Assembly: GCF_008035925.1 (NCBI RefSeq)
Contig: NZ_CP036264.1
Span: 829,774-893,773 of the forward strand
Source: Stieleria maiorica
GTDB taxonomy: Bacteria; Planctomycetota; Planctomycetia; Pirellulales; Pirellulaceae
DNA: 64,000 bases
Reading direction: 5' to 3'
Shown here: in pieces, positions 1 through 64,000 of the stretch
Layout: the number at the start of each line of letters is the position of its first letter
How positions within the stretch are numbered: position 1 is the stretch's first letter
Notes under the pieces: generated by a model
The model's database searches: none
The model's input: only the letters and a program-made list of their open reading frames with translations
What the model was told of the DNA's origin: nothing
Position numbers and translations under genes: made by a program

Positions 1-2
1 TC

Positions 3-3000
3 GACGTCCGTTCCATCGACACGACGCTCACCAGCGTCGACGGATCAAACGCCGGCCAAACCGCGACCATCGCCGTCAACTTTGCCGACACGCAACCGTC
101 CGCGAACTTTGATCCCGGGCACCATCACCTGGACGATCACCCGCTGCTGACCCAAGGCGTTGCCGCTCTGCGTACACCGATCGACCTGAACGGCGACCGA
201 CGAACCGACACGCTGGTTGCCGCGGGCGACCAACAAGCATTGCTGGCTGTCGACCATCAAGGAAATGTCTTGTGGTCACGGTCCTACGATTTTGCGAATC
301 TGCCCAGCAAGTCGAACTTGCCGGATACGTTCAATCGACGCGCCACACTCCCATTCCCGGGTGTCTTTGCTTTGCAAGACCTCGGCGATCTAGATGATGA
401 CGCGATCAGCGATCTGTTTGTCATGTTCGTGCACTATCAAATGGGGATTCAGACGGACGTTTGCTTGGCCGTGCTGAGCGGAAAGACCGGCGACGTGATC
501 GGCCGGCACCATCAGGTTTTCAATCCACCCGCAGGCGGATTCTGGCCGGTCGACGCGATCTTTCATCCGTCCAAACACCAGTATCGATCGTTCAGCGGTC
601 TCTCCTTCAAGGACACCTCCGTGTTTCGCTCGGGCCATCGTCAGTACGGCGATTTCTTTGTGCGACACCAACGCTACGGCACGCCGATACGAATCCCCGT
701 CCCGAGTCCTCCCCGAGTGCGGGTCCACGAAGACTCCCTTCAAGTCGTGCTGATGAACGGGGAGCAATGCCAGATCATCGACTGGGACCAAGGCTTTGTA
801 CCCAGCGTCGCGATCAAGTTGCCGTTCATGCCCGCCCACGCTCCACGGATCGCCAACGCAGACGGAGAGACAAGACTGATCTTTCACGACCACAACGATT
901 CACGATCCAAGACGGCGCGATTTCGCGGCACGGCGATCACCGCCTATGACATGAACGGCCGACAACGATGGAGCCGGCAAATGGAACATGTCCAGTGGCA
1001 GAATTCGATCGACCGCAATCACGCCGATTGGCCCTATGTCACTGACATCAACGGCGACGGCGCGGACGAAATCGTTGTGCCCCGCAGTCGTTATCGCGAC
1101 GGCGTTGATTTGGGCGTCCAGTTGCTCGACGCGGCGACCGGCACGCCGGTTTGGACGGATCCGACACCATACTCGGCGCTACAATCCGCCGACGATTGCG
1201 TTTCCCGAATCACCGTGGCCGACGACATCAACGAAGACGGCTGGAACGACATCGCCACGGCCGTCATTGCGGGATCGGGGGCGGAGCAAGCTTCGGGAAT
1301 CGACAACCGTCAAACGGCTTTCATTTATGTCGATTGGATCTCGGGAAAAACCGGCAAGGTTCTCGCTTGGGCAAGGCATCGGATCCCCGTGCTGGGTGAC
1401 CAAATTCGCGTGGCCCAGATCGACGCGATTCGCAGCGGACTTCCCGGCACCCTGCCAGGGACGATCGAAATTGATTTCGTCACCGGCGACCGCACCTTGG
1501 ACGTCATGCTCGCGTCCTCGGTCATTCGTTTCCAACCCAGCAGCCCCAGCGCGGTTGCCATCGCCGCGGGGCTGGATGTCTGTCCCAGCCCCACCGATGC
1601 GACGTCGCCGCTGCGCGTTTACCGTCGCCGTGGTGGCCCCTTCGGCGTCGCTGAAGATCATCTGGTCCTGTTGCAATCCCAGCGGTCACCGACGATCCGT
1701 TTGGGCGAGAACCGATTGTTGGCGTCGTGGGTCGGCGATTCGGGACGACACCTGATCGCGGCGTCGGGTTTTCAACCGACCCGCACCAGCGTCATCGATG
1801 CTGATTCTGGACAGACGGTATGGAACAGCGATCGGAACCGCGGCGAAGATGCCGAGTGGATTCCCATCAAGCATGACGACGGAAGCGTTGACTTTTTGGT
1901 TCAGGACCAATCCGCAGAGGAAACGCCTGCGCGGCTGATCGACGGCCAAACGGGCACGCAGCGGTGTCGCCTGCAGGGCACGCTGGGCGGCCGAGTCATC
2001 TTGGCTCGGTCCCTGCATGATGGAAAATCAATGCTGCTCGTCGGCGATGGTCGACTTGCTCGGCGAACCCCCGCCGGAGCGCCGGGACAACCGGTCAATG
2101 CCTTTCAAATGTCGTTGGTCAGCCGAGCCACCGGTGAGATCCGTTGGACGAATCGCTTCCTGTTCGGAGCGGCGCGAATCAACACGCCCGCTGATTATGA
2201 CCACTTGAAGTTTGGGGACATCAACGGCGACGGCGTCCAAGACATTGTCGGCCCCCACTCGCACGACGAGCAACTGTATCTGGCTGCTTGGGATGGTTCC
2301 AACGGCGAGGTGCTTTGGGAACGTTCGGTCTTCCAGCGACCGACACGCAGCGACTATTGGATTCCGTTTGCTTTGGTTGCCATCGATGACCGGACGCACG
2401 TCGTCTACTTGGGGCACACTTCAAAGGACGACGCGCTTCGGAAACTGGTGCTCTGTGGACCAGAGGGTGAAATCGTTGACGCAACCGAACCCGACAACGT
2501 TGCCTCAATCCCTGTCGTCGATGGCGCGTACGCCAGTCGCTACCTGGCGATCGGCGACGCGACGAACGCGGACGGCATCCCGATGCTTGCGTTCTACCAT
2601 GAAGTAAACGGAAAAACGCAGTGTGACGTTTTTGATCTTCGCGACAAGCAAATTCAAAGGATTCAGACGTTCAATGAAATGGTGGAAAACCACTACGTGT
2701 CCGGCATGTGGCTCATCGATATCGATGGGGATGGTGTCAATGAACGCATCGTGATGGATCGTGTCACGCCGTCACAGAACGAGTCGACGCTGAAGTCCGA
2801 GAACCGATCCTCACTGCTTATCCGCTGCTATCCGATGCTGCGGCCCGATCCGCAATTCCAGATCACGATTCCCGACGTCAACGGGCTTCAAGACGTTCAC
2901 TGGAAATGGGATCACGACGTCCCGGTCAGTTGGCTGCAACTTGATCAGGATCGACTTGTCGCGATCGATTGGTCACGACGGAGTCTCCTGACCGAAACAA

Positions 3001-3728
3001 ATGGTGATCCGGAATCACGCTCGAATGTACCGCTGGTCTGTCTGCATGGTGACACGTACACTCGAATCGCGTCTCCAACACTGGACGGGATCGAGTTTCG
3101 GGACCTCCGCCTGGCAGAACCTCAAGAATCCATCGCCGTTGCCACGCACCGAGAAATTGATCCGCGTCGGACGCGTCCCCTGTTTGCCTCGATCGGCGGA
3201 AACACCACGCTCGCCGGTTGGGGGCTCCACCTACTTCGTGGCGGGCTGGCGCTGACGGTCTTGGTCATCCTGCCGTTGTGGTATTTGAAAGGGACACTGC
3301 AGGAACGACGTTGGAGTCTCGCTTGGTTGCTGCTCGCACCGCTGCTGGTCGGTGTTTGGATGGTGATTTGGCGAAGTCCGTGGTTGCGTGAGCCCGGGCT
3401 GGTCTTCAATCTGTTCCACGGCGTCACCGCCTGGATGTGTGGCGCCGCACTACTGATCGCCGTCCGCGACAAGACAGACGGCCGGGGGAACGCGATCCGA
3501 TTGATTCTTTCAGTTGGCACGCCGGTGGTCTTTCTGGTCCTTGTTGTGTTTGCGTATCTGCAACGCACCGACCCGGATACCCTGCAGCATCGCGTCGATG
3601 CAACAGGACTATTGCGCGTCGCGTTGTTTAGCTTCACCATCGTGGTGCAGCTCTACTGGATGCTGCGGATCGCTGCTTCGGCCGTGCGCTGGGTCAGTGG
3701 ACGGTTGGGGAGGCAAGCGACGGCGTGA
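3..3728 (+). CDS. FG-GAP/VCBS-repeat membrane protein, 5'-truncated
   Basis: The frame is already open at the window edge, so about 1,241 C-terminal residues are visible and the true start lies outside. At least six calcium-loop-like FG-GAP motifs occur, e.g. DLNGDRRTDTLVAAGD, DINGDGADEIVVP, DINEDGWNDIATA, DINGDGVQDIVGP and DIDGDGVNERIVMD. Strands such as GNVLWSRS and GEVLWERS look like PQQ-type propeller blades. The last ~170 residues hold five hydrophobic segments, so a large probably exported propeller is tethered by a C-terminal membrane bundle. FG-GAP propellers usually bind ligands or partners. The stop overlaps the GTG start of the ECF sigma gene. In planctomycetes such sigma factors often pair with membrane Ser/Thr kinases, so an N-terminal kinase outside the window is possible but not seen. 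Confidence 0.85.
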   Translation, partial: DVRSIDTTLTSVDGSNAGQTATIAVNFADTQPSANFDPGHHHLDDHPLLTQGVAALRTPIDLNGDRRTDTLVAAGDQQALLAVDHQGNVLWSRSYDFANLPSKSNLPDTFNRRATLPFPGVFALQDLGDLDDDAISDLFVMFVHYQMGIQTDVCLAVLSGKTGDVIGRHHQVFNPPAGGFWPVDAIFHPSKHQYRSFSGLSFKDTSVFRSGHRQYGDFFVRHQRYGTPIRIPVPSPPRVRVHEDSLQVVLMNGEQCQIIDWDQGFVPSVAIKLPFMPAHAPRIANADGETRLIFHDHNDSRSKTARFRGTAITAYDMNGRQRWSRQMEHVQWQNSIDRNHADWPYVTDINGDGADEIVVPRSRYRDGVDLGVQLLDAATGTPVWTDPTPYSALQSADDCVSRITVADDINEDGWNDIATAVIAGSGAEQASGIDNRQTAFIYVDWISGKTGKVLAWARHRIPVLGDQIRVAQIDAIRSGLPGTLPGTIEIDFVTGDRTLDVMLASSVIRFQPSSPSAVAIAAGLDVCPSPTDATSPLRVYRRRGGPFGVAEDHLVLLQSQRSPTIRLGENRLLASWVGDSGRHLIAASGFQPTRTSVIDADSGQTVWNSDRNRGEDAEWIPIKHDDGSVDFLVQDQSAEETPARLIDGQTGTQRCRLQGTLGGRVILARSLHDGKSMLLVGDGRLARRTPAGAPGQPVNAFQMSLVSRATGEIRWTNRFLFGAARINTPADYDHLKFGDINGDGVQDIVGPHSHDEQLYLAAWDGSNGEVLWERSVFQRPTRSDYWIPFALVAIDDRTHVVYLGHTSKDDALRKLVLCGPEGEIVDATEPDNVASIPVVDGAYASRYLAIGDATNADGIPMLAFYHEVNGKTQCDVFDLRDKQIQRIQTFNEMVENHYVSGMWLIDIDGDGVNERIVMDRVTPSQNESTLKSENRSSLLIRCYPMLRPDPQFQITIPDVNGLQDVHWKWDHDVPVSWLQLDQDRLVAIDWSRRSLLTETNGDPESRSNVPLVCLHGDTYTRIASPTLDGIEFRDLRLAEPQESIAVATHREIDPRRTRPLFASIGGNTTLAGWGLHLLRGGLALTVLVILPLWYLKGTLQERRWSLAWLLLAPLLVGVWMVIWRSPWLREPGLVFNLFHGVTAWMCGAALLIAVRDKTDGRGNAIRLILSVGTPVVFLVLVVFAYLQRTDPDTLQHRVDATGLLRVALFSFTIVVQLYWMLRIAASAVRWVSGRLGRQATA

Positions 3729-4324
3729 ACCGCGGGGATGAAAACGCTTCGATCAGCGAAGACTCGTTGCGAGCCACTTGGTCGATCGGTCCGCTTCGGC
3801 CGTGGTTGAAGATGCTTGCCGAGCGTCAATTGTCCCCGGCGCTGCGTGGCCGCATCGATCCATCGGATGTCGTCCAGCAAACCTTGGTCGATGCGTGGCG
3901 CGGACATCAGAACTTTCGCGGGACGACGCAGGCCGAACGGTTGGCGTGGTTGCGGATGATCCTGAAACGCACCCTGATTCGCTATGACCGGGATCAATTG
4001 CGAACGGCCAAGCGGGGCGGCGGACGGGAGCAGCAACTGCAGGCCGCGTTGGACCGCGACAGCATCCGGATCGAGCAACTGGCGATCGACCGGGAACCCG
4101 ATCCGCGATCACGCGCCGACCGCGCCGAACAAACGCTGCGATTGGCCGCCGCCCTTGAACAACTGCCCAACGACTATCGCAATGTTCTGACGCTGCGGCA
4201 CATCGACGGACTGTCCCATGACGAAATCGCTCAGCGACTGGGGCGATCCAATGCGGCGACGAGGATGCTGTGGATCCGGGCTCTGGAGAAACTTAAAGCG
4301 GTCTATGGTGAGCTGACGGAATAG
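3725..4324 (+). CDS. ECF-family RNA polymerase sigma factor
   Basis: A 199-residue protein with the two conserved ECF regions and nothing else. Sigma region 2 spans roughly residues 25-90 (IDPSDVVQQTLVDAWR, then the basic helix WLRMILKRTLIRYDR). Region 4 is near 145-195 (LPNDYRNVLTLRHIDGLSHD and EIAQRLGRSNAATRMLWIRA, a helix-turn-helix). The DPSDVVQQT wording is typical of planctomycete ECF groups. The GTG start is supported by GGAGG 11 bases upstream and overlaps the preceding stop (GTGA), so translation is probably coupled to the FG-GAP membrane protein, a plausible regulator of this factor. No anti-sigma gene follows; the next gene is convergent. Confidence 0.93.
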   Translation: MNRGDENASISEDSLRATWSIGPLRPWLKMLAERQLSPALRGRIDPSDVVQQTLVDAWRGHQNFRGTTQAERLAWLRMILKRTLIRYDRDQLRTAKRGGGREQQLQAALDRDSIRIEQLAIDREPDPRSRADRAEQTLRLAAALEQLPNDYRNVLTLRHIDGLSHDEIAQRLGRSNAATRMLWIRALEKLKAVYGELTE

Positions 4325-4354
4325 TGGAAAAGAGAAGCGGGTCAAAAAATTGGG

Positions 4355-4398
4355 TGGTCAAAAAATGAAGACAGAGCCGCGCGGCCATTTTTTGACCA
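4355..4398. terminator. Candidate bidirectional terminator hairpin
   Basis: A perfect 13-bp inverted repeat, TGGTCAAAAAATG and its complement, surrounds an 18-base GC-rich loop. It lies in the 93-base gap between the convergent sigma and hflC genes. The A/T runs in the stem give a U-rich stretch on both strands, fitting a two-way intrinsic terminator. A direct partial copy (GGTCAAAAAAT) precedes it. Confidence 0.6.
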
Positions 4399-4417
4399 GC
4401 CGTTTTCTTCGCCGGGA

Positions 4418-5380
4418 CTACTCCACCCCTTCGATCCGTTTGAGGAACTTGAAGATGTCGCTGTCGGTGCTCAGGATCAGCGTGCTGTCTTGGTCGAGCA
4501 TCTCCTGGTAGGTTTCCATCGTTTTGATGAAGGCGAAGAACTCGACCGATTCGGGGCTTTGGTTGTACGCCTTGGCATAGATCTCCGTGGCCTCGGCGTC
4601 GGCGGCCCCTTGGATTTCCTGGACCTGCTTGTAGGCCTGGGATTCAATTTCCAGCAGGTCCTTTTCCTTGCGGCCGATGATCTTGGCCGCTTCGCCGGCC
4701 CCTTCGCTGCGGAAGCGTTCGGCGATTTGTTGGCGTTCGCTGATCATCCGGGAATAGATCCGGTCGCGGACGCTTTCGTTGTAATTGATGCGTTTGAAGC
4801 GAACATCCAACAGTTCGATGCCCAGATCGGTGACCTTGCTGGCCGCTTGTTGATAGATCTCTTCTTCGATCTTCGCGCGGCCCTTGTTGATCGGGTACAG
4901 GATCCCGATGTTGCCGGGTGCGTCGGCGATGGTTTCATCCCGGGCCGGTTGTCGGTCTTTGGTGGTGCGAACCAATTCGATCAACTCATGCTTGGCGATC
5001 GCGTTGCGTGTTTCGCTGCCCAAGATATCGTCCAGACGCGATTGGGCGCTGCGTTCATCTCTCAGCCGCAGAAAGAATTGCTTGGCATCATTGATACGCC
5101 AACGGCCGAAGGTGTCGACGACGATGTACGTTTTGTCTTTGGTCGGCATTTCGTTGGGGCGGCCGTCCCATTCCAGGATCCGCTTTTCGACGCGGGTCAC
5201 TTCCTGGATCAGCGGAACCTTGAAATGCAAACCGGCATCGGCGATCGGTTCACCGACCGGTTTTCCGAATTGTGTGATGATGACCTGTTCGGTTTCGCTG
5301 ACGGTGTAGGCCGCGCTGTAGGCGACCACCCCGACCAGGATCACGATGACGGCAACCACGGGGAAAGTCAGGCGATTCAT
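4418..5380 (-). CDS. hflC: HflC-type SPFH/band-7 membrane protein
   Basis: A 320-residue protein with one N-terminal membrane segment (about residues 5-27), then an SPFH domain beginning ETEQVIITQFGKPVG and a long charged C-terminal helix rich in Glu, Ala and Gln (about 200-270). This is the HflC layout and length. HflC and HflK form a large periplasmic cage around the FtsH protease and modulate its activity on membrane proteins. The ATG overlaps the hflK stop by four bases (ATGA), and GGAGG lies five bases upstream, so the start is well supported. Motifs LEWDGRPNEMPTKDK and FGRWRINDAKQFF match the family. Confidence 0.92.
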   Translation of the reverse strand: MNRLTFPVVAVIVILVGVVAYSAAYTVSETEQVIITQFGKPVGEPIADAGLHFKVPLIQEVTRVEKRILEWDGRPNEMPTKDKTYIVVDTFGRWRINDAKQFFLRLRDERSAQSRLDDILGSETRNAIAKHELIELVRTTKDRQPARDETIADAPGNIGILYPINKGRAKIEEEIYQQAASKVTDLGIELLDVRFKRINYNESVRDRIYSRMISERQQIAERFRSEGAGEAAKIIGRKEKDLLEIESQAYKQVQEIQGAADAEATEIYAKAYNQSPESVEFFAFIKTMETYQEMLDQDSTLILSTDSDIFKFLKRIEGVE

Positions 5381-6360
5381 TGGGACCTCCGAGTGGCTTG
5401 CGGTGCGAGATTCAACAGCGGCAGAACTTGACTGGCCTGATCGTCCATGATGATCTTTTGTCCCAACGTCGGGACGACCTGTCGCATCGTTTCGATGTAG
5501 ATGCGTTGCTTGGTCACTTCGGGTGCTTTGGCGTATTCAGAGAACACGGCGTTAAACCGCGACACGTCTCCCTGGGCTTCATTGACCCGCTTGAGCGCGT
5601 AACCTTCGGCCGCTTGCTTTTTCTGTTCCGCTTCACCGCGTGCCCGAGGGACCTCTTTGTTGTATTCGCCGTTGGCGACATTGATCATCTGCTCCCGTTC
5701 CTGCTGAGCTTGATTGACCTCGTTGAACGACGGTTGAACCGGCTGGGGCGGATTGACGTTTTTCAGCTGCACCTGATCGATGCTCAGTCCCAGTTCATAT
5801 TTGTCGACCAGGGTCTGAAGTTGCAGCAGCGCTTCGACTTCGATCTCTTGTCGGCCGATCGTGATGACTTCGTCGACCGTGCGATCACCGACAACCGTTC
5901 GCATCACCGATTCGGAGATGTCACGAAGCGTCTGGCCGGGGTTACGGACTTTGAACAAGAACAGTTTGGGGTCGCGGACGCGATATTGGATGACCCATTC
6001 GACCGTGGCGATATTCAGATCGCCGGTGACCATCACCCGTTCTTCGGCTTGTTCGTTGGACACTTGTGTTTCGTTGGTGGCCCCGGGCGTTCCGAAGCCG
6101 TACTCCTGTTTCAGCTGACGCTTGACCGGAACGATCGAAACCTCGTCGATTCCGAAGGGGAATTTGAATCGCAATCCCGGCTCGACCGTTTTGACATAGC
6201 GTCCGAACCGCAGCACCACGCCTTCGGATTCGGCCTGGACGGTGTACACGCTTGTCAGCAGCAGCGTCAGGACCAGCAAGGCGGGAATCAGCCAGGCCAC
6301 GTAGGGCTGAATCCGCTCCAGATCCGACCAGTCGGGGCCACGCGGGTTGGAATTGCTCAT
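5377..6360 (-). CDS. hflK: HflK-type SPFH/band-7 membrane protein
   Basis: From the chosen ATG (MSNSNPRGPDWS) the protein has 327 residues. A GTG 30 bases further upstream is possible but adds unconvincing sequence. One membrane segment (about 25-43) precedes the SPFH domain (AESEGVVLRFGRYVKTVEPG), which continues with RTVVGDRTVDEVITIGR and a helical C-terminal region with KRVNEAQGDVSRFN, a signature of HflK. The glycine-rich N-terminal tail of the enterobacterial protein is reduced to a short polar stretch. It is transcribed ahead of hflC with a four-base overlap; together they should form the FtsH-associated HflKC complex at the inner membrane. Confidence 0.9.
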   Translation of the reverse strand: MSNSNPRGPDWSDLERIQPYVAWLIPALLVLTLLLTSVYTVQAESEGVVLRFGRYVKTVEPGLRFKFPFGIDEVSIVPVKRQLKQEYGFGTPGATNETQVSNEQAEERVMVTGDLNIATVEWVIQYRVRDPKLFLFKVRNPGQTLRDISESVMRTVVGDRTVDEVITIGRQEIEVEALLQLQTLVDKYELGLSIDQVQLKNVNPPQPVQPSFNEVNQAQQEREQMINVANGEYNKEVPRARGEAEQKKQAAEGYALKRVNEAQGDVSRFNAVFSEYAKAPEVTKQRIYIETMRQVVPTLGQKIIMDDQASQVLPLLNLAPQATRRSQ

Positions 6361-6533
6361 GAATGAAATCAGGGATGTGTAGAAGGACACGGTTCGCGGT
6401 TATTGAACGCCGCCCCCGGCCGCTATCGGCAAGGACCACGCAACTCCGCCGGAAAGGGTAGGTCCCGACGGCGCCATTGTAAGGCTCTCAATCCGGAAAT
6501 TTGGCGATCTTTCTTGCCCGCCCTGAACGAGAT

Positions 6534-6600
6534 GTCGCGACGCTCGATGCGAGCGAGGAAAGCCCCAGGGATTCACCTCCTGGCGAAGGCAGCCACGACT
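6534..6600. repeat. Dispersed intergenic repeat, copy 1
   Basis: An imperfect copy of a ~65-bp element also found near 11.6 kb and 61.5 kb. It starts GTCGCGACGCTCG and ends near CTGGCGAAGGCAGCCAC. Compared with the 11.6-kb copy, ends and middle align but the left Ts/Cs have drifted. It lies between hflK and the small membrane-protein gene. Confidence 0.6.
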
Positions 6601-6645
6601 GAGCGGCAATTGACGATGTTTTGATGCGGAGCAGCGCTGTCCGGC

Positions 6646-7038
6646 TCAGGGAACCACCGGTCCGTCCGTGCCCCCCTGCGGCGCAACATCATTCACCGGG
6701 GGCTGTATCACCGGCATGTCATCGAAATCGTCGAAATCCTCCACCGGGACGCGGTTCATGCCAAAGTCTTCGACATATTGAGGGATTGGCTTCACCGGTC
6801 GGCGACCTTCGTTAAAATCGCGGACAGGGGTCAGCAAGATGAAACCGCCGACGATGACAAACCCCGTGGTGGCGGCGACGATGATCCAAAGCAACGGCGA
6901 TCGCAGAGCGCCGGTGAACACGATCCCGTCACCGACGGTGGGCGGAGTCCGGTAAGGCTGAGCCTGGGAGAGAGAGGGCTCTTCAGAATCGATCCCCAGC
7001 GGACCACGACTGCCGGGAGTCTGATTGTGGTTCGACAT
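6646..7038 (-). CDS. Small single-pass membrane protein, unknown function
   Basis: About 130 residues from the ATG giving MSNHNQTPGSRGPLG. This start was preferred because upstream sequence reads as arginine-rich filler. A polar N-terminal half, one membrane segment (LLWIIVAATTGFVIVGGFIL, about residues 55-75) and a tail rich in Asp and Pro (EDFDDFDDMPVIQPP). No family was recognised. It stands alone between hflK and a divergent DUF2306 gene. Confidence 0.6.
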   Translation of the reverse strand: MSNHNQTPGSRGPLGIDSEEPSLSQAQPYRTPPTVGDGIVFTGALRSPLLWIIVAATTGFVIVGGFILLTPVRDFNEGRRPVKPIPQYVEDFGMNRVPVEDFDDFDDMPVIQPPVNDVAPQGGTDGPVVP

Positions 7039-7170
7039 TGCTTCGTCCCCCGCGGTTGATGACCTATCCCAGAACCCCGATTCAATCGCCCAGTTCAATA
7101 GGCCCGTTCGATAGGCCTGTTCGATTATAGGCGGGGGATGTCCCGGATCTTTCGCGAATCGTGACCCGCG

Positions 7171-7848
7171 ATGAATTCTTTTTACAATTCGCTCGCCTCG
7201 ATCACGCCCTTGCGAGTCGTGAAATGGGTGTCGATCGGATTTGTATTCTGGATCGGTGCGCTGATCCTGTCGCCATTTAGGCACTACTTGCCGCCGGATT
7301 TCCAATACGGGTTTCTAAGCAACAAAGGGGACTTCTTCTTTTCCTCCGGCTACTTCATCGGTTTCTACCTGCACATCAGTGCGGCTCCGTTGGCATTGTT
7401 TCTCGGCGGATTGCAACTCAGTCGCACAATCCGCCAACGGTATCCGCGTGTGCATCGCAGGATCGGCGCGACCTATGTCCTGGCCGTTCTATTCTCGGCC
7501 GCTCCCGGCGGTTTCATCATGGCGATCAAGGCGTTCGGCGGATGGTCGACCACGATCTGTTTCGGCTTGTTGGCGTTGGCCACATGGTGGTCGACCTACA
7601 TCGGTTGGCGCGCCGGCCGCGCCTGCGATTTCCAGCGGCACCAACTCTGGATGCTCCGCAGCTATGTGCTGCTTCTGTCGGCCGTGTTCTTGCGGCTGGG
7701 GCACTACGCACTGCAATCGCTGCACCTGAGACCGGAGTTGACGTACCAGATCGCCGCTTGGACCAGTTGGCTGGTTCCATGGATCGCCCTCGAGTTGACG
7801 CTGGTTTACAGCCGTGGTCGCTGGCGGTCACCCGCCGCCCAATCGTGA
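7171..7848 (+). CDS. DUF2306-like six-helix membrane protein
   Basis: A 225-residue integral membrane protein with about six hydrophobic segments. The features RVHRRIGATYVLAVL after the third segment and RHQLWMLRSYVLLL near the fifth are characteristic of the DUF2306 family, small membrane proteins of unknown biochemical role. His residues in HRRIG and RHQLWM lie at membrane edges, as in ligand- or heme-binding bundles, but that is only inference. The ATG is the first plausible start. The gene is monocistronic, with a divergent small membrane-protein gene upstream. Confidence 0.75.
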   Translation: MNSFYNSLASITPLRVVKWVSIGFVFWIGALILSPFRHYLPPDFQYGFLSNKGDFFFSSGYFIGFYLHISAAPLALFLGGLQLSRTIRQRYPRVHRRIGATYVLAVLFSAAPGGFIMAIKAFGGWSTTICFGLLALATWWSTYIGWRAGRACDFQRHQLWMLRSYVLLLSAVFLRLGHYALQSLHLRPELTYQIAAWTSWLVPWIALELTLVYSRGRWRSPAAQS

Positions 7849-8048
7849 GTTAGGCTTGCCCTGGACCATGACACCAGACCACTCACAACAGACAGATTCA
7901 GATGGCGACAATTATCAACGAATCATCGGATCGGCCGGCAATCGCGTGCAACCGGACGATCATCGCCCCGTCAACGACTGGCCGATGACCTACGGCCGAT
8001 TTCGGTTTCCGTTGGGAATCGTTTCGGAGCTTGAAGGGCGTCGAATTC

Positions 8049-8597
8049 CTACTTGACGCTGACGCCTTCGATCCGGAACACGGCCATGTGCGTGGCACCG
8101 CGTGGGCCTTTGCCGCCGGGGTACTTGTAGGTTTCCGGATCGAGGACAAACTTGCCTTCGACCGTCACCGGTCGCGTGGTGAAGTCGGCGGTGTTGTCGT
8201 CGACCATCGTGACGAACACACAATCGTAAAGCGCCGCACCGGGGCCGAAACAGCATTCCTGGTTGTCACGCACCAAGACGAATTGTTTGAACCCTTCGTT
8301 CTGGTACGTGCTGCTGGGCAGGATGTAACCGCGCAGTTTGACGTTCTTGCCGTTGATCATCTTCAGCCGCTTGGTCCACATCGATTCGTCGAAGGCGCCG
8401 TCTTTCTCGATGTCGAACTTCAAGTCGTCGAAGTTGATTTCGCCTTTGGCCAGTTGGGCTTCGGTGCTGAGACGGATTTCGACTTTTTTCCGCTCCGACG
8501 GGTCTTGGCCGGCGGCGGAGGCACAGGGCAGCGACAGAGCGAGCAGGACAGCGAGCGGCAAATAGGTTGCGGTGGCGGGGACGCGAAAATGGTGCAT
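8049..8597 (-). CDS. Exported DUF3299-like protein with CCFG motif
   Basis: A 182-residue protein with a signal peptide (hydrophobic core about residues 12-28, cleavage near SAAGQ). The mature part holds KLRGYILPSSTYQ, FVLVRDNQECCFG and a late PVTVEGKFVLDPE, a pattern resembling DUF3299-type small periplasmic beta proteins. The paired cysteines in QECCFG are conserved with the upstream neighbour (GTCCFG), suggesting a metal- or thiol-binding site, which is inference. It is the last of three same-strand genes; the gap to the preceding gene is 38 bases, so co-transcription is likely. Confidence 0.72.
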   Translation of the reverse strand: MHHFRVPATATYLPLAVLLALSLPCASAAGQDPSERKKVEIRLSTEAQLAKGEINFDDLKFDIEKDGAFDESMWTKRLKMINGKNVKLRGYILPSSTYQNEGFKQFVLVRDNQECCFGPGAALYDCVFVTMVDDNTADFTTRPVTVEGKFVLDPETYKYPGGKGPRGATHMAVFRIEGVSVK

Positions 8598-8635
8598 GTC
8601 GACTCGCTTGCGAAGCTCGTTGGGGGCGTGATCGC

Positions 8636-9310
8636 TTAATTCACTTTTGTCCCTTTTAACCGGTAGAACACCGCGTTGTCAAAATCAGCTTGTTTTTTGG
8701 GGACTCGGTTGAGCGAAAATTTGCCGGCCAATTTCCGGCGTGTCATGCCGCCTTCGATCGTTTGGCCGCCGGTCAATGTGACTTCGACCATCTCACTGCT
8801 CTTGGGTTGCCCGCCGAAACAGCAGGTCCCCAAGTCACCGACCAGGACGAATTGGCGCAGCATTCCGCCGCCGCTGGACGGATGAATGTAGCCCTTGATG
8901 AACACGTCTTTGCCGTCGATCTCAAATGCCGTTTCCGTGGGCCGGTCTGGATCGGCGTCGAATTTCAATTTGTAGAACGGCACGCGAATGTGTCCCGGCG
9001 GGACTTCGGTCAGGTACACATAGGTGTGCATGCCGATGCCGCCGATCAACAGCAACGCGTTGGCGGCCATGGCAAATTTTGCCAGCCCCAGGCCGCTGAA
9101 CTCATCGGGATAGCGTCGAATCGAACGGATCGACAACAACGCAAACACGACGCCCAGGACCGCCAGGGCGAGCAATACTTCAAATGGCGGGATCAGCCCC
9201 AACAGCGCGACGACAAACAACAAGGTCGACGTGATCGCGCTGCGGCTGAGCGCCCGATACGGAAAATCCACCTCGTCGGCGGACGACGACATTTGAAGAT
9301 CAGTAGCCAT
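8636..9310 (-). CDS. Membrane-anchored DUF3299-like protein, CCFG motif
   Basis: 224 residues from the ATG giving MATDLQMSSSADEVDF. An in-frame earlier start would add 39 low-complexity residues. Two or three hydrophobic segments occupy about residues 22-105, then a periplasmic domain homologous to the downstream gene (FIKGYIHPSSGGG, FVLVGDLGTCCFG, RKLAGKFSLNR). The shared core suggests duplication, one copy soluble and exported, one membrane-tethered. It sits between a CPFC-motif membrane protein and the soluble paralogue on the same strand. The function is unknown. Confidence 0.72.
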   Translation of the reverse strand: MATDLQMSSSADEVDFPYRALSRSAITSTLLFVVALLGLIPPFEVLLALAVLGVVFALLSIRSIRRYPDEFSGLGLAKFAMAANALLLIGGIGMHTYVYLTEVPPGHIRVPFYKLKFDADPDRPTETAFEIDGKDVFIKGYIHPSSGGGMLRQFVLVGDLGTCCFGGQPKSSEMVEVTLTGGQTIEGGMTRRKLAGKFSLNRVPKKQADFDNAVFYRLKGTKVN

Positions 9311-9395
9311 CAATGAGTTGCGGCAAATTGGTTGGGAACGAACGGGTGGGAGAGACTTCCCGCCTGTCGCCGGAGTTGCACGCGTGGCGCGATGC

Positions 9396-10913
9396 TCACG
9401 CCACCTTGACCCCGGTCGCGGGACCACCGGTCAACACCAGGAACAGGGCCAAGACGATCGTCGCCAAGGCGACCGTGATTACGTATCCCAGGTCCCAAGG
9501 GTTCGCTTGCTGGGCCAGGATTGCCCGATTGCTCAACTGGTCGCCCCCCGCCGATTCACCCCTCAGACCGGCGGGAGCGATGCCGACCCGGCCGCCGGAA
9601 ACGGGGGCGACCGCGGCAAAACGCGTCCCAAGTTTGATCGATTCGACGGCAGGGACGACTTGTGACGTCGCCTCTTCGGCCGGTTTAGCACGCACCGGGA
9701 CGGGAATCGGGAAAAAGGTCTTGGCCCGGCGAACCGCTTCGGGGTCGATCTTCTCCAGTTCTTCGATCGCGGCGGCGGCTTCGGGCAGTGGACACGCGCG
9801 CATGTAGTTGATGACCGGCACACGCAGCCAGTTCTTGTCTTTCTCGGCTTCCTTGAACAGGGTCTTCAAACGCTCGATTTGACTCCAATCGTTCCACTTG
9901 GCCAGGTCCGGGATCACCATGTCGGCCAGTTCGCTGCGGTCGAGAATCTTGTGCAGCGATTCTACGAGCGCGCTGCGCGGAATCACGCCGCCGTCGGTCC
10001 CGTGAAATCGGATCGCCATGATCGCGGCATAGCTTTGTGGGAACGGCGCTTTGTGATTGTCGATGAACAACTCGTTGATCAGCGGCAGCCCCGATTCGCC
10101 GGCCAGGGTCAAATAGCAGGCGATCAATGCGTCCAGGCCTCCGGTCACGCTTTTGGCCGGATTGCGGAGCATCTCTTCGAGCATCGGCAAATCGTCCTTG
10201 CTGCCGCAGACGCCGAGCATCGTGAAATACAACCGTTTGCGGTCGGCGCCGATTTCGGGTTGCTGGACCCAATGGATCAATTGGTCGCGATCCATGTCGG
10301 GGCCGATTTGTTGGATGATGTCGTAGGGAGTCGATGCGAACTCGTCATAGGCGTCGCGTGAAATCAACGCTTCCTCGTCTTCCAGGTAGTGGCGGAAAAA
10401 CTGCAGTCGCTTGACGGGGTCATCTTCCACCTGGCTGGCTTTGACGATGTACTCCTCGGCACGCTCGCTGACCGGCAGACATGACCACTGCAGATTCGGC
10501 GGGTCGACGCCGGAGAGCAGGAAACGCCGCCCGACTTCGACCTTGCCGTAATAAATCGCGTCGACTTCCTGGCCGACTTTGATGTGTTCGGATCCCTTGA
10601 TCACTTTCTCGATCTTCATCTTCACCACGCCGGTGGTCAGATTTCGCGTCGTTTCACCGTCCAGGCTCGATGCGATCACGACTGCGTCCATGGTCAGCGA
10701 TTGCTGGCGGATGGTTTGTTGGACCGACTCGCAGAACGGACACGCCATCACGGAGAACCATGGGGTCGCGACCAGCCCCAGCAGCAGCAACGCGGCAGCC
10801 GGAAGGCCCGGAAACGGGAAAGTCTTGCGAATCGTCAATCTTTGTCTGACCGATAAAAGGAACGCTTGGGCATGATGCTGCGGGCGGTGGGGCAGTCGTG
10901 GGGAGGGACGCAT
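9396..10913 (-). CDS. Membrane protein with exported CPFC motif and HEAT-like region
   Basis: A 505-residue protein. A basic N-terminus leads to a signal segment (about 35-55, LPAAALLLLGLVATPWF) followed at once by MACPFCESVQQTIRQQ, so a CxxC pair is placed at the start of the exported part. The middle (about 150-400) is mostly alpha-helical with repeated L/A pairs resembling HEAT-like repeats. It ends in one membrane helix (YVITVALATIVLALFLVLTG) with a short tail. No named family was recognised, though similar proteins are familiar from planctomycetes. It leads the three-gene run with the two CCFG proteins. A redox or metal role is only suggested by the cysteines. Confidence 0.7.
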   Translation of the reverse strand: MRPSPRLPHRPQHHAQAFLLSVRQRLTIRKTFPFPGLPAAALLLLGLVATPWFSVMACPFCESVQQTIRQQSLTMDAVVIASSLDGETTRNLTTGVVKMKIEKVIKGSEHIKVGQEVDAIYYGKVEVGRRFLLSGVDPPNLQWSCLPVSERAEEYIVKASQVEDDPVKRLQFFRHYLEDEEALISRDAYDEFASTPYDIIQQIGPDMDRDQLIHWVQQPEIGADRKRLYFTMLGVCGSKDDLPMLEEMLRNPAKSVTGGLDALIACYLTLAGESGLPLINELFIDNHKAPFPQSYAAIMAIRFHGTDGGVIPRSALVESLHKILDRSELADMVIPDLAKWNDWSQIERLKTLFKEAEKDKNWLRVPVINYMRACPLPEAAAAIEELEKIDPEAVRRAKTFFPIPVPVRAKPAEEATSQVVPAVESIKLGTRFAAVAPVSGGRVGIAPAGLRGESAGGDQLSNRAILAQQANPWDLGYVITVALATIVLALFLVLTGGPATGVKVA

Positions 10914-11233
10914 TCGGATCGGGTGGGTTGGAGTGGAGTAATGCTCAATGGCTGGGACATCACTGCTGGGAGTTCAATAATAGGTGCAAAATACCCCCGG
11001 TGAGAAGGCTCAAATCGTTTCTCCAGGAAATCCCGGCACGATCGACTCAACCCATCCAGCCATATTTGCCGATACGACCGAAGATCCGGGCTTTCCGCCC
11101 AGGAGCCGGTTGCCCAACACACCCGTAAGTTTTGGGCGTCGGCGGACACTTTTGAAACGACCAATCAACCGAGCCGATCCGTGACGCGCCGTTCATCGCG
11201 TCGGACACCGGCCGACAAGGGGGGAGAGCAGGA
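10914..11233. other. Intergenic region between divergent genes
   Basis: This 320-base stretch separates the minus-strand CPFC gene from the plus-strand small secreted protein and must hold both promoters. I saw no confident -35/-10 pair, RNA gene or repeat. A 109-codon minus frame crosses it but has no family signature and overlaps the CPFC gene start. Confidence 0.5.
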
Positions 11234-11557
11234 ATGCTTCGTCAGTTGATCATCGCCGCCGTTTTGGTGGCATCGGCCTTCACTTTGGCCGGCGACGCGT
11301 CGGCCGACCAGCGCGCGTTCGGCCAAGCTTGGGGCGGCAGTGCCAGCACCCGTGACTGGAACCGGTTCTATCACTATCCCTATGTGTATTACCCCCAGAA
11401 TTTCTGGGGCCAGGAATACTATCGTAGCGCCGATAGCATGTACCACCGCTATCCGCCGGAGATGCGAATTCCGGTCTACAACAAGAAGTGGCACAACTAC
11501 TATCCCAGCAACCGCCGCTATCACTCCGGTCACCACTTCATCCTGGATGTCTTTTAA
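11234..11557 (+). CDS. Small secreted aromatic-rich protein
   Basis: A 107-residue protein with a clear signal peptide (MLRQLIIAAVLVASAFTLAG, cleavage near ASADQ). The mature chain is rich in Tyr, Trp, His and Pro (WNRFYHYPYVYYPQNF, PSNRRYHSGHHFILDVF). The start follows GGGGAGAGCAGGA, a usable ribosome site. Short proteins with the same YHSGHHFILDVF-like ending are, to my recollection, common in Pirellulaceae but have no assigned role. A cell-wall or extracellular structural function is conceivable. Confidence 0.75.
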   Translation: MLRQLIIAAVLVASAFTLAGDASADQRAFGQAWGGSASTRDWNRFYHYPYVYYPQNFWGQEYYRSADSMYHRYPPEMRIPVYNKKWHNYYPSNRRYHSGHHFILDVF

Positions 11558-11577
11558 CGGACTCGCGCCAATCTGAC

Positions 11578-11639
11578 GTAGCGACGCTCGCCAGAGTGTG
11601 GGAAACACCGTGGATCCACCTTCTGGCGATGGTAGCGAG
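11578..11639. repeat. Dispersed intergenic repeat, copy 2
   Basis: Begins GTAGCGACGCTCGCCAGA and ends TCTGGCGATGGTAGCGAG. The inner ends TCGCCAGA/TCTGGCGA are perfectly complementary, giving a small hairpin in the style of REP elements. Copies lie near 6.5 kb and 61.5 kb. Confidence 0.7.
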
Positions 11640-11713
11640 GTCTGAGCTGCCACCGGTCAACTTTCCTGTGGAGAGTGGCGCTGTGGAGAGTGACGCTGTC
11701 CAGCGTGGAATTG

Positions 11714-13114
11714 ATGGCCAACAGCACCAAGATTCGTCCATTCAGTCGGCTGATCGACAAAGCCGATTCGCCGTTCTGGGTGATCGGACCGGATGGGTGT
11801 CTGGTCTTTCTGTCCGCCGCGGTCGGCGATTGGCTGACCGTCGAACCGGAGTCGCTGATCGGACGACGTTGTGTCGCCGGAACCAGCATCACCGACGACC
11901 CGTTGGATTTCCTGGCCGCGTCATTGGCGCCGCCGCCGGGGTTCGCCAAAACCGGAACCGCATCGCTGCTGGTCCAGCCGACCTTTCGCGGTGCAAAAGC
12001 GCGGCGGATTGCGGCCATGGAAACGCGGTTCGTACGTCTGGGGCCTGCCGACGAAGCCGTCACGCTCGCGATCGCGGGCAGCTTCAGCGACCAGCTTGCC
12101 GACCCCGTCATCGATGCTTCGGTGTTGTTGCGTCGGGAACTCGACCGCTGGCGTCGACATCACGAATCCATTGCTCAGGGTGTGCTGGTCGGAACGTCCC
12201 GCGCGGCCCAGCGGCTTCAGAAACAAACGCGACTTGCCGGTTCGGTCCGCAGCGATCTGCTGATCCTGTCCCCGCCGGGCTGCCTTGCCGAATCCCTGGC
12301 CGTCTCGTTGCACCAAAGCTCGGCGGCCGGAGAACCCAACGCCACGATCGACGGTCCGCTGATGGATCCGGAATTGTTGGACGCCAGTCTGGCCGCTGCC
12401 ATCGCCCACCTGGCCGAATCCGAAACGACAAAGGCGACCGCGATCGTCAAAGACATCGATCAAATGCCGTTGGAGGCTCAATTGCGGTTGGTGGAGCATC
12501 TGCGCCAGTTCGATCCTCGGCTGCGGCTGATCGCGATCGCAGATCGTGCCGCGGAGATTATCAGCGACGCGAGTGCGGAGCCCGATCCCGACGTCGATTA
12601 CGTCCTCGATCAATCGCTTCCGGTCGGAATTGCGGCGCCGATTGCCGACCAACTCTGCGGGCTGACGATCCGCTTGGTGCCCCTGTGTGACCGGGTCGCC
12701 GATCTGCCGATGATCGCCACCGCCATGCTGGATCGACGACGGGCTGCCGGAGACGGCGTCGCCGATCGGTTCTCCCGCGCCGCGCTCGATGCAATCGTGA
12801 TCTATCCCTGGCCGGACAATTTTCGCGAACTGGACCAGGCCATTCGACACGCATCACGAACTTGTCCCACGCAAGTCATCGGGCTGGAGCATCTGCCACT
12901 TGCGATCCGCTCCTACCGCCCCAATGAAACCGTGCCGAAGCAACAGCAAACCATCGATCTGGATCAGGCCGTGGCCCGATTCGAGGCAGATTTGATTCAG
13001 GAAGCCTTGGAAACGAGCGACGGCAATCGGGCCGAAGCGGCGCGGCGGTTGAACATCTCGCGTGCCCGTCTGCTTCGGAAGCTGGAGTCGATCGGCGAGG
13101 GAGATCAACCGTGA
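11714..13114 (+). CDS. Degenerate NtrC-like regulator with Fis-type HTH
   Basis: 466 residues from the ATG giving MANSTKIRPFSRLI. Order: a PAS-like N-terminus (about 5-60, ADSPFWVIGPDGCLVFLSAA), a central region aligned by order with the AAA+ domain of sigma-54 activators (about 155-370), and a C-terminal Fis-type helix-turn-helix (DGNRAEAARRLNISRARLLR). The central domain lacks a Walker A; the equivalent place reads LILSPPGCLAESLA, and no GAFTGA loop is visible. The NFRELDQAIRHA stretch matches the WPGNxRELxN motif after the AAA+ core. It therefore probably cannot open sigma-54 promoters by ATP hydrolysis and may act as a DNA-binding regulator only. Its stop overlaps the next gene. Confidence 0.8.
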   Translation: MANSTKIRPFSRLIDKADSPFWVIGPDGCLVFLSAAVGDWLTVEPESLIGRRCVAGTSITDDPLDFLAASLAPPPGFAKTGTASLLVQPTFRGAKARRIAAMETRFVRLGPADEAVTLAIAGSFSDQLADPVIDASVLLRRELDRWRRHHESIAQGVLVGTSRAAQRLQKQTRLAGSVRSDLLILSPPGCLAESLAVSLHQSSAAGEPNATIDGPLMDPELLDASLAAAIAHLAESETTKATAIVKDIDQMPLEAQLRLVEHLRQFDPRLRLIAIADRAAEIISDASAEPDPDVDYVLDQSLPVGIAAPIADQLCGLTIRLVPLCDRVADLPMIATAMLDRRRAAGDGVADRFSRAALDAIVIYPWPDNFRELDQAIRHASRTCPTQVIGLEHLPLAIRSYRPNETVPKQQQTIDLDQAVARFEADLIQEALETSDGNRAEAARRLNISRARLLRKLESIGEGDQP

Positions 13115-13581
13115 AAAAGCCCCAGGGTGTCTCTTTGATCGTCCCCACCATTCCCCTATGGGTCTGTGAGTCGGGCCGTCGATGGTGCGACGCGGCGAAG
13201 CGGTTCGTCGGCCCCTTTCAGCATGATCCGAAGCCCGTTTCGACCGACGGTACCGAACCGGGTGAGCGGATGTTCCATGTCCAATCACTCGATGCCGCCC
13301 CGATTCGCGCTCAGCTGCCGGCCCACCGGGACTTGGTCATTCTGTGGGAAGTTGTTTCGGAGCATACGCCGGCGGTCGCCCTGCACATCGCCCAAATCGG
13401 CGTCACCCGCCCCGATGTGCTGCAACTGGCCGCAATCGATGACGTCCCCCGAGCGCGATCCAGGCGTCTGGCTCTGCGGATGATGGAACTCGGCGCGGCG
13501 GTCGTCTTACACGATCCCCTCGATCTGGCTGTTTATGCCAAACTCGTCCACAGACGCTTTTTGGCTCAACTTGACGATTGA
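13111..13581 (+). CDS. Hypothetical protein coupled to the NtrC-like regulator
   Basis: A 156-residue soluble protein starting at a GTG that overlaps the regulator stop (GTGA), with a GAGGGAGA ribosome site eight bases upstream, so translation is almost certainly coupled. No signal peptide or membrane segment. It contains PTIPLWVCESGRRW, ILWEVVSEHTPAVALHI and a C-terminal helical part (VLHDPLDLAVYAKLVHR). I did not recognise a family. Partnership with the regulator, for example as a sensor or modulator, is inferred from context only. Confidence 0.75.
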   Translation: MKKPQGVSLIVPTIPLWVCESGRRWCDAAKRFVGPFQHDPKPVSTDGTEPGERMFHVQSLDAAPIRAQLPAHRDLVILWEVVSEHTPAVALHIAQIGVTRPDVLQLAAIDDVPRARSRRLALRMMELGAAVVLHDPLDLAVYAKLVHRRFLAQLDD

Positions 13582-13621
13582 TCTTGCCGCAGCGTCGCCA
13601 GACCCCTATCTGTAGGGCACG

Positions 13622-14527
13622 ATGAGCGGCGCGGATGCCGCTTTGAAGACCCCAATCAGGATGATTCGAGCGGTGCGGGACCGGAGAACAGGACGACGTT
13701 TCAGTGGCTTGTGTATCGCCCTTGCGGTACTCGCGGTCGCTGGATGCAATCAAAACCCGTACCTGGCCGGGCCGACCACCTATCCGCCCACCTCTGTCGG
13801 CCCGTCGATCTCGCAGCAAGGCATCAACCCGAACGACTCGCGATTGGCCGAGCTGACGCGAAGGGTTCAATTGCTCGACGACAACAACCGCCAACTGCAC
13901 ACGCAACTGGCCCAAAGCGAACAGCAGGCCCAGGTCTATCGCGAGGAATTAGACCTCGTCCGCAAGCAGCTTGCCGACACCAACCAGCAACTCGAATCCG
14001 CGTCGATTGCCGCACGCGAGGCTGAAAACAAGGTCCGCGGATTCCAAGCGTCGACGCAGATGCGTGGCGGGGCGTCGATCCAGCCCAACACCAACCTCAG
14101 CCGACTCGCCTCGCAACTGAACCTCGGCGGGCTGCCCGTTCGGCAGGATGGCGACCGGATTCGGATCGCGATCCCCAGCGACCAGCTGTTCGCTCCGGGG
14201 ACGGCCCAGTTGATTCAGCAATCCGCGCAGGTGCTCGACCCGGTCGCCGCACAACTGCGCAGTCTGTTCCCGCGTCAACGGATCGGGATCGAAGGCTACA
14301 CCGACAACGCCCAAGCGATGAACGGCGGCGCCGCGGCCAGTCACCAACTCGCCTCGGCACAGGCCTCCGCCGTCTTGGACATGCTGACCCGCCGCGCCGG
14401 CATGCCGCTGGGACAGTTCTTTATCGTCGCTCAAGGCGCCAACCGTCCCCTGCAACCCAACGCCTCGGCGGCCGGTCGGGCGGCCAACCGACGCATCGAA
14501 CTGGTCATCTACCCGGAAACTTTTTAG
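13622..14527 (+). CDS. OmpA-like peptidoglycan-associated lipoprotein
   Basis: 301 residues. A basic N-terminus and hydrophobic stretch end in a lipobox LAVAGC (Cys42), so the mature protein is probably a lipoprotein. A coiled coil (about 72-140, rich in Gln, Glu and Leu) is followed by an OmpA-family C-terminal domain (about 170-298) with IRIAIPSDQLFAPGTAQL, IGIEGYTDN and AANRRIELVI, the usual peptidoglycan-binding signature. It likely links outer membrane to cell wall. The ATG has AGGG seven bases upstream; an internal Met at residue 14 is an alternative start. The gene stands alone, convergent with the ABC permease. Confidence 0.88.
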   Translation: MSGADAALKTPIRMIRAVRDRRTGRRFSGLCIALAVLAVAGCNQNPYLAGPTTYPPTSVGPSISQQGINPNDSRLAELTRRVQLLDDNNRQLHTQLAQSEQQAQVYREELDLVRKQLADTNQQLESASIAAREAENKVRGFQASTQMRGGASIQPNTNLSRLASQLNLGGLPVRQDGDRIRIAIPSDQLFAPGTAQLIQQSAQVLDPVAAQLRSLFPRQRIGIEGYTDNAQAMNGGAAASHQLASAQASAVLDMLTRRAGMPLGQFFIVAQGANRPLQPNASAAGRAANRRIELVIYPETF

Positions 14528-14550
14528 TCAAGTTTCAAGTTGGAACCTGG

Positions 14551-14571
14551 AACTCCCAACTCCCAACTCCC
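14551..14571. repeat. Three AACTCCC heptamers between convergent genes
   Basis: Three perfect direct copies of AACTCCC (GGGAGTT on the other strand) sit in the 43-base gap between the OmpA-like gene and the ABC permease. The last base touches the permease stop codon. The unit differs by one base from the GGGAGTC array near 45.7 kb. Confidence 0.7.
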
Positions 14572-16250
14572 TACTCCGGCGGGAGATCGGCGGAGATGTC
14601 GAAGCGACGCCAGCACCAGGCGGTCACCATCATCGCACCGACCGCCAAACTCCACGTGGCCGCGACGGCGCCGGTGACGTACACGGGAACCGACAACGGA
14701 TCGCTAAACAGCGATTGGCAGATCGAAACCCAAACCAACAACGCTCCGACCGCAGCGGCAATCAGCGTCGCCTTGCCCAGAAACATCACGTTGGCTCGCA
14801 CCACCATGCCGAACCCCTGGGCGTGTTCGTGGTGCGGGTAGGCCAGAAACAATGCGTTTTCGGTCGCGAATGTAAACACCGCCAGCGCCGATAACATGCC
14901 GCCCCAGCCGATCAGTTGTGGCCAGCCAGGGCCGCAGACCGACGCCGCGATCGCCAGCGTCGTCCATTGAAAGGTAACGGTGATCAAGATCGGTAACGTC
15001 AACTGCCCCAGCACCGCCTGGATCGGCCGCAGCGGCAAGGACCGCAACAGCAGCATCCGCTTCAGATCGCGTCGGAAATCCAATCGCAGCGCAGGCGGAG
15101 CGAGCAGCATCGTGCACAGTGCGATTCCGGCGATGACAAACGCCCATTGGTTTCCCATCCGACCGGTCAGCAGCGGTGACAGACAGAGCAGTGTCGGGAC
15201 CAGGAAACTGAACAGGATGGTTCCGTAATAGCGGCGGATCGAAAGTGCCTGTCGCCAAACCAACGCGACCGAGTCTCCCATCCGCCGCGGCAGGAGGGCT
15301 TCGATGCGATCGGCCAACCGATCTTCGGTCAGCTCGCCGGCACGTTCAGCAGGGTCCGATGAAGGCCCTCGAAAGTCCCCCGAACGCAACCGTGCTTTCT
15401 CGCGATCGAGGATCGCCGATGCGGCCCAGCCATCCACGCGAACGAGCGTGAAGATCGCAAACGGCACCAGCATCACCGACGCCAACATTTGCACCGCGGT
15501 GTGGCTGGTGATGTCGACGGTCGTTGCCAGCAAGGCGGCCGGACGCCAGCCGATCGCCATCCATTGAACGGCGTCACACGATGCGATGCCTCCGATCGCG
15601 CGAAAACTGTTCAACACGTAGACCCCCGGCTGCGACCCACTCGGCGTGATCGCGGCCAATTGTCCAAAGAACTGCAGAATCGCCGCAAACGCGATCGCCG
15701 AGAGCGCCACACGAGCCCCGATCAGGTGACGGCGCGACAGCCCGCTGACCAGACGTTGCCAAATCATTCGCACCGTTTCCAGCAGGACCAGTGCGGCAAA
15801 GACACCGGTCGCCAGCAGGCCCGCGTGCTGCACGTCGGGCGCGAGCGCAATGACCAGGAAGAACGTCTTCAACAGCGCGGAGAAGAACACCGTGTTGACT
15901 TTGTACCCCGCCACCGTCGACCGTTTCAGCGGAGCGCCGCCGAGCCACAGCTTTTCCGCGTCGGTGTATTCCATGTCGACCTGCTTTTCCGTCCACACAC
16001 AACGCACCGCGTGATAGATCAGATACAGCACCATCCCGCCGGACAGCCACAGCCGCAACGATTCGGGGTCCGCGGTCCGTCGCGACGCCAAGATCAGGAA
16101 GCCGTTCAAGACGTAGACGCACAGAAAGATCACGGCGATCGCCGACGCCACGATCCGCCGTGGAGAGCGCATGCGATCGGCGGCACGTCGGAGTCGAAAA
16201 AGGCTGCGTCGCAACGTCAGCCAGCTCAGGTGTTTGTGGGGAGACGACAT
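14571..16250 (-). CDS. ABC exporter permease, about twelve membrane helices
   Basis: 559 residues from the ATG giving MSSPHKHLSWLTLRR; a TTG nine bases earlier is also possible. About twelve hydrophobic segments run from residue 30 to the end, with a charged cytoplasmic loop near 290-330 (REKARLRSGDFRGPSSDPAE). No nucleotide-binding motifs occur. Length and pattern fit the large permeases that pair with single ATPases in ABC-2-type exporters. The ATPase gene is five bases upstream, so the two form one exporter. The substrate cannot be read from the sequence. Confidence 0.8.
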   Translation of the reverse strand: MSSPHKHLSWLTLRRSLFRLRRAADRMRSPRRIVASAIAVIFLCVYVLNGFLILASRRTADPESLRLWLSGGMVLYLIYHAVRCVWTEKQVDMEYTDAEKLWLGGAPLKRSTVAGYKVNTVFFSALLKTFFLVIALAPDVQHAGLLATGVFAALVLLETVRMIWQRLVSGLSRRHLIGARVALSAIAFAAILQFFGQLAAITPSGSQPGVYVLNSFRAIGGIASCDAVQWMAIGWRPAALLATTVDITSHTAVQMLASVMLVPFAIFTLVRVDGWAASAILDREKARLRSGDFRGPSSDPAERAGELTEDRLADRIEALLPRRMGDSVALVWRQALSIRRYYGTILFSFLVPTLLCLSPLLTGRMGNQWAFVIAGIALCTMLLAPPALRLDFRRDLKRMLLLRSLPLRPIQAVLGQLTLPILITVTFQWTTLAIAASVCGPGWPQLIGWGGMLSALAVFTFATENALFLAYPHHEHAQGFGMVVRANVMFLGKATLIAAAVGALLVWVSICQSLFSDPLSVPVYVTGAVAATWSLAVGAMMVTAWCWRRFDISADLPPE

Positions 16251-16255
16251 GGGAA

Positions 16256-16990
16256 TCAAACGGCCATCGCGGCGGTCGCTTCGAAGTAGGCTTGTTCGAG
16301 AGATTGGGCGCCGGGGAATTCCGCACGCAGTTGGTCGACGTCACCGAAGTACTGCAGTTTGCCGTGCTGCATGACGATCAGATGCGTGCACACGTCCTGG
16401 ATCATCGCCAGCAGGTGGCTGGAAATGATGATCGTTGCGCCCGCGGCGGCACGCTGTTTGATCGATTCCAGCAGCCGGCGGATGCCCGGCGGATCGAGCC
16501 CCGTCATCGGTTCGTCCAACAGCAACACGGCCGGGTCATACAGATAGGCACAGCAAATCGCCAATTTTTGTCGCATGCCCCGCGACAGCGTCGTCGCGCC
16601 GCTGTTGATCTTGTCACCTAGCTGAAAGTATTCGAGCAACTCGGACGCTTTTGACCGATGGTTCGGAACTTCATAAATCCGCCCGATGAACTCCAGGTGT
16701 TGCGCAACGGTCAAGTCATCAAACAACGGCGGGTCATCGGGGACATAGGCCAGCCGCCGTTTTAGTTCCATCAGCGTCTTCGGGTCACCGCCGGACAGGT
16801 CGCACCCCGCGACGCACAGGTTGCCGTCGGTCGCAGGGATTAATCCGGCCAGACAGCGCATCGTGGTGGTTTTCCCGGCCCCGTTGGGACCCACCAAACC
16901 GCCAATGTTTCCGGGATCCAGCGAAAAAGAAACCCCGTCGACGGCCAAATGGTCTTCGTACAGTTTGCGGAGCTCGTGGCAGCGGAGCAT
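16256..16990 (-). CDS. ABC transporter ATP-binding protein
   Basis: 244 residues with all ABC ATPase motifs: Walker A GPNGAGKT (about 34-41), signature LSRGMRQK, Walker B AVLLLDEP with the catalytic Glu, D-loop GLDP and H-loop SSHLL. The signature reads LSRGM rather than LSGGQ, as is common in ABC-2 exporters of the NatA/CcmA type. It is translated ahead of the twelve-helix permease and should power export. A short poly-repeat gap lies upstream, where the promoter must be. Confidence 0.93.
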   Translation of the reverse strand: MLRCHELRKLYEDHLAVDGVSFSLDPGNIGGLVGPNGAGKTTTMRCLAGLIPATDGNLCVAGCDLSGGDPKTLMELKRRLAYVPDDPPLFDDLTVAQHLEFIGRIYEVPNHRSKASELLEYFQLGDKINSGATTLSRGMRQKLAICCAYLYDPAVLLLDEPMTGLDPPGIRRLLESIKQRAAAGATIIISSHLLAMIQDVCTHLIVMQHGKLQYFGDVDQLRAEFPGAQSLEQAYFEATAAMAV

Positions 16991-17082
16991 CGGGTTTTGC
17001 AGTTTTTAGGGGGCGTGGGCATACAGGCTGCTGAAAGGTTAGGTTACGCTTGGGCGATGTGTCGGCAGAGACGAATGCTCGA

Positions 17083-17127
17083 ATCTTGGGAAGGCAGATC
17101 TTGGGACGGCAGATCTTGGGAAGGCAG
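17083..17127. repeat. 15-bp tandem repeat, three copies
   Basis: Three head-to-tail copies of ATCTTGGGAAGGCAG, the middle one with a single A-to-C change. They lie in the 225-base gap upstream of both the ABC ATPase and the divergent small membrane-protein gene. Confidence 0.8.
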
Positions 17128-17215
17128 AGCGGATGGACGAGAACCTACCGATGAAGCAGCAAATCGAGGGGCGACCCGCAGATGATCCCCGCCGAGTCGC
17201 CCGGCTTGAATCCCA

Positions 17216-17791
17216 ATGACGAATCCCTATCGCGCCCCGGTCGAGACTCACAGCACCGGTGACGAGACAGATGCGGCAGCGGCGGAGTTCCTGGTCACGG
17301 CCCGGCAACTGCGGTTTGCCGAGTCAAAATTCTTGCTCTATCGATGTGGCGGTCGATTGACGTTGGCATCCTTCGTCATGATCGCGTTGTCGCTTCTGGT
17401 TGCGGTTGATTTGTCGTCGCTTCCGCTGCCGACCGCAGCAGCGGTGGGGCCAACCCCGTTTCCCCTGGTGCTGCGTGAACTCGCGGTGATGGGGCTGGCG
17501 ACGGTCGTCTACCTGAGCTTGATCCTCTCGGTCCGCAAGACGGTCAGGGCAGAACTCGCATCACACGGCATCGTGGATGGTGCGGGACTTTCAGTGGTCG
17601 TCAAAGATCGTGTGCTCGGGTGGTCCGGACCCCAAGGCGTGTTTTCGGTGCCCTTGAATCAATCGCGTCCGATACGAACGCGGAAAGGGATGATCGTGGT
17701 GGTCGATCGAGACCTGTTTCTTTTCATTCCCAAAGAGGCCGCATTTGCCGGCGGTCGCTATCAAGACTTCGCGCGAGCCCTCGTCGCGTGA
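17216..17791 (+). CDS. Two-helix membrane protein, YcxB-like C-terminus
   Basis: 191 residues opening MTNPYRAPVE, an N-terminus often seen on small planctomycete membrane proteins. Two membrane segments (about 47-65 and 82-103) follow an acidic leader. The C-terminal half (HGIVDGAGLSVVVKDRVLGW then FLFIPKEAAFAGGRYQDF) resembles YcxB-like domains, whose strand order and IPK-F ending are alike. Function unknown. It converges with the lactate permease gene ten bases on. Confidence 0.65.
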   Translation: MTNPYRAPVETHSTGDETDAAAAEFLVTARQLRFAESKFLLYRCGGRLTLASFVMIALSLLVAVDLSSLPLPTAAAVGPTPFPLVLRELAVMGLATVVYLSLILSVRKTVRAELASHGIVDGAGLSVVVKDRVLGWSGPQGVFSVPLNQSRPIRTRKGMIVVVDRDLFLFIPKEAAFAGGRYQDFARALVA

Positions 17792-17800
17792 TGTGGGAGA

Positions 17801-19489
17801 CTAAGCCACGATCATCCCGATGATTCCCGCTACCGCGACGTAGTACAGAAACACCAACGCGGTGATCCGGATGATATCGCCTTCGCGGCCGACCAGCCCC
17901 ACGACGGCACAGGCGGCGACCACGTTGTGAACGCAAATCGTGTTGCCAGCCGCGCCGCCGACCGCTTGCAACGCGACGACCCAGATCGGGTCGGCGGCGA
18001 TGTTTTGGCCGACTTGGAACTGGAACAGCGAAAACATCATGTTGCTGATCGTGTTGCTGCCGGCGACAAAGGCGCCCAGCCCGCCGACCAGTGGCGACAA
18101 CAACGGCCAGGCTCCTCCGACCAGCGACGAAACCCCGCCGGCAAGCACCTTGGGCATCGAATCATACCCCGCGGCGCCGCCATCACTGTTGATAAATAAC
18201 TGAACCATCGGGACCGCAAAGACCAACGCCAGCGACGCCGAAACGACCATCCGCAGCGACCGCGTCGTCGCATCGACCACCGCCCGCTTGCTCATCCGGT
18301 GCAATGGAATCGTCAGCAAGCAGACCAGCACAAACAGGGCGCCCGGCAGATACAGCGGCGCGACGGGTTTGATGCTGATCGCCGATCCGAAAAGATTCTC
18401 CATCAGCGTCGCATCGGCGGGAATGGTGACCGATTTGAGCCACTGGCCGAGCGGAATCCACGGCAATCGTGTCAGCACCAGCATCACCGCGATCAACAAA
18501 TAGGGCACCCATGACCGCATGATGGACAACCCGTGTCCGGCGTCCTTCAGCCGAATGTCGACGTTGCCATTCCAGTCGTCCGGCCAGGTGGACGCCTCGG
18601 GAAAATCCCACGCCGGCTCGCGCGGCACCAGCCAGCCCCGTCGGGCCAGCGGAACCGTCAACGATAATCCCACCAACGCCCCGATCAGCGACGGGAATTC
18701 CGGCCCCAACGTGTTGGCGATGATCGTCGACGGGATCGTCATCGATAGCGACGCGAACAGGGCAAAGGGCCAAATGCGAAACCCTTCACGCCATGAGCGG
18801 TTGGCCCCGAAAAAGCGTGTCATCACGACAACCACAAACAGCGGAATCAACGTCCCGCAAATCATGTGGACCAGCGCCACCCGTCCACCGACCAACGGCA
18901 ACAACGTGGACCAGATGTCGTCGCCCGCTGCGAGTTCATCTCGGGCATAAGCGAGGACCGATTCGCTGCCGCTAAGCCCATTCTTGACGCCGATCAGAAT
19001 CGGCGTGCCCACCGCACCAAACGACACCGGCGTGCACTGGATCAACATCCCGCTGACGACCGCCGATTTGGCGGGAAACCCCAGCCCGACCAACAGCGGC
19101 ACGCAGACCGCAGCGGGAGTCCCAAACCCGGCGCTGCCTTCGATGAACGACCCGAACAACCACGCGATCAAGATGACTTGCACACGACGATCCGGAGTGA
19201 TGTCCGTGAATCCCCGCCGGATCACCGCCAGCCCACCGCTCTCGCTGAGCGTGTTGAGCAACAGGATCGCACCGAAAATGATGAACAGCAACTGCGCGGT
19301 GACCACCAATCCATTGACCGACGCCGCGGCAATCGTCGCCGTGTCCAGTTTCCAAACAAAGTACGCCAACACCACAACGCTGACGTACGCAATCGGCATC
19401 GCCCGGGAAGCCGGCATCCGCAAGGCGACCAGTAAGACCGCAACGACAAGAATCGGCGTGAACGCGAGCAGCGGGGCGATGGTTTCCAT
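17801..19489 (-). CDS. lctP: L-lactate permease family transporter
   Basis: 562 residues, the standard LctP/LldP length, with about 12-14 hydrophobic segments. Family landmarks include [20 protein letters not shown] in the first half, [19 protein letters not shown] next, and [18 protein letters not shown] near the end. The family imports lactate (and glycolate) with protons across the inner membrane. The gene is not next to lactate dehydrogenase genes and shows a 170-base gap to the VWA gene upstream, so it is probably expressed separately. Confidence 0.92.
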
Positions 19490-19659
19490 GGGCGATCGTC
19501 ATGTTGCGTGTGGAGAAAATTCTCTGCGTCGTCCTCCCTGGCAGAGCGTTGATATCTACACAAGTTCATGATTTTCGCCGACTGCCCTGGATGGGGTTCA
19601 TCTTCCCCGGATGGAGCCGCGGTTGCAACGCCGGTACTGCATCTGCAGCACGACACGCA

Positions 19660-22185
19660 TCATTCTACTGCCAACCGTTTCGCCTGTTGGACGAGTAAGA
19701 CGAACTCGTCGCGATAACCCGAACGATCATCGATCGCGCCGGAGGTGGCGATTTCTTCGACCATGTCCAGGTCGCAGCTGCCTTTGTGCGGGGAGTCTCG
19801 AAGCAGCATTGCGAAGGCGGCCACGCCGGCGGCGAATTGGAAATCGCGGTCGGTTTCATGGAACGCCTTGCCGCCATCTTTAGCGGCAAATTCGATCTGG
19901 CGGCCCTGGCCTCCCGTCGGCGGTTGATAGAAAATCGTCAACGTCAACAGTTCGCCGCTGGCAGCTTGCTCCCGCAAGCGAACCGGATGTTGGTACTTCA
20001 GGTCTCCCGTCGTCGTCGGCCCCGCGGTCACACCGCCGTCTGGAAGTTTCCGACGGGGCACAACCTCATACAGCGCTGTCACGGTGTGCCCCGCCCCGAT
20101 CTCGCCGGATTCTTTGTTGCCATCCGCTACATCTTCCGCGGCCACGAAGCGATTCTCTTCGCCGATCAAGCGATATGATTCGACTTCCATCGGATTGAAC
20201 TCCACCTGCAGTCGGACGTCTTTGGCAACCGTCACCAGACTGCCCTGAATCTGATCGACCAGGACCTTCCGCGCATCGTCTTGGCTGTTGACCAGTACCG
20301 AGTTGCCGTTGGCTTTGTTGATGATCTGTTCGGTTACTGCGTCGTTGCGGTTGTCGATGCCGAATCCCAGCACGGTCAGGAAGATTTTGTCGGCGGCGTG
20401 TTGCTGTGCCAGATTCACCAGTTCATCGGTGTCGGTCAGGCCGACGTTGAAATCGCCGTCGCTGCACACGATGACTCGATTGATGCCGCCGCTGATGAAG
20501 TGCTCGCGGGCGATGTCGTAGGCCAGTTGGATGCCGCGGCCGTCGTCGGTGGATCCACCCGTACGCAGGCGATCCAGTGAATCGACAATGACCTTTTTGC
20601 GATCGCCCGAGGTTGAATCGAGCACGATGCCGGCTGCTCCCGCGTAGACCACGATTGCGACGGAATCCTTTTCACCGAGTCGATCGACCAACGTTTTGAT
20701 GCCATCGACCACCAGCGGCATTTTGTTGGGACGGTTCATCGACCCGGAAACGTCCACCAGGAACACCAGATTGCTGGGAGGACGATCCAGGTCAGGCACC
20801 TTTGCCTTGATCCCGATTCGGGCCAGCCGATGTTGCGGATTCCAGGGGCAGGGGGCGATTTCCATCGCCGCGGCAAACGGAGAGTCGTCTTGTGGGGGCG
20901 CGTAATGGTAGTCGAAGTAGTTGACCCACTCTTCGACCCGGACGGATTCGGGAGCGGGCCATTGGTTGTACTGGTTCAAGTTGATTCGCAACTTGGCGTA
21001 AGCAGTGGGGTCGACGTCCATCGGAAACGTCGAAAGCGGCGCGCTGGCGACCCGCATGAAGGGATTTTCGGCGATCGGCGCGAATCGATCTCCATCATCC
21101 CGCGGCATCGGTGGCCCGGCACCGCCTTGGCCGGCTCCGGTCATCGCCCCCATCATCATCTCGTCTTCCTGCGTGCGGCCGGCGATGTTCACGGGATCGT
21201 TTGCCCCGAAGTTCATCGCCCGCGGCGGGCGACGGCGATAGGGCGGCGCGACCGGCTGTGCCAACAGCGGATTCATTTGAATCGAACGCGCCGGGCCGTT
21301 GGGTTCGGCCGGGCTATTTGGCTGTGGCGATTCTTGTCGAGGGGCGTCGGATCCGGTCGCGACCGCGTCGTCGGTGTTGTCGTTTGCGGCGGCATCGGAT
21401 TGCACGAGATTCGCAGCGTCGCCCTGCGTTGCAACACTCTGGGGGACAACACTCTGCGGTACAACCGGATCAGGGGTTTTGTCGGGCGGTGCTGCCGTCG
21501 AGTCGCCTTGTGAATCGGCTGCAAGGGCGGGCTGCATGGCCGACGCATCGTTGTCCGTCTGATCGCCGCTTGTCGTCTTGGGATCAGACGTCGCCAGCGT
21601 GCCGGTTTCGGGTTCGGCCGGCGGGACGCTTTCCGGTGCGCCGTTACTCGATCCTTTCAATTGCGCTGTCGCGGTGTTGGTGGCCAGTGTCGCGCGGACG
21701 GCGGCCAATTCCATCTCGACAGAACGTTTCGCAGCGACCAGACGCTGGTTTTCGGATTCAATCTGGCTGATTCGATCTTGCAGCTGTTGGGTATCGGTAT
21801 TCGCGGTGATGACTCGATTGAGAGCCGGCAACGTCAACCCGGAAATCAGCAACAACGTGGCCGCGACGGCCAAGCCGGCCACCCAAAGTCGTGTGGACGA
21901 ATCCGTACCGCCGGCCGTGACCGGCGGTGGCTCGGGGTGGGGAGCTTGGATGGCGTTTTCGATTCGTCGGCGATCGAATGGATTGACACCGACGGTCTCG
22001 GACGCGAATTCAGCTTTAACCGCTCCGACGGCGTCGCGTACCGACGCGACGATGGCTCGCACCTCCGGCGATGCGTCCATCAACTTCATGAACTCGGTCG
22101 CCTCCTCGCGTTCCAATTCACCGAAGACAAACGCGGTCGCGCGCTCTTCGATCCTTTCGTATTGGTCGGTCGGTTCGGATGCCAT
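19660..22185 (-). CDS. Anti-sigma-like/VWA fusion membrane protein (YfbK-like)
   Basis: 841 residues. The N-terminus (1-95) has the acidic anti-sigma style seen in planctomycetes (ERATAFVFGELEREEATEFM). One membrane helix (100-122) and a coiled coil (130-165) follow, then a long Pro/Ala/Gln/Asp-rich linker to about 365. A von Willebrand N-terminal region (FPMDVDPTAYAKLRINLNQY) leads into a VWA domain with an intact MIDAS DVSGS from Asp468 and SDGDFNVG. The C-terminus fits the DUF3520-type extension of YfbK. It follows an ECF sigma gene by 24 bases, so it likely restrains that factor while displaying a metal-dependent binding domain outside the membrane. Confidence 0.88.
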   Translation of the reverse strand: MASEPTDQYERIEERATAFVFGELEREEATEFMKLMDASPEVRAIVASVRDAVGAVKAEFASETVGVNPFDRRRIENAIQAPHPEPPPVTAGGTDSSTRLWVAGLAVAATLLLISGLTLPALNRVITANTDTQQLQDRISQIESENQRLVAAKRSVEMELAAVRATLATNTATAQLKGSSNGAPESVPPAEPETGTLATSDPKTTSGDQTDNDASAMQPALAADSQGDSTAAPPDKTPDPVVPQSVVPQSVATQGDAANLVQSDAAANDNTDDAVATGSDAPRQESPQPNSPAEPNGPARSIQMNPLLAQPVAPPYRRRPPRAMNFGANDPVNIAGRTQEDEMMMGAMTGAGQGGAGPPMPRDDGDRFAPIAENPFMRVASAPLSTFPMDVDPTAYAKLRINLNQYNQWPAPESVRVEEWVNYFDYHYAPPQDDSPFAAAMEIAPCPWNPQHRLARIGIKAKVPDLDRPPSNLVFLVDVSGSMNRPNKMPLVVDGIKTLVDRLGEKDSVAIVVYAGAAGIVLDSTSGDRKKVIVDSLDRLRTGGSTDDGRGIQLAYDIAREHFISGGINRVIVCSDGDFNVGLTDTDELVNLAQQHAADKIFLTVLGFGIDNRNDAVTEQIINKANGNSVLVNSQDDARKVLVDQIQGSLVTVAKDVRLQVEFNPMEVESYRLIGEENRFVAAEDVADGNKESGEIGAGHTVTALYEVVPRRKLPDGGVTAGPTTTGDLKYQHPVRLREQAASGELLTLTIFYQPPTGGQGRQIEFAAKDGGKAFHETDRDFQFAAGVAAFAMLLRDSPHKGSCDLDMVEEIATSGAIDDRSGYRDEFVLLVQQAKRLAVE

Positions 22186-22209
22186 GATTCGGATTCCCAG
22201 GATGATGTG

Positions 22210-22767
22210 TCATTCAGCGGCGGCGAGTCGGTTGCGAATCAATTTCAATCCCGTGCTCAACAGGTAGCCGACGTTGCCGACGCTCAGCCCCGTCAACTCG
22301 CTGATTTCGCGGTAGCTTAAATCCCCGTGAATCTTCAGCCGGATGACCTCTTGCTGTTTTGCCGGCAACGTGGCCAGCAGACTTTGCGCGTTTTCGTGTC
22401 GTTCGGCCATTTCGACGACGGATTGCGGGCCGGCGTCTCGGCTGACTTGACGTGCGGCGCTTGCATCATCGAGCGTCTTCATTCGGCTTTCCTTCTTCAG
22501 GATGTCCAGTGCACGATTACGACAGACTCGAAAGAGCCATTGCCGGACTCGATCTTGGACCTGCTGGCGCGGTTGTCGGCACAGTCGAACGAACGTGTCC
22601 TGAACGACGTCGCTGGCGCGGTCGCGATCGCCCAATAACTGTGTCGCATAACCCATCATCGGCAATTCGTTCTCTCGGAACACTTCGGTCAGCCACGCTT
22701 GATCGCTCAGCCGATCGGGATCGGCCTGGTCGCCCGACGAATCGCATTGGTGATTCAACTGGTTCAT
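22210..22767 (-). CDS. ECF RNA polymerase sigma factor paired with VWA protein
   Basis: 185 residues. Sigma region 2 (about 38-105) reads LLGDRDRASDVVQDTFVRLC and QWLFRVCRNRALDILKKESR; region 4 (about 130-180) reads LPAKQQEVIRLKIHGDLSYR then EISELTGLSVGNVGYLLSTG. Order and length are those of ordinary ECF factors. It is transcribed immediately ahead of the anti-sigma-like/VWA protein, and the pair looks like a sigma/anti-sigma module responding to an envelope or extracellular signal. The target promoter is not known. Confidence 0.93.
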   Translation of the reverse strand: MNQLNHQCDSSGDQADPDRLSDQAWLTEVFRENELPMMGYATQLLGDRDRASDVVQDTFVRLCRQPRQQVQDRVRQWLFRVCRNRALDILKKESRMKTLDDASAARQVSRDAGPQSVVEMAERHENAQSLLATLPAKQQEVIRLKIHGDLSYREISELTGLSVGNVGYLLSTGLKLIRNRLAAAE

Positions 22768-22983
22768 TACCCGCGCAAGCAGAAGGATGCTCGTCCGTGC
22801 ACAGTGGAAAACGATCGGACCGCGACGCCCTTAGAAAAAAACTCGTTTTGAAGTGACGAGAAGCCCAGAAAGTTGAATTTTGGCCCGAATTCGACGTCCC
22901 GTGTGCCAAGCGGTTACACTTTTCTCCTCCCCGCCAGCGTTTTTACGCCCACTATCCTCCCCCCATTTGCCGGGTCCATCGCC

Positions 22984-24336
22984 ATGCCTGTCATCGATCG
23001 TCGTCGGTTTCTTGTCCACCATGCTGCCGTGGCCGCTGCGGCCGCCACATCGGTCACCCTGGCCCCGCGATGCGTGCGTGCTGCGGCCAATGATCGATTG
23101 AAGGTGGCGTTCATCGGCGTGGGAGGACGCGGCGCGAGCAACTTGAAGGCGATCACGGGAACCGGACGCATCGATGTCGTGGCGATCTGTGACGTCGACA
23201 ATCGCTTCCTGGAAAACACCGCCAAGCAATTTCCCGCGGCACGCAAATTCCGCGACTTCCGCAAACTTTATGACGCCGTCGGGAAAGAGATCGATGCGGC
23301 GGTGGTCAGCACGACCGAGCACATGCACGCCTACGCCACGATGCCGGCGCTGCAATTGGGAAAACACGTCTACTGTGAAAAACCACTCGCCTACAACATT
23401 GCCGAAACCCGCGCGGTGACCGAAGCCGCCGAGCGGGCGGGCGTCGTGACGCAAATGGGAACCCAGATTCACGCCGGCGCCAACTACCGCCGCGTGGTGG
23501 AGTTGATTCAATCCGGGGCGATCGGTGACGTTCACGAAGCCCACGTCTGGGTCGGCCGCGCCTGGGGATTGCAGTCCGAAGCCGACGCCCAAAAGAACGA
23601 TCGACTGTTTGTCGATGCCAGGCCGAAAACCGGGATGACGCCGCCGAGCTATCTGGATTGGGACCTCTGGTTGGGACCGGCGCCGGAAAGGCCGTTTCAC
23701 CAGGTCTATTTTCCCGGCCCGAACTGGTACCGCTGGTGGGATTTTGGCAACGGCACGATGTCCGACCTGGGCAGCCACTGGAACGACCTGCCGTTTTGGG
23801 CGCTGCAGTTGGACGCGCCGCAAACCGTCGAAGCCTTTGGACCGGAGCCACATCCGGAGATCGCACCGGCGTCGATGTCGGCCGAATATCAGTACGGCCG
23901 ACGCGGCGATCGAGGGCCGGTGAAATTGACTTGGTATCAGGGGACACACAAGCCGGAGATTTGGGAACGCGGGGAGATCCCAAAGTGGAACAGCGGCGTG
24001 CTGTTCGTCGGTTCCAAAGGCATGTTGTTGTCCGATTACCGCAAGCATCTGTTGTTGCCCGAGTCGGATTTCGAGGACTTCGTTTATCCCGATCCGTTCA
24101 TCCCCGATTCGTCCGGTCACCACGAAGAATGGGTCGCCGCCTGTTTAGACGGCGGCGAAACCGGCAGCCCGTTCAGTTATGCCGGTCCCCTGACCGAAGC
24201 CAATCACCTGGGCAACGTCGCCTTCCGCGTCGGCAAAAAAATCACCTGGGATCGCGAAACGATGAAGTGCATCGGATGCCCGGAAGCCGATCCGTTCATT
24301 CGCCGCCAACCGCGCGCCGGTTGGTCGTTGTCGTGA
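22984..24336 (+). CDS. Tat-exported Gfo/Idh/MocA oxidoreductase
   Basis: 450 residues from the ATG giving [15 protein letters not shown]. The twin-arginine signal (RRRFL then a long Ala run, cleavage near RAAAND) marks Tat export. A Rossmann motif [11 protein letters not shown] opens the NAD(P) domain, and the catalytic-region motif [10 protein letters not shown] lies about 110 residues on. A second domain begins near VGRAWGLQ. Family members oxidise or reduce sugars and related polyols. The next gene, a sugar isomerase-like protein, starts 29 bases later, indicating one operon for carbohydrate turnover in the periplasm. Confidence 0.9.
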
Positions 24337-24365
24337 CGCCGAAGTCCCTTCTCCAGGAAACCACC

Positions 24366-25223
24366 ATGTATCGCCGAACTCTTCTCAAGTCTGCCGCCTT
24401 TTCCGCCGCAGCGGCAGCCACGTCCACGGTAGCCTCCAACGCATCGGCCGGCGAATTCACCGGCAAGATCAAAAAGGCCGTCAAGCTTCACATGGCGACC
24501 GGCGATGCTTCGGTGTTAGACAAGTTCCGCATGATCCGTGACCTCGGATTCGACGGCGTTGAAACACGCGTCAAGCTCGGCAAAGAAAATGAGGCGTTGG
24601 TTCGATCTTATGCCCAGGCCAGTGAATCCACCGGGTTGCCGATTCATGGAGTGATCCATTCCAGCAACCCTGACTTGGTCGGCGCGATCGATCAGGCCAA
24701 GTCGTTGGGGGCGACCTCGGTCTTGCACGTAGTTCGGTACGATCGCAAGATCAGTTACCTGCGGAATCATGAGGAGACCAAGCAGATCATCCGGAGTGCG
24801 GTCGATCAAGCCGAAAAACAGGGCGTGATGATCTTGTGCGAAAACGTCTGGGCGTCGTACTTGATCGAGCCGATGGGGATGGCACGATTCGTCGATTCAT
24901 TCGACAGTCCGATGGTCGGGATCTATTTTGACGTCGGCAACGTCGTCCGCTGGGGATGGCCTCAGCATTGGCTGGAAGTGATCGGCCGGAGAGCCAAAAA
25001 GTTGGACATCAAAGAGTATGACCTGGGCGTTGCGATGAACGAAGGCATGCGGGAAGGGTTCCGCAAACCGCTCGGTGAGGGCAGCATCGAGTGGGACAAG
25101 GTCCGCAGCGAGCTGACAAAGATCGACTACCAAGGCTGGGCGACCGCCGAGGTCAAGGGCGGCGATCGGGCTCGGCTGGCGGAAATCGCCGCACAGATGG
25201 ACCGCGTGTTGGATCTGGCTTGA
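24366..25223 (+). CDS. Exported sugar phosphate isomerase/epimerase-like TIM barrel
   Basis: 285 residues from the ATG giving MYRRTLLKSAAFSAAA, with an AGGAA ribosome site seven bases upstream. The same frame is open further upstream across the oxidoreductase gene but that part is a shadow. An N-terminal Arg pair and Ala-rich stretch form an export signal. The barrel contains MIRDLGFDGVETRV, MILCENVWASYL and IYFDVGNVVRWGWP, where Glu and Asp are the usual metal ligands of the xylose-isomerase-like (AP endonuclease 2) fold. Likely partner of the preceding oxidoreductase. Confidence 0.87.
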   Translation: MYRRTLLKSAAFSAAAAATSTVASNASAGEFTGKIKKAVKLHMATGDASVLDKFRMIRDLGFDGVETRVKLGKENEALVRSYAQASESTGLPIHGVIHSSNPDLVGAIDQAKSLGATSVLHVVRYDRKISYLRNHEETKQIIRSAVDQAEKQGVMILCENVWASYLIEPMGMARFVDSFDSPMVGIYFDVGNVVRWGWPQHWLEVIGRRAKKLDIKEYDLGVAMNEGMREGFRKPLGEGSIEWDKVRSELTKIDYQGWATAEVKGGDRARLAEIAAQMDRVLDLA

Positions 25224-25255
25224 AGCTATCCCGCCGGGGCAACGATCGTGCAATG

Positions 25256-25305
25256 GGACCAATAGGACACATAGGACTTATTGGTCACATCTGTCCTATT
25301 GGTCC
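25256..25305. terminator. Candidate bidirectional terminator between convergent genes
   Basis: A perfect 14-bp inverted repeat (GGACCAATAGGACA and its complement) around a 22-base loop that repeats ATAGGAC and TTGGTC. It lies in the 97-base gap between the TIM-barrel gene and the convergent PQQ gene. There is no long U run, so the terminator role is inferred from placement. Confidence 0.55.
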
Positions 25306-25320
25306 TATCGATCGCGTGAC

Positions 25321-26601
25321 CTACTCGGTTTCGATGCGATACAGCTGTGTTTCACTTCTCAGCAGGATCGCGTCATCGACGACCGCAAATGAAGCGAACG
25401 TCCGATCATCGTCGCCGAGATCGTTGACCGCCAATTCACTGTATTTCTTTCCTGGAGCGATCACCGTCGTCGTTCCCGTTTCGCTTTGGAAATAGATCCG
25501 ACCACCGCCATAAAACGGTGACGCGGAATACTTGCCGCCCAGCCGCTTTTTCCAATGCAGTTGGCCGGTCGCGGCATCGACGCACGAAGCGACGCCTGCG
25601 TCATCGACGAAATAAAGTTCGTCACCGACGGCCAGCATCGACGGCGTCTTGGGGACGCCCTTGTCCATCGTCCAGCGGACGTGCGACTCGGTCACATCAC
25701 CGCGTCCGGTCGGATCGATCGCATACAGCGATGCGGAGTCGTAGCCGCTGCTGACGAAAACGAGTCCGTTGGCGTAAACCGGGCGTGGAACGACGGAGTA
25801 GCCTTCGCCGTAGTCGACATGCCACAGCTCGCGACCGGTCTCGCAGTCGTAAGCGACCACGGCGCCGCTGCCCGGACAGACCGCTTGCATTTGACCGTCG
25901 ACTTCGATCAACGTGGGCGTGCTGAACGAAAACCCTTTTCGGACGTCGGCCCGCCGGTCGGTTTTCCAAACGACGTCGCCGGTCGTCGCGGAGATGCCGG
26001 CGACGAATTGCTGGTCGCCACCATCGCAGGTGACGATCAACGTGTCGTCGCAGAGTACAGGTGAACCGCCGTTGCCGTGGACGGGTTTGAACGTCAGCGT
26101 CTGTGTCTTCCAAACGACCTCCCCGTCGGTCGTCAAGCAAGCCGTTCCGGAGGGGCCGAAGTGGACATACAAACGATCATCGCGGAGCACCGGCGTCGCG
26201 CTGGCGTGGCTGTTCTTCTTGTGCATCTGGATGTTTTCGCCGGATTGGCGAAAGACTTCCCGGTCCCACAGGATCTGTCCGCCGTCGGCATCGATGCACA
26301 GCGCGTGCAACGATCGCGCCTTGTCCGCACCATCCTCGATCGCGGTCGCGGTGGTCAAAAAGATCGTGCCCCCTGTGACGACTGGCGAGGACCAACCGTC
26401 GCCGGCGATCGGGGTTTTCCACGCGATATTTTCGGTCTCGCTCCAGGTCAGCGGCAGGGTGGCGGCGTCCGAGTGACCGTGTCCTCCGGGCCCACGGAAC
26501 TCCGTCCAGTCCTCGGCAGTGCAGGTGGTTGTGGCGATGCAGCCGCCAAATAAGACGAGCAGCAAGACGACCAATCGGTAGCGTGTTGGGGCAAGCATCA
26601 T
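25321..26601 (-). CDS. Secreted PQQ-like beta-propeller protein
   Basis: 426 residues from the ATG giving MMLAPTRYRLVV; a GTG further upstream overlaps the preceding stop. A hydrophobic leader ends near FGGCIATTTC, possibly a lipobox (GGC), so a lipoprotein is possible. The chain has repeating blade motifs with Trp: QILWDREV, EVVWKTQT, DVVWKTDR, RELWHVDY and QLHWKKRL. This is the outer-membrane-assembly (BamB-like) or quinoprotein-like propeller fold; no enzyme residues are evident. It follows an M3 peptidase by four bases, so it is translated with it. Confidence 0.85.
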   Translation of the reverse strand: MMLAPTRYRLVVLLLVLFGGCIATTTCTAEDWTEFRGPGGHGHSDAATLPLTWSETENIAWKTPIAGDGWSSPVVTGGTIFLTTATAIEDGADKARSLHALCIDADGGQILWDREVFRQSGENIQMHKKNSHASATPVLRDDRLYVHFGPSGTACLTTDGEVVWKTQTLTFKPVHGNGGSPVLCDDTLIVTCDGGDQQFVAGISATTGDVVWKTDRRADVRKGFSFSTPTLIEVDGQMQAVCPGSGAVVAYDCETGRELWHVDYGEGYSVVPRPVYANGLVFVSSGYDSASLYAIDPTGRGDVTESHVRWTMDKGVPKTPSMLAVGDELYFVDDAGVASCVDAATGQLHWKKRLGGKYSASPFYGGGRIYFQSETGTTTVIAPGKKYSELAVNDLGDDDRTFASFAVVDDAILLRSETQLYRIETE

Positions 26602-26605
26602 CGCA

Positions 26606-28762
26606 TCAAAACCCACGTTTGCGCATCAAGGCCGACGTGTCGACGTCACGTCCCCGAAAGCGTCGAAAACCCTCCGCCGGGTCGATCGTGTCGCCGACGG
26701 AAAAAACGTTCTCATCGAGGCTCTTGCAAAGCTCTGGATCGTAGAACGATCCGGCGTCTTCAAACGCTTCGGCCGCATCGGCGGTCAAGGCGTCGGCCCA
26801 CAGGTAACTGTAGTAGCCGGCCGAGTAGCTGTCGCTGCTGAAGATGTGGGCGAAGTGGGGCGTTCGGTGTCGCATCGGCAATTCATCGGGCATCCCGATT
26901 GCTTTCAGCGTTTCTCGTTCGAACGCGTCGGGGTCGATGCGATCTTGGTCACTGGTGTGAAGCTTCATGTCGACGATGGCACTGGCAAGGTATTCGACCG
27001 TGGCGAATCCCTGGTTGAACGTCGACGCCTTCTTGATCTTGTCGATCAACGATTGCGGCAGCGGTTGGCCGGTTTCGTGATGCACGCAGTACTTCCGCAA
27101 CACCTCGGGGGTATCCAGCCAGTGTTCCAGCAATTGCGATGGAAACTCGACGTAGTCACGGGCGACCGATGTCCCGGCTTGCGAGGGATAATTCACTTGC
27201 GAGCTGAGACCGTGGAGGGCGTGGCCGAATTCGTGGAACAGTGTGACGGCATCGTCCCAGGAAATCAGCACGGTTTCGCCTTTGCCGCCCGGGATGAAAT
27301 TGGAATTGTTGGAAACGATCGGCGTCTTCGCCTCGCCCATGTTTTGTTGGACACGGTAGGCGGTCATCCACGCGCCGCTGCGTTTCCCCGCACGGGCGTA
27401 CGGGTCAAAGTACCACAACCCGACGTGCTGCCCATCGCGACCGGTCACCTCCCAGACGCGGACGTCGGGGTGAAACACGGGAACGTCTTCAGCCGGCGTG
27501 AACGAAAACCCGAACAATTCGCCGGCGACCCAGAACATCCCTTCACGCAGCCTTTCCATCTGCAGGTACGGTTTGACCTCGCCCAGGTCCAAGTCGTACT
27601 TCGCCTTGCGGACCTTTTCGGCATAGAAGCGGTAGTCCCAGGGCTGGATCGTGATTTTGTCTGCAGCGTCGGATGCTTCGGCGTCGGCAATCTTTTGCAT
27701 GTCGGCGACCTCTTCGGCGACACGGGCGACCGCTTTGGGCCAGACCTGGTCCATCAGCGCAAATGTGGCTTCGGGGGTCTTGGCCATCGTCGGTTCCAGC
27801 CGCCAATGGGCGTGGGTCGGATAGCCGAGCAGTTTGGCCCGCTCGCGGCGGAGTGCCAGGATTTCGGTGATGATGCCGTTGTTGTCGTGCTCGTCGCCGT
27901 TGTCACAGCGGTTGTAGTAGGTCCGCCAGACCTGCTCACGAAGCGGTCGGTTTTGGCTGTACGTCAGGAACGGGTCCATGGAAGATCGCGTGTTGGTCAC
28001 CGCCCATTGATCGGGTTGGCCGCGTTCTTCGGCGGCGCGTTTCATCGACGCCACCACGCTCTCGGGTAATCCGGCCAAATCGGATTCCTTTTCGACCCAG
28101 GTTACGAAGCGTTTTTCGTCTTCCAGGACGTTTTGGCTGAAATCGGTGAACAACCGCGCCAGATCGGCATTGATTCGAGTCAGTCGGGCTTTGTCGCCGG
28201 AGGACAGTTTCGCGCCGCGGCGGACGAAGGTCTTGTAAAGTTCATCGATCAAGCGGACTTGCGCGACGGTCATCGATTTCTTGGCGTCGCTCTCGTAAAT
28301 CGTCTCCAGTCGCTCAAACAGGTCGCTGTTCTGATAAATGCTGTCCGAGTGGGCGGCCAGCTTGGGCGCGACGACGCGTTCGATGTCCGGGATCGGGCCA
28401 AGATTTAGGTTGGAGGAATGAACGCCGAAGATGGCGTCCAGGCGGTCGAGTGCTTGGCCGGCCTGTTCCATCGCGACGATGGTGTTTTCGAACGTCGCCG
28501 GTTCGGGGTTGGTCGCGATCTGATCGATTTCGGCCGCCGCTCGTTCGATCGCCGTCTCAAACGCGGCGATGAACTCCTCGCTACGCACCAGGTCCCACGG
28601 CGGCACGCCTCCATAAGGCCCCGTCCACGGCTTTAATAAGACCGAATCATTCATCTTCTTTTGCTCCGTCGTTGTCGTGTTCGCGTTTTCTTGGGCCTGC
28701 AGCAAGCCGAGGTTCAACATCAAGATGCCGAACGAAAGGGTGGCGATCGATGAGTATTTCAT
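26606..28762 (-). CDS. Exported M3 family zinc metallopeptidase (Dcp-like)
   Basis: 718 residues with a signal peptide (MKYSSIATLSFGILMLNL, cleavage near LQAQE). The catalytic motif FHEFGHALH places zinc ligands at His510 and His514, and DYVEFPSQ supplies the third ligand Glu539, about 25 residues on as the family requires. RTPHFAHIFSSDSYSAGYYS near the C-terminus is the substrate-binding Tyr/His region. Length and order match oligopeptidase A/dipeptidyl carboxypeptidase. It probably trims short peptides in the periplasm. The gene lies between a TMEM43-like gene (51 bases upstream) and a PQQ propeller. Confidence 0.94.
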   Translation of the reverse strand: MKYSSIATLSFGILMLNLGLLQAQENANTTTTEQKKMNDSVLLKPWTGPYGGVPPWDLVRSEEFIAAFETAIERAAAEIDQIATNPEPATFENTIVAMEQAGQALDRLDAIFGVHSSNLNLGPIPDIERVVAPKLAAHSDSIYQNSDLFERLETIYESDAKKSMTVAQVRLIDELYKTFVRRGAKLSSGDKARLTRINADLARLFTDFSQNVLEDEKRFVTWVEKESDLAGLPESVVASMKRAAEERGQPDQWAVTNTRSSMDPFLTYSQNRPLREQVWRTYYNRCDNGDEHDNNGIITEILALRRERAKLLGYPTHAHWRLEPTMAKTPEATFALMDQVWPKAVARVAEEVADMQKIADAEASDAADKITIQPWDYRFYAEKVRKAKYDLDLGEVKPYLQMERLREGMFWVAGELFGFSFTPAEDVPVFHPDVRVWEVTGRDGQHVGLWYFDPYARAGKRSGAWMTAYRVQQNMGEAKTPIVSNNSNFIPGGKGETVLISWDDAVTLFHEFGHALHGLSSQVNYPSQAGTSVARDYVEFPSQLLEHWLDTPEVLRKYCVHHETGQPLPQSLIDKIKKASTFNQGFATVEYLASAIVDMKLHTSDQDRIDPDAFERETLKAIGMPDELPMRHRTPHFAHIFSSDSYSAGYYSYLWADALTADAAEAFEDAGSFYDPELCKSLDENVFSVGDTIDPAEGFRRFRGRDVDTSALMRKRGF

Positions 28763-28813
28763 TGGGCGATGGGTTGAGAGGGGGCGTCTTTGATCAAGCC
28801 AAATCTGAGCGGA

Positions 28814-30226
28814 TCAAGCCAAATCGGCGTGGGTGAGGGTGTCGGGTTGCTTCGCGCGTTTCGATCGGCCGCGCCGAACGATGATGAAGATCGCACCACC
28901 GGCGATGACCAGCAAGGTGATCCCCAACAAGGGCCGATAAAAGACCCAGGCGATTCCGATGACGGTCATCGCCCCGGCGATCGTCAGCAAGCCGGCGACG
29001 ATCGCGGTCCCGAATCCGACCAACGACCCTGCGATCGGCAACACGTCAGCCAGAACGACCAGCGGTCGCAGCACCAACATCAGGCCAAAGAACATCATGC
29101 CGGTTCCCGCCACTCGCAGGAACCACGTCAGCATGCGGTTGGCCGCTTCTTCTTGAGCGATCATTTCGGCGGCGCTGTGGACTCCGACCTTCAGCACGTT
29201 GATCGTCGTTCCGTAATGCGTCTGGAAGGGCTGGAACGAGTCGCCGGTCTGTTGGCTGAGCAAACTGACCGTTTGCGCCGGCGTGGCGGTGAACCAGACG
29301 CGGACGTCACCGATTTGCGGTGTCGACGTGTCCGCTCGTTCTTGCGAGGATTCGGAGGGCCCATCAACGGATTCGGAGGGCCCATCAACGGATTCGGAGG
29401 GCCCATCAACGGATTCGGATGGCCCATTGACCGGTTCGGGCCCATTGACCGGTTCGGGGCGATCGCCGTCGGTCGATCGCGATTGGTCCGGCGCCGTGAG
29501 CGTTAATTCCGCCGCGGCGGCGGGCGTGGGCGTCGTCTGTTTCGCCGGCGGCGGGTTGGAAAAGACATAGATCCGCGATCCGCCCTCCGGACCGTCATTG
29601 CGAATTACCGAGCGGTCCCGCAAATCTTCGGGAAGATTCGCCGGGCCGAGTTCCAACGCGTCTTCTCCGCCGATCATCGCGACCAGGGAATCGGGTAACC
29701 GGAATCGGCCCAGAGAAACGTTTTTGGCCTGGTAGGTCCGGTCGGCAAAGACGAACTCGGTCGGGTTCCGGTGCGACTGTGCTTCGTCAAAACCGCTCGA
29801 ATCGATCAACCCGGGGAACCAGTCTTTCTCGTAGGTGTATGTCGTGGTCGTCCGCGTTCCTCCGCCCAGCTTTTTCTCTTTGCTGGTCTGTTCGTTTTCG
29901 TTCCACTGGTACATCTCGACGTGGCGTGTCAATCGGACTCCGTTGTACTCGATGGCAAACTCGTCGTCGCGGAGGACGTCATCGGTTTGGACTTGCCCGG
30001 ACGTGTGGACAAACTTTCCATCGTTTGTCGAGTCGACCGAATCGGGCTGGATGTCGACGACGACCTTGGCACCTTCCTTCAATCCCTTGGCGGTGCGGAC
30101 CGCGCGGCCTTCATTCCAAAACAATAGCGGAACGGAAACGATCGTCAGCAGGCCTCCGAACAGGATGCCCACGAACGCTTTGCCGATGCGGCCGAACCAC
30201 GATTCTTCGGTGACGTGCGTACCCAT
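28814..30226 (-). CDS. TMEM43-family membrane protein
   Basis: 470 residues. One N-terminal helix (about 15-37), a large domain (about 40-350) and three or four C-terminal helices (about 375-455) with VLADVLPIAGSLVGFGTAI, as in TMEM43/DUF1625 proteins. The family includes human LUMA, a nuclear-envelope protein; bacterial function is unknown. Features EEAANRMLTWFLRVAG and NEGRAV fit. The inserted low-complexity stretch near 250-300 repeats PSESVDG and EPVNGP, encoded by a tandem repeat. It lies between a TIM-barrel gene (38 bases upstream) and the M3 peptidase, in one strand run. Confidence 0.85.
   Translation of the reverse strand: MGTHVTEESWFGRIGKAFVGILFGGLLTIVSVPLLFWNEGRAVRTAKGLKEGAKVVVDIQPDSVDSTNDGKFVHTSGQVQTDDVLRDDEFAIEYNGVRLTRHVEMYQWNENEQTSKEKKLGGGTRTTTTYTYEKDWFPGLIDSSGFDEAQSHRNPTEFVFADRTYQAKNVSLGRFRLPDSLVAMIGGEDALELGPANLPEDLRDRSVIRNDGPEGGSRIYVFSNPPPAKQTTPTPAAAAELTLTAPDQSRSTDGDRPEPVNGPEPVNGPSESVDGPSESVDGPSESVDGPSESSQERADTSTPQIGDVRVWFTATPAQTVSLLSQQTGDSFQPFQTHYGTTINVLKVGVHSAAEMIAQEEAANRMLTWFLRVAGTGMMFFGLMLVLRPLVVLADVLPIAGSLVGFGTAIVAGLLTIAGAMTVIGIAWVFYRPLLGITLLVIAGGAIFIIVRRGRSKRAKQPDTLTHADLA
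29348..29459. repeat. In-frame 21-bp tandem repeat in TMEM43 gene
   Basis: Three perfect 21-bp copies starting GGATTCGGAGGGCCCATC, then a diverged fourth, an 18-bp CGGTTCGGGCCCATTGAC unit and the first bases of another. All are multiples of three, so copy-number changes add or remove PSESVDG-like residues without shifting frame. Confidence 0.85.
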
Positions 30227-30264
30227 TGGGATTCTCGCTTAGACGGAAAGGCAATCGTGGGGAA

Positions 30265-31275
30265 TCAAGCGAACGCCTTGCGCAGCGTTTCAAGGCTTTT
30301 GGGGATCGCGGTCGCGTGCGATTCCTTGCCTTCGAATTCCAGCGAGATGTATCCCCGGTAGTCGACCGCCGCCAAGATCTTTGCCACTCGGTCGTAGTCG
30401 ATCTCCAGCGTGTACCAGGTTCCACCGCCGAAGTAGGTCTTGGCTTGGACGAAGACCGCTTCGGGAGCGAGTTGTTCGTATTGGGCGTACTGGTCTTCCA
30501 AGAAGTTGCCCGTGTCCAAGGTCGCTTTTAACCAGGGCGAGTCGATCTCGTTGATCAGACGCAAGACGCCCGCGGCGGTTCGGCCGAGCCCCCAATGGTT
30601 TTCCAGCCCCAGGACGACACCGCACTTTTCCGCCGTCGGCAGGCACTTTTCCAGTCCCTCTCGGACCCAAGCAAACCCGTCGTCGTCGCTATACCCCTCC
30701 AGTCGCGGCTCGATGCCTTTGTTGGCCATCAGCGTGTCAAAGTCCTTGGACGTTCCCCAGCGACCGGTGTTCACGCGGATCGTCGGAATGCCCAACGCGT
30801 AGGCCAGTTCGATACAGTGGATGGTGTGGCGGACGTTTTCTTCGCGTTTGGCGGCGTCGGGATAGACGAAGGATTGATGCGTCGAAAACCCGCACAGGTC
30901 CAATCCGCCCCGAAAGGCGCGTTGTTTGATCCGTTGCAGCGTGGCATTGGATTCGTCTTCCATTTGCACGTGCAGGATTTCCACGCCGTCGAATCCGGTC
31001 TCGGCCGCCAAGTCGATGCACTGCTCGATCGTCAGTTTGCTGTCGTCGCGATACCGCCAGTAGGAATACGTGGAAACGGCGATCCGGTTGCCTCGCGGTG
31101 ACCGAGCGGTGGTTTCGGCCGCCGGTGCTTTCGGAGCCAGCACGCCGGCCGCCAGCGGGGCGGCTAGCGCTCCGGCGATCGCTTGCCGGCGACCGAATCG
31201 TGGCGAGGGGCCGGAACGTGTTCGGTCGCGGCCGGAGGGTGTTTGGTCACGGTTTGAAAGAGGGGGCTGATTCAT
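30265..31275 (-). CDS. Tat-exported sugar isomerase-like TIM barrel
   Basis: 336 residues with a long basic leader and twin-arginine motif (RFGRRQAIAGALAAPLA), followed by a barrel. Landmarks: FDGVEILHVQ, IRVNTGRWG, VVLGLENHWG, LKATLDTGNF and YISLEFEGKE, the acidic and His residues of the xylose-isomerase-like metal site. It probably acts on a sugar or inositol derivative in the periplasm. It is first in a same-strand run with the TMEM43, M3 peptidase and PQQ genes; upstream is a 300-base repeat-rich gap. Confidence 0.87.
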   Translation of the reverse strand: MNQPPLSNRDQTPSGRDRTRSGPSPRFGRRQAIAGALAAPLAAGVLAPKAPAAETTARSPRGNRIAVSTYSYWRYRDDSKLTIEQCIDLAAETGFDGVEILHVQMEDESNATLQRIKQRAFRGGLDLCGFSTHQSFVYPDAAKREENVRHTIHCIELAYALGIPTIRVNTGRWGTSKDFDTLMANKGIEPRLEGYSDDDGFAWVREGLEKCLPTAEKCGVVLGLENHWGLGRTAAGVLRLINEIDSPWLKATLDTGNFLEDQYAQYEQLAPEAVFVQAKTYFGGGTWYTLEIDYDRVAKILAAVDYRGYISLEFEGKESHATAIPKSLETLRKAFA

Positions 31276-31386
31276 CGGATCGGTTGCTCATCGCCGGTAT
31301 CGTGCGGATCGCCAAGGTGACAGTGCTGTTTTAGCGTATTGCGAAACGCAGAGCCATCGACCCTGCCCCGAATGGTACGGGCGTCC

Positions 31387-31426
31387 GTGTTGCTGTCTAG
31401 CCTTGAGGGACCGTCCAGCTTAAGGC
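31387..31426. repeat. Relic of the 43.6-kb fold-back element
   Basis: Starts GTGTTGCTGTCTAGCCTT and ends CAGCTTAAGGC. It resembles one arm of the long fold-back element at 43.6 kb, sharing the GTGTTG.TGTCTAGCCTT block and the TTAAGGC end. No full second arm was found nearby. Confidence 0.5.
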
Positions 31427-31444
31427 GATGCTTTTCTTGGCGTA

Positions 31445-31466
31445 CGATGGCCCTTCCGGGCCGTCG
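31445..31466. terminator. GC-rich hairpin downstream of the kinase operon
   Basis: A nine-bp stem CGATGGCCC/GGGCCGTCG with a TTCC loop, one G:T pair. It lies about 110 bases beyond the histidine-kinase stop on its strand and could end that transcript. A wider imperfect palindrome, GGCGTACGATG and CGTCGTACACC, surrounds it, so it may instead belong to a repeat family. Confidence 0.45.
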
Positions 31467-31576
31467 CCCGTGGGGCTTTAGCGCGACGACCTAGAAAGGA
31501 CGTCGTACACCCATCCACCGACCATCTCTTACCCGATCGGCCAGATCATTTGGATTCGTCGCATTTCGCCTCTGCC

Positions 31577-33322
31577 CTAACCGGCAAACGCTTTGCCCGG
31601 GCTGCGGAGCGAAACCGGCAGGACCAACGTGAACGTGGCTCCCTTTCCGATCCCATCGCTGTGGACCATCAGCCGGCCGCCCATTTCGACGGCCGCGATC
31701 GCCGACGCGTGCAGCCCGAAACCGTGTCCGTCTTTTTTGGTCGTGAAGCCGTTGGAGAAGATCGTCGTGATCCGGTCGGGGGCAATTCCGATTCCGCTGT
31801 CACGGACCTGGAACCAGACCTCGTCGCCGTCTTGCCGCAGCCGCAGCGTCACGCGTTTGGTGTCCGAATCGTGTTCCAGCACCGATTCCTTGGCATTTTT
31901 GACCAGGTTGACGATGATTTGGATCGCCTTGGCCTTTTCGATTTCGATCACCGCGACCGGATCGTACTCACGCACCAGTTTGACGTCGTGTTTGGAGAAA
32001 GAATCGTGAACGAAACGGATCGCGTCTTCGAACAGCGATTCGGGTTGCAACTGTTCGGTCACACCGAAGGCGCCGGCGTGGGATTGTTGGGCGCGGACGA
32101 TGTCTTTGATGTGTTCGACGTTGGACGCCAAAGAAACGACCTCGTCCAAGATGGAGCGTTGGTCGTCACGCATGCTCTCGGACAGCTTGCCCAGATATCG
32201 TGGCAAGATCTTTCCCTGGTCCGTTTCCAGCAGGAATTCGGCCAGGTCGTCTTCATTCTGCGTCAGCAGCTGGACGGCTTTTTCGACACTGGCCAATTTG
32301 ATATTTCGAACGCGTTGGTCGATCAGATTGGCGCTGATGTTCAAACTGTTCAGAACGTTGCCGATGTTGTGCAGCACGCCGTTGGCGATGTCGGCCATTC
32401 CGGCACGCCGGGAGACTTCCAGGAGTTGCGCGTGAGTTTCCTGCAGCTGTTTCGTGGCGTGATCCCGGGCTTCGACTTGGTTTTGCAGGGCGGTGTTGGA
32501 TGATTCGAGTTCGCGGGTCCGGTTTTCGACGCGCTGTTCCAGATCCTGGTTCAGTTCCTTCAGCCGCTTGCTGGCTTGGATCACCGCTTTTTCACGGGAC
32601 TGGACACGATCGAGCATGTCATTGAATTGTCGGTACAAGACCCCGATTTCATCTTCTCCATCGTGATAGACTCGGATGCTGCAGTCGTCGCTCTGGGAGA
32701 TCTTTTTGGCCGTCGATGCCAGTCGCAGGATGGGGGCGGTCACCGATTCTTGAAGGTGGGAGATGGCGAACACGCCGATGATGATTGAAAGGGCCAGCAC
32801 GACGGCGGCGGCCAGCAGGTGGGACCGCCGCGCCTGTTTCAGGTCGGCGGTGGTTTCCCGCAAGATCAACGTGCCCAGCCGATTTCCATCGTCGATGATC
32901 GGCACCGCCACTTCCAGAAAACCGTCGTCGCTGTAGCGAGCCCCGCCGGCGATCGATCGGCCGCTCGGCAGCGATCGATCGGCGCTGTGATGATCCACAC
33001 CGCCGCGGCGATAGATCGCAAACAGGTTTTGGTCGGAATCCAAGATGCATGCGGTGGTGATCGTCGGGCGTCGCTTGACGGCCGCCAACAACTCTTCGGC
33101 GGCATCTTGTTGTCCGAACGCGATCGCCGCCGTGCTGTTGGTGCTAAGCGTTTCGGCGATCGCCGTCAGCTGCGTGGCTTTGGATGCCGAAATGCGGCGG
33201 ACGTCCAGGACGACAAAGATGACACAGGCGACCGTGACCGCCAACGTGATCGCCGTGGCCGCCAGGAACGTCAGTTTCGTTCGCACCGAAACGTCGCGAA
33301 ATCGTTTGTTGGTGATTCCCAT
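31577..33322 (-). CDS. CHASE8-type sensor histidine kinase
   Basis: 581 residues from the ATG giving MGITNKRFRDVSVRTK. Membrane helices at about 14-40 and 167-190 flank a periplasmic domain of ~125 residues (STNSTAAIAFGQQDAAEELL, ITTACILDSDQNLFAIY) that fits CHASE8. HAMP follows to about 240, then a coiled coil to 300. The phosphoacceptor is His318 in VLHNIGNVLNSLN; ATP-binding motifs are NLVKNAKES, DSGIG and HGFGLH. It is the last gene of a unit with a YfiR-like protein (five bases upstream) and a TonB receptor. No receiver domain is attached, so its signal must pass to another protein, plausibly the divergent hybrid kinase. Confidence 0.9.
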   Translation of the reverse strand: MGITNKRFRDVSVRTKLTFLAATAITLAVTVACVIFVVLDVRRISASKATQLTAIAETLSTNSTAAIAFGQQDAAEELLAAVKRRPTITTACILDSDQNLFAIYRRGGVDHHSADRSLPSGRSIAGGARYSDDGFLEVAVPIIDDGNRLGTLILRETTADLKQARRSHLLAAAVVLALSIIIGVFAISHLQESVTAPILRLASTAKKISQSDDCSIRVYHDGEDEIGVLYRQFNDMLDRVQSREKAVIQASKRLKELNQDLEQRVENRTRELESSNTALQNQVEARDHATKQLQETHAQLLEVSRRAGMADIANGVLHNIGNVLNSLNISANLIDQRVRNIKLASVEKAVQLLTQNEDDLAEFLLETDQGKILPRYLGKLSESMRDDQRSILDEVVSLASNVEHIKDIVRAQQSHAGAFGVTEQLQPESLFEDAIRFVHDSFSKHDVKLVREYDPVAVIEIEKAKAIQIIVNLVKNAKESVLEHDSDTKRVTLRLRQDGDEVWFQVRDSGIGIAPDRITTIFSNGFTTKKDGHGFGLHASAIAAVEMGGRLMVHSDGIGKGATFTLVLPVSLRSPGKAFAG

Positions 33323-33327
33323 TGGCG

Positions 33328-33927
33328 CTAGTCCCGCTCGATGGTCGCGATGTTCAGCAATTTGGCGTCGGCCTGGAGACCGCGTCGGGCCATCGCATCG
33401 ATGTTGATCCTCAGCCCGATCGTTCCGTCGCGATCGGTAAAGAAGCGGATCGGAACGCCGCGTCGGGATGCCTCGGCGGACTCGCAAATCAACAGCGATT
33501 TCTGTTGTTCGGTCCGCCGGATCGCCTCGGCTTCGTCTGCCGACGCGATTCCCGCATGCAGAAAGACCAGGTGGCAAGCCTGGATCACGCCGACGGAATC
33601 GAATTGTCGAACGACGATTGACCGGCCGCGGGCCTTTTTCTTCGCCGCGACCTGATTGATCAATCGAGCGTGGGGATCACCGTCGATGATTCCGATCACC
33701 ATCGGCGACGATGCATCGGTGTGCGCCGTCTCGGGCCAACGCACGTAACGCAAAAAGTTATACAGGTAGGCGACCTTCACTTTCTGCTCGGTCGCGACGC
33801 CGACATCGGCCCGTGCCGTCGGGGCGCCCACAAGACCGGTCATCACCAACAGAGCAACGGCCAATCGGATCGGTCGCGTGACCGATCGCCGAACGTGACG
33901 CCGGGATGGATTGTCGTTCATGTTCAT
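33328..33927 (-). CDS. YfiR-like periplasmic signalling protein
   Basis: 199 residues from an ATG whose last bases overlap the TonB-receptor stop (ATGA), with GGAG eight bases upstream. The signal peptide (RPIRLAVALLVMTGLVG, cleavage near ARADV) directs export. The mature domain shows KVAYLYNFLRYVRWPE, IGIIDGDPHARL, CHLVFLHAGIA and SLLICESAE, the pattern of the YfiR/HmsC (DUF4154) family. YfiR in Pseudomonas binds the periplasmic part of the CHASE8 protein YfiN and keeps it inactive. Here the next gene encodes a CHASE8-like kinase, so an analogous contact is likely. Confidence 0.87.
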   Translation of the reverse strand: MNMNDNPSRRHVRRSVTRPIRLAVALLVMTGLVGAPTARADVGVATEQKVKVAYLYNFLRYVRWPETAHTDASSPMVIGIIDGDPHARLINQVAAKKKARGRSIVVRQFDSVGVIQACHLVFLHAGIASADEAEAIRRTEQQKSLLICESAEASRRGVPIRFFTDRDGTIGLRINIDAMARRGLQADAKLLNIATIERD

Positions 33928-36095
33928 CGTCGCCACTCCACGTACGCATGAACGCTTCGCGGCACTTCGGTCGGAACGTCGCCGGTGAACAGATTGGGGC
34001 CGAACTCGTAGTGTCGCCGGTCAAACAGGTTTCGCCCGACGATCGAGGCGGAAAGATGGCGTCCGAGGTTCCAACCCAAACGTGTGTCGACCGCCAGATA
34101 CGACGGCGTTGCTTCGGCCGGCAGACTGTCGACATAGCGGGTGATCAGATCCAATTGGCAACCGCGACGAAGGTCGAAGGAATTGGTGAGCGAAACTTGA
34201 TTGCGTGGCAACGCGTCCGACTTGCCGGCCGTGCCTGGGACCGACGGCGGCGGTTCATCAAACTGAATCCGCTGAAACGCGTACCAGCCTCGAACCGTCC
34301 AACACCCGGTCAGCTGAGCGGTCGCGGAAAGCTCAAAGCCGTAACCATCGGCCGACGCGGTATCCGAGATGTCCAAAAACGGAACACCGACAGTCGGGAA
34401 ATTCAGACGCAGCGCATGCAATTTGTCATAGTCGTGGAAATAGGCCGTCGCGTCCCACGAAAGGTACTCGTTGGTCTGTTGCCGATATCCCACTTCATAG
34501 GCTACCAAGTTTTCCGCCCCCAAGTCGCCGTCTGTGAAAAGCATTAACGGAAAGTTACCCAGCGGTGTCGGCTGATTGACAATCAATTGCCCGTCGGCCG
34601 ACAGACGCGACGGTGTGCGGACGGCGCGTGAGATCGCGCACCACGCCGCGTCCGATTCGCTGGGCAGCCACAGCAACCGCGCGCTCGGCTGGAGTTCGAA
34701 GTTGCTGAACGTGTTGTGCGAAAATTTTGATCCGAGCGTGAAGTACAACACGTCTTCGAGCAACGTCATTTCATCTTGAATGAACGCGCTGAATCGTTGC
34801 ACCGTGCGTTGCTGAGGGTCTGCGGCGATGTAGGGCACCGGGTCGTTGTTGGTCAATTTGTCAAAAATGGCGCGGTAGCCGGCTCCCCAGATGATGGCGT
34901 GATCACATCGGTAGCGGAAATGGCTTTGGAAATCCAAATCAAAGATGTTCGTTTGCTGGTTAAACCCGTAGGCTTTGCGATCGAATCGGTCGTAGTACAG
35001 TTGCAACGACGATTCGTGATCCCTCGAGTGTTTTCTCGTCCAACGCGTTAACAGGTTGCCCCCGGCGACCGGTTGATCGAACCGCAGGCGTCCGGCAAAG
35101 TCGCGATCGGACAAACTGTCCGACTGGCCGTTGTAGTACTGGCCTTGAAAGCTGACTTGATCATCCGAGGGCGCGGTCCAATCGGTGCGGAAACCCAACC
35201 GTGCCTGTTCGGTCGCGTCGTACGGCGTGCCGCCGACCAAATCCATTTCGTCGCGCTGGTACCACTTGCCCCAGACCCGATAATCGACTCCCGATTCGGT
35301 TCGGCCGCCCAATCGTCCGCCGACGAACCCTTGTTCCAACGTTCCCGCACCGGCGATCGCATAGCTGCCGTGGGTCTGGGAACTGGGCTTGGTCAGGATG
35401 TTGATGACACCGTTGACGGCATTGGCGCCCCACACCGTCGCTCCGGGGCCGCGGATGACTTCGATCCGCAACACGTCTTCCAGCAGCACGTCTTGGACAT
35501 CCCACAACACCCCGGCGAACAGCGGGTTGTAGACGGTGCGACCGTCGATCTGAACCAGCAGCTTGTCGCTGAACCGCCCCGACTCGCCGCGGCTGCTGAT
35601 GCTCCACTTGTTGCCATCGATCCGTGACACCTGCAGCCCTGGGGCCAAACGAAGCACTTCGGGGATCGACTGGTACCCGCTGCGACGAATCATCTCGTTC
35701 GTGATCACGAACACGGCCGCCGGCGATCGGCCGATCGTGCTCTTTTGACGCGAGACCGACGTGACTTCGACCTCCAGCGATGGGGCCACCGACGTCCGCC
35801 GCAACGCACCGAGGTCTTGTTCCAACAGGGAATCGAGTTCGCTGTCGAAACTCTCGTCATCGTCCGCGGCATCGGAACCGTCGGTCGCGTGGTCTTCGTC
35901 GGCCAACGGAGGGGCGATGTCGGCCCCCACGCCGGGTGCGGCCGTCTGCTGGGCGTGCCCGGTGGTGCCCGCGCCGACCAGAATCGCTGCGACAGTGAAC
36001 ACCGCGAACGGGAGCACTATGAACCGTGCCGCCGTTCTCCCTCGCGTTTCGATCGCTCGGTCGCCCTCTCGGACGCCATGACAGTCTGCGTTCAC
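33924..36095 (-). CDS. TonB-dependent outer-membrane receptor
   Basis: 723 residues. A hydrophobic leader (about 22-45) ends near GHAQQ. An acidic region precedes a TonB-box-like LEVEVTSVSR (about 107-116). The plug domain follows with AAVFVITNEMIRRSGYQSI, PEVLRLAPGLQVSRIDGN and LLVQIDGRTVYNPLFAGV, then a beta-barrel to a terminal aromatic-rich strand (SVHAYVEWRR). Such receptors import iron chelators, cobalamin or sugars, or signal ligand binding. No TonB, ExbB or ExbD gene lies nearby. It leads a unit with a YfiR-like protein and CHASE8 kinase, so here it may act as an outer-membrane sensor as much as an importer. Confidence 0.92.
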   Translation of the reverse strand: MNADCHGVREGDRAIETRGRTAARFIVLPFAVFTVAAILVGAGTTGHAQQTAAPGVGADIAPPLADEDHATDGSDAADDDESFDSELDSLLEQDLGALRRTSVAPSLEVEVTSVSRQKSTIGRSPAAVFVITNEMIRRSGYQSIPEVLRLAPGLQVSRIDGNKWSISSRGESGRFSDKLLVQIDGRTVYNPLFAGVLWDVQDVLLEDVLRIEVIRGPGATVWGANAVNGVINILTKPSSQTHGSYAIAGAGTLEQGFVGGRLGGRTESGVDYRVWGKWYQRDEMDLVGGTPYDATEQARLGFRTDWTAPSDDQVSFQGQYYNGQSDSLSDRDFAGRLRFDQPVAGGNLLTRWTRKHSRDHESSLQLYYDRFDRKAYGFNQQTNIFDLDFQSHFRYRCDHAIIWGAGYRAIFDKLTNNDPVPYIAADPQQRTVQRFSAFIQDEMTLLEDVLYFTLGSKFSHNTFSNFELQPSARLLWLPSESDAAWCAISRAVRTPSRLSADGQLIVNQPTPLGNFPLMLFTDGDLGAENLVAYEVGYRQQTNEYLSWDATAYFHDYDKLHALRLNFPTVGVPFLDISDTASADGYGFELSATAQLTGCWTVRGWYAFQRIQFDEPPPSVPGTAGKSDALPRNQVSLTNSFDLRRGCQLDLITRYVDSLPAEATPSYLAVDTRLGWNLGRHLSASIVGRNLFDRRHYEFGPNLFTGDVPTEVPRSVHAYVEWRR

Positions 36096-36514
36096 CGCGC
36101 CACCCCGATTTCGATGCCCACTTTCTATCGCGACTCAGCGACCTGCTGACGAACAGGGCGTTCCCGCTCGCGCTGGCGTTTGCTAGCTCGTGTTCGGCAC
36201 GCTCGTGCCTGAGACGTGGACGTACATTCCCCCGCCCATTCATGTTGTCGAATGCACGGAGCATCAATTCCAATGATTTAATGATCTTTACGGTCATCCA
36301 CAACCTTATCCGCCCCGAAGGGCGTGTTAAGTATGCGGATCGGGAGTGCCGGTTGTCCCTCAGATTGAAACATTTCGATCAGATCTATCCTGCGATCGAT
36401 CGTCTTGTGCTGATCACAAGCGAAGGTTTGGGGCAACAAGAGACATTGGCGACGAACGGAAGACGATTTGTGATCTGACGATCGAGCCGCGCACCGAAGG
36501 ACGACCCAGAAACA
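36096..36514. other. Divergent promoter region of the signalling locus
   Basis: A 419-base gap between the TonB-receptor operon and the divergent hybrid kinase. It is more AT-rich than its flanks and should hold both promoters. The only clear motif is a short palindrome given separately. I found no gene; a 150-codon plus-strand frame starting inside the receptor has no family features. Confidence 0.55.
36404..36420. promoter_or_regulatory. Candidate operator palindrome
   Basis: CTTGTG and its complement CACAAG are separated by five bases, about 95 bases upstream of the hybrid kinase start. Its place in the shared promoter region suggests a regulator-binding site. The arms are short and could occur by chance. 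Confidence 0.25.
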
Positions 36515-38374
36515 ATGATGGATGACGCATCTAGGACGAGCACCAGGACCAGCGGCGGACAACTCGTCGACGAGCCCCCACGGTCGCGAATCATCATCAT
36601 CGATGACAACACCGCGATTCACGATGACTTTCGCAAGATTTTGTGTGACGATTCCGGCGGTGATTCGGAATTGGACTCACTGGAAGTCTCCCTGTTCGGC
36701 ACTTCCTCGCGCCAGGCCAGGGCGTCCCGGTCGTACGAATTGGCATCCGCCTATCAAGGTGAAGACGGATACCGGATGGTGTGCGAGGCGATCGAAGAGG
36801 GGCGTCCCTTCAGCACGGCGTTCGTCGACATGCGGATGCCCCCGGGCTGGGACGGCGTGGAGACGATCCGTCACCTGTGGAAGGCCGATCCCGATCTGCA
36901 AGTTCTGATTTGCACCGCGTTCTCGGATTATTCCTGGTCGGAAATCGTCGAGGAACTCGGCCACAGCGACCAGTTGCTGATTCTGCGAAAACCCTTCGAC
37001 GCCGCAGAGGTTTCTCAGATCGCGGCGGCGATGACCAAAAAAAGAAAGCTGACCGAAGCGTCCCGAAACACCGTCGCCGACCTGGAAGAAACCGTTGCCG
37101 CGAAGACGAACGAGCTTCGTCGCGAGATGAAGCAACGGGAACTGGCGCAGCAACTGTTGCTGGAAAAAGAAAAACAGCTGCGTGAATCCCAAAAACTGGA
37201 AGCGGTCGGGATGTTGGCCGGCGGGATCGCGCATGAGTTCAACAATCTGTTGCAGATCATTCTTTCCTATGCGCAATTCGGAATCGACTCCACCCAGGCG
37301 GGCGAACCGTTGCACCAAGATCTGAAATGCATCCTCAAGGCCGGGGAGCGCGCCAGTTCATTGACGCGTCAATTGCTCGGCTTCAGTCGCCGCAAACCGC
37401 TGTGCTGTGTGGATATCAACGTCAATGATGTGATCGCCGAATTGGTTGCCCTGGCCAAGCCGCTACTGGGGTCTCGGATCACGCTTCGCCAAAACCTGCA
37501 TCCCCACTCGGTGATCGTGCATGCCGATTCGGTCGAACTGCAGCAAGCGCTGCTGAATTGTTGTATCAATTCACGCGACGCGATGGACGGTACCGGCGAG
37601 CTGACGTTGTCGACCGAACCGGTGGATCTGGATGAAGCGTATTGTCGCAAAGACGAGGTGCTCAAACCCGGGCCGTTCGTTCGGATTTCAATTTCTGATA
37701 CCGGCAGCGGAATGCCACCGAACGTGTTGGAGCGGATCTTTGAGCCTTTCTTCACGACCAAGGAAGTCGGGTCGGGAACAGGGCTGGGAATGGCGATGGT
37801 CTACGGGTTGGTGAAACAGCACCAAGGGCACATCGAGGTCGAATCCGAAGTCGGTGTGGGCACGACGTTTCGAATCTTATTGCCCGCGGTCAAGACGACT
37901 GCGAAAGAGAAGGAGCAAGTGCGACCGGTCGCCGACCGAACTATGGACGACAGCGGCAGCTTCGGAACGATCTTGGTCGCCGACGACGAAGAACTGTTGC
38001 GACAAGTCAGCAAGCGGATCCTGCAACACGCCGGATACGACGTGGTGTTGGCCAGCGATGGACAAGAAGCCGTCGACCGTGTCGAACAATTGGCCGGCCA
38101 GATCGATCTGGCCATCCTGGATGTCATGATGCCCAACATGACCGGGCGCGAAGCGTGCACCCGCATCGCAGAGAGCAATCCGAATCTGCCGCTGTTGTTC
38201 TGTACAGGCCATGACCCCGAAGTCGCTCAAAAGGGTGAAGTCCCGCCCGGCTATCCGGTCGTTCACAAGCCCTTCACCCCCGACCATCTGCTTTCGTCGG
38301 TCCGCGAGATCCTGGACGAGCACCAGAGACTGCTTCAAGAACGCAGAGACGTTAATTCGGCGACGACGGTGTGA
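36515..38374 (+). CDS. Hybrid histidine kinase with receiver domains at both ends
   Basis: 619 residues, soluble. An N-terminal receiver (about 24-175) keeps Asp30-Asp31, phosphoacceptor Asp105 in FVDMRMPP and Lys159 in LRKPFD. A coiled coil (180-228) leads to HisKA with His240 (GGIAHEFNNLLQI) and an HATPase domain (NSRDA, DTGSGM, GSGTGLG). The C-terminal receiver (485-600) has Asp490-491, Asp536 in LDVMMP and Lys585 in HKPFT. There is no membrane segment or DNA-binding domain. It could accept phosphate on the first receiver from the CHASE8 kinase encoded divergently, and relay it through its own core. The output partner is not encoded beside it. Confidence 0.93.
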   Translation: MMDDASRTSTRTSGGQLVDEPPRSRIIIIDDNTAIHDDFRKILCDDSGGDSELDSLEVSLFGTSSRQARASRSYELASAYQGEDGYRMVCEAIEEGRPFSTAFVDMRMPPGWDGVETIRHLWKADPDLQVLICTAFSDYSWSEIVEELGHSDQLLILRKPFDAAEVSQIAAAMTKKRKLTEASRNTVADLEETVAAKTNELRREMKQRELAQQLLLEKEKQLRESQKLEAVGMLAGGIAHEFNNLLQIILSYAQFGIDSTQAGEPLHQDLKCILKAGERASSLTRQLLGFSRRKPLCCVDINVNDVIAELVALAKPLLGSRITLRQNLHPHSVIVHADSVELQQALLNCCINSRDAMDGTGELTLSTEPVDLDEAYCRKDEVLKPGPFVRISISDTGSGMPPNVLERIFEPFFTTKEVGSGTGLGMAMVYGLVKQHQGHIEVESEVGVGTTFRILLPAVKTTAKEKEQVRPVADRTMDDSGSFGTILVADDEELLRQVSKRILQHAGYDVVLASDGQEAVDRVEQLAGQIDLAILDVMMPNMTGREACTRIAESNPNLPLLFCTGHDPEVAQKGEVPPGYPVVHKPFTPDHLLSSVREILDEHQRLLQERRDVNSATTV

Positions 38375-38782
38375 GTCGTGTGAACGGTAGTGGACGACGC
38401 GAGGAGTCCTCGCAATGCAACCCGAATGGACTCGTCGCCTCGTCCACTACCGGAAAACCGAGCTGCGACGGTCGCCGTGTTCTCCGAACTCGGAGCGTAC
38501 GCGAAAAAGCGAAACTTCGCCCCGCGCCGACCTCGGAGAGGGCGGCGACGGTCCGCCGCACGCGAAGATAAAGCTGCGGCACACTATTGGTGCTGCGTTC
38601 CCATGCGATCTTCGGGTTCATGGGTGGGTGACTTTGGCTCGTCGCGTCCGCCCCTTTTATCGGTGATCGTGTGGTGAGCGGTGGGGCGTTGAAGTAGGAT
38701 AGGGACGCCTCCCGGATTCCGACTCCCACCCCTCTCCCACCTTACCGATGAATCGGCCCTGTTTTTCAGCGGCGCGATTCGG
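38375..38782. other. Repeat-rich intergenic region
   Basis: A 408-base gap before the RND adaptor gene. The first part is a fold-back repeat given separately. A second imperfect inverted pair follows (GGTCGCCGTGTTCTCCGA near 38.47 kb against TCGGAGAGGGCGGCGACGG near 38.55 kb). The last ~150 bases should hold the RND promoter. A 125-codon minus-strand frame is a translation of these repeats and was not called. Confidence 0.6.
38385..38452. repeat. Fold-back repeat with 25-bp arms
   Basis: Left arm CGGTAGTGGACGACGCGAGG plus five bases; right arm is its complement with two mismatches. The spacer is 18 bases. A partial copy of the left arm and spacer, in inverted orientation, lies at 43.85 kb, so this is a dispersed family. 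Confidence 0.8.
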
Positions 38783-40102
38783 ATGCTGTTCATGTCCAAA
38801 TCGCCATTTGTCCGTCGCGCCCTGTGGTGCGGCACGTTGGCAGTCACGTTGTTGATTGTCGATGGGGTGCCCGCCCAGATTCCCGGGCCGTCCGAACCAG
38901 AAAACCTTCAGCCGGTGATGGCGTGCCGCGTCCGCACGGGGCAGGCCAAGTCGGCCTATCAGCTGTTGGGCACGGTGACGCCCAGTCGGACCACCACGAT
39001 CGGTTATTCGTTGCCGGGGCGATTGCGCACCTTGCACGCCAAACGCGGCGATCGGCTTGCCGCCGGCGATGCCGTGGCGGATTTACAGACCGATGTGATT
39101 CAAATCGAACTTGCCGCCGCCAAAGCGGAATTGCGTTTGGTCCAACAGCAACTCGCCGAGTTGGAATCCGGATCACGACAGGAAGACATCGCCGAAGCCA
39201 AGGCCAGGATGGAAGCCGCCGGTGCGATCGCGCGTCGGTCGGCCAGCCAGCTGGAACGGCTGTCCAAACTGGTGCGATCCAAAGCCGCCTCGGTCGAAGA
39301 ACTGGACGTGGCGACGGCGGAGGCGAATTCGTCGCAGCAGTTGTTGCAGGCGGCGACCATCGCCCATGCCCGATTGGTCGCCGGGCCGCGGGTCGAGCAA
39401 GTCGCCCAGGCCCAGGCGCGTGTGGATCTGCAACGCGAACAAGTTCGCCTGCTCGAAGACCGGCTCAACAAGCACACGCTGATCGCACCTTTCGACGGTT
39501 ACGTCACGGCCGAGTACACCGAAGCGGGCGCTTGGATCACCGCCGGCGATCCGGTCGTCGACTTGATCGAACTGGACACCGTCCGCGTCGAAGTCGCTGT
39601 CCCGGCCGCCCAAGTGGTTTCGCTGCGTCCGGGGCAAACGATCCATGTGGAATTCGACGCGCGGCCGGGCGAATTACTGCTCGGGCAACTCGAACGCATC
39701 GTGCCCGCCGCCGACACGCGGGCGCGAACGTTCCCGGTGTTGGTGCGGATCAAAAACCGAATCGACAACGGGATCCCGATGCTGATGTCCGGGATGGTCG
39801 TGCGGATGGATTTGCCGATCGGGCCGGAAGTCGAGCTGACGTTCGTGCCGACCGATGCGATCGTCCTGGACGGCCAGCAACAGTCGGTGTTCGTCGTCGA
39901 TGCCGATCGTGCCGCCGCCTCCACAGCGGAGCAACCGAAACAGGCGGCCGTCGTCCGCAAAGTGCCGGTCAAGCTGGGCGTCGCGCAAGGAGATTGGATT
40001 TCGGTCCGCGGTGATCTGCCGGCCGACGCCATCGTCGTCACGCGGGGCAACGAACGTTTGGCGGCCGGACAGTCTGTGGAGGTCACCGTCTCGGACGGTT
40101 GA
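38783..40102 (+). CDS. RND efflux periplasmic adaptor protein
   Basis: 439 residues with a signal peptide (FVRRALWCGTLAVTLLIV, cleavage near VPAQI). A lipoyl-type half-motif (LRTLHAKRGDRLAAGDAV) leads to a long alpha-helical hairpin (about 110-225), then the second half (LIAPFDGYVTAEYTEAGAWI) and beta-barrel. The membrane-proximal domain ends with RKVPVKLGVAQGDW. This is the membrane fusion protein of tripartite pumps. It probably bridges the RND pump encoded by the next gene, which starts overlapping its stop, to an outer-membrane channel not encoded here. Confidence 0.9.
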   Translation: MLFMSKSPFVRRALWCGTLAVTLLIVDGVPAQIPGPSEPENLQPVMACRVRTGQAKSAYQLLGTVTPSRTTTIGYSLPGRLRTLHAKRGDRLAAGDAVADLQTDVIQIELAAAKAELRLVQQQLAELESGSRQEDIAEAKARMEAAGAIARRSASQLERLSKLVRSKAASVEELDVATAEANSSQQLLQAATIAHARLVAGPRVEQVAQAQARVDLQREQVRLLEDRLNKHTLIAPFDGYVTAEYTEAGAWITAGDPVVDLIELDTVRVEVAVPAAQVVSLRPGQTIHVEFDARPGELLLGQLERIVPAADTRARTFPVLVRIKNRIDNGIPMLMSGMVVRMDLPIGPEVELTFVPTDAIVLDGQQQSVFVVDADRAAASTAEQPKQAAVVRKVPVKLGVAQGDWISVRGDLPADAIVVTRGNERLAAGQSVEVTVSDG

Positions 40103-43100
40103 GTGACGTGTTTGAAATCCTGATTCGAAACCCGGTGAAGGTCTACGTCGGCGCGATTCTTGCCGCGATGTTCGGCACGCTGTCGCTGGGGTTGATCCCA
40201 AAGCAACTCGTTCCGGAAGTCCAAAACCCAGTGCTGACCATCGAAACTCGATGGCCGGGGGCCAGTCCCCAAGAAATCGAACGCGAAATCGTGCTCGAGC
40301 AGGAGGAGCAGCTGCAGGGCGTCGAAGGGCTGGTCAAACTATCGTCCAGCTGTCGTGTTTCCTCGGCCGAAGTCACGCTGGAATTTGAGATCGGCACCAA
40401 CATCGATGACGCACTGGCGCGGGTCAACACACGTCTACAACAAGTGCGTGAGTATCCGCTGGATGCCAGTGAACCGGTGATCGAAGCGGCCGACTTAAGT
40501 GCCCAACCGATCGCGCGGTTCGCACTGACGCCCCGGCCGCCGACCGGCCAAGCGATCGCCGAATTCCAGGCGGCCCACCCCGAGATCGCCGAACTGCTGG
40601 AACCGGCACGCTTGGCCAGCAATTCCGCCCTCCGCGTGTTTCGTTTGCAGAACTGTTTGAACGAACACCTCGCGGCGCACCCGGCGCTGGAAGCGCTCAG
40701 CCCACCGCCGGTGGATCTGGAAAAGCTCCGCAAGCTTTCCGAAGACTTTGTCGAAGCAAGACTGGAGCGCGTGCCGGGGGTTTCCAACGCCGAGACGCGC
40801 GGCGGCCGCGAAGAAGAACTGCAGGTGATCGTCGACCCGGCAAAACTGGCGGCGCGGCAGATCACGATCCGCCAAGTCCGCGAGGCGCTCAATCGGCAAA
40901 ACAGCGACACGACCGCCGGTGATTTCTTCCAAGGCAAACGGACCTGGGTGATTCGAACACTGGGCCAGTTTCGCGATCCCGAACAAGTCAAACAACAATT
41001 GTTGGTCTCCGATGGCAACACACGGGTCTATGTCGGTGACGTCGCGGAGGTCAAGCTGGGTTACAAGGACCGCGAAAGTATCGCCCGACGCTATGGTACC
41101 GAAAGCATCAGTTTGAGCGTCGGCCGGGTCAGCGGCGCGAACGTGATGGAGGTGATGAAGGGGCTGCGAGTTGCCAATCGCGAATTGAACCAAGGGGTGC
41201 TCGCGCGCGAAGGATTGGAGTTGTTTCAGTACTACGACGAGACCGAGTACATCGAATCGGCGATTTCGCTGGTGGTGCAAAACATGCTGATCGGAAGCGC
41301 CGCGACGATCATCATCTTGATGTTGTTCTTGCACTTCAGCCGTGCGACCGTTTTGGCCAGCGTGGCGATCGCAGCGACCGCCGTCGCGTCGGTGTATGTG
41401 TCGCCCTGGTTTTACGTCGGCACGGTGTTGTTGATTTTTGTGCTCGGCTACCGGATCGCACGCGGGGCCCTGGTCGCTGCGGTGGCAATCCCGATCAGTA
41501 TCGCCGGGGCGTTTCTGTGCATGACGCTGTTGGGCCGATCATTGAACGTCATTTCACTCGCAGGGATGGCGTTCGCCGTCGGGATGCTGGTCGACAACGC
41601 GGTCGTGGTGCTGGAGAACATCACGCGGCGGAAGCAGTCCGGGGAGAATGCGTTTGTGGCATCGTCGCGTGGTGCCGGCGAAGTCGCCGGCGCGATCATC
41701 GCGTCAACATTGACGACGATCGCCGTGTTCCTGCCGGTGATTTTTGTTCAGGCCACCGCAGGGCAGTTGTTTCGAGACATCGCGTTGGCGATCAGTTGTG
41801 GCATCGCGTTTTCGATGCTGGTTTCTTTTACCGTGATCCCCACGGCCGCCTCACGATTGTTCGCCCGTCGCGGTGGCGGGAATGAATCGCAGCCGGCCGC
41901 CGGCGACACCGATGTAGACACGCATCGCAATGGCGATTCAGAGGGCTGGTTCGAGCGGGTGGTCCGCGGTGCCGCGGGGTTGTTGGTCGGTTCGGTCGTC
42001 GGTCTGAACACCTGGGTGCTGCGGTCGCGATTGCGCTCCGTTGCAGTCGTTTTGGTGATGACGGGAATCTCCGTCGGACTGAGCTATCTGTTGTGGCCGA
42101 AGGTCGAGTACCTGCCGACGGGGAATCGCAATTTCGTGTTCGCGCGGTTTTCGATTCCCGCCGGCTATAACTTGGACGAACTTTCCGACATCGGGGCGAT
42201 CGTCGAAGACCGGTTGCGGCCGCTTTGGGATGTCGATGAAGGCAGTGGTCCGGTCGACGGATCCGACGCACCGGTGTTGGATTATTACTTCTGTTCGATC
42301 CGCGAACGCAGCCTGTTCATGGGGTTTCGCGCCCGGGATGCCGAGCGGGCGTCGGAGCTGGTGCCATTGATTCGCAAGGCCGGCGCAGATTTGCCGGGGA
42401 TTCGCGTGATGGCGTCCCAGTCCAGCTTGTTCGGACGCGGCATGTCCGGCGGCAGAACCATCGATGTCGAAATCTCCGGTCCCGAACTGGAGCAATTGGT
42501 CGTCATCGCCGGACGCGTGCTCGATGACGTCGAACGGTTGATGCCCGACGCCCAAGCGACGGCCCAGCCGAGTCTGGAGTTGTCCAGCCCCGAGATCCAT
42601 CTCCGGCCCAAGTTGTTGGCGGCGTCGGAAATGGGCATCGACACGACGTCGCTGGGGTACGTCGCCGACGCGATGGTCGACGGCGCTTATGCCGGCGACT
42701 ACTACGTCGGCGGCGACAAGATCGACATGACGATCAAGGGACCGACCGGACGCAATGCCGACCCGCAAGCGTTGATGTCGCTGCCGCTGGCGACCGGTGA
42801 CGGTGAAGTCGTGCCGTTGATGGCCGTGGCTCAAATGCAATATGGCAGCGGACCCGAACAGATTCAACGGCGTGAACGATTGCGGTCGATCACCGTCGAG
42901 GTCAGTCCGCCGGATGACATGCCGTTGGAAGCGGCGATGGAACTGGTCAGCGGCCAGATCGTCGCGCCGCTGGTCGACGAGGGCACGATCGGCAACGAGT
43001 ACTTTGTGGCGCTGTCAGGCACCGCCGATAAATTGCGCCAAGCTTGGGACGCACTGCGTTTCAATATTCTGATGGCCGTCGTGATCACGTACCTGTTGAT

Positions 43101-43623
43101 GGCCGCGCTGTTCGAATCCTGGCTGTACCCCTTTGTGGTCATCTTCAGCGTGCCGTTGGGAGCCGTCGGCGGCATCGTCGGATTGTGGATGCTGAACTTT
43201 TTCGTCCCCCAATCGCTGGATGTGCTGACGATGCTGGGCTTCATCATCTTGATCGGCACCGTGGTCAATAACGCGATCTTGATCGTCCACCAATCTCTGG
43301 TGCACATGCGCGAAGAGCACCTCGCGCCGATCGAAGCGGTGCCGATGAGTGTCCGCACGCGGATTCGTCCGATTTGCATCACGACGTTGACGACGGTGCT
43401 GGGGCTGTTGCCGTTGGTCGTGTTCCCGGGAGCCGGGAGCGAGCTGTATCGCGGTTTGGGCGTCGTCTTCTTGGGCGGAATGATCGTGTCGACCTGTTTC
43501 ACACTGGTGCTTGTGCCCGTCGTCTTTGTGTTGTTGATGGACCTCCGCACCGCACTGAAGCTGTCGCCCGAATCGATGCACCTGCCCGGTGAGTCGTGGG
43601 ATCGCATTCCAGCCTGTCAATAA
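40099..43623 (+). CDS. RND-family efflux pump, inner-membrane subunit
   Basis: 1,174 residues. It starts at a TTG overlapping the adaptor stop (TTGA), or at a GTG nine bases on. The first helix (VYVGAILAAMFGTLSLGLIP) is followed by the large porter domain (LEFEIGTNIDDALARVNTRLQ and LSKVPG-like RLERVPGVSNAETRG). The helix-four proton-relay motif GMLVDNAVVVLENI contains the conserved Asp; a second large porter domain (about 680-985) precedes the last five helices. It belongs to the heavy-metal/hydrophobe efflux clade rather than SecDF. The last ten codons lie in a repeat-like sequence also seen at 47.07 kb. Confidence 0.93.
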   Translation: MSDVFEILIRNPVKVYVGAILAAMFGTLSLGLIPKQLVPEVQNPVLTIETRWPGASPQEIEREIVLEQEEQLQGVEGLVKLSSSCRVSSAEVTLEFEIGTNIDDALARVNTRLQQVREYPLDASEPVIEAADLSAQPIARFALTPRPPTGQAIAEFQAAHPEIAELLEPARLASNSALRVFRLQNCLNEHLAAHPALEALSPPPVDLEKLRKLSEDFVEARLERVPGVSNAETRGGREEELQVIVDPAKLAARQITIRQVREALNRQNSDTTAGDFFQGKRTWVIRTLGQFRDPEQVKQQLLVSDGNTRVYVGDVAEVKLGYKDRESIARRYGTESISLSVGRVSGANVMEVMKGLRVANRELNQGVLAREGLELFQYYDETEYIESAISLVVQNMLIGSAATIIILMLFLHFSRATVLASVAIAATAVASVYVSPWFYVGTVLLIFVLGYRIARGALVAAVAIPISIAGAFLCMTLLGRSLNVISLAGMAFAVGMLVDNAVVVLENITRRKQSGENAFVASSRGAGEVAGAIIASTLTTIAVFLPVIFVQATAGQLFRDIALAISCGIAFSMLVSFTVIPTAASRLFARRGGGNESQPAAGDTDVDTHRNGDSEGWFERVVRGAAGLLVGSVVGLNTWVLRSRLRSVAVVLVMTGISVGLSYLLWPKVEYLPTGNRNFVFARFSIPAGYNLDELSDIGAIVEDRLRPLWDVDEGSGPVDGSDAPVLDYYFCSIRERSLFMGFRARDAERASELVPLIRKAGADLPGIRVMASQSSLFGRGMSGGRTIDVEISGPELEQLVVIAGRVLDDVERLMPDAQATAQPSLELSSPEIHLRPKLLAASEMGIDTTSLGYVADAMVDGAYAGDYYVGGDKIDMTIKGPTGRNADPQALMSLPLATGDGEVVPLMAVAQMQYGSGPEQIQRRERLRSITVEVSPPDDMPLEAAMELVSGQIVAPLVDEGTIGNEYFVALSGTADKLRQAWDALRFNILMAVVITYLLMAALFESWLYPFVVIFSVPLGAVGGIVGLWMLNFFVPQSLDVLTMLGFIILIGTVVNNAILIVHQSLVHMREEHLAPIEAVPMSVRTRIRPICITTLTTVLGLLPLVVFPGAGSELYRGLGVVFLGGMIVSTCFTLVLVPVVFVLLMDLRTALKLSPESMHLPGESWDRIPACQ

Positions 43624-43629
43624 TGGCTC

Positions 43630-43826
43630 GGGCATGCGTGTTGGTGTACAGGCTTCAGGCCAATACCGCTAAGTTAACCGTTGTTTCCTGCGGGGAGGGC
43701 CCGTAGGCTCGCGCCAAACGGCTGATCATCGTCCGACATCAGCCGGTTCGCGCCAGCGTCCGGGCTTCTCCCTCGGCCTTAACCTAGCGGAATTGGCCTA
43801 AAGGCTAGACACCAACACGTCGGCCC
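43630..43826. mobile_element. Long fold-back (MITE-like) inverted-repeat element
   Basis: Nearly the whole 197 bases folds on itself. Outer arms run GTGTTGGTGTACAGGCTT on the left and pair with the complement of AGGCTAGACACCAACAC on the right, continuing through CAATACCGCTAAGTTAAC. Inner arms pair CGCGCCAAACGGCTGAT with ATCAGCCGGTTCGCGCC. Mismatches are spread through the arms. It has no coding sequence, begins seven bases after the RND stop, and looks like a non-autonomous element. Confidence 0.75.
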
Positions 43827-43851
43827 GTGCCATTCGGATTGCGAACTGCGC

Positions 43852-43876
43852 GGACTCCTCGCGTCGTCCGCTACTG
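43852..43876. repeat. Partial copy of the 38.4-kb repeat
   Basis: GGACTCCTCGCGTCGTCCGC followed by TACTG is the inverse of the left arm at 38.385 kb with two or three changes, and the flanking CATTCGGATTGCG also matches its spacer. Its last six bases overlap the end of the hydrolase gene. Confidence 0.7.
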
Positions 43877-45535
43877 TTTCCCCGCGCCGGCGGCATAACG
43901 TTTGTTCTGTGCTTTCACTTCCGCCAACGTGTGTGGCGCCAACCCGCAAGCCCAGTGGATGCCGGCCGAAAGCAAGGCTTCGAATTGGGCTTGCGCGAAA
44001 TCGTCGGCATGCCCCAGCGACGTGTAAAACGAACGACCGCCGTCGTTGCGGATAAATGTCCACGCGACCGGCTGCGGCGGCTGGCCGTCGACGATTCCTT
44101 GCATCAAAATCTGTGCACCTGGCAGCAGCGGCGCCGTCTTGTACAGCGAACCGCCGGGGAGGATGCCAGCCGCACCGCTGGCCGAAACGATCGGATCCTC
44201 GGCCGCATCGGCAGGCAACTGCAGCGTGGATTTCAAGTTGTTTCCGTAATGGTTGGTGTAGCTTCCGCCGAACACGTCGCCGTCGAATGATTCCCAAACC
44301 GCGTTTCCCGCCGGCGGCTGTTTCCCACGCAGCGAAAACGCGTGGCTGGCGGTGCGGATGCCGATCACGGGCTTTCCCTGCCGAACGAATTTTTGGATCA
44401 GCAAAAGGTCTCGCTCCGGCAAAGCACGTCGACGAACGCTCACCAACAAGGCATCGGCATCGGCCAGATCGCCCAGGGCCACAATCTTGTTCCGATCGGT
44501 CTCGCTGCCCCAGGCGACGTGAACACTGAAATGTTGCGACAAGTGTTTCGCCGCGAACGTGGGAAGCGTCTCGTTGGTTTGATACTCATTCTCGGCAATC
44601 AACATCAGTAGCCGGACACGATGATCGTCGGCAAAGCGAAATGCCCGACCGCCGAGCACCTGGTCGCTGGAGATTGTCGGGCAGACATGGCGTTCGATGT
44701 GGTCGACGATCAAATCCGTGCCGGTAAAGTGACTCGCATACGGCCATGCCCGAGGGTCGTACATCGTGTCGGTCAGGTCGCGGGCGAGCACCACGTTTTT
44801 GCCCGCCGATGCGAGTCGTCGCAAGCCGAAGGGTCGCCCCAGCACGCACATGTTGGTGTGGACACCGACCAAGATGACATTGTCGATCCCTCGGTCGGAA
44901 AGGATGCTCCAGATTTCCGTGCCGCTGTCGCTGATAAAGTCTTGTTGATCGTCAATCGTGATCGTATCGACTTGGCGTTGCCAGGGTGCACGCGGGTTCC
45001 GTCCGATCGCGACCAAACGGTCCGCCCACTGGCGGTGCTCCTGGGCATCGTCGTCTTCGCCGCCGGCGGATTGATCGATCGGATAGGCGGCGGCCTCTTC
45101 GCTGGGGATCTGGTTGCACCAGCTGGCGATGTCGTCGGGCAGCGTCGGCGCCTGCGGAACCGCCATCGCTCTCCCTCGCGCCGGATGGTCTTCGTACGCC
45201 TTCATGCAACTGCTGGGTGCATGGATGATCGTCACGCCTTGCTCCCGCAGCGTGTCACAAAACCGATCGATCCGCGGCGCCAATTGCGTCACGCGCCGGA
45301 CCGCGTTGACGCAGTGATGGCTGTCCCACATGTCGCAGACGATGACGGCCGTACCCGCCGCGTCCCAGCGTTCGCTTCGCACCAGCCGATGGTAGCGCGA
45401 CGATCCTTCGGCAGTCGGTTCCTGGTAGCGGAGATTCAGATCCAACGTCTGGGCGAAGGCTGCCGGTGTTGCAACACCTCCGAAGCAGAATCCGGTCACA
45501 AATAGCACCCAGAGGGTGAAGGGGCGGGAGATCAT
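43871..45535 (-). CDS. Exported isochorismatase-like/ThuA-like fusion hydrolase
   Basis: 554 residues with a signal peptide (ISRPFTLWVLFVTGFCFG, cleavage near AAFAQ). The N-terminal half (about 55-300) is a cysteine-hydrolase/isochorismatase fold: AVIVCDMWDSHHC supplies the catalytic Asp and VGVHTNMCVLGRPFGLRR the nucleophilic Cys after VGVHTN. The C-terminal half (about 305-535) is ThuA-like: RLLMLIAENEYQT, GIRTASHAF and GRSFYTSLGHADDF. Such a fusion of a Cys hydrolase with a trehalose-utilisation-like domain suits periplasmic sugar or amide chemistry; the substrate is unknown. Its end overlaps a dispersed repeat. Confidence 0.85.
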   Translation of the reverse strand: MISRPFTLWVLFVTGFCFGGVATPAAFAQTLDLNLRYQEPTAEGSSRYHRLVRSERWDAAGTAVIVCDMWDSHHCVNAVRRVTQLAPRIDRFCDTLREQGVTIIHAPSSCMKAYEDHPARGRAMAVPQAPTLPDDIASWCNQIPSEEAAAYPIDQSAGGEDDDAQEHRQWADRLVAIGRNPRAPWQRQVDTITIDDQQDFISDSGTEIWSILSDRGIDNVILVGVHTNMCVLGRPFGLRRLASAGKNVVLARDLTDTMYDPRAWPYASHFTGTDLIVDHIERHVCPTISSDQVLGGRAFRFADDHRVRLLMLIAENEYQTNETLPTFAAKHLSQHFSVHVAWGSETDRNKIVALGDLADADALLVSVRRRALPERDLLLIQKFVRQGKPVIGIRTASHAFSLRGKQPPAGNAVWESFDGDVFGGSYTNHYGNNLKSTLQLPADAAEDPIVSASGAAGILPGGSLYKTAPLLPGAQILMQGIVDGQPPQPVAWTFIRNDGGRSFYTSLGHADDFAQAQFEALLSAGIHWACGLAPHTLAEVKAQNKRYAAGAGKQ

Positions 45536-45650
45536 GGCGAGTGTTTAGGCGGGGAGGGAAGGAGCACACCGGTGCAGGCACACCGAAGCTTTAGAATAAC
45601 CTTCCGAAGTGCGGGACGTGGGAGCGGTCCAGGGGAATTGGCACCAGAAC

Positions 45651-45675
45651 AGGCCAGGCCAGGCCAGGCCAGGCC
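45651..45675. repeat. AGGCC pentamer tandem repeat, five copies
   Basis: Five perfect head-to-tail AGGCC units directly before the GGGAGTC array. Confidence 0.9.
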
Positions 45676-45738
45676 GGGAGTCGGGAGTCGGGAGTCGGGA
45701 GTCGGGAGTCGGGAGTCGGGAGTCGGGAGTCGGGAGTC
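45676..45738. repeat. GGGAGTC heptamer tandem repeat, nine copies
   Basis: Nine perfect GGGAGTC units, then GGG. It is not a CRISPR because the units touch with no spacers. As a seven-base unit it would shift frame if it were coding, and nothing conserved is translated from it. Confidence 0.92.
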
Positions 45739-45811
45739 GGGTAGGAAAATTTCGGAGGTAAGAAAATGATGAAATGCACGATCCATTTCTATACAGGTGA
45801 TTTTCCTACCC
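45739..45811. repeat. 12-bp inverted repeat after the heptamer array
   Basis: GGGTAGGAAAAT and its perfect complement ATTTTCCTACCC, 49 bases apart. A further partial AGTAGGAAG-type copy follows on the right. Possible remnant of a small inserted element. Confidence 0.55.
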
Positions 45812-45859
45812 AAAAATCTTCCTACTTAGGAGAGGGATGGCAGAATGATGGCGAAACGC

Positions 45860-45982
45860 CCAATGCCACCTACTTTCGATCACAAACTGAGCCGTAGGCG
45901 ATAGCCTCGGGCCTTACAAGACTCGAAGGACAATCCAAGGCCCGCGGCTAGCGCCGTCGGCTCATAACGTAGGTGGCATTGG
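45860..45982. repeat. Fold-back element with perfect 14-bp ends
   Basis: Outer ends CCAATGCCACCTAC and its exact complement; inner arms GAGCCGTAGGCGATAGCC plus GGGCCTT pair with their complement with about four mismatches in 27. The loop is about 20 bases. No coding sequence. Structure suggests a non-autonomous palindromic element. Confidence 0.8.
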
Positions 45983-46004
45983 ACGAAATGCCCCCGGTCG
46001 CTTG

Positions 46005-47033
46005 CTACTTTGATGATGACTGCAGCAAGACATAGCGGCTTCGAAACCCGTCCAGGTTGCGGCTTTGGATCAACGGCGGCTTGGCGATCGCAGCCTGCTG
46101 GGCCGCATCCTGCTCGGACGGTTCGGCTTGATCCTCATCCGTCTCCTCCTCTTCGCCGTCCTCGTCTTCGTCATCCTCCTCTTCCTCCTCGACGGGCAAG
46201 TAAGGGGTTTGCACCTCGCTGCCGCGGCCGTCTCCGTTGTCGTCCAGTTGGGCATGTTCGGTCTGCAATCGATCGATGGAACGAAACCGTGCGGTGATTT
46301 CAAGGTTCGTCGCAAGGTACAGATCCAACAGCGAAAGCGATCCGTCCCCGTCGACGTCTTCGAGCGATTGGGCTTCACCGCTACCGTCTAACACCGCCGC
46401 CAGCGCATACGGCATTTCGGTCGCGGTGAATTCCAGGTCGGCTTCGGTCGCGGTCAGGATGATGCGTCCGGGACGTGATAGCGGTTTGATCCAGAATCCG
46501 CTCAGCGGTTGAGTCAACCAGAAAACTTGTTCACGGCACTCGATACCCGCTGCCGCTTTTGCGAAGTCACTTTGGTTGAAATCACGGCCGGAAACATTGA
46601 ATTGACTTTCGGCGCCGTAGGGATGCGAATGCCCGATCATCACGACCCAAAACGCATCGGCGGGTTTTAAGGTTTGGGCTGCCTGAGCGAACGCGGCTTC
46701 GAGTGTCTCGCGCGTGCAGATTCCGATCTCCGCATGCATCGGCTGAAGTTCCGCCTGCATCGTTTCATCACCGGCCAGGACCGTCAATTGATTCGGGGGC
46801 ACGCCGAGCACGGATTGCGATGTTCCGATGAAGCTTTCGAGTGCCGCTGTCATTTGTTCGCGATGGAGGTCGTCACCGGGCAAACCGCAACAAACCAGCA
46901 TGCGTCGGGCGACCGACCGCGATGAATCAATCCCGGTCGAGGATTCCGACGACTCTTGGGCGGCAATCGGAACGGCCGGCAAGACGCTACAACCGAGCAC
47001 GAGCATCAGCCGAAACAATTCTCGATAGTTCAT
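46005..47033 (-). CDS. Exported caspase-fold-like protein with acidic tail
   Basis: 342 residues with a signal peptide (LFRLMLVLGCSVLPAVPIA, cleavage near AAQES). The core (about 42-230) has the order of caspase/C13-like domains: RMLVCCGLPGDDLHREQM, ADAFWVVMIGHSHPYG with a His, then LTQPLSGFW and RIILTATEADLEFTATEM. Where the catalytic Cys would fall I see no Cys, so it may be inactive. An EF-hand-like loop DVDGDGSLSLLDLYLATN (about 238-255) and an acidic run (EEEEEDDEDEDGEEEE) follow. Function unknown. A strong hairpin separates it from the M56 gene upstream. Confidence 0.68.
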   Translation of the reverse strand: MNYRELFRLMLVLGCSVLPAVPIAAQESSESSTGIDSSRSVARRMLVCCGLPGDDLHREQMTAALESFIGTSQSVLGVPPNQLTVLAGDETMQAELQPMHAEIGICTRETLEAAFAQAAQTLKPADAFWVVMIGHSHPYGAESQFNVSGRDFNQSDFAKAAAGIECREQVFWLTQPLSGFWIKPLSRPGRIILTATEADLEFTATEMPYALAAVLDGSGEAQSLEDVDGDGSLSLLDLYLATNLEITARFRSIDRLQTEHAQLDDNGDGRGSEVQTPYLPVEEEEEDDEDEDGEEEETDEDQAEPSEQDAAQQAAIAKPPLIQSRNLDGFRSRYVLLQSSSK

Positions 47034-47067
47034 CGCAACAACTCGGGGGCGGGGATGGGGACGCTCA

Positions 47068-47127
47068 AGTGGGATAGGCTTCCAGCCTGTCGATCGAATC
47101 GGTGACAGGCTGGAAGCCTATCCCACT
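47068..47127. terminator. Perfect 24-bp inverted repeat, candidate terminator
   Basis: AGTGGGATAGGCTTCCAGCC continuing TGTC is exactly complementary to the right arm; loop 12 bases. It lies between the end of the M56/WD40 gene and the start of the caspase-like gene on the same strand, so it may end the long operon. No U run follows, and a similar half-arm sits at the end of the RND gene, so it may be a repeat family member. Confidence 0.6.
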
Positions 47128-47136
47128 GTGTCTTGT

Positions 47137-49167
47137 TCATCGGGACGTGATGATCGATGGGGATGGTTGATCGCCAGACTCGTTTACATCCAGCACCGCA
47201 TGTTGAGACAAAATGAGGGCTGAAACGTGATCCTTTTTCACCTGTCGGATCGGCTGGGAATCGTCCAGCGGACGAACGCTGCCGCTCCAACTGACGGCGA
47301 ACCAATCGCCGCGAGGATCGGCCAACACCACGGCGGTCTGCGGCGCCAGTTCCATGCTTGCCTGCTCGGTCAGCGTTTGGCTGTCGAGCAGATGAAGTGT
47401 TTTCGGAGTCGACGTTTGCCGCCAGTCACCACACAGCACCGCGATCCATTGCCCATCGATCGACGAACGGATGGACTGGACGGCGACCGCATCGGGGCGT
47501 GAATCCGGCAATTGAGACTTGCCATTCCAGCGGGCCAGCGTCCGGCCGGATTGCAATTCCCAACGGATCACCGCTCCCGCCGAATCGGCCGAATAGACGC
47601 CGCCGTCGGGTGTGACCGCCAAGCTGGTCACGTCGGCCGTATGCCGGCCGAGCAATGAAACCGGCATCCCGGCCTTCAAGTCCCACAACCGAACATTCCC
47701 GGCGGCGTCGCCGATGATGACCCGCCCGCTGGCCGGGATCTCCGCGATAGCTGTCAAGTTCCGCTGGTCAAAGACGAGCGGATCGTCCGCGGATCGGTCG
47801 ATGGCAAACCCCTCTCCGGCGATCGCGGTGAAGCGGTAGCCCGAGACGCCAAACGAGAATTCGCCCCAATGACGAATCGGAGTGGCGTTCCAGAATCCGC
47901 TCGGCGCGGCCGGCAATTCCGCTTCGTCCCACTCTTGGATCGGCATGTCGGATTCGAGGCTCGGCAGCGGCGCGATGCGTTCACGCTCGGCGATCACCTC
48001 CCGCTGGCGATCATGATCGCGCGGCAGTTGAAAGGAATAGACGTCGGGGTGGACCATCCAAATCGCCGCACATGCGAGTCCGCTGCCCCAGGTATGGAGG
48101 TGTGAATAGGATTGGTCCAACTCATTCCGCATCAACAATCGCAGCCGTTCTTCTAACGTTGCGGTCGGCTGCATCCCACTGGCAAACTTGGGCAACCCGG
48201 CTTGGTGATCGCTGATGAAGTCCACCACACGCAACAACGCTTCGGCGTATTGCCGCGGTTTGGTCCCCAGGATTTTGACGGCCCTGGCGTCACAGCACGC
48301 CTCCTCGTGGCGTTCGAGTTGCTTTTGGGCGAAATACACGCCGGGGAACCACCAATAGACCGCCGAGACCGACCATTCCAGCCAACGCACCCAATGATCG
48401 CGACGCAGAAAGTGCGCGGTCTCGTGCGCCAAAAACGATTTGCGATCCGCCGGCGACAGCGATTGCCACAACTGTTCGGGGCACACGATGATCGGTCGCG
48501 TCGCAAAACCGAACAGCATCGGTGAAACGTGGACGGAGACACGGACGACGCGCGGTGTCCGTCGGTCGATTCGCCAGCGGCTCTCACGCCGGACAATTTC
48601 GCGCACCGTCTCGGTCGCTTCCGCGTCTTCCTGCCCGCACTGGCCGATCAATTTGCGGAAACGAACCAAACGAAGGATGCCGTGAACGACCAATGCCAGG
48701 AAACCGCCCATCCAGATGGCGCACGCCAGGCACATCAAGCAATTCGAATTCAGCCAAGCAAACCTGGCGGAGGAAACGTCCCGCTCCGGACGAGAGGCGG
48801 CCGGGACGGCTGTCGCGGCGACCAGATCGTCGGAGGCCTGTCGGTCGAGCCCCGCGTTCTCCGCCTCATGGCCCGTACGCTCGCGCGAGACGGCTGAATC
48901 CGGTGTTGATCCACTTGAAGAATGGCGGCGCGTTTCCGATTGGGGGGCCGACGCAATCGCGACGGGAGATGCCGCCGGGTCGGTGGTGAAGGAGGGGATG
49001 GGCAGCGGTACGGAAACGATCGGCGGCGTGACCAGTTTGGCGAAGAACATGATCCACAGCGCATGGGCCAGCACCGCTCGGCGGCCGCAGCGACCGACGA
49101 TGCATGCCAGCACGCCGATCAACGACGCCAGGCAAAGGTTACCGATGATCACTTCCGCGATCGTCAT
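47137..49167 (-). CDS. M56 (BlaR1-type) membrane protease fused to WD40 repeats
   Basis: 676 residues from an ATG sharing its first base with the BlaI stop (TGATG); a GTG one codon earlier is possible. Membrane helices at about 8-27, 35-55, 143-165 and possibly 270-290. The M56 zinc site is intact: LAHETAHFLRRDH gives HExxH and ERHEEACCDARAV the third ligand Glu. Instead of the penicillin-sensor domain of BlaR1, the C-terminal ~270 residues carry WD40-like strands (GNVRLWDLKAGMPVSLLGRH, GAVIRWELQSGRTLARW). It should cleave the BlaI-like repressor encoded just upstream when its sensor is engaged. The ligand is unknown. Confidence 0.9.
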   Translation of the reverse strand: MTIAEVIIGNLCLASLIGVLACIVGRCGRRAVLAHALWIMFFAKLVTPPIVSVPLPIPSFTTDPAASPVAIASAPQSETRRHSSSGSTPDSAVSRERTGHEAENAGLDRQASDDLVAATAVPAASRPERDVSSARFAWLNSNCLMCLACAIWMGGFLALVVHGILRLVRFRKLIGQCGQEDAEATETVREIVRRESRWRIDRRTPRVVRVSVHVSPMLFGFATRPIIVCPEQLWQSLSPADRKSFLAHETAHFLRRDHWVRWLEWSVSAVYWWFPGVYFAQKQLERHEEACCDARAVKILGTKPRQYAEALLRVVDFISDHQAGLPKFASGMQPTATLEERLRLLMRNELDQSYSHLHTWGSGLACAAIWMVHPDVYSFQLPRDHDRQREVIAERERIAPLPSLESDMPIQEWDEAELPAAPSGFWNATPIRHWGEFSFGVSGYRFTAIAGEGFAIDRSADDPLVFDQRNLTAIAEIPASGRVIIGDAAGNVRLWDLKAGMPVSLLGRHTADVTSLAVTPDGGVYSADSAGAVIRWELQSGRTLARWNGKSQLPDSRPDAVAVQSIRSSIDGQWIAVLCGDWRQTSTPKTLHLLDSQTLTEQASMELAPQTAVVLADPRGDWFAVSWSGSVRPLDDSQPIRQVKKDHVSALILSQHAVLDVNESGDQPSPSIITSR

Positions 49168-49550
49168 CACTCGGCATCCAAATCATCAAGGATCTTGCGG
49201 AGACGTTTGCGTTGACGCGAATTGAACTTGGCGGATTTGACCAGGTGCGTCAGCAACGTCGACATCGTTCCGTCACACAGTTCGTCGGCGGTCGCCTGCA
49301 ATCGATGCGAGATCAAGTGATCCCGGTCGATCGCGGCTTGAAACTGGTGCGGCCAGCAATCGCGATCACGGGCGACACAGCCCTTGGTTTCCAGCCGTGA
49401 GATTAACTTTTGGACCGTCGCGATATCCGACGGGGTTTCGGCCCCGTAAAGCCATTTAGACAGCTGCTTCAGCGTCGCGCGTTCATGCTCCCACAGCTTT
49501 TCCAGGATCGCCAGTTCGGCGGCCGTTACATCTTTCGAAGGTTTTGCCAT
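49167..49550 (-). CDS. BlaI/MecI-family repressor
   Basis: 127 residues from the ATG giving MAKPSKDVTAAELAIL; an earlier GTG would add 11 residues. The winged-helix domain (about 7-75) reads LAILEKLWEHERATLKQL, PSDIATVQKLISRLETKG and CVARDRDCWPHQF, the BlaI pattern. The C-terminal part (about 85-125) is the dimerisation and cleavage region. BlaI-type repressors bind operators of their own operon and are cleaved by the M56 partner. The stop overlaps the M56 start. Both lie at the end of the MoxR/VWA run, 58 bases after the preceding gene, the one sizeable gap in it. Confidence 0.9.
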   Translation of the reverse strand: MAKPSKDVTAAELAILEKLWEHERATLKQLSKWLYGAETPSDIATVQKLISRLETKGCVARDRDCWPHQFQAAIDRDHLISHRLQATADELCDGTMSTLLTHLVKSAKFNSRQRKRLRKILDDLDAE

Positions 49551-49608
49551 TGTTTCTTTGTCGGTCAGGATCGCCCAATCCACTGAGCGATCGGAAAGTG
49601 AAGGTCTC

Positions 49609-52218
49609 TCATGCCAGGCCCGAAATTCGCCGCCAAACCCATTCGGTCGATAGCAGACCGATTAAGCCTAGCCAAAGCCACGTACGATTCCATGCCGGGG
49701 ACGCGTCAATGGTCGGCGGTCCGCGAAATTCTTTGCGGCCACGCAGCAACTGGCCCAATTGTTCGGGGTGGTCGAGCACCTGACCGCCGGAAACCGCCGC
49801 CACGCGGGCCATCAATTCCTGGTTGGGCAGCGGATTTTGTTGTTCGAACGGATCGCTCAGAATCTGGATCGCCAGTGACGTGCTGTCAACTTGGGTGCCG
49901 TGGTTAAATGAGGATTCGGTTTCCGCCCCCTCGTACGCGGTCAGTTCAATTCGCATCCCGCTGTCGCCGGCGGTCGCCGTTTCGCTGAGCATCAAGTCCA
50001 TCTGGTAGTCGCCGGATTCCGGGTTCGACTTCAGCGGTAACTCTTCGCCCCAGGCGATCCGTGGCGCGACTTCGCCACTTTCGCGGACGACGTTGTCGGG
50101 CCACAACACGGGAGAATAAAGCGACATGTCGTCCAGCGATTCGGGTTCGAACATGGCCCAGATCCGATACTGCTGTGATCGACGCGCCGCTTCGTCATAG
50201 GCGGTTGCGCGGATCGACAGCCGCTGTCCCGGTCGGTAAAAGCGTTGGTTGGACTGGACGACCAATCGGCGGCGGCCCGTGGACGATTCTTCGGTGGCCC
50301 AGTAGACCAGATTCCGCCAAAGTTTTCCCGCCACGCGTTCCGGTTGGGCCCCCCAGGTCTGTGAGAGTTGCTCCAGAGCAGACCCCGACAACGAAGCGTT
50401 GGAAACGAGAACGCGACCCCGCCCGGCGCGCTGGACGATCATCACCGGCGCCCGATCGTCACGGCGCTGGGCCAGCACCGTCGCGTTGGCTTTGACCACC
50501 AGATTCGCCTCCCCGATCGCCAGATCCGGCAGCGCTTGCAGCAGTTGATCGTTGAGTCGTTTTTCGATCCTCAGTCGCCAGACCGGATGATTGGGGACCG
50601 TCACTTCAACGGCGGTGGGAACGGGGAACGCGGCGGCCGCCGATTCCAGCGTCACCGGCAACAGCGGCGCGATCGGCGAGTCTTGCCAGCCGCCGGCCGC
50701 GAGCGATGACGCACCGGTCACGATCAGCCCCCCACCACGGCCGTCGATCCACTGCGTCAACCACTGCTGTTGTTCCTCGTCCAACACCGCCGGCGTGACA
50801 TCGCTGAAGATCACGCAGTCATAGGCGAACAGCTCGGCACGGGTGCGTGGAAATCCGCCGGTCGTTTGACTGGAACCGTCCGCGGAAAGTCGTCTCAGCG
50901 ATTGGCCGCCCAGACTGATCAGCGTCGTGCATTCGACGTCTTCGTCCGCTTGCAACGCCGACTGAATCGAAACGGTCGACGTCGTCGTCGACGGTGACCC
51001 GCCGCCGAACGGTAGAAACTGACTGAGCAACGATTGTGTCCCGGTCGATGATTGGCTGTTCTGTAGACACAGCACCCGGACCTTGGTGCGATCGATCTCC
51101 ACCCGCGTTTCGACCAGGTTGTTCCGTCGGGTTAGCTCGCCGTCGACCGGGTCGACCGAAACCACCAGGTCCTCGGCGCGTTCGTCGACGCGAAACGTCA
51201 ACGATGCGGACTGTGCACCGCCGGAAAGCGTGATCGGAAGCGACGCCAACTCGTTACCCTCGTCGCCCTTGCGTCGGATGCGCACCGTTGTTGGTTGACC
51301 GGCGTATCCGAAGCTCCGCAAAAACACCTGCAACTCGTTTTCGGTGTACTTCCTCACTCGCGAGGGTACGACCAACGAGACGATCGCGATGTCTCCCGAT
51401 CCCCCGGCTTGTCCGATCGGAACGACATGAATCGGCACGTCGGATTTGCCGAACAGCTCCGAGAGACGTTCGACCGATTCCGACGCTCGCACCCGCCCAT
51501 CGGACAGCAACACGACTCCTGCCGACGACTTGGCGCTGACCTGTGGCATCAATTGACGCAGCGCATCGGCCAAACGTGAATCGGATGCTTCCGGACCGGG
51601 GATCGCATCGGCCGATTGTCCGATCCCGGATTCGGAAACCAACGTGATGTCCAAATCCTTCAGCCCGCGTCCATCGCCGGCGAGCAGTGCCCCATCGCCC
51701 GAAAGCAGTGCCCCATCGCCCGAAAGCAGTGCCCCATCGCCCGAAAGCAGGGACTGATTCAATCCTCCCGCGTCGGCGGATTGCCCCGACGTGTCGGGTG
51801 ACTTGACCAGGGGTGACAAGCGGTGGCCGAACCGAAACGCTTGGACATCGCCCGAATACCCTCCACCGGCACTCTTTTGCGCCTCGCCGACAAACCGAAT
51901 CGCTTGTTCCCAGCGGCTGATTTCGCCGCCCAACTGCATGCTTTGCGAACCATCGAACAAATAGATCATCGACGGTCGTGTCGTTTCACCGGCCTGTTCG
52001 TCGATCACGGTCGGCCCCAACAGGATTGCGATCAAGACGGCGACCGCGGCGGCGCGAATCACGATCAACCCGGTCCGGCCACTGACAAGCGACCGCCCCC
52101 AGAACACCCGCAGGACGAACCAGGCCAATAGACATGCCGCCGCCAACGCGATCCACCCTCGGGTCGAAAGCGGTGACGTCCACGAAAAGTACGTGGCGGC
52201 AAGAATCGATGCGCCCAT
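49609..52218 (-). CDS. VWA-like membrane protein of the MoxR operon
   Basis: 869 residues. Start ATG shares a base with the upstream stop (TGATG), and GGAGG lies nine bases upstream. Membrane helices at about 20-40 and 53-70, and one at the C-terminus (RTWLWLGLIGLLSTEWVW). A VWA-like domain (about 83-290) has MIDAS DGSQS in YLFDGSQSMQ and VVLLSDGRVR. It is broken by SGDGALL repeats. The middle (about 440-560) resembles a glutamine-amidotransferase-like domain common in planctomycete VWA membrane proteins (YDCVIFSDV, GGGLIVTGASSLAAGGW). Probably a component of the envelope complex served by the MoxR ATPase. Confidence 0.85.
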   Translation of the reverse strand: MGASILAATYFSWTSPLSTRGWIALAAACLLAWFVLRVFWGRSLVSGRTGLIVIRAAAVAVLIAILLGPTVIDEQAGETTRPSMIYLFDGSQSMQLGGEISRWEQAIRFVGEAQKSAGGGYSGDVQAFRFGHRLSPLVKSPDTSGQSADAGGLNQSLLSGDGALLSGDGALLSGDGALLAGDGRGLKDLDITLVSESGIGQSADAIPGPEASDSRLADALRQLMPQVSAKSSAGVVLLSDGRVRASESVERLSELFGKSDVPIHVVPIGQAGGSGDIAIVSLVVPSRVRKYTENELQVFLRSFGYAGQPTTVRIRRKGDEGNELASLPITLSGGAQSASLTFRVDERAEDLVVSVDPVDGELTRRNNLVETRVEIDRTKVRVLCLQNSQSSTGTQSLLSQFLPFGGGSPSTTTSTVSIQSALQADEDVECTTLISLGGQSLRRLSADGSSQTTGGFPRTRAELFAYDCVIFSDVTPAVLDEEQQQWLTQWIDGRGGGLIVTGASSLAAGGWQDSPIAPLLPVTLESAAAAFPVPTAVEVTVPNHPVWRLRIEKRLNDQLLQALPDLAIGEANLVVKANATVLAQRRDDRAPVMIVQRAGRGRVLVSNASLSGSALEQLSQTWGAQPERVAGKLWRNLVYWATEESSTGRRRLVVQSNQRFYRPGQRLSIRATAYDEAARRSQQYRIWAMFEPESLDDMSLYSPVLWPDNVVRESGEVAPRIAWGEELPLKSNPESGDYQMDLMLSETATAGDSGMRIELTAYEGAETESSFNHGTQVDSTSLAIQILSDPFEQQNPLPNQELMARVAAVSGGQVLDHPEQLGQLLRGRKEFRGPPTIDASPAWNRTWLWLGLIGLLSTEWVWRRISGLA
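51680..51750. repeat. In-frame 21-bp tandem repeat in the VWA gene
   Basis: Two perfect 21-bp units GAAAGCAGTGCCCCATCGCC plus C, one near-complete unit before and a partial one after. On the coding strand they give repeated SGDGALL, inserted inside the VWA domain. Copy-number change would keep frame. Confidence 0.85.
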
Positions 52219-55200
52219 CACTGCGTTCCTCCCGGGGCCGAGCCATCCATTTCCGAGGGATTGCCCGTCGCGAGCGTTTTGAAGTACCCGTCGACCGCAC
52301 CGCGATACTCCGATGGGATCGGTGTCTGACGGTCGACCGCAATCTCCAGCAAGATGACTTGTTGGATCCGCTCGCGAAGCTCGGCGGCGACCAATCGTGC
52401 GCGGTTGGAAACGGAATTGGTTTCACGGATGGCCAAGCCGCCGGATGCTCGTGAAGCGCGGGCCATCGCCTGGCCGGTTGCGGTCGTTTGCGTCTCGTCT
52501 TCTTCTTGCGTTTGGTTGCCACCGAGCATCTCTGCAAGCTCTCGCAGCGATTCCTCTTGCAACTCTTGCTTCAGTGCACGCACCGCCCGCTCCGTTTCTG
52601 GATCCTCGTCTCCGCCGCCCCCTGATGCTTGATTGGCGATCTGATTGGCTTGCTGCTCCATCCGTCGCAGTCGGGCCAGTCGTGGCGTGACGAGCTGTTG
52701 GTACAGACGTTCAAGACGGGTTGCCGCTTCGGCGTATTCGACCGCTCGTTCCATTGCATCGGAGGCGACCTTTTCGTCCGTGGCCGATTTGGCGTCTTGG
52801 ATCTGCTCGGCAGCGAATCGGGTCTCGTCCAACTGGTCCAAGAACTTGGTTTCTTCGACAAAGTTCTCAAGCTGATCGTTGACTTCGCTCATCTCGATGT
52901 CACCGATGTCGGCTTGCGATGCGATGACTTCGCCCAACGTTTCGCTGCGGGCGGCCATCCGCTGTGCCAATCGTCGCAGCGTCTCGTCATCGCTCGGGGC
53001 CGACTCCGCTTCCGCGCCGGCACTGGAGCGTGGGGGTTGCTGATCGCTGGTCGCAAGTTGATGCTCCATGCCGGCCATCCCGCTAGTCAGATCACGCAGC
53101 GAAGAAACACGTGTGACCGGTTCGGCAGCCGACAACGCTTCCAACTGCAACCCCAACTCGTCGATCTGGTCGCTGACGGTCAGTCCCCGGTCGGCCAAGG
53201 CATCCAGTTCTCCTTCGCGAGCTTGTGTGGCTAAATCATCCATCGCGGCCTGGGCATCATCCATCCGCTGGGTCATCAGCTCCGACCGAGCCAAACGTTC
53301 GGCCAGTGGCTCGCGGATCGCGTCGAGGCGTTCCAACAGTTCGATTTGTTGCTCGTACAGCGAGTCTTCGGGGGCGGGCATCGCCTCATCGTCGGCGTCC
53401 TCGTTTGTGCCATCATTCGGGGCGTCGCTTGATTCCTCATTGGCGTCTTCGCTTGACTGCTCGTTCGTCGCGTCCGATTCCGCTCCGGCCTCGCTCGGTT
53501 CGTTCTCGCCCGGTTCGTTTTCCCCGGCAGACTCCGCTTGGCCCGGTGGCGAATCGGTTTCGTTGTCCATGGCGCCCTCGGAGGGTTTGCCCTGTCCACC
53601 GGACGCCGAAGATGACGACGAAGCCGCCGATCTGGCATTCATTGCCAATTGGCGTTGCTGGCGGGCGATCTGTTTCAGCGAATCGGCCAATTCACGCTCG
53701 GTTTCCGGGCGGTCACGACGCAGCTTCTGTTGCAATTGACGGGCCAGCCTTCGCAGCGCCTGTTGCTGGGAGATCGTCATCCGCTTGGTCAACACGATCT
53801 CCAGCGTGCGTCGTGCTTCGGCGAGTGAACGGAGGGCTTCTTCTTCTTGCACCAGCGCCAGATCGAGTGATCCGACGGCCAAGGAGTCGGCCGCTTGCAG
53901 CATCGCGGCCTCGGCTTGGCTGAGTGCTTCGACGTCGTCGTTCCCTCGCGAGATAAAGAACTCCGCCAGGAAGCGGGTCAAATCCGCCAATTCGCTTTGG
54001 TTTTCCACCAGACGATCGATCGTTCCCAGTTGGGACGCGATCTCGGTTCCGCCGCGAATCAATTTTCGCGTCCGGTTGATCACGAAGCGTTCTCGCCGAA
54101 TGATCTCGTCCAATCGAACCAGCACGCGTGACCCCGCGCCGTCATTTCCGCCGGGCGGATCGATCTCTTGATAGAACTGACGCAGCGGTCGAATGTCGAT
54201 GTACCGCACGTCCGATTCGCTGCGATGGTTTCCCCAGGGGCGATTGTCCAGGGCATAGGCGTAGTAGGCGATGTAATCACGTTCGGACAACGCCAACGAT
54301 TCCAGCGGCAACAACTCGGCCAACGCCAAACGCGTCTTTTCGCCTGCCATCGCGGACGATTCGTCAACGCCGGTTTCGGGAGCCCAGTCGGTCAACACGT
54401 ATTCGTCGTCACCACCGAGCTGGAACGCGATCCCGGCCTCGATGATCCCGTAGTCATCGGAGACCTGGACCCCCAACGGCACCTCGGCCAAGGTGTGCAC
54501 CTTGATTTCATCGCTCGGTTCCCGCCAACTGATCGTCGGTGCGGCATCGCGACGGATGCCCAGCCGACCGGTCACCGGTTCCATGGGCGTCCCGTCGACG
54601 CCGGAGCCGGAGAACCGCCAACGCAACGTTTCGTCGGCCGGCAAGGTGAACGCCCAACGCTTCCGGTCTTGGGGCGATTCGAGCGGGGTCGCGGAAAGCT
54701 GCGACGTCTTGGGACCAACCTCCAACGTCGCTTCTTGGAGCGGATGGTTCAGCTCGATCGAGACCGTGACCTCGGATCGTTCCAACACCGTCAGGTCGGG
54801 TTTGGAGAACACGCGGGTCTGCAAACCGGTGTATTCCGGCGGCTGGACGGCGATTTCGATTCTTTCGGTTTCGATCAGCGGTTGGACGTCGATTCGATGA
54901 ACTGAGGTGATCTGTCCGCTGGAGACGAACTGGTATTCGATCGGCCAAGTCGCTTTACCCAGGTTGGTACGAAATGTTTTTCGTCGCTCGGTGCCAGCAT
55001 GTTCATCATCAGCCAAGATTTCGCTCTCGATCCACTCGGGATCCAGTGCTTCCAGCTCGCCGTCCGCTTCGGTTTCGGTGCCTTCATCGGCAGCAGGGCG
55101 GAGTTCGCGGTAACGCAGCAACACGTCGCGGTTGGTCCGCCCGACCAGATCCACCGATACGTTGACCGGTGTTCCTTCCAACAGCGTGATGTCGCCCGGG

Positions 55201-55772
55201 GTGACCTTCAAACTGGTGTAAGGGCGGTCGATTCCGATCGCTCGCAGGATCGCCAGTCGCCAATCGCCACCGACGCCGACCAAACCGATCAAAACCGCCC
55301 CGATCGCCGCGGTGGCGATTGCCACCGAAACGAGCGTACGGACGGGGACCAGACGCGCCGGCGACGCGGATTCCCAACGACCGAGTGTTTGGTTCCCAAG
55401 CGCGGTCAACATCTCTTCGGGACCCTGCACGCGACCGCCGACGGTATCGAGCACGGTACGGATCCGTTGCCCGAAATCCTCGAACGATCGCTCGACGATC
55501 GCCGCAAACGTCTTTTGCCGAGTCTGTTGAAATAGCGAAACCGCTCGCCACAGCAGCCACCCGCCGGCGATCACCACTGCCGTCGCCATGGTGGTCGTCC
55601 GCCAACGCTGGTTCCATTCCCAGCGATAATCGATCAATCCCACCAGCACCCAAACGGCCAGCAGAAAACACGCCACGGCGACCGTCGCGGTCGCAAGACG
55701 GACGGCGAGGTAGCGTCGGCGCAGTGCCGTGAATTGCCGTGCAACTTGATAGGCAACATCGGGAGCGTTCAT
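52218..55772 (-). CDS. Large coiled-coil membrane protein of the MoxR operon
   Basis: 1,184 residues from the ATG giving MNAPDVAYQVARQFTA, which overlaps the upstream stop (ATGA). Three membrane helices at about 30-48, 60-80 and 145-165. A beta-rich section (about 175-510) with VTPGDITLLEGTPVNVSVDL and PPEYTGLQTRVFSKPD, then a very long charged alpha-helical region (about 540-1,150) with Gln/Arg/Glu heptads, interrupted by an acidic Glu/Asp/Asn/Ser stretch near 700-770. It resembles DUF4175-like proteins of MoxR clusters. A rod-like periplasmic partner of the VWA proteins is a reasonable inference. Confidence 0.83.
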   Translation of the reverse strand: MNAPDVAYQVARQFTALRRRYLAVRLATATVAVACFLLAVWVLVGLIDYRWEWNQRWRTTTMATAVVIAGGWLLWRAVSLFQQTRQKTFAAIVERSFEDFGQRIRTVLDTVGGRVQGPEEMLTALGNQTLGRWESASPARLVPVRTLVSVAIATAAIGAVLIGLVGVGGDWRLAILRAIGIDRPYTSLKVTPGDITLLEGTPVNVSVDLVGRTNRDVLLRYRELRPAADEGTETEADGELEALDPEWIESEILADDEHAGTERRKTFRTNLGKATWPIEYQFVSSGQITSVHRIDVQPLIETERIEIAVQPPEYTGLQTRVFSKPDLTVLERSEVTVSIELNHPLQEATLEVGPKTSQLSATPLESPQDRKRWAFTLPADETLRWRFSGSGVDGTPMEPVTGRLGIRRDAAPTISWREPSDEIKVHTLAEVPLGVQVSDDYGIIEAGIAFQLGGDDEYVLTDWAPETGVDESSAMAGEKTRLALAELLPLESLALSERDYIAYYAYALDNRPWGNHRSESDVRYIDIRPLRQFYQEIDPPGGNDGAGSRVLVRLDEIIRRERFVINRTRKLIRGGTEIASQLGTIDRLVENQSELADLTRFLAEFFISRGNDDVEALSQAEAAMLQAADSLAVGSLDLALVQEEEALRSLAEARRTLEIVLTKRMTISQQQALRRLARQLQQKLRRDRPETERELADSLKQIARQQRQLAMNARSAASSSSSASGGQGKPSEGAMDNETDSPPGQAESAGENEPGENEPSEAGAESDATNEQSSEDANEESSDAPNDGTNEDADDEAMPAPEDSLYEQQIELLERLDAIREPLAERLARSELMTQRMDDAQAAMDDLATQAREGELDALADRGLTVSDQIDELGLQLEALSAAEPVTRVSSLRDLTSGMAGMEHQLATSDQQPPRSSAGAEAESAPSDDETLRRLAQRMAARSETLGEVIASQADIGDIEMSEVNDQLENFVEETKFLDQLDETRFAAEQIQDAKSATDEKVASDAMERAVEYAEAATRLERLYQQLVTPRLARLRRMEQQANQIANQASGGGGDEDPETERAVRALKQELQEESLRELAEMLGGNQTQEEDETQTTATGQAMARASRASGGLAIRETNSVSNRARLVAAELRERIQQVILLEIAVDRQTPIPSEYRGAVDGYFKTLATGNPSEMDGSAPGGTQ

Positions 55773-57838
55773 GCGGATGTCCGATTGGCAAGAGAAAACT
55801 CGGCGACTAACAAGACGACGGCCGCGGCGGCAAACCAGGGCCACAATTCATGTCGATACTCGCCCTGCACGGTCTCGGTCGGTTCGGCGGAACCCGGATC
55901 GGCGGGGGTGATTTGAAAGTGCTGGGCAAATTGGTCGGCCGCAACCCGCGTCGGGTCGGATTCCTTGGCCGTCGAATTGACGACGTAAAGCGCGCCGCCG
56001 GACTGCTCGAAACCCACGTTCTCAAACGTGACCGGCTTCACATCGCCCGAACGCGCCGAAACGGTTCGCAGATCCGTCGCGGCTGCGGTTTGTGCAACCG
56101 AAACGTCGCGGTCATCGCCGACGGTGCGGTAGCGAATCTTTCCTTCGCCGGTCAGTTGCAACAAGTCGGCTGCCATCTGATGTACCAGCGGCAAGTACAA
56201 CGGGCTGGTCGGCCAATTGCCCCAACTGTCATCGGCACTGGACAGAAACCATGCGATCTCGCCTTGACCGACGCGGTGCCGCGTCAGCGCCGGTCGATCA
56301 CCTTCAAAACGTGCCAGCACTTTGGTTTCGCTTGCCGGATCGATCCGCAAGATTTGATCGAACGACAGACGGCTGAGGTCTCCGGTTTGCGGGTCGCCGA
56401 ACGGTGCCAACATCGAACTGGATGCTTCCAACGACGTGATTCGAAATGGCATCGCGCCGCTGCGCACCGGCTTGTGAATCTGTCCCGGTGCCAATCCGGA
56501 CTGTTGCCACGCGGTGTAGGCTGACGCACCGGATTCACCTCCGTCGCCTGCGAACACCAGCAGCTTGCCGCCGGCGGTCACGTAGGATTCCAACCGTTCG
56601 ATCGTTTGTGCGGGGACCGATCCGCAATCCGTTACCACCACAAGCTCGGTACGCGAGGGGTGGATCTCCGGCAACACGTCGTCGAACAAGAACACGGTTC
56701 GGGGATCAAACCGCCCCGACCGCTGCGGTCCGGTTTGGTCGTCCTCCGATGACATCTCAGCGGGGTCGCTGGTCTGGCGCAGTGCCGCGGTGACGTAATA
56801 ACTTTCGGCCAGACGCTGACCGTCACGCGATCCACTGTCGATCACCACCACCGGCGCGGGCTCGGCGATCTCGAATGCCGTCATGCGACGATTGTCGATC
56901 GCCAAGTCGTCTTCGACATCCAATTGCATGGTCACCTGCCAGAGTCCCGGTTCAAGTTTGCCGAAATCGAAGGACAACTCTTGAGCCTGGCCGCCGGGCA
57001 GATTGATCGACTTTTTCAACCGCACGCTACGTCGGCCGTTGGTCGCGGTGGCCGTCATCGGGACCTCTTCCATCGGCAAGGTGCCGAAGTTGAACAGCGT
57101 GACGTTGGTGATCGCATCGCGCAGGGGCGAGAGTCGCTTGGACGCGGTCGTGACCGATTGAATCGCAAGGTTATTGGCCGCCGGTCGTCCGACATCCACG
57201 ACACGCACCGGCACATGCTTGGGCATATCCAGCGAAGCCGATTCCAGGGCATCGGAGGCAAGACCGGACTGTTGAAGGTCCGACAGCAGGACGACGTCGG
57301 CGATCGCGTCGGGATTTGCCGCGATGCGGTCGCGTGCCCAGCGGAGCGCCGCCAAATAGTTCGTGTCCCCGACGACATTGCGAGGCGCAGTGACTCGGGC
57401 CGGATTGCCCTCGAACGGTTCGACGTCGGAATCGAACCAGCCCCACAGGACGGTCGCGTCGGTCCCCAGTTCGGCGGCAATGTCGGTGGCTTGGGCCACC
57501 GCATCATCGATCAATCGCCCGCCTTGGCCGGGCATCGTCATGCTGGCCGATCGATCGATCAGGATCACACGCAATCGATCACCGTCGCGACGAATCGATT
57601 CGGGTAAATACGGGCGGGCGAACAGCAACACCAATGCGGCGATCGAGGCCATCCGGGTTGCCAATAACAACCAACGCCGGATCTTGCGGCGTTGGGCGCC
57701 GTCTTGCATCACCTCTTGCAAGAAACGCATCGTCCCCAACTCCACACGGCGGACCTGCCAGCGGCTGAGCAGATGCACCAGCACTGGGATCGCGACGGCC
57801 AGACCGCCGATCAGGAATCCGGTTTGAATGAAGTTCAT
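55769..57838 (-). CDS. BatA-like VWA membrane protein
   Basis: 689 residues. An N-terminal BatA-type region with two membrane helices (about 5-23 and 57-75) linked by QVRRVELGTMRFLQEVMQ, as in aerotolerance regulators. The VWA domain follows (about 88-210): MIDAS DRSAS in ILIDRSASMTMPG. A long beta-rich region and an Ala/Val-rich helix at the very end (WFAAAAVVLLVAEFSL) complete it. It starts one base after the DUF58 stop and overlaps the next gene by four. Bat proteins act in the envelope with MoxR/DUF58 partners; the exact role here is unknown. Confidence 0.87.
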   Translation of the reverse strand: MNFIQTGFLIGGLAVAIPVLVHLLSRWQVRRVELGTMRFLQEVMQDGAQRRKIRRWLLLATRMASIAALVLLFARPYLPESIRRDGDRLRVILIDRSASMTMPGQGGRLIDDAVAQATDIAAELGTDATVLWGWFDSDVEPFEGNPARVTAPRNVVGDTNYLAALRWARDRIAANPDAIADVVLLSDLQQSGLASDALESASLDMPKHVPVRVVDVGRPAANNLAIQSVTTASKRLSPLRDAITNVTLFNFGTLPMEEVPMTATATNGRRSVRLKKSINLPGGQAQELSFDFGKLEPGLWQVTMQLDVEDDLAIDNRRMTAFEIAEPAPVVVIDSGSRDGQRLAESYYVTAALRQTSDPAEMSSEDDQTGPQRSGRFDPRTVFLFDDVLPEIHPSRTELVVVTDCGSVPAQTIERLESYVTAGGKLLVFAGDGGESGASAYTAWQQSGLAPGQIHKPVRSGAMPFRITSLEASSSMLAPFGDPQTGDLSRLSFDQILRIDPASETKVLARFEGDRPALTRHRVGQGEIAWFLSSADDSWGNWPTSPLYLPLVHQMAADLLQLTGEGKIRYRTVGDDRDVSVAQTAAATDLRTVSARSGDVKPVTFENVGFEQSGGALYVVNSTAKESDPTRVAADQFAQHFQITPADPGSAEPTETVQGEYRHELWPWFAAAAVVLLVAEFSLANRTSA

Positions 57839-57839
57839 G

Positions 57840-58784
57840 TCAGGTCGTTCGTTTCACCAGGTAATCGACCAGCGCCGCGGTCGGCGGTTGATCGGTGGTC
57901 AGCTCGATACGGTCGACGCCCTGGTACAAACAGGCGTCATCCAGTTGATCGCACCACTGCTGAATTTTGTTCAAATAATCGGCGCGGATACTTTCCATGT
58001 TCGTCGTCAATTCGGCGGGGCTTTCCATGTCCAGCACGCGGTAACGTCCGCTGTCGGCCAGATGCCGTTCGAAGGGATCCAGCAAGTGGAACACGATCAC
58101 CTCGTGCCCGCGGTGCCGCAATTGCTGCAGCCCCTTCTTGATGCCTTCGACGTCGCCGTCGACCAGATCGCTCAGGATCACGACCACGCCGCGGTGCCGG
58201 GCCAGCGCCGCGGCCTGTTCCAATGACTTCGAGAGCGCCGTGACCTTGGCTTCCGGCGTGGTCGACAACAGGCTCAAACAGTCTTCCCAGCGACCGGGTT
58301 TGGCCGACGGGTCCATGTAGTGGCGGACGCCGTCGTCGAACAAGCCCAGGGCGACCGCGTCACGCTGTTTGATCGCCAATGCGGCAAAGGCGGCGGCAAG
58401 CGTGGCCGCATACTCGTGCTTGGTCATCGCCCCGTCGACCTTGCACTGCATCGACCGACTGGCGTCGACAAACAAGTACAAATTGAGGTTGGTTTCGGCG
58501 TCAAATTCCTTGACGTACAGCTTCCGCTGGCGGGCGAACAGTTTCCAATTGACGTGCCGCAAATCGTCGCCGGGTCCGTAGCGGCGGTGCGAAGAAAATT
58601 CGACGCTGTAACCGATAAAGGGGCTGCGATGCAGGCCTTGCAGAAACCCTTCCACCACGCCGCGGGCTCGCAGTTCGATCGAACTGAGACGCGCCAGCTC
58701 GTCCGGCTTGAGCCAGTCGGGAGAGTTCGCCGCGGCGCCGGAGGAACGGCCCGGTGATCGGTCAGATGGGGGCGATGCGATCAA
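57840..58784 (-). CDS. DUF58 protein of the MoxR operon
   Basis: 314 residues starting at TTG that overlaps the MoxR stop (TTGA). GGAGG nine bases upstream strongly supports this rare start; no ATG fits. DUF58 signature: FSSHRRYGPGDDLRHVNWKL (about 63-82), with VDASRSMQCK (about 108-117) giving a VWA-like metal site. No membrane segment. DUF58 proteins act as VWA-fold partners of MoxR ATPases, often in metal-dependent assembly of envelope or enzyme complexes. Confidence 0.92.
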   Translation of the reverse strand: MIASPPSDRSPGRSSGAAANSPDWLKPDELARLSSIELRARGVVEGFLQGLHRSPFIGYSVEFSSHRRYGPGDDLRHVNWKLFARQRKLYVKEFDAETNLNLYLFVDASRSMQCKVDGAMTKHEYAATLAAAFAALAIKQRDAVALGLFDDGVRHYMDPSAKPGRWEDCLSLLSTTPEAKVTALSKSLEQAAALARHRGVVVILSDLVDGDVEGIKKGLQQLRHRGHEVIVFHLLDPFERHLADSGRYRVLDMESPAELTTNMESIRADYLNKIQQWCDQLDDACLYQGVDRIELTTDQPPTAALVDYLVKRTT

Positions 58785-59860
58785 AAGACGTCCTCCTTGA
58801 CGGCATCCAGCAGCGCATCGATCACGTCATCCGAATCCACGTTGTCGGCGCGGCCGTGGAAGTTCAGCACCAATCGGTGTCGCAGCACCGGATGGGCCAG
58901 CGCCGCGATGTCTGCAAAATCGACGTGGTACCGGCCTTCCAAGACCGCCCGCGCCTTGCCGGCCAAGACCAACGCCTGGCCGGCCCGCGGGCTGGCACCA
59001 TAGGTCACGTACTTCCGCACCATTTCGACGTCCTGCCCGGTGGCGATCGCGACGCGGTCACTGGCCTGGGGCCGCGTCGCCGCCACCAACCTGGCCGCGT
59101 ACATGATGACGTCGTCCGATACCGGCACGCTGCGGACGATCTCTTGCAACTTCAGCAAGTCGGCGGACGACAGCACCGCCGACGGCTGAAACGTTTCGGT
59201 TCCCGTCGTGCCGCGGATGATGTCCGCTTCTTCCTGGATCGTTGGATAGCGGACGCGGATGTTGAACATGAATCGATCGACCTGGGCTTCGGGCAGCGGG
59301 TACGTGCCTTCCATCTCGATCGGGTTTTGTGTGGCCACCACGAAAAACGGCGGGTCCAACTGATAGGTCGTGTTGCCGACCGAAACCTCGTGTTCCTGCA
59401 TCGCCTGCAACAAGGCGGCTTGCGTCTTGGGCGGCGTCCGGTTGACTTCGTCGGCCAACAGAAAATTAGTGAAGATCGGCCCCGGGACGAATTTCAACTG
59501 GTGACCGCCGCCACCTTCTTGTTCTTCGATCACATCCGTGCCGGTGATGTCCGAGGGCATCAAATCCGGCGTGAACTGGACGCGTTTGAATTTCAAATCC
59601 AAAGTCGACGACAACGTCCGCGCCATCAGCGTCTTGCCCAACCCGGGCACGCCGTGCAACAGCACGTGGCCGCGGCAAAGCAGCCCCAGCAGCAACAGAT
59701 CGACGACATCCTGTTGGCCGACGATGACCTTGCCGACTTCCTCGCGAAGCTGTCGGCGGGATTCGCGCAGCTTGTCCACCTGGTCGAGCAATTGGCCGTT
59801 GCTTGACGGCGAAGTCTGGGAACCCTGGGGCGATGACGCGTTGTCAGTTGTGGTACTCAT
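58781..59860 (-). CDS. MoxR-family AAA+ ATPase
   Basis: 359 residues. Walker A GVPGLGKT (70-77), Walker B LLADE (134-138), then NRTPPKTQAALLQAMQE and sensor 1 VVATQNPIEMEG, with PLPEAQVDRFMF as arginine-finger region and SPRAGQAL as sensor 2. Order and length are standard for MoxR. It assembles as a hexamer and uses ATP to remodel a protein partner, here most likely the DUF58 and VWA proteins encoded downstream. ATG overlaps the EF-hand stop by four bases. Confidence 0.95.
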   Translation of the reverse strand: MSTTTDNASSPQGSQTSPSSNGQLLDQVDKLRESRRQLREEVGKVIVGQQDVVDLLLLGLLCRGHVLLHGVPGLGKTLMARTLSSTLDLKFKRVQFTPDLMPSDITGTDVIEEQEGGGGHQLKFVPGPIFTNFLLADEVNRTPPKTQAALLQAMQEHEVSVGNTTYQLDPPFFVVATQNPIEMEGTYPLPEAQVDRFMFNIRVRYPTIQEEADIIRGTTGTETFQPSAVLSSADLLKLQEIVRSVPVSDDVIMYAARLVAATRPQASDRVAIATGQDVEMVRKYVTYGASPRAGQALVLAGKARAVLEGRYHVDFADIAALAHPVLRHRLVLNFHGRADNVDSDDVIDALLDAVKEDVF

Positions 59861-61599
59861 CCGGCTAGCTTGTCTGCGTTGGAGGCTTCGGCTTTGTCGA
59901 TCAGGTCGTCCCGATCTTGATCTAATTGGTGAAAGACGTCTCGCGGTCCCAGGAATTCGTCCCAGGTCAGGTCACCGTCTCCGTTGCGGTCCATTCGCTG
60001 GAACCAGATCGGACCGCTGGGCGGTGCCAACAGCGCCTCCGGCGTTTCGGCCGAAGGGCGATCGACACGACCGAACAGGCTGACCCCGCCGCGTTTGATT
60101 TCGATGCGATAGGAGGCGGTCATCCGTGACGGATTGATCTGGGGCTGGTCACCGGCGACTTGCATCAACGTCGATTCACAAGCACGTAGTTCGCGAATCG
60201 AAATTCGTCCGTCGGCGTTGACGTCCAATAATTGAAAGAACCCGTTGCCCGTGTCCAGCAACGTGACCTGGCAGGATGTCGACGCCGGTTCGGTGTACTC
60301 TTTGACGTAATCCATCATTTCATCGGCAAACACACGGTCGTCACCGTCTTTGTCCATCGCGTCAAACAGGTACCGTTCGAACCGCTGGTGTTCGACGATT
60401 TCGTCCCGGTCCAAATAGCCGTTGGCGTCGACGTCGATGGCGTTGAAGGCGTCCGACGCGTTGGAAATCGCTTCGGCCATCGGGTCGCGGTATCGATAGC
60501 TGACTCCCAACGACATCGAATCCCGTTTGATGCGGACCAAGTCGTCGCGGGCGGTGATCGCGTTGTCGTCCGAATGATCCAGCACCGTCATCGCTTTTCC
60601 GCTGGTGTCGTTCAAATCAACACTCAACGCCAGATCCGGCTTCATCGACGCGATGCCGGACAACTCTTGCATGCTCAACCGCCCGTTGCCATCGCTGTCC
60701 AGTCCCGCGATCCGTTGCTCTTTCCAACCCAGCTCTTCGGCCGTCAAGTGCGCATCGCGGTCGCGGTCGTAACGACGCACCAAACGCGCCGGCAAGATCG
60801 GCTCAGCCGCGTTGCGGAGCAACTCGGCGTGCACCGATCCCGGCGGTTCCTGATCGATGGCATTGACGATCACGCCGTTCAGCATGTCGGTCGATTCATT
60901 CAAAAATTCGTCAAACGTGATGCACTGGTCAAAGTCGATGTCGCGGGCGGCGATGCCGGACGCAGCCAACCGCATCTCGCGGCGATCGATCAACCCCGAC
61001 TGGTCTTGATCCAACACGTTAAACACGCTCAGGTCCTGCTCGGCCAACGCATTGTTTTGACGATAGGTGACCAGCTGGCCGGCCGCCCGGTCGACTGCCA
61101 ACGCCAGTTCCTGATCGGTGAACGGACGCTTGCTGCGCAGCGAGGCGAGAAACTTGTTGCCTTCAAACCGTCGCGACGTGGTGAACAACGGATGATTACT
61201 CGTTTCGCCGCGGCTGACCTTTCCGTCCATGTCCGTGTCCAGCATGGTGACCAGCCGGGTGAGGTAGTCTTGCCGTGTTTGTTCCAACGATTTCCCGTCG
61301 CTGGTGATTCGGATCCGCAAATGCAGCGGCCCGTCGGGCAGCAGCAGCAACATGTCATGCACACCGGTGGCAGGATCCGCGGGGGCGCTGTCTTTCGCTG
61401 TCAAGGTGACCGGGAAAAACAGTATGGCAAGCACCCATGCCGAACGCTGCGCACCGATGTAGCGACGCTCGCCAGAGCGTGGTCGGCATGCACCGCCGCA
61501 ACGACGTTGGCCAAAGCGTGGTCGGCCCGCCGTCTGGCGACGGCAGCGACGAACCGATGGCCGCCGTTTTGTTTGCTGCCTCAACCCGTTACCTCTCAT
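59857..61599 (-). CDS. Ten-EF-hand calcium-binding protein with repeat-derived N-terminus
   Basis: 580 residues from an ATG overlapping the DUF1501 stop (ATGA), with GGGAG eight bases upstream. The first ~55 residues are Arg-rich and encoded by a dispersed repeat. A hydrophobic segment (about 54-69, AWVLAILFFPVTLTAK) then works as a membrane or export signal. At least ten EF-hand-like loops follow: DTDMDGKVSRGE, DQDQSGLIDRRE, DRDRDAHLTAEE, DSDGNGRLSMQE, DVDANGYLDRDE, DKDGDDRVFADE, DVNADGRISIRE, DRNGDGDLTWDE and two more. A GTG at residue 56 would give a shorter signal-peptide form but has no ribosome site. A calcium-responsive envelope role is inferred. Confidence 0.83.
   Translation of the reverse strand: MRGNGLRQQTKRRPSVRRCRRQTAGRPRFGQRRCGGACRPRSGERRYIGAQRSAWVLAILFFPVTLTAKDSAPADPATGVHDMLLLLPDGPLHLRIRITSDGKSLEQTRQDYLTRLVTMLDTDMDGKVSRGETSNHPLFTTSRRFEGNKFLASLRSKRPFTDQELALAVDRAAGQLVTYRQNNALAEQDLSVFNVLDQDQSGLIDRREMRLAASGIAARDIDFDQCITFDEFLNESTDMLNGVIVNAIDQEPPGSVHAELLRNAAEPILPARLVRRYDRDRDAHLTAEELGWKEQRIAGLDSDGNGRLSMQELSGIASMKPDLALSVDLNDTSGKAMTVLDHSDDNAITARDDLVRIKRDSMSLGVSYRYRDPMAEAISNASDAFNAIDVDANGYLDRDEIVEHQRFERYLFDAMDKDGDDRVFADEMMDYVKEYTEPASTSCQVTLLDTGNGFFQLLDVNADGRISIRELRACESTLMQVAGDQPQINPSRMTASYRIEIKRGGVSLFGRVDRPSAETPEALLAPPSGPIWFQRMDRNGDGDLTWDEFLGPRDVFHQLDQDRDDLIDKAEASNADKLAG
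61459..61553. repeat. Dispersed repeat, copy 3, inside EF-hand gene
   Basis: Contains GTAGCGACGCTCGCCAGA at the left and TCTGGCGACGGCAGCGAC at the right, as in the 11.6-kb copy. The middle is an internal direct repeat of about 25 bp ending AGCGTGGTCGGC. It reads in frame as the N-terminus of the EF-hand protein. Confidence 0.75.
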
Positions 61600-62906
61600 C
61601 CGAGCAACTCCCGAATCGGTGTTCCGCCTTCGTCGACCAACGGGATCGGCCGGTTGCCCATCGCGTTGTCGCCGCTTGAATCGATGCCGAGTGCTTCGAG
61701 CATGGTGGCGTACAGGTCGCTTGCCGAAACCGGGTTGTCGCTGACCTCCATGCCGTCGGCCGAGGTCTTGCCATAGACTTGGCCGCCGGCGATCGCACCG
61801 CCGCCCAACGCCACGCTCCAGGCATCCGGGAAATGGTCGCGTCCCCGGTTGGGGTTGATCCGCGGGGTGCGTCCGAATTCGCCCATCCAGACCACCAGCG
61901 TCGATTCCAGCATGCCACGATCCCGCAGATCACTCATCAGGGTCGTCCAGGCCGGATCCAGGACTTCGCACATCGAACTGACGGTGCTGAAATTGTCGAC
62001 GTGGGAGTCCCAAGAACCTTGACCGGCCGCGTCGAGCGAGACCTCGACAAACGGCACGCCGCGCTCGACCAGCCGACGCGCCAGCAGACAGCCCTGGCCG
62101 AAACGATTGCGACCATAGGCGTCACGCAATTCCGTTTTCTCCTCATCCAGATCGAACGCCCCCTCGCCACGCGTTTCCACCATCCGCATCGCCTGGTCGT
62201 ACACCGACGCGTGCTTGAGAGCGGCCGCAGACGATTGGGGCGAACCCCGACGCAACATCTCCAACAACCCTTGGCGTTCGGACAGCGCGTCGGGGTTTCC
62301 GCCGGCGACGTCCAGGTTTTCGACCGTCAAATTGGCGCGGGTGTTGGGGTCGTTGCTGGCTCCGGAGACGACCAGGGGCGAATGGTCGGGACCGAGAAAA
62401 CCGGATCCCAGATTGCCGAATCGAAACGGCGCGATCGAAACGAACCCGGGCAGCGGAGATCCGGCCGGTTTGAGCCGGTGCGAGATCAACGAACCGAACA
62501 CGGGATAGTCGGTCATGCCGCCCATCGGGCGATAGCCCGTCATCATCAACTGTGTCGCTCGGCCGTGATCCCCTTCGCGTGTCTTCATCGAACGCACCAG
62601 TGCGACATCCTTCATCTGCGTCGCCAGCCCCGGCAGATTTTGGCTCAGCTCGATCCCCGGCACGGCGGTCGAGATCGCTTGGGTGGGGCCGCCGTTGCGG
62701 TGCCCCGGTTTGGGGTCCAGCGTCTCCATTTGGCTCGGCCCGCCGGCCATCCACAACAAGATGCATGCCTTGGGCGGACGTTTTGTTCCGGCCGCCATCG
62801 CCAGCTTGGGCAACCACGGCGAACAACTGATCCCACCCACCGATGCGGCGGCGATGCGAAACAGATCGCGTCGTGAAAACGTTTCGAAAGGTCGCGTCAT
62901 CGACAT
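61596..62906 (-). CDS. DUF1501 Tat-exported sulfatase-like protein
   Basis: 436 residues from the ATG giving MSMTRPFETFSRRDLF, with GGAG eight bases upstream; an ATG two codons later is also usable. A twin-arginine signal (SRRDLFRIAAAS) marks Tat export. DUF1501 landmarks: KACILLWMAGGPSQMETLDPKPG, STLVVWMGEFGRTPRINPN and RDHFPDAWSVALGGGAI. The family is related to alkaline phosphatase/sulfatase-like enzymes and is expanded in planctomycetes; the substrate is unknown. It starts inside the end of the DUF1549/1553 gene, the usual companion of this family. Confidence 0.92.
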   Translation of the reverse strand: MSMTRPFETFSRRDLFRIAAASVGGISCSPWLPKLAMAAGTKRPPKACILLWMAGGPSQMETLDPKPGHRNGGPTQAISTAVPGIELSQNLPGLATQMKDVALVRSMKTREGDHGRATQLMMTGYRPMGGMTDYPVFGSLISHRLKPAGSPLPGFVSIAPFRFGNLGSGFLGPDHSPLVVSGASNDPNTRANLTVENLDVAGGNPDALSERQGLLEMLRRGSPQSSAAALKHASVYDQAMRMVETRGEGAFDLDEEKTELRDAYGRNRFGQGCLLARRLVERGVPFVEVSLDAAGQGSWDSHVDNFSTVSSMCEVLDPAWTTLMSDLRDRGMLESTLVVWMGEFGRTPRINPNRGRDHFPDAWSVALGGGAIAGGQVYGKTSADGMEVSDNPVSASDLYATMLEALGIDSSGDNAMGNRPIPLVDEGGTPIRELLG

Positions 62907-64000
62907 AACACAAACTCCGGGCTGTTGAGAAGCGCCCACAGGATTTCGCCGAACGCTTTGCGGCGCATCGTTTCGTCCGGCTTGTTGTCCAAGTACTCGG
63001 TCAGCGATTGTTTTTCCGCATCCGACGGCTCGCGCGTCAGCACCGCCAGGTAAAGTGTTTCGATCCGCTTGTCCTCGTCAAAGAACGGCGATTCGACCAC
63101 CGCACGCAACAGCCGACTGCGGTCCAAGTCGATCGCGTCGGAGGTGACCGGTCCGTTCATCATCATCAATGCTTGCGGGATCCCCGACGCATAATCTTCC
63201 GGCGTCTCGCCGATCGCTTCGCCGAGCCGGTTGACCATCTGGAGGCGGGCGCCGGTCCAGCGGGGGGCCGCCGGATCGATCCGGCTGATCGGCAAATGAA
63301 GCGACTGCTCCAACGAATCAAACACCTGCTCGGGACTGATCACTTTCAATTCCCGCCGAAAAGTCTCTGCGGATCCGGACTCCGACATCACGCGTGCAGC
63401 ATACCAGTTCGTTTTACAGATCGCCGCGATCAGCCGCTGAACATGAAAGCCGTCCTCGGCGAATCTCTTTCCCAGATCATCCAGAAACTCGCGTTCGTCG
63501 GGGCTGGCCAGGTCCAAGTTCTCGATATCGGCGTACAGCCCGCGGCCGACCAACAGTTGCCAGAACCGGTTGACCGCGGTTGCCGCAAAATTCGGGTTCT
63601 CGGGCGACGTCATCCAACGGGCCAGGCGGACTCGCGGCGCCCGCGACGCGTCTTCGATGGTGTCGTCCTGCCACAGGAACTTTGCCGCATAGGTCTGCCC
63701 TTCGAATCGGATTTCACCGCTCTTGCCCGTCGGGCGTGATCCGTCCGGATCGCCCCCCGCCGGGCTCATGTCGCTGTAGAACGCCGCCAGCCCCCAGAAA
63801 TCATGCTGCTTCCAATCCGTGAAGGGATGGTCGTGACACTGCGCGCAATCCAATCGCACGCCCAGCATCACCCGCGATAGATTGCCCGCGTAATTTTCCG
63901 GCGTGCCGCCGACCAACTGGTAATACCCGCCCGCAGAAGCCGATGACTGAATCTGCGCGATCTCGCGCATCATCTCGTCGTACGGCTTGCCCTCCCGGAA
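62897..64000 (-). CDS. DUF1549/DUF1553 protein, 5'-truncated by window edge
   Basis: The frame runs off the window end, so only the C-terminal 367 residues are seen. DUF1549 part: VMLGVRLDCAQCHDHPFTDW with a CxxCH heme-binding motif (CAQCH), then WQDDTIEDAS. DUF1553 part: VNRFWQLLVGRGLYADIENL, FHVQRLIAAICKTNWY and LYLAVLTREPSDAEKQSLTE. Families of this type are cytochrome-domain proteins paired with DUF1501 exported enzymes in planctomycetes. The last codons overlap the DUF1501 start. The missing N-terminus should hold the export signal and possibly a cytochrome c domain. Confidence 0.93.
   Translation of the reverse strand, partial: FREGKPYDEMMREIAQIQSSASAGGYYQLVGGTPENYAGNLSRVMLGVRLDCAQCHDHPFTDWKQHDFWGLAAFYSDMSPAGGDPDGSRPTGKSGEIRFEGQTYAAKFLWQDDTIEDASRAPRVRLARWMTSPENPNFAATAVNRFWQLLVGRGLYADIENLDLASPDEREFLDDLGKRFAEDGFHVQRLIAAICKTNWYAARVMSESGSAETFRRELKVISPEQVFDSLEQSLHLPISRIDPAAPRWTGARLQMVNRLGEAIGETPEDYASGIPQALMMMNGPVTSDAIDLDRSRLLRAVVESPFFDEDKRIETLYLAVLTREPSDAEKQSLTEYLDNKPDETMRRKAFGEILWALLNSPEFVLCR

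Follow-up and report, generated by a model that had tools for sequence, protein, structure and literature searches.

A receptor, a YfiR-like protein and a CHASE8 histidine kinase encoded beside a double-receiver kinase in Stieleria maiorica: a putative phosphorelay from the outer membrane

The components of the locus described here have close counterparts in known systems. YfiBNR (TpbB, DgcN), known from Pseudomonas aeruginosa and E. coli, shares with it the YfiR family and fold, the CHASE8-HAMP sensor and the contact positions of the two proteins, given by Malone et al. (PMC3375315) as YfiR Phe162 and the Phe in the AAVVF motif of YfiN. In that paper's account of distant Yfi systems, YfiB is mostly absent and the cyclase is swapped for GGDEF-EAL, HPT or histidine kinases, and Thauera has two YfiR proteins with one hybrid-kinase YfiN. 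Proteins of the same three kinds as in our locus are also the subject of three NCBIfam families: NF053590 (TOL_0244 family receptor), NF053591 (TOL_0243 family YfiR-like protein) and NF053592 (histidine kinase, YfiR-like protein-associated). We found no paper on the function of this trio in the open-licence PMC literature.

The analysed window is a stretch of 64,000 nucleotides from the planctomycete Stieleria maiorica, and positions are given within it. Its minus strand encodes a TonB-dependent receptor with plug and barrel (33924..36095), a YfiR-like (DUF4154) periplasmic protein of 199 amino acids (33328..33927) and a CHASE8-HAMP histidine kinase (31577..33322; 581 amino acids from the ATG at 33322). 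The receptor end overlaps the YfiR-like start by ATGA, and the gap between the YfiR-like and kinase genes is five bases. Beyond a divergent intergenic region (36096..36514), the plus strand encodes a hybrid kinase of 619 amino acids with the layout receiver-HisKA-HATPase-receiver (36515..38374). Coordinates and Pfam matches agree with a sequence-only reading of this DNA, which had described the minus-strand genes as one unit facing a divergent double-receiver kinase. We searched 14 genomes of the same genus, seven of which carry a window-type YfiR copy (the window and L181-L186; L101 and L102 are apparently the same as G507 and G508 and add nothing to the set). All four genes keep the same order and orientation in these seven genomes, with the trio adjacent on one strand in the window and the six others, and the arrangement is therefore beyond chance. 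Across the aligned length, the hybrid kinase shares 76-93% identity with its counterparts in the six other genomes, and alignment of the intergenic region reveals short conserved blocks, for example CTTTACGG, in all seven loci. HlyD and RND genes are found downstream of the hybrid kinase in five of the six other loci (L182-L186), while the 2.1 kb that follow it in L181 give no match to HlyD.

The receptor matches the Pfam families TonB_dep_Rec_b-barrel (2.8e-21) and Plug (2.6e-16), and hydropathy places one hydrophobic stretch at its N-terminus. No STN domain is listed for it by Pfam at E up to 1, which distinguishes it from FecA-like STN-type transducers. In the host genome, TonB_C is matched once and MotA_ExbB eight times. 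The proposed similarity of the other two proteins to YfiR and CHASE8 is borne out by Pfam: DUF4154 is matched at 8.5e-30 (104.2 bits, cut-off 24.9) and CHASE8 at 2.7e-16 (60.1 bits, cut-off 27). The YfiR-like protein has one N-terminal hydrophobic stretch and scores only 29.5 bits against NF053586, the NCBIfam family for true YfiR (cut-off 85). The kinase has two hydrophobic stretches (15-47 and 164-194) and continues with HAMP (7.9e-9) and HATPase_c (9.8e-19) rather than GGDEF, so the earlier claim of a histidine kinase instead of a cyclase on the CHASE8-HAMP sensor also holds. An AlphaFold2 model of the YfiR-CHASE8 chain of the close relative L102 has a mean pLDDT of 92.9, with confident domains and a pTM of 0.61, and retrieves solved chains of YfiR at TMt 0.70-0.77. 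In the 50-row alignment of the contact positions, 49 rows have a hydrophobic residue at YfiR Phe162 (Leu in the window) and 48 retain the Phe of the AAVVF motif. This Phe is the only near-invariant residue of the motif, whose two Ala positions hold Ala in 32 and 33 rows.

The core of the CHASE8 kinase is unusual, and we label it HN. Pfam lists no HisKA match in this kinase at E up to 1; the H-box reads GVLHNIGNVLNS, with His318 (codon 32369-32371) as the candidate phosphoacceptor. H318, N322, D508, G510, G512, G532, G534 and G536 are invariant among five aligned sequences including the window (A4). The hybrid kinase, without a single hydrophobic stretch, matches Response_reg in two stretches, HisKA (2.5e-7) and HATPase_c (2.4e-22). 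Its special N-terminal receiver, NRR (36587..37117, plus strand; AFVDMRMPPGWDG), carries Asp105 (codon 36827-36829) and matches our profile, whose seeds include the window sequence, at 3e-78. D30, D31, D105 and K159 are invariant among six NRR sequences including the window (A5). The C-terminal receiver (37967..38293, plus strand; residues 486-596 in Pfam, also matched by profile) contains Asp536 (codon 38120-38122). His318, Asp105 and Asp536 all stand where the sequence-only reading had placed them. Judged by its residues, the predicted set of kinase and receiver positions for a two-component phosphorelay is complete.

We consider it rather probable that the four proteins form an outer-membrane-to-cytoplasm signalling unit, leading from the receptor through YfiR and the CHASE8 kinase to the hybrid kinase relay. 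The TonB-dependent receptor would detect or import an extracellular ligand, and its state would be handed to the YfiR-like protein in the periplasm, as the recurrent pairing of the two suggests. By analogy with YfiN, and with the contact positions largely kept, YfiR would contact CHASE8 and restrain the kinase until release. HAMP would convey the signal to the HN core, where all catalytic motifs are present along with the unusual H-box. Phosphate may then pass to NRR Asp105 of the divergent hybrid kinase, a step to which recurrent linkage points, and the hybrid could relay it via its own HisKA His240, then Asp536, to an unlinked output. Read in this way, the locus would connect an outer-membrane receptor of a planctomycete to two receivers through a complete series of testable steps.

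The neighbourhood is conserved in relatives, as the earlier reading had expected: besides the seven genomes of the genus, it is seen in loci of the phylum and in loci from named contigs. These loci were searched in six frames with profiles built here, replacing longest-ORF calls, which are poor in GC-rich loci. The phylum sample of DUF4154 comprises 41 loci from 43 of 60 places. In 38 of the 41, CHASE8-HAMP lies no more than 1.5 kb from DUF4154 and in the same orientation; this is true of the receptor in 24, and receptor, CHASE8 and kinase ATPase occur together in 21. No single open stretch in any of the 41 joins YfiR to the receptor or to CHASE8. The trio is also found on Sphingobium and Indioceanicola plasmids. 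YfiR might instead act as a small binding protein: the receptor would import a ligand, and ligand-bound YfiR would dock on CHASE8 and switch the kinase. The locus L038, where three successive receptor-YfiR pairs precede a single CHASE8 kinase, gives every receptor its own YfiR and fits this possibility, as does a match of the L102 YfiR-CHASE8 model to 6k1x, a substrate-binding protein of Rhodothermus marinus (E 4.8e-6, TMt 0.57, reported without the aligned part of the chain). YfiR is, moreover, Dali-similar to a pneumococcal ABC-type domain in the comparison given in PMC4655355. Nevertheless, the repressor contact positions are largely kept, and 17 of the 41 phylum loci, some of them in stretches cut by contig ends, lack a same-strand receptor immediately next to YfiR, a count that also speaks against the receptor's part in the proposed unit. 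We therefore regard a binding-protein role as unlikely and retain YfiR as a repressor of the kinase in the proposed unit.

Linkage between the HN core and NRR was followed in 80 HN-core loci in named contigs, a Pseudomonas-rich set of the best 80 of at least 521 candidates, picked by H-box pattern. NRR is present in 66 of these best 80 and starts within 1.5 kb downstream of the core in 60. Seventeen contig loci from the same best 80 contain YfiR-CHASE8-HN: NRR is found in 15, and the receptor stands directly upstream on the same strand in 11 and is absent there in six, a count affected by fetched stretches that end at contig ends. By contrast, none of the 38 phylum YfiR loci without an HN core has NRR within 6 kb. 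The three best kinase-core matches in the window's own genome lie beside its three best NRR matches; two pairs are directly adjacent, and the members of the window pair are separated by about 4 kb that include the divergent promoter. NRR is present at 85% identity or more in all seven genomes of the genus with the trio, whereas identity to NRR reaches 64% in one of the seven that lack YfiR and no more than 57% in the other six. In L104, a receiver-kinase-receiver protein with 31% identity to the window hybrid lies downstream of the trio in the same orientation.

A number of loci depart from this pattern. G494, of the same genus, retains the hybrid (57%) beside the same flanking gene, with the trio absent between them. 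Four sister-genus genomes encode hybrid-layout proteins whose receiver is 46-47% identical, and the stretches fetched around them contain no HN core. G494 and these four genomes each have a kinase-core match elsewhere (36-42% identity); the profile confirms it as HN in just two of the five, G494 and G436, and neither of those two stretches contains NRR. The HN core is absent in nine of 22 fetched NRR loci, and L036, L107 and L114 have YfiR-CHASE8-HN with no NRR found in the stretch. The G494 and sister-genus loci would suit a hybrid kinase that is an independent neighbour: the trio would have been gained or lost next to it and would signal to another receiver. We find this still more doubtful than a binding-protein YfiR, given the pairing in all three cases in the window's genome, the 60 of the best 80 loci with NRR just downstream, the L104 arrangement and co-presence across the genus with G494 as the sole exception. 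The earlier proposal of phosphate transfer to the double-receiver kinase is thus indirectly supported by recurrent HN-NRR linkage and qualified by the exceptions, and the hybrid kinase stays the presumptive partner in the proposed relay.

The output behind NRR varies among relatives. NRR is fused to GGDEF in L103, where GGEEF is intact, to GGDEF-EAL in L112 and L081, and to HD-GYP in L087, so that the output can return to c-di-GMP; further cases were likely missed by GGDEF, EAL and HD-GYP profiles of one seed each. That the kinase does no more than adjust the expression of the receptor operon to which it belongs, in a nutrient-uptake control loop, is improbable, for while self-control is common among receptor operons and blocks of the divergent promoter region are conserved in seven genomes, Pfam lists no DNA-binding domain in any of the four proteins and relatives have GGDEF, EAL or HD-GYP outputs. 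The phosphorelay reading extends to these relatives, where c-di-GMP enzymes would be fed by phosphotransfer and not by a sensor-fused cyclase. With the receptor, the receptor-YfiR-CHASE8 kinase-NRR set occurs in Planctomycetota and Verrucomicrobiota loci; L112, a gammaproteobacterial MAG, has YfiR, CHASE8 kinase and NRR with no receptor in the stretch. The presence of GGDEF or HD-GYP after NRR suggests a re-plumbing of the sensor from direct cyclase control to phosphotransfer, which could be examined in L101, L103 and L112. One sensing unit, recurring in distant bacteria, can apparently be wired to different outputs. Tentatively, then, a general relay is conceivable in which the YfiN cyclase was cut from its sensor and rejoined by phosphotransfer, one head serving a kinase relay in some loci and c-di-GMP enzymes in others.

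Compared with YfiBNR, the window has a sensor kinase in place of GGDEF and a TonB receptor, and none of the four proteins is of the OmpA type; a Pfam scan of these and three flanking proteins for a YfiB-type OmpA/PAL lipoprotein lists no OmpA family. The Pseudoalteromonas plasmid locus L100 likewise has receptor pieces, YfiR and CHASE8 adjoining, but there GGDEF comes after CHASE8, as it does in YfiN, and the receptor is in two pieces. The window proteins match the NCBIfam trio below the cut-offs: the receptor NF053590 at 3.5e-176 (587.4 bits, cut-off 645), the YfiR-like protein NF053591 at 4e-32 (111.3 bits, cut-off 125) and the kinase NF053592, which spans the CHASE8-HAMP part only, at 1.1e-48 (165.7 bits, cut-off 194). 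Two loci of the phylum were compared with the same models: L044 reaches the cut-off of two of the three and L070 that of one. Since NCBIfam curates the three families as a neighbourhood and kinase outputs were described in 2012, the arrangement has already been seen by others, and the unit of receptor, YfiR and CHASE8 kinase cannot be called new. The sequence-only reading could not tell whether the arrangement had been described; the trio had been, and the NRR partner lies outside all three NCBIfam models. The main text of Malone et al. (PMC3375315) does not contain the words TonB or 'receiver', and its section on the outputs of distant Yfi systems names no partner receiver protein, unlike the window. 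The predicted partnership of the HN kinase with the NRR hybrid is what this analysis adds to the known trio.

The four genes of the locus are present as the sequence-only reading gave them, with gene positions and Pfam domains both confirming the arrangement. On the minus strand lie the CHASE8 kinase (31577-33322; CHASE8, HAMP and HATPase), the YfiR-like protein (33328-33927; DUF4154) and the TonB-dependent receptor (33924-36095; plug and barrel), and divergent from this trio, on the plus strand, the hybrid kinase (36515-38374; receiver-HisKA-HATPase-receiver). The CHASE8 kinase has no Pfam HisKA match at E values up to 1; its H-box, around His318, reads GVLHNIGNVLNS. We refer to this unusual kinase core as the HN core and to the special N-terminal receiver of the hybrid as NRR; active-site residues are invariant in both (alignment A4, five sequences, and alignment A5, six sequences). 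TonB_C is matched once and MotA_ExbB eight times in the S. maiorica genome, which makes it plausible that its own TonB system could serve the receptor. Short blocks of the divergent intergenic region (36096-36514) are kept in an alignment of seven same-genus loci, and are possibly a shared operator. Downstream of the hybrid kinase and on the same strand, 38783-43623 encodes an HlyD-type fusion protein and an RND pump, which show at least 84% identity in five of the six other genus loci; in the remaining one (L181), the 2.1 kb following the hybrid show no match to them. RND-like genes are also seen, by eye, after YfiR in another fetched locus (L041). A TMEM43-family protein (Pfam) at 28814-30226 carries a short in-frame repeat mid-protein, seen by eye in the translation.

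DUF4154 occurs at 60 places in 46 of the 392 genomes sampled from Planctomycetota. We searched 41 loci (40 fetched stretches and the window, covering 43 of the 60 places) in six frames with profiles grown in this analysis. CHASE8-HAMP lies within 1.5 kb of YfiR on the same strand in 38 of the 41, and CHASE8 is accompanied by a kinase ATPase in 35; a receptor is found within 1.5 kb on the same strand in 24 (27 when the limit is 5 kb and either strand counts), and all three occur together in 21. A single-seed profile matches GGDEF within 6 kb in 1 of the 41. The second copy in the S. maiorica genome (L033) encodes receptor, YfiR, CHASE8 kinase, a single receiver and a multi-receiver kinase on one strand, and profile search finds no HN core there. 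Three tandem receptor-YfiR pairs precede one CHASE8 hybrid kinase in L038 (5474-15692), a good test case for whether several receptors feed one kinase. At L034:7982-8419, in a genome of the same family, profiles detect a DUF4154 domain and nothing nearby that matches CHASE8, a receptor or a kinase. The order receptor-YfiR-CHASE8-kinase-receiver also occurs on plasmids, in Sphingobium indicum B90A and Indioceanicola profundi. A plasmid of Pseudoalteromonas (L100) has receptor pieces-YfiR-CHASE8-GGDEF; here (2930-5989) the receptor is split in two and an IS30 transposase lies between receptor and yfiR.

The top three HN-core matches in the S. maiorica genome (861386, 965400 and 949752) lie near its top three NRR matches (866288, 966338 and 949100); the receiver protein directly follows the kinase in two of the three pairs, and the window pair is about 4 kb apart. 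NRR is present in 19 of 148 genomes of a class sample (E up to 1e-15), and 13 of 22 NRR stretches (20 for class-sample matches outside the S. maiorica genome, two from within it) also contain the HN core. Among loci on named contigs, the best 80 of at least 521 candidates found by kinase alignment, several with stretches ending at contig ends, NRR is in the stretch in 66 and starts within 1.5 kb downstream of the HN core in 60. YfiR-CHASE8-HN occurs in 17 of these best 80, 15 of them with NRR; a receptor lies upstream in 11 of the 17, 9 of them with NRR. The HN core is present in 3 of the 41 planctomycete YfiR loci, two of which have NRR; in the 38 loci lacking the core, profiles find no NRR within 6 kb. 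Several Pseudomonas loci (L139, L141, L147 and others among L101-L180) place HN-core kinases near NRR-GGDEF-EAL or NRR-kinase proteins; these kinases show no CHASE8 match.

Seven of 14 same-genus genomes have the window's YfiR copy, and all seven have the complete four-gene set (receptor, YfiR, kinase, divergent hybrid), with hybrid identity of 76-93% over the aligned length. Exactly these seven have NRR at 85% identity or more; in the seven genomes without this YfiR copy the value is 64% in G494 and at most 57% in the others. G494 is the informative exception: the hybrid and the flanking gene are kept, and the trio is missing between them. Four genomes of a sister genus encode proteins of the hybrid's layout with no HN core in the stretch. 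G494 and these four each match the kinase core elsewhere in the genome, at 36-42% identity; in the two genomes examined, G494 and G436, this match is an HN core, and NRR is absent from the stretch. The linkage between HN core and NRR is thus strong, yet not obligatory. The earlier interpretation, in which the receptor replaces YfiB, the kinase replaces the cyclase and the hybrid takes the phosphate, has partial support. The mechanism proposed for the receptor-YfiR-kinase-hybrid unit is likely.

The outputs behind NRR were counted in the 60 named-contig proteins (best 80 of at least 521 candidates) lying just downstream of an HN core: 44 carry a kinase ATPase, 9 carry GGDEF (8 of them with EAL), and 7 show NRR only, some being cut by contig ends. 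In a Planctomycetia MAG (L103) the order is receptor-YfiR-CHASE8 HN kinase-NRR-GGDEF; the GGDEF domain contains a GGEEF motif, and another NRR protein comes next. A gammaproteobacterial MAG (L112) has YfiR-CHASE8 HN kinase-NRR-GGDEF-EAL, with no receptor found in the stretch, and L081 encodes NRR-GGDEF-EAL on one side and, divergently, an NRR protein together with YfiR and a CHASE8 HN kinase. Locus L087 has CHASE8 HN kinase-NRR-HD-GYP, where HD-GYP was assigned by eye from the translation and its profile was seeded with that same protein; profiles find no YfiR in the fetched stretch.

Candidate contact positions were counted in 50 of 58 YfiR-CHASE8 pairs. In the AAVVF motif, described as the YfiR-binding site (Malone et al.), the Phe is kept in 48/50 and the two Ala positions hold Ala in 32/50 and 33/50; at the YfiR Phe162 position, 49/50 have a hydrophobic residue (33 Phe, 10 Leu), the window having Leu. 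We modeled the pair from L102, whose kinase is 71% identical to the window's, by reading through the stop between the genes (mean pLDDT 92.9, pTM 0.61). Solved YfiR chains match the model at TMt 0.70-0.77, and the sensor domains of WalK, CitA and a LapD relative match with weaker E-values; the two groups probably align with the YfiR half and the CHASE8 half of the model, respectively.

NCBIfam 20.0 holds three models for the receptor/YfiR-like/kinase neighborhood (NF053590, NF053591 and NF053592), and each window protein falls slightly under its cut-off. Of two planctomycete loci tried, the YfiR-like protein and kinase of L044 and the receptor of L070 pass; in L033, with an E limit of 1e-30, only the kinase has a match, and this match is under cut-off. 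We found no paper in the open-licence PMC literature on how the receptor-YfiR-CHASE8 kinase unit works. Malone et al. (2012, PMC3375315), whose main text makes no mention of TonB, report that YfiB is absent from almost all distant Yfi operons and that GGDEF is often swapped there for GGDEF-EAL, HPT or sensor kinases. Therefore, the kinase output and the receptor neighborhood are each already on record. What is new is the link of the HN core to the hybrid's N-terminal receiver, and this pairing, together with the way in which relatives revert to c-di-GMP enzymes, is the most interesting feature of the system.
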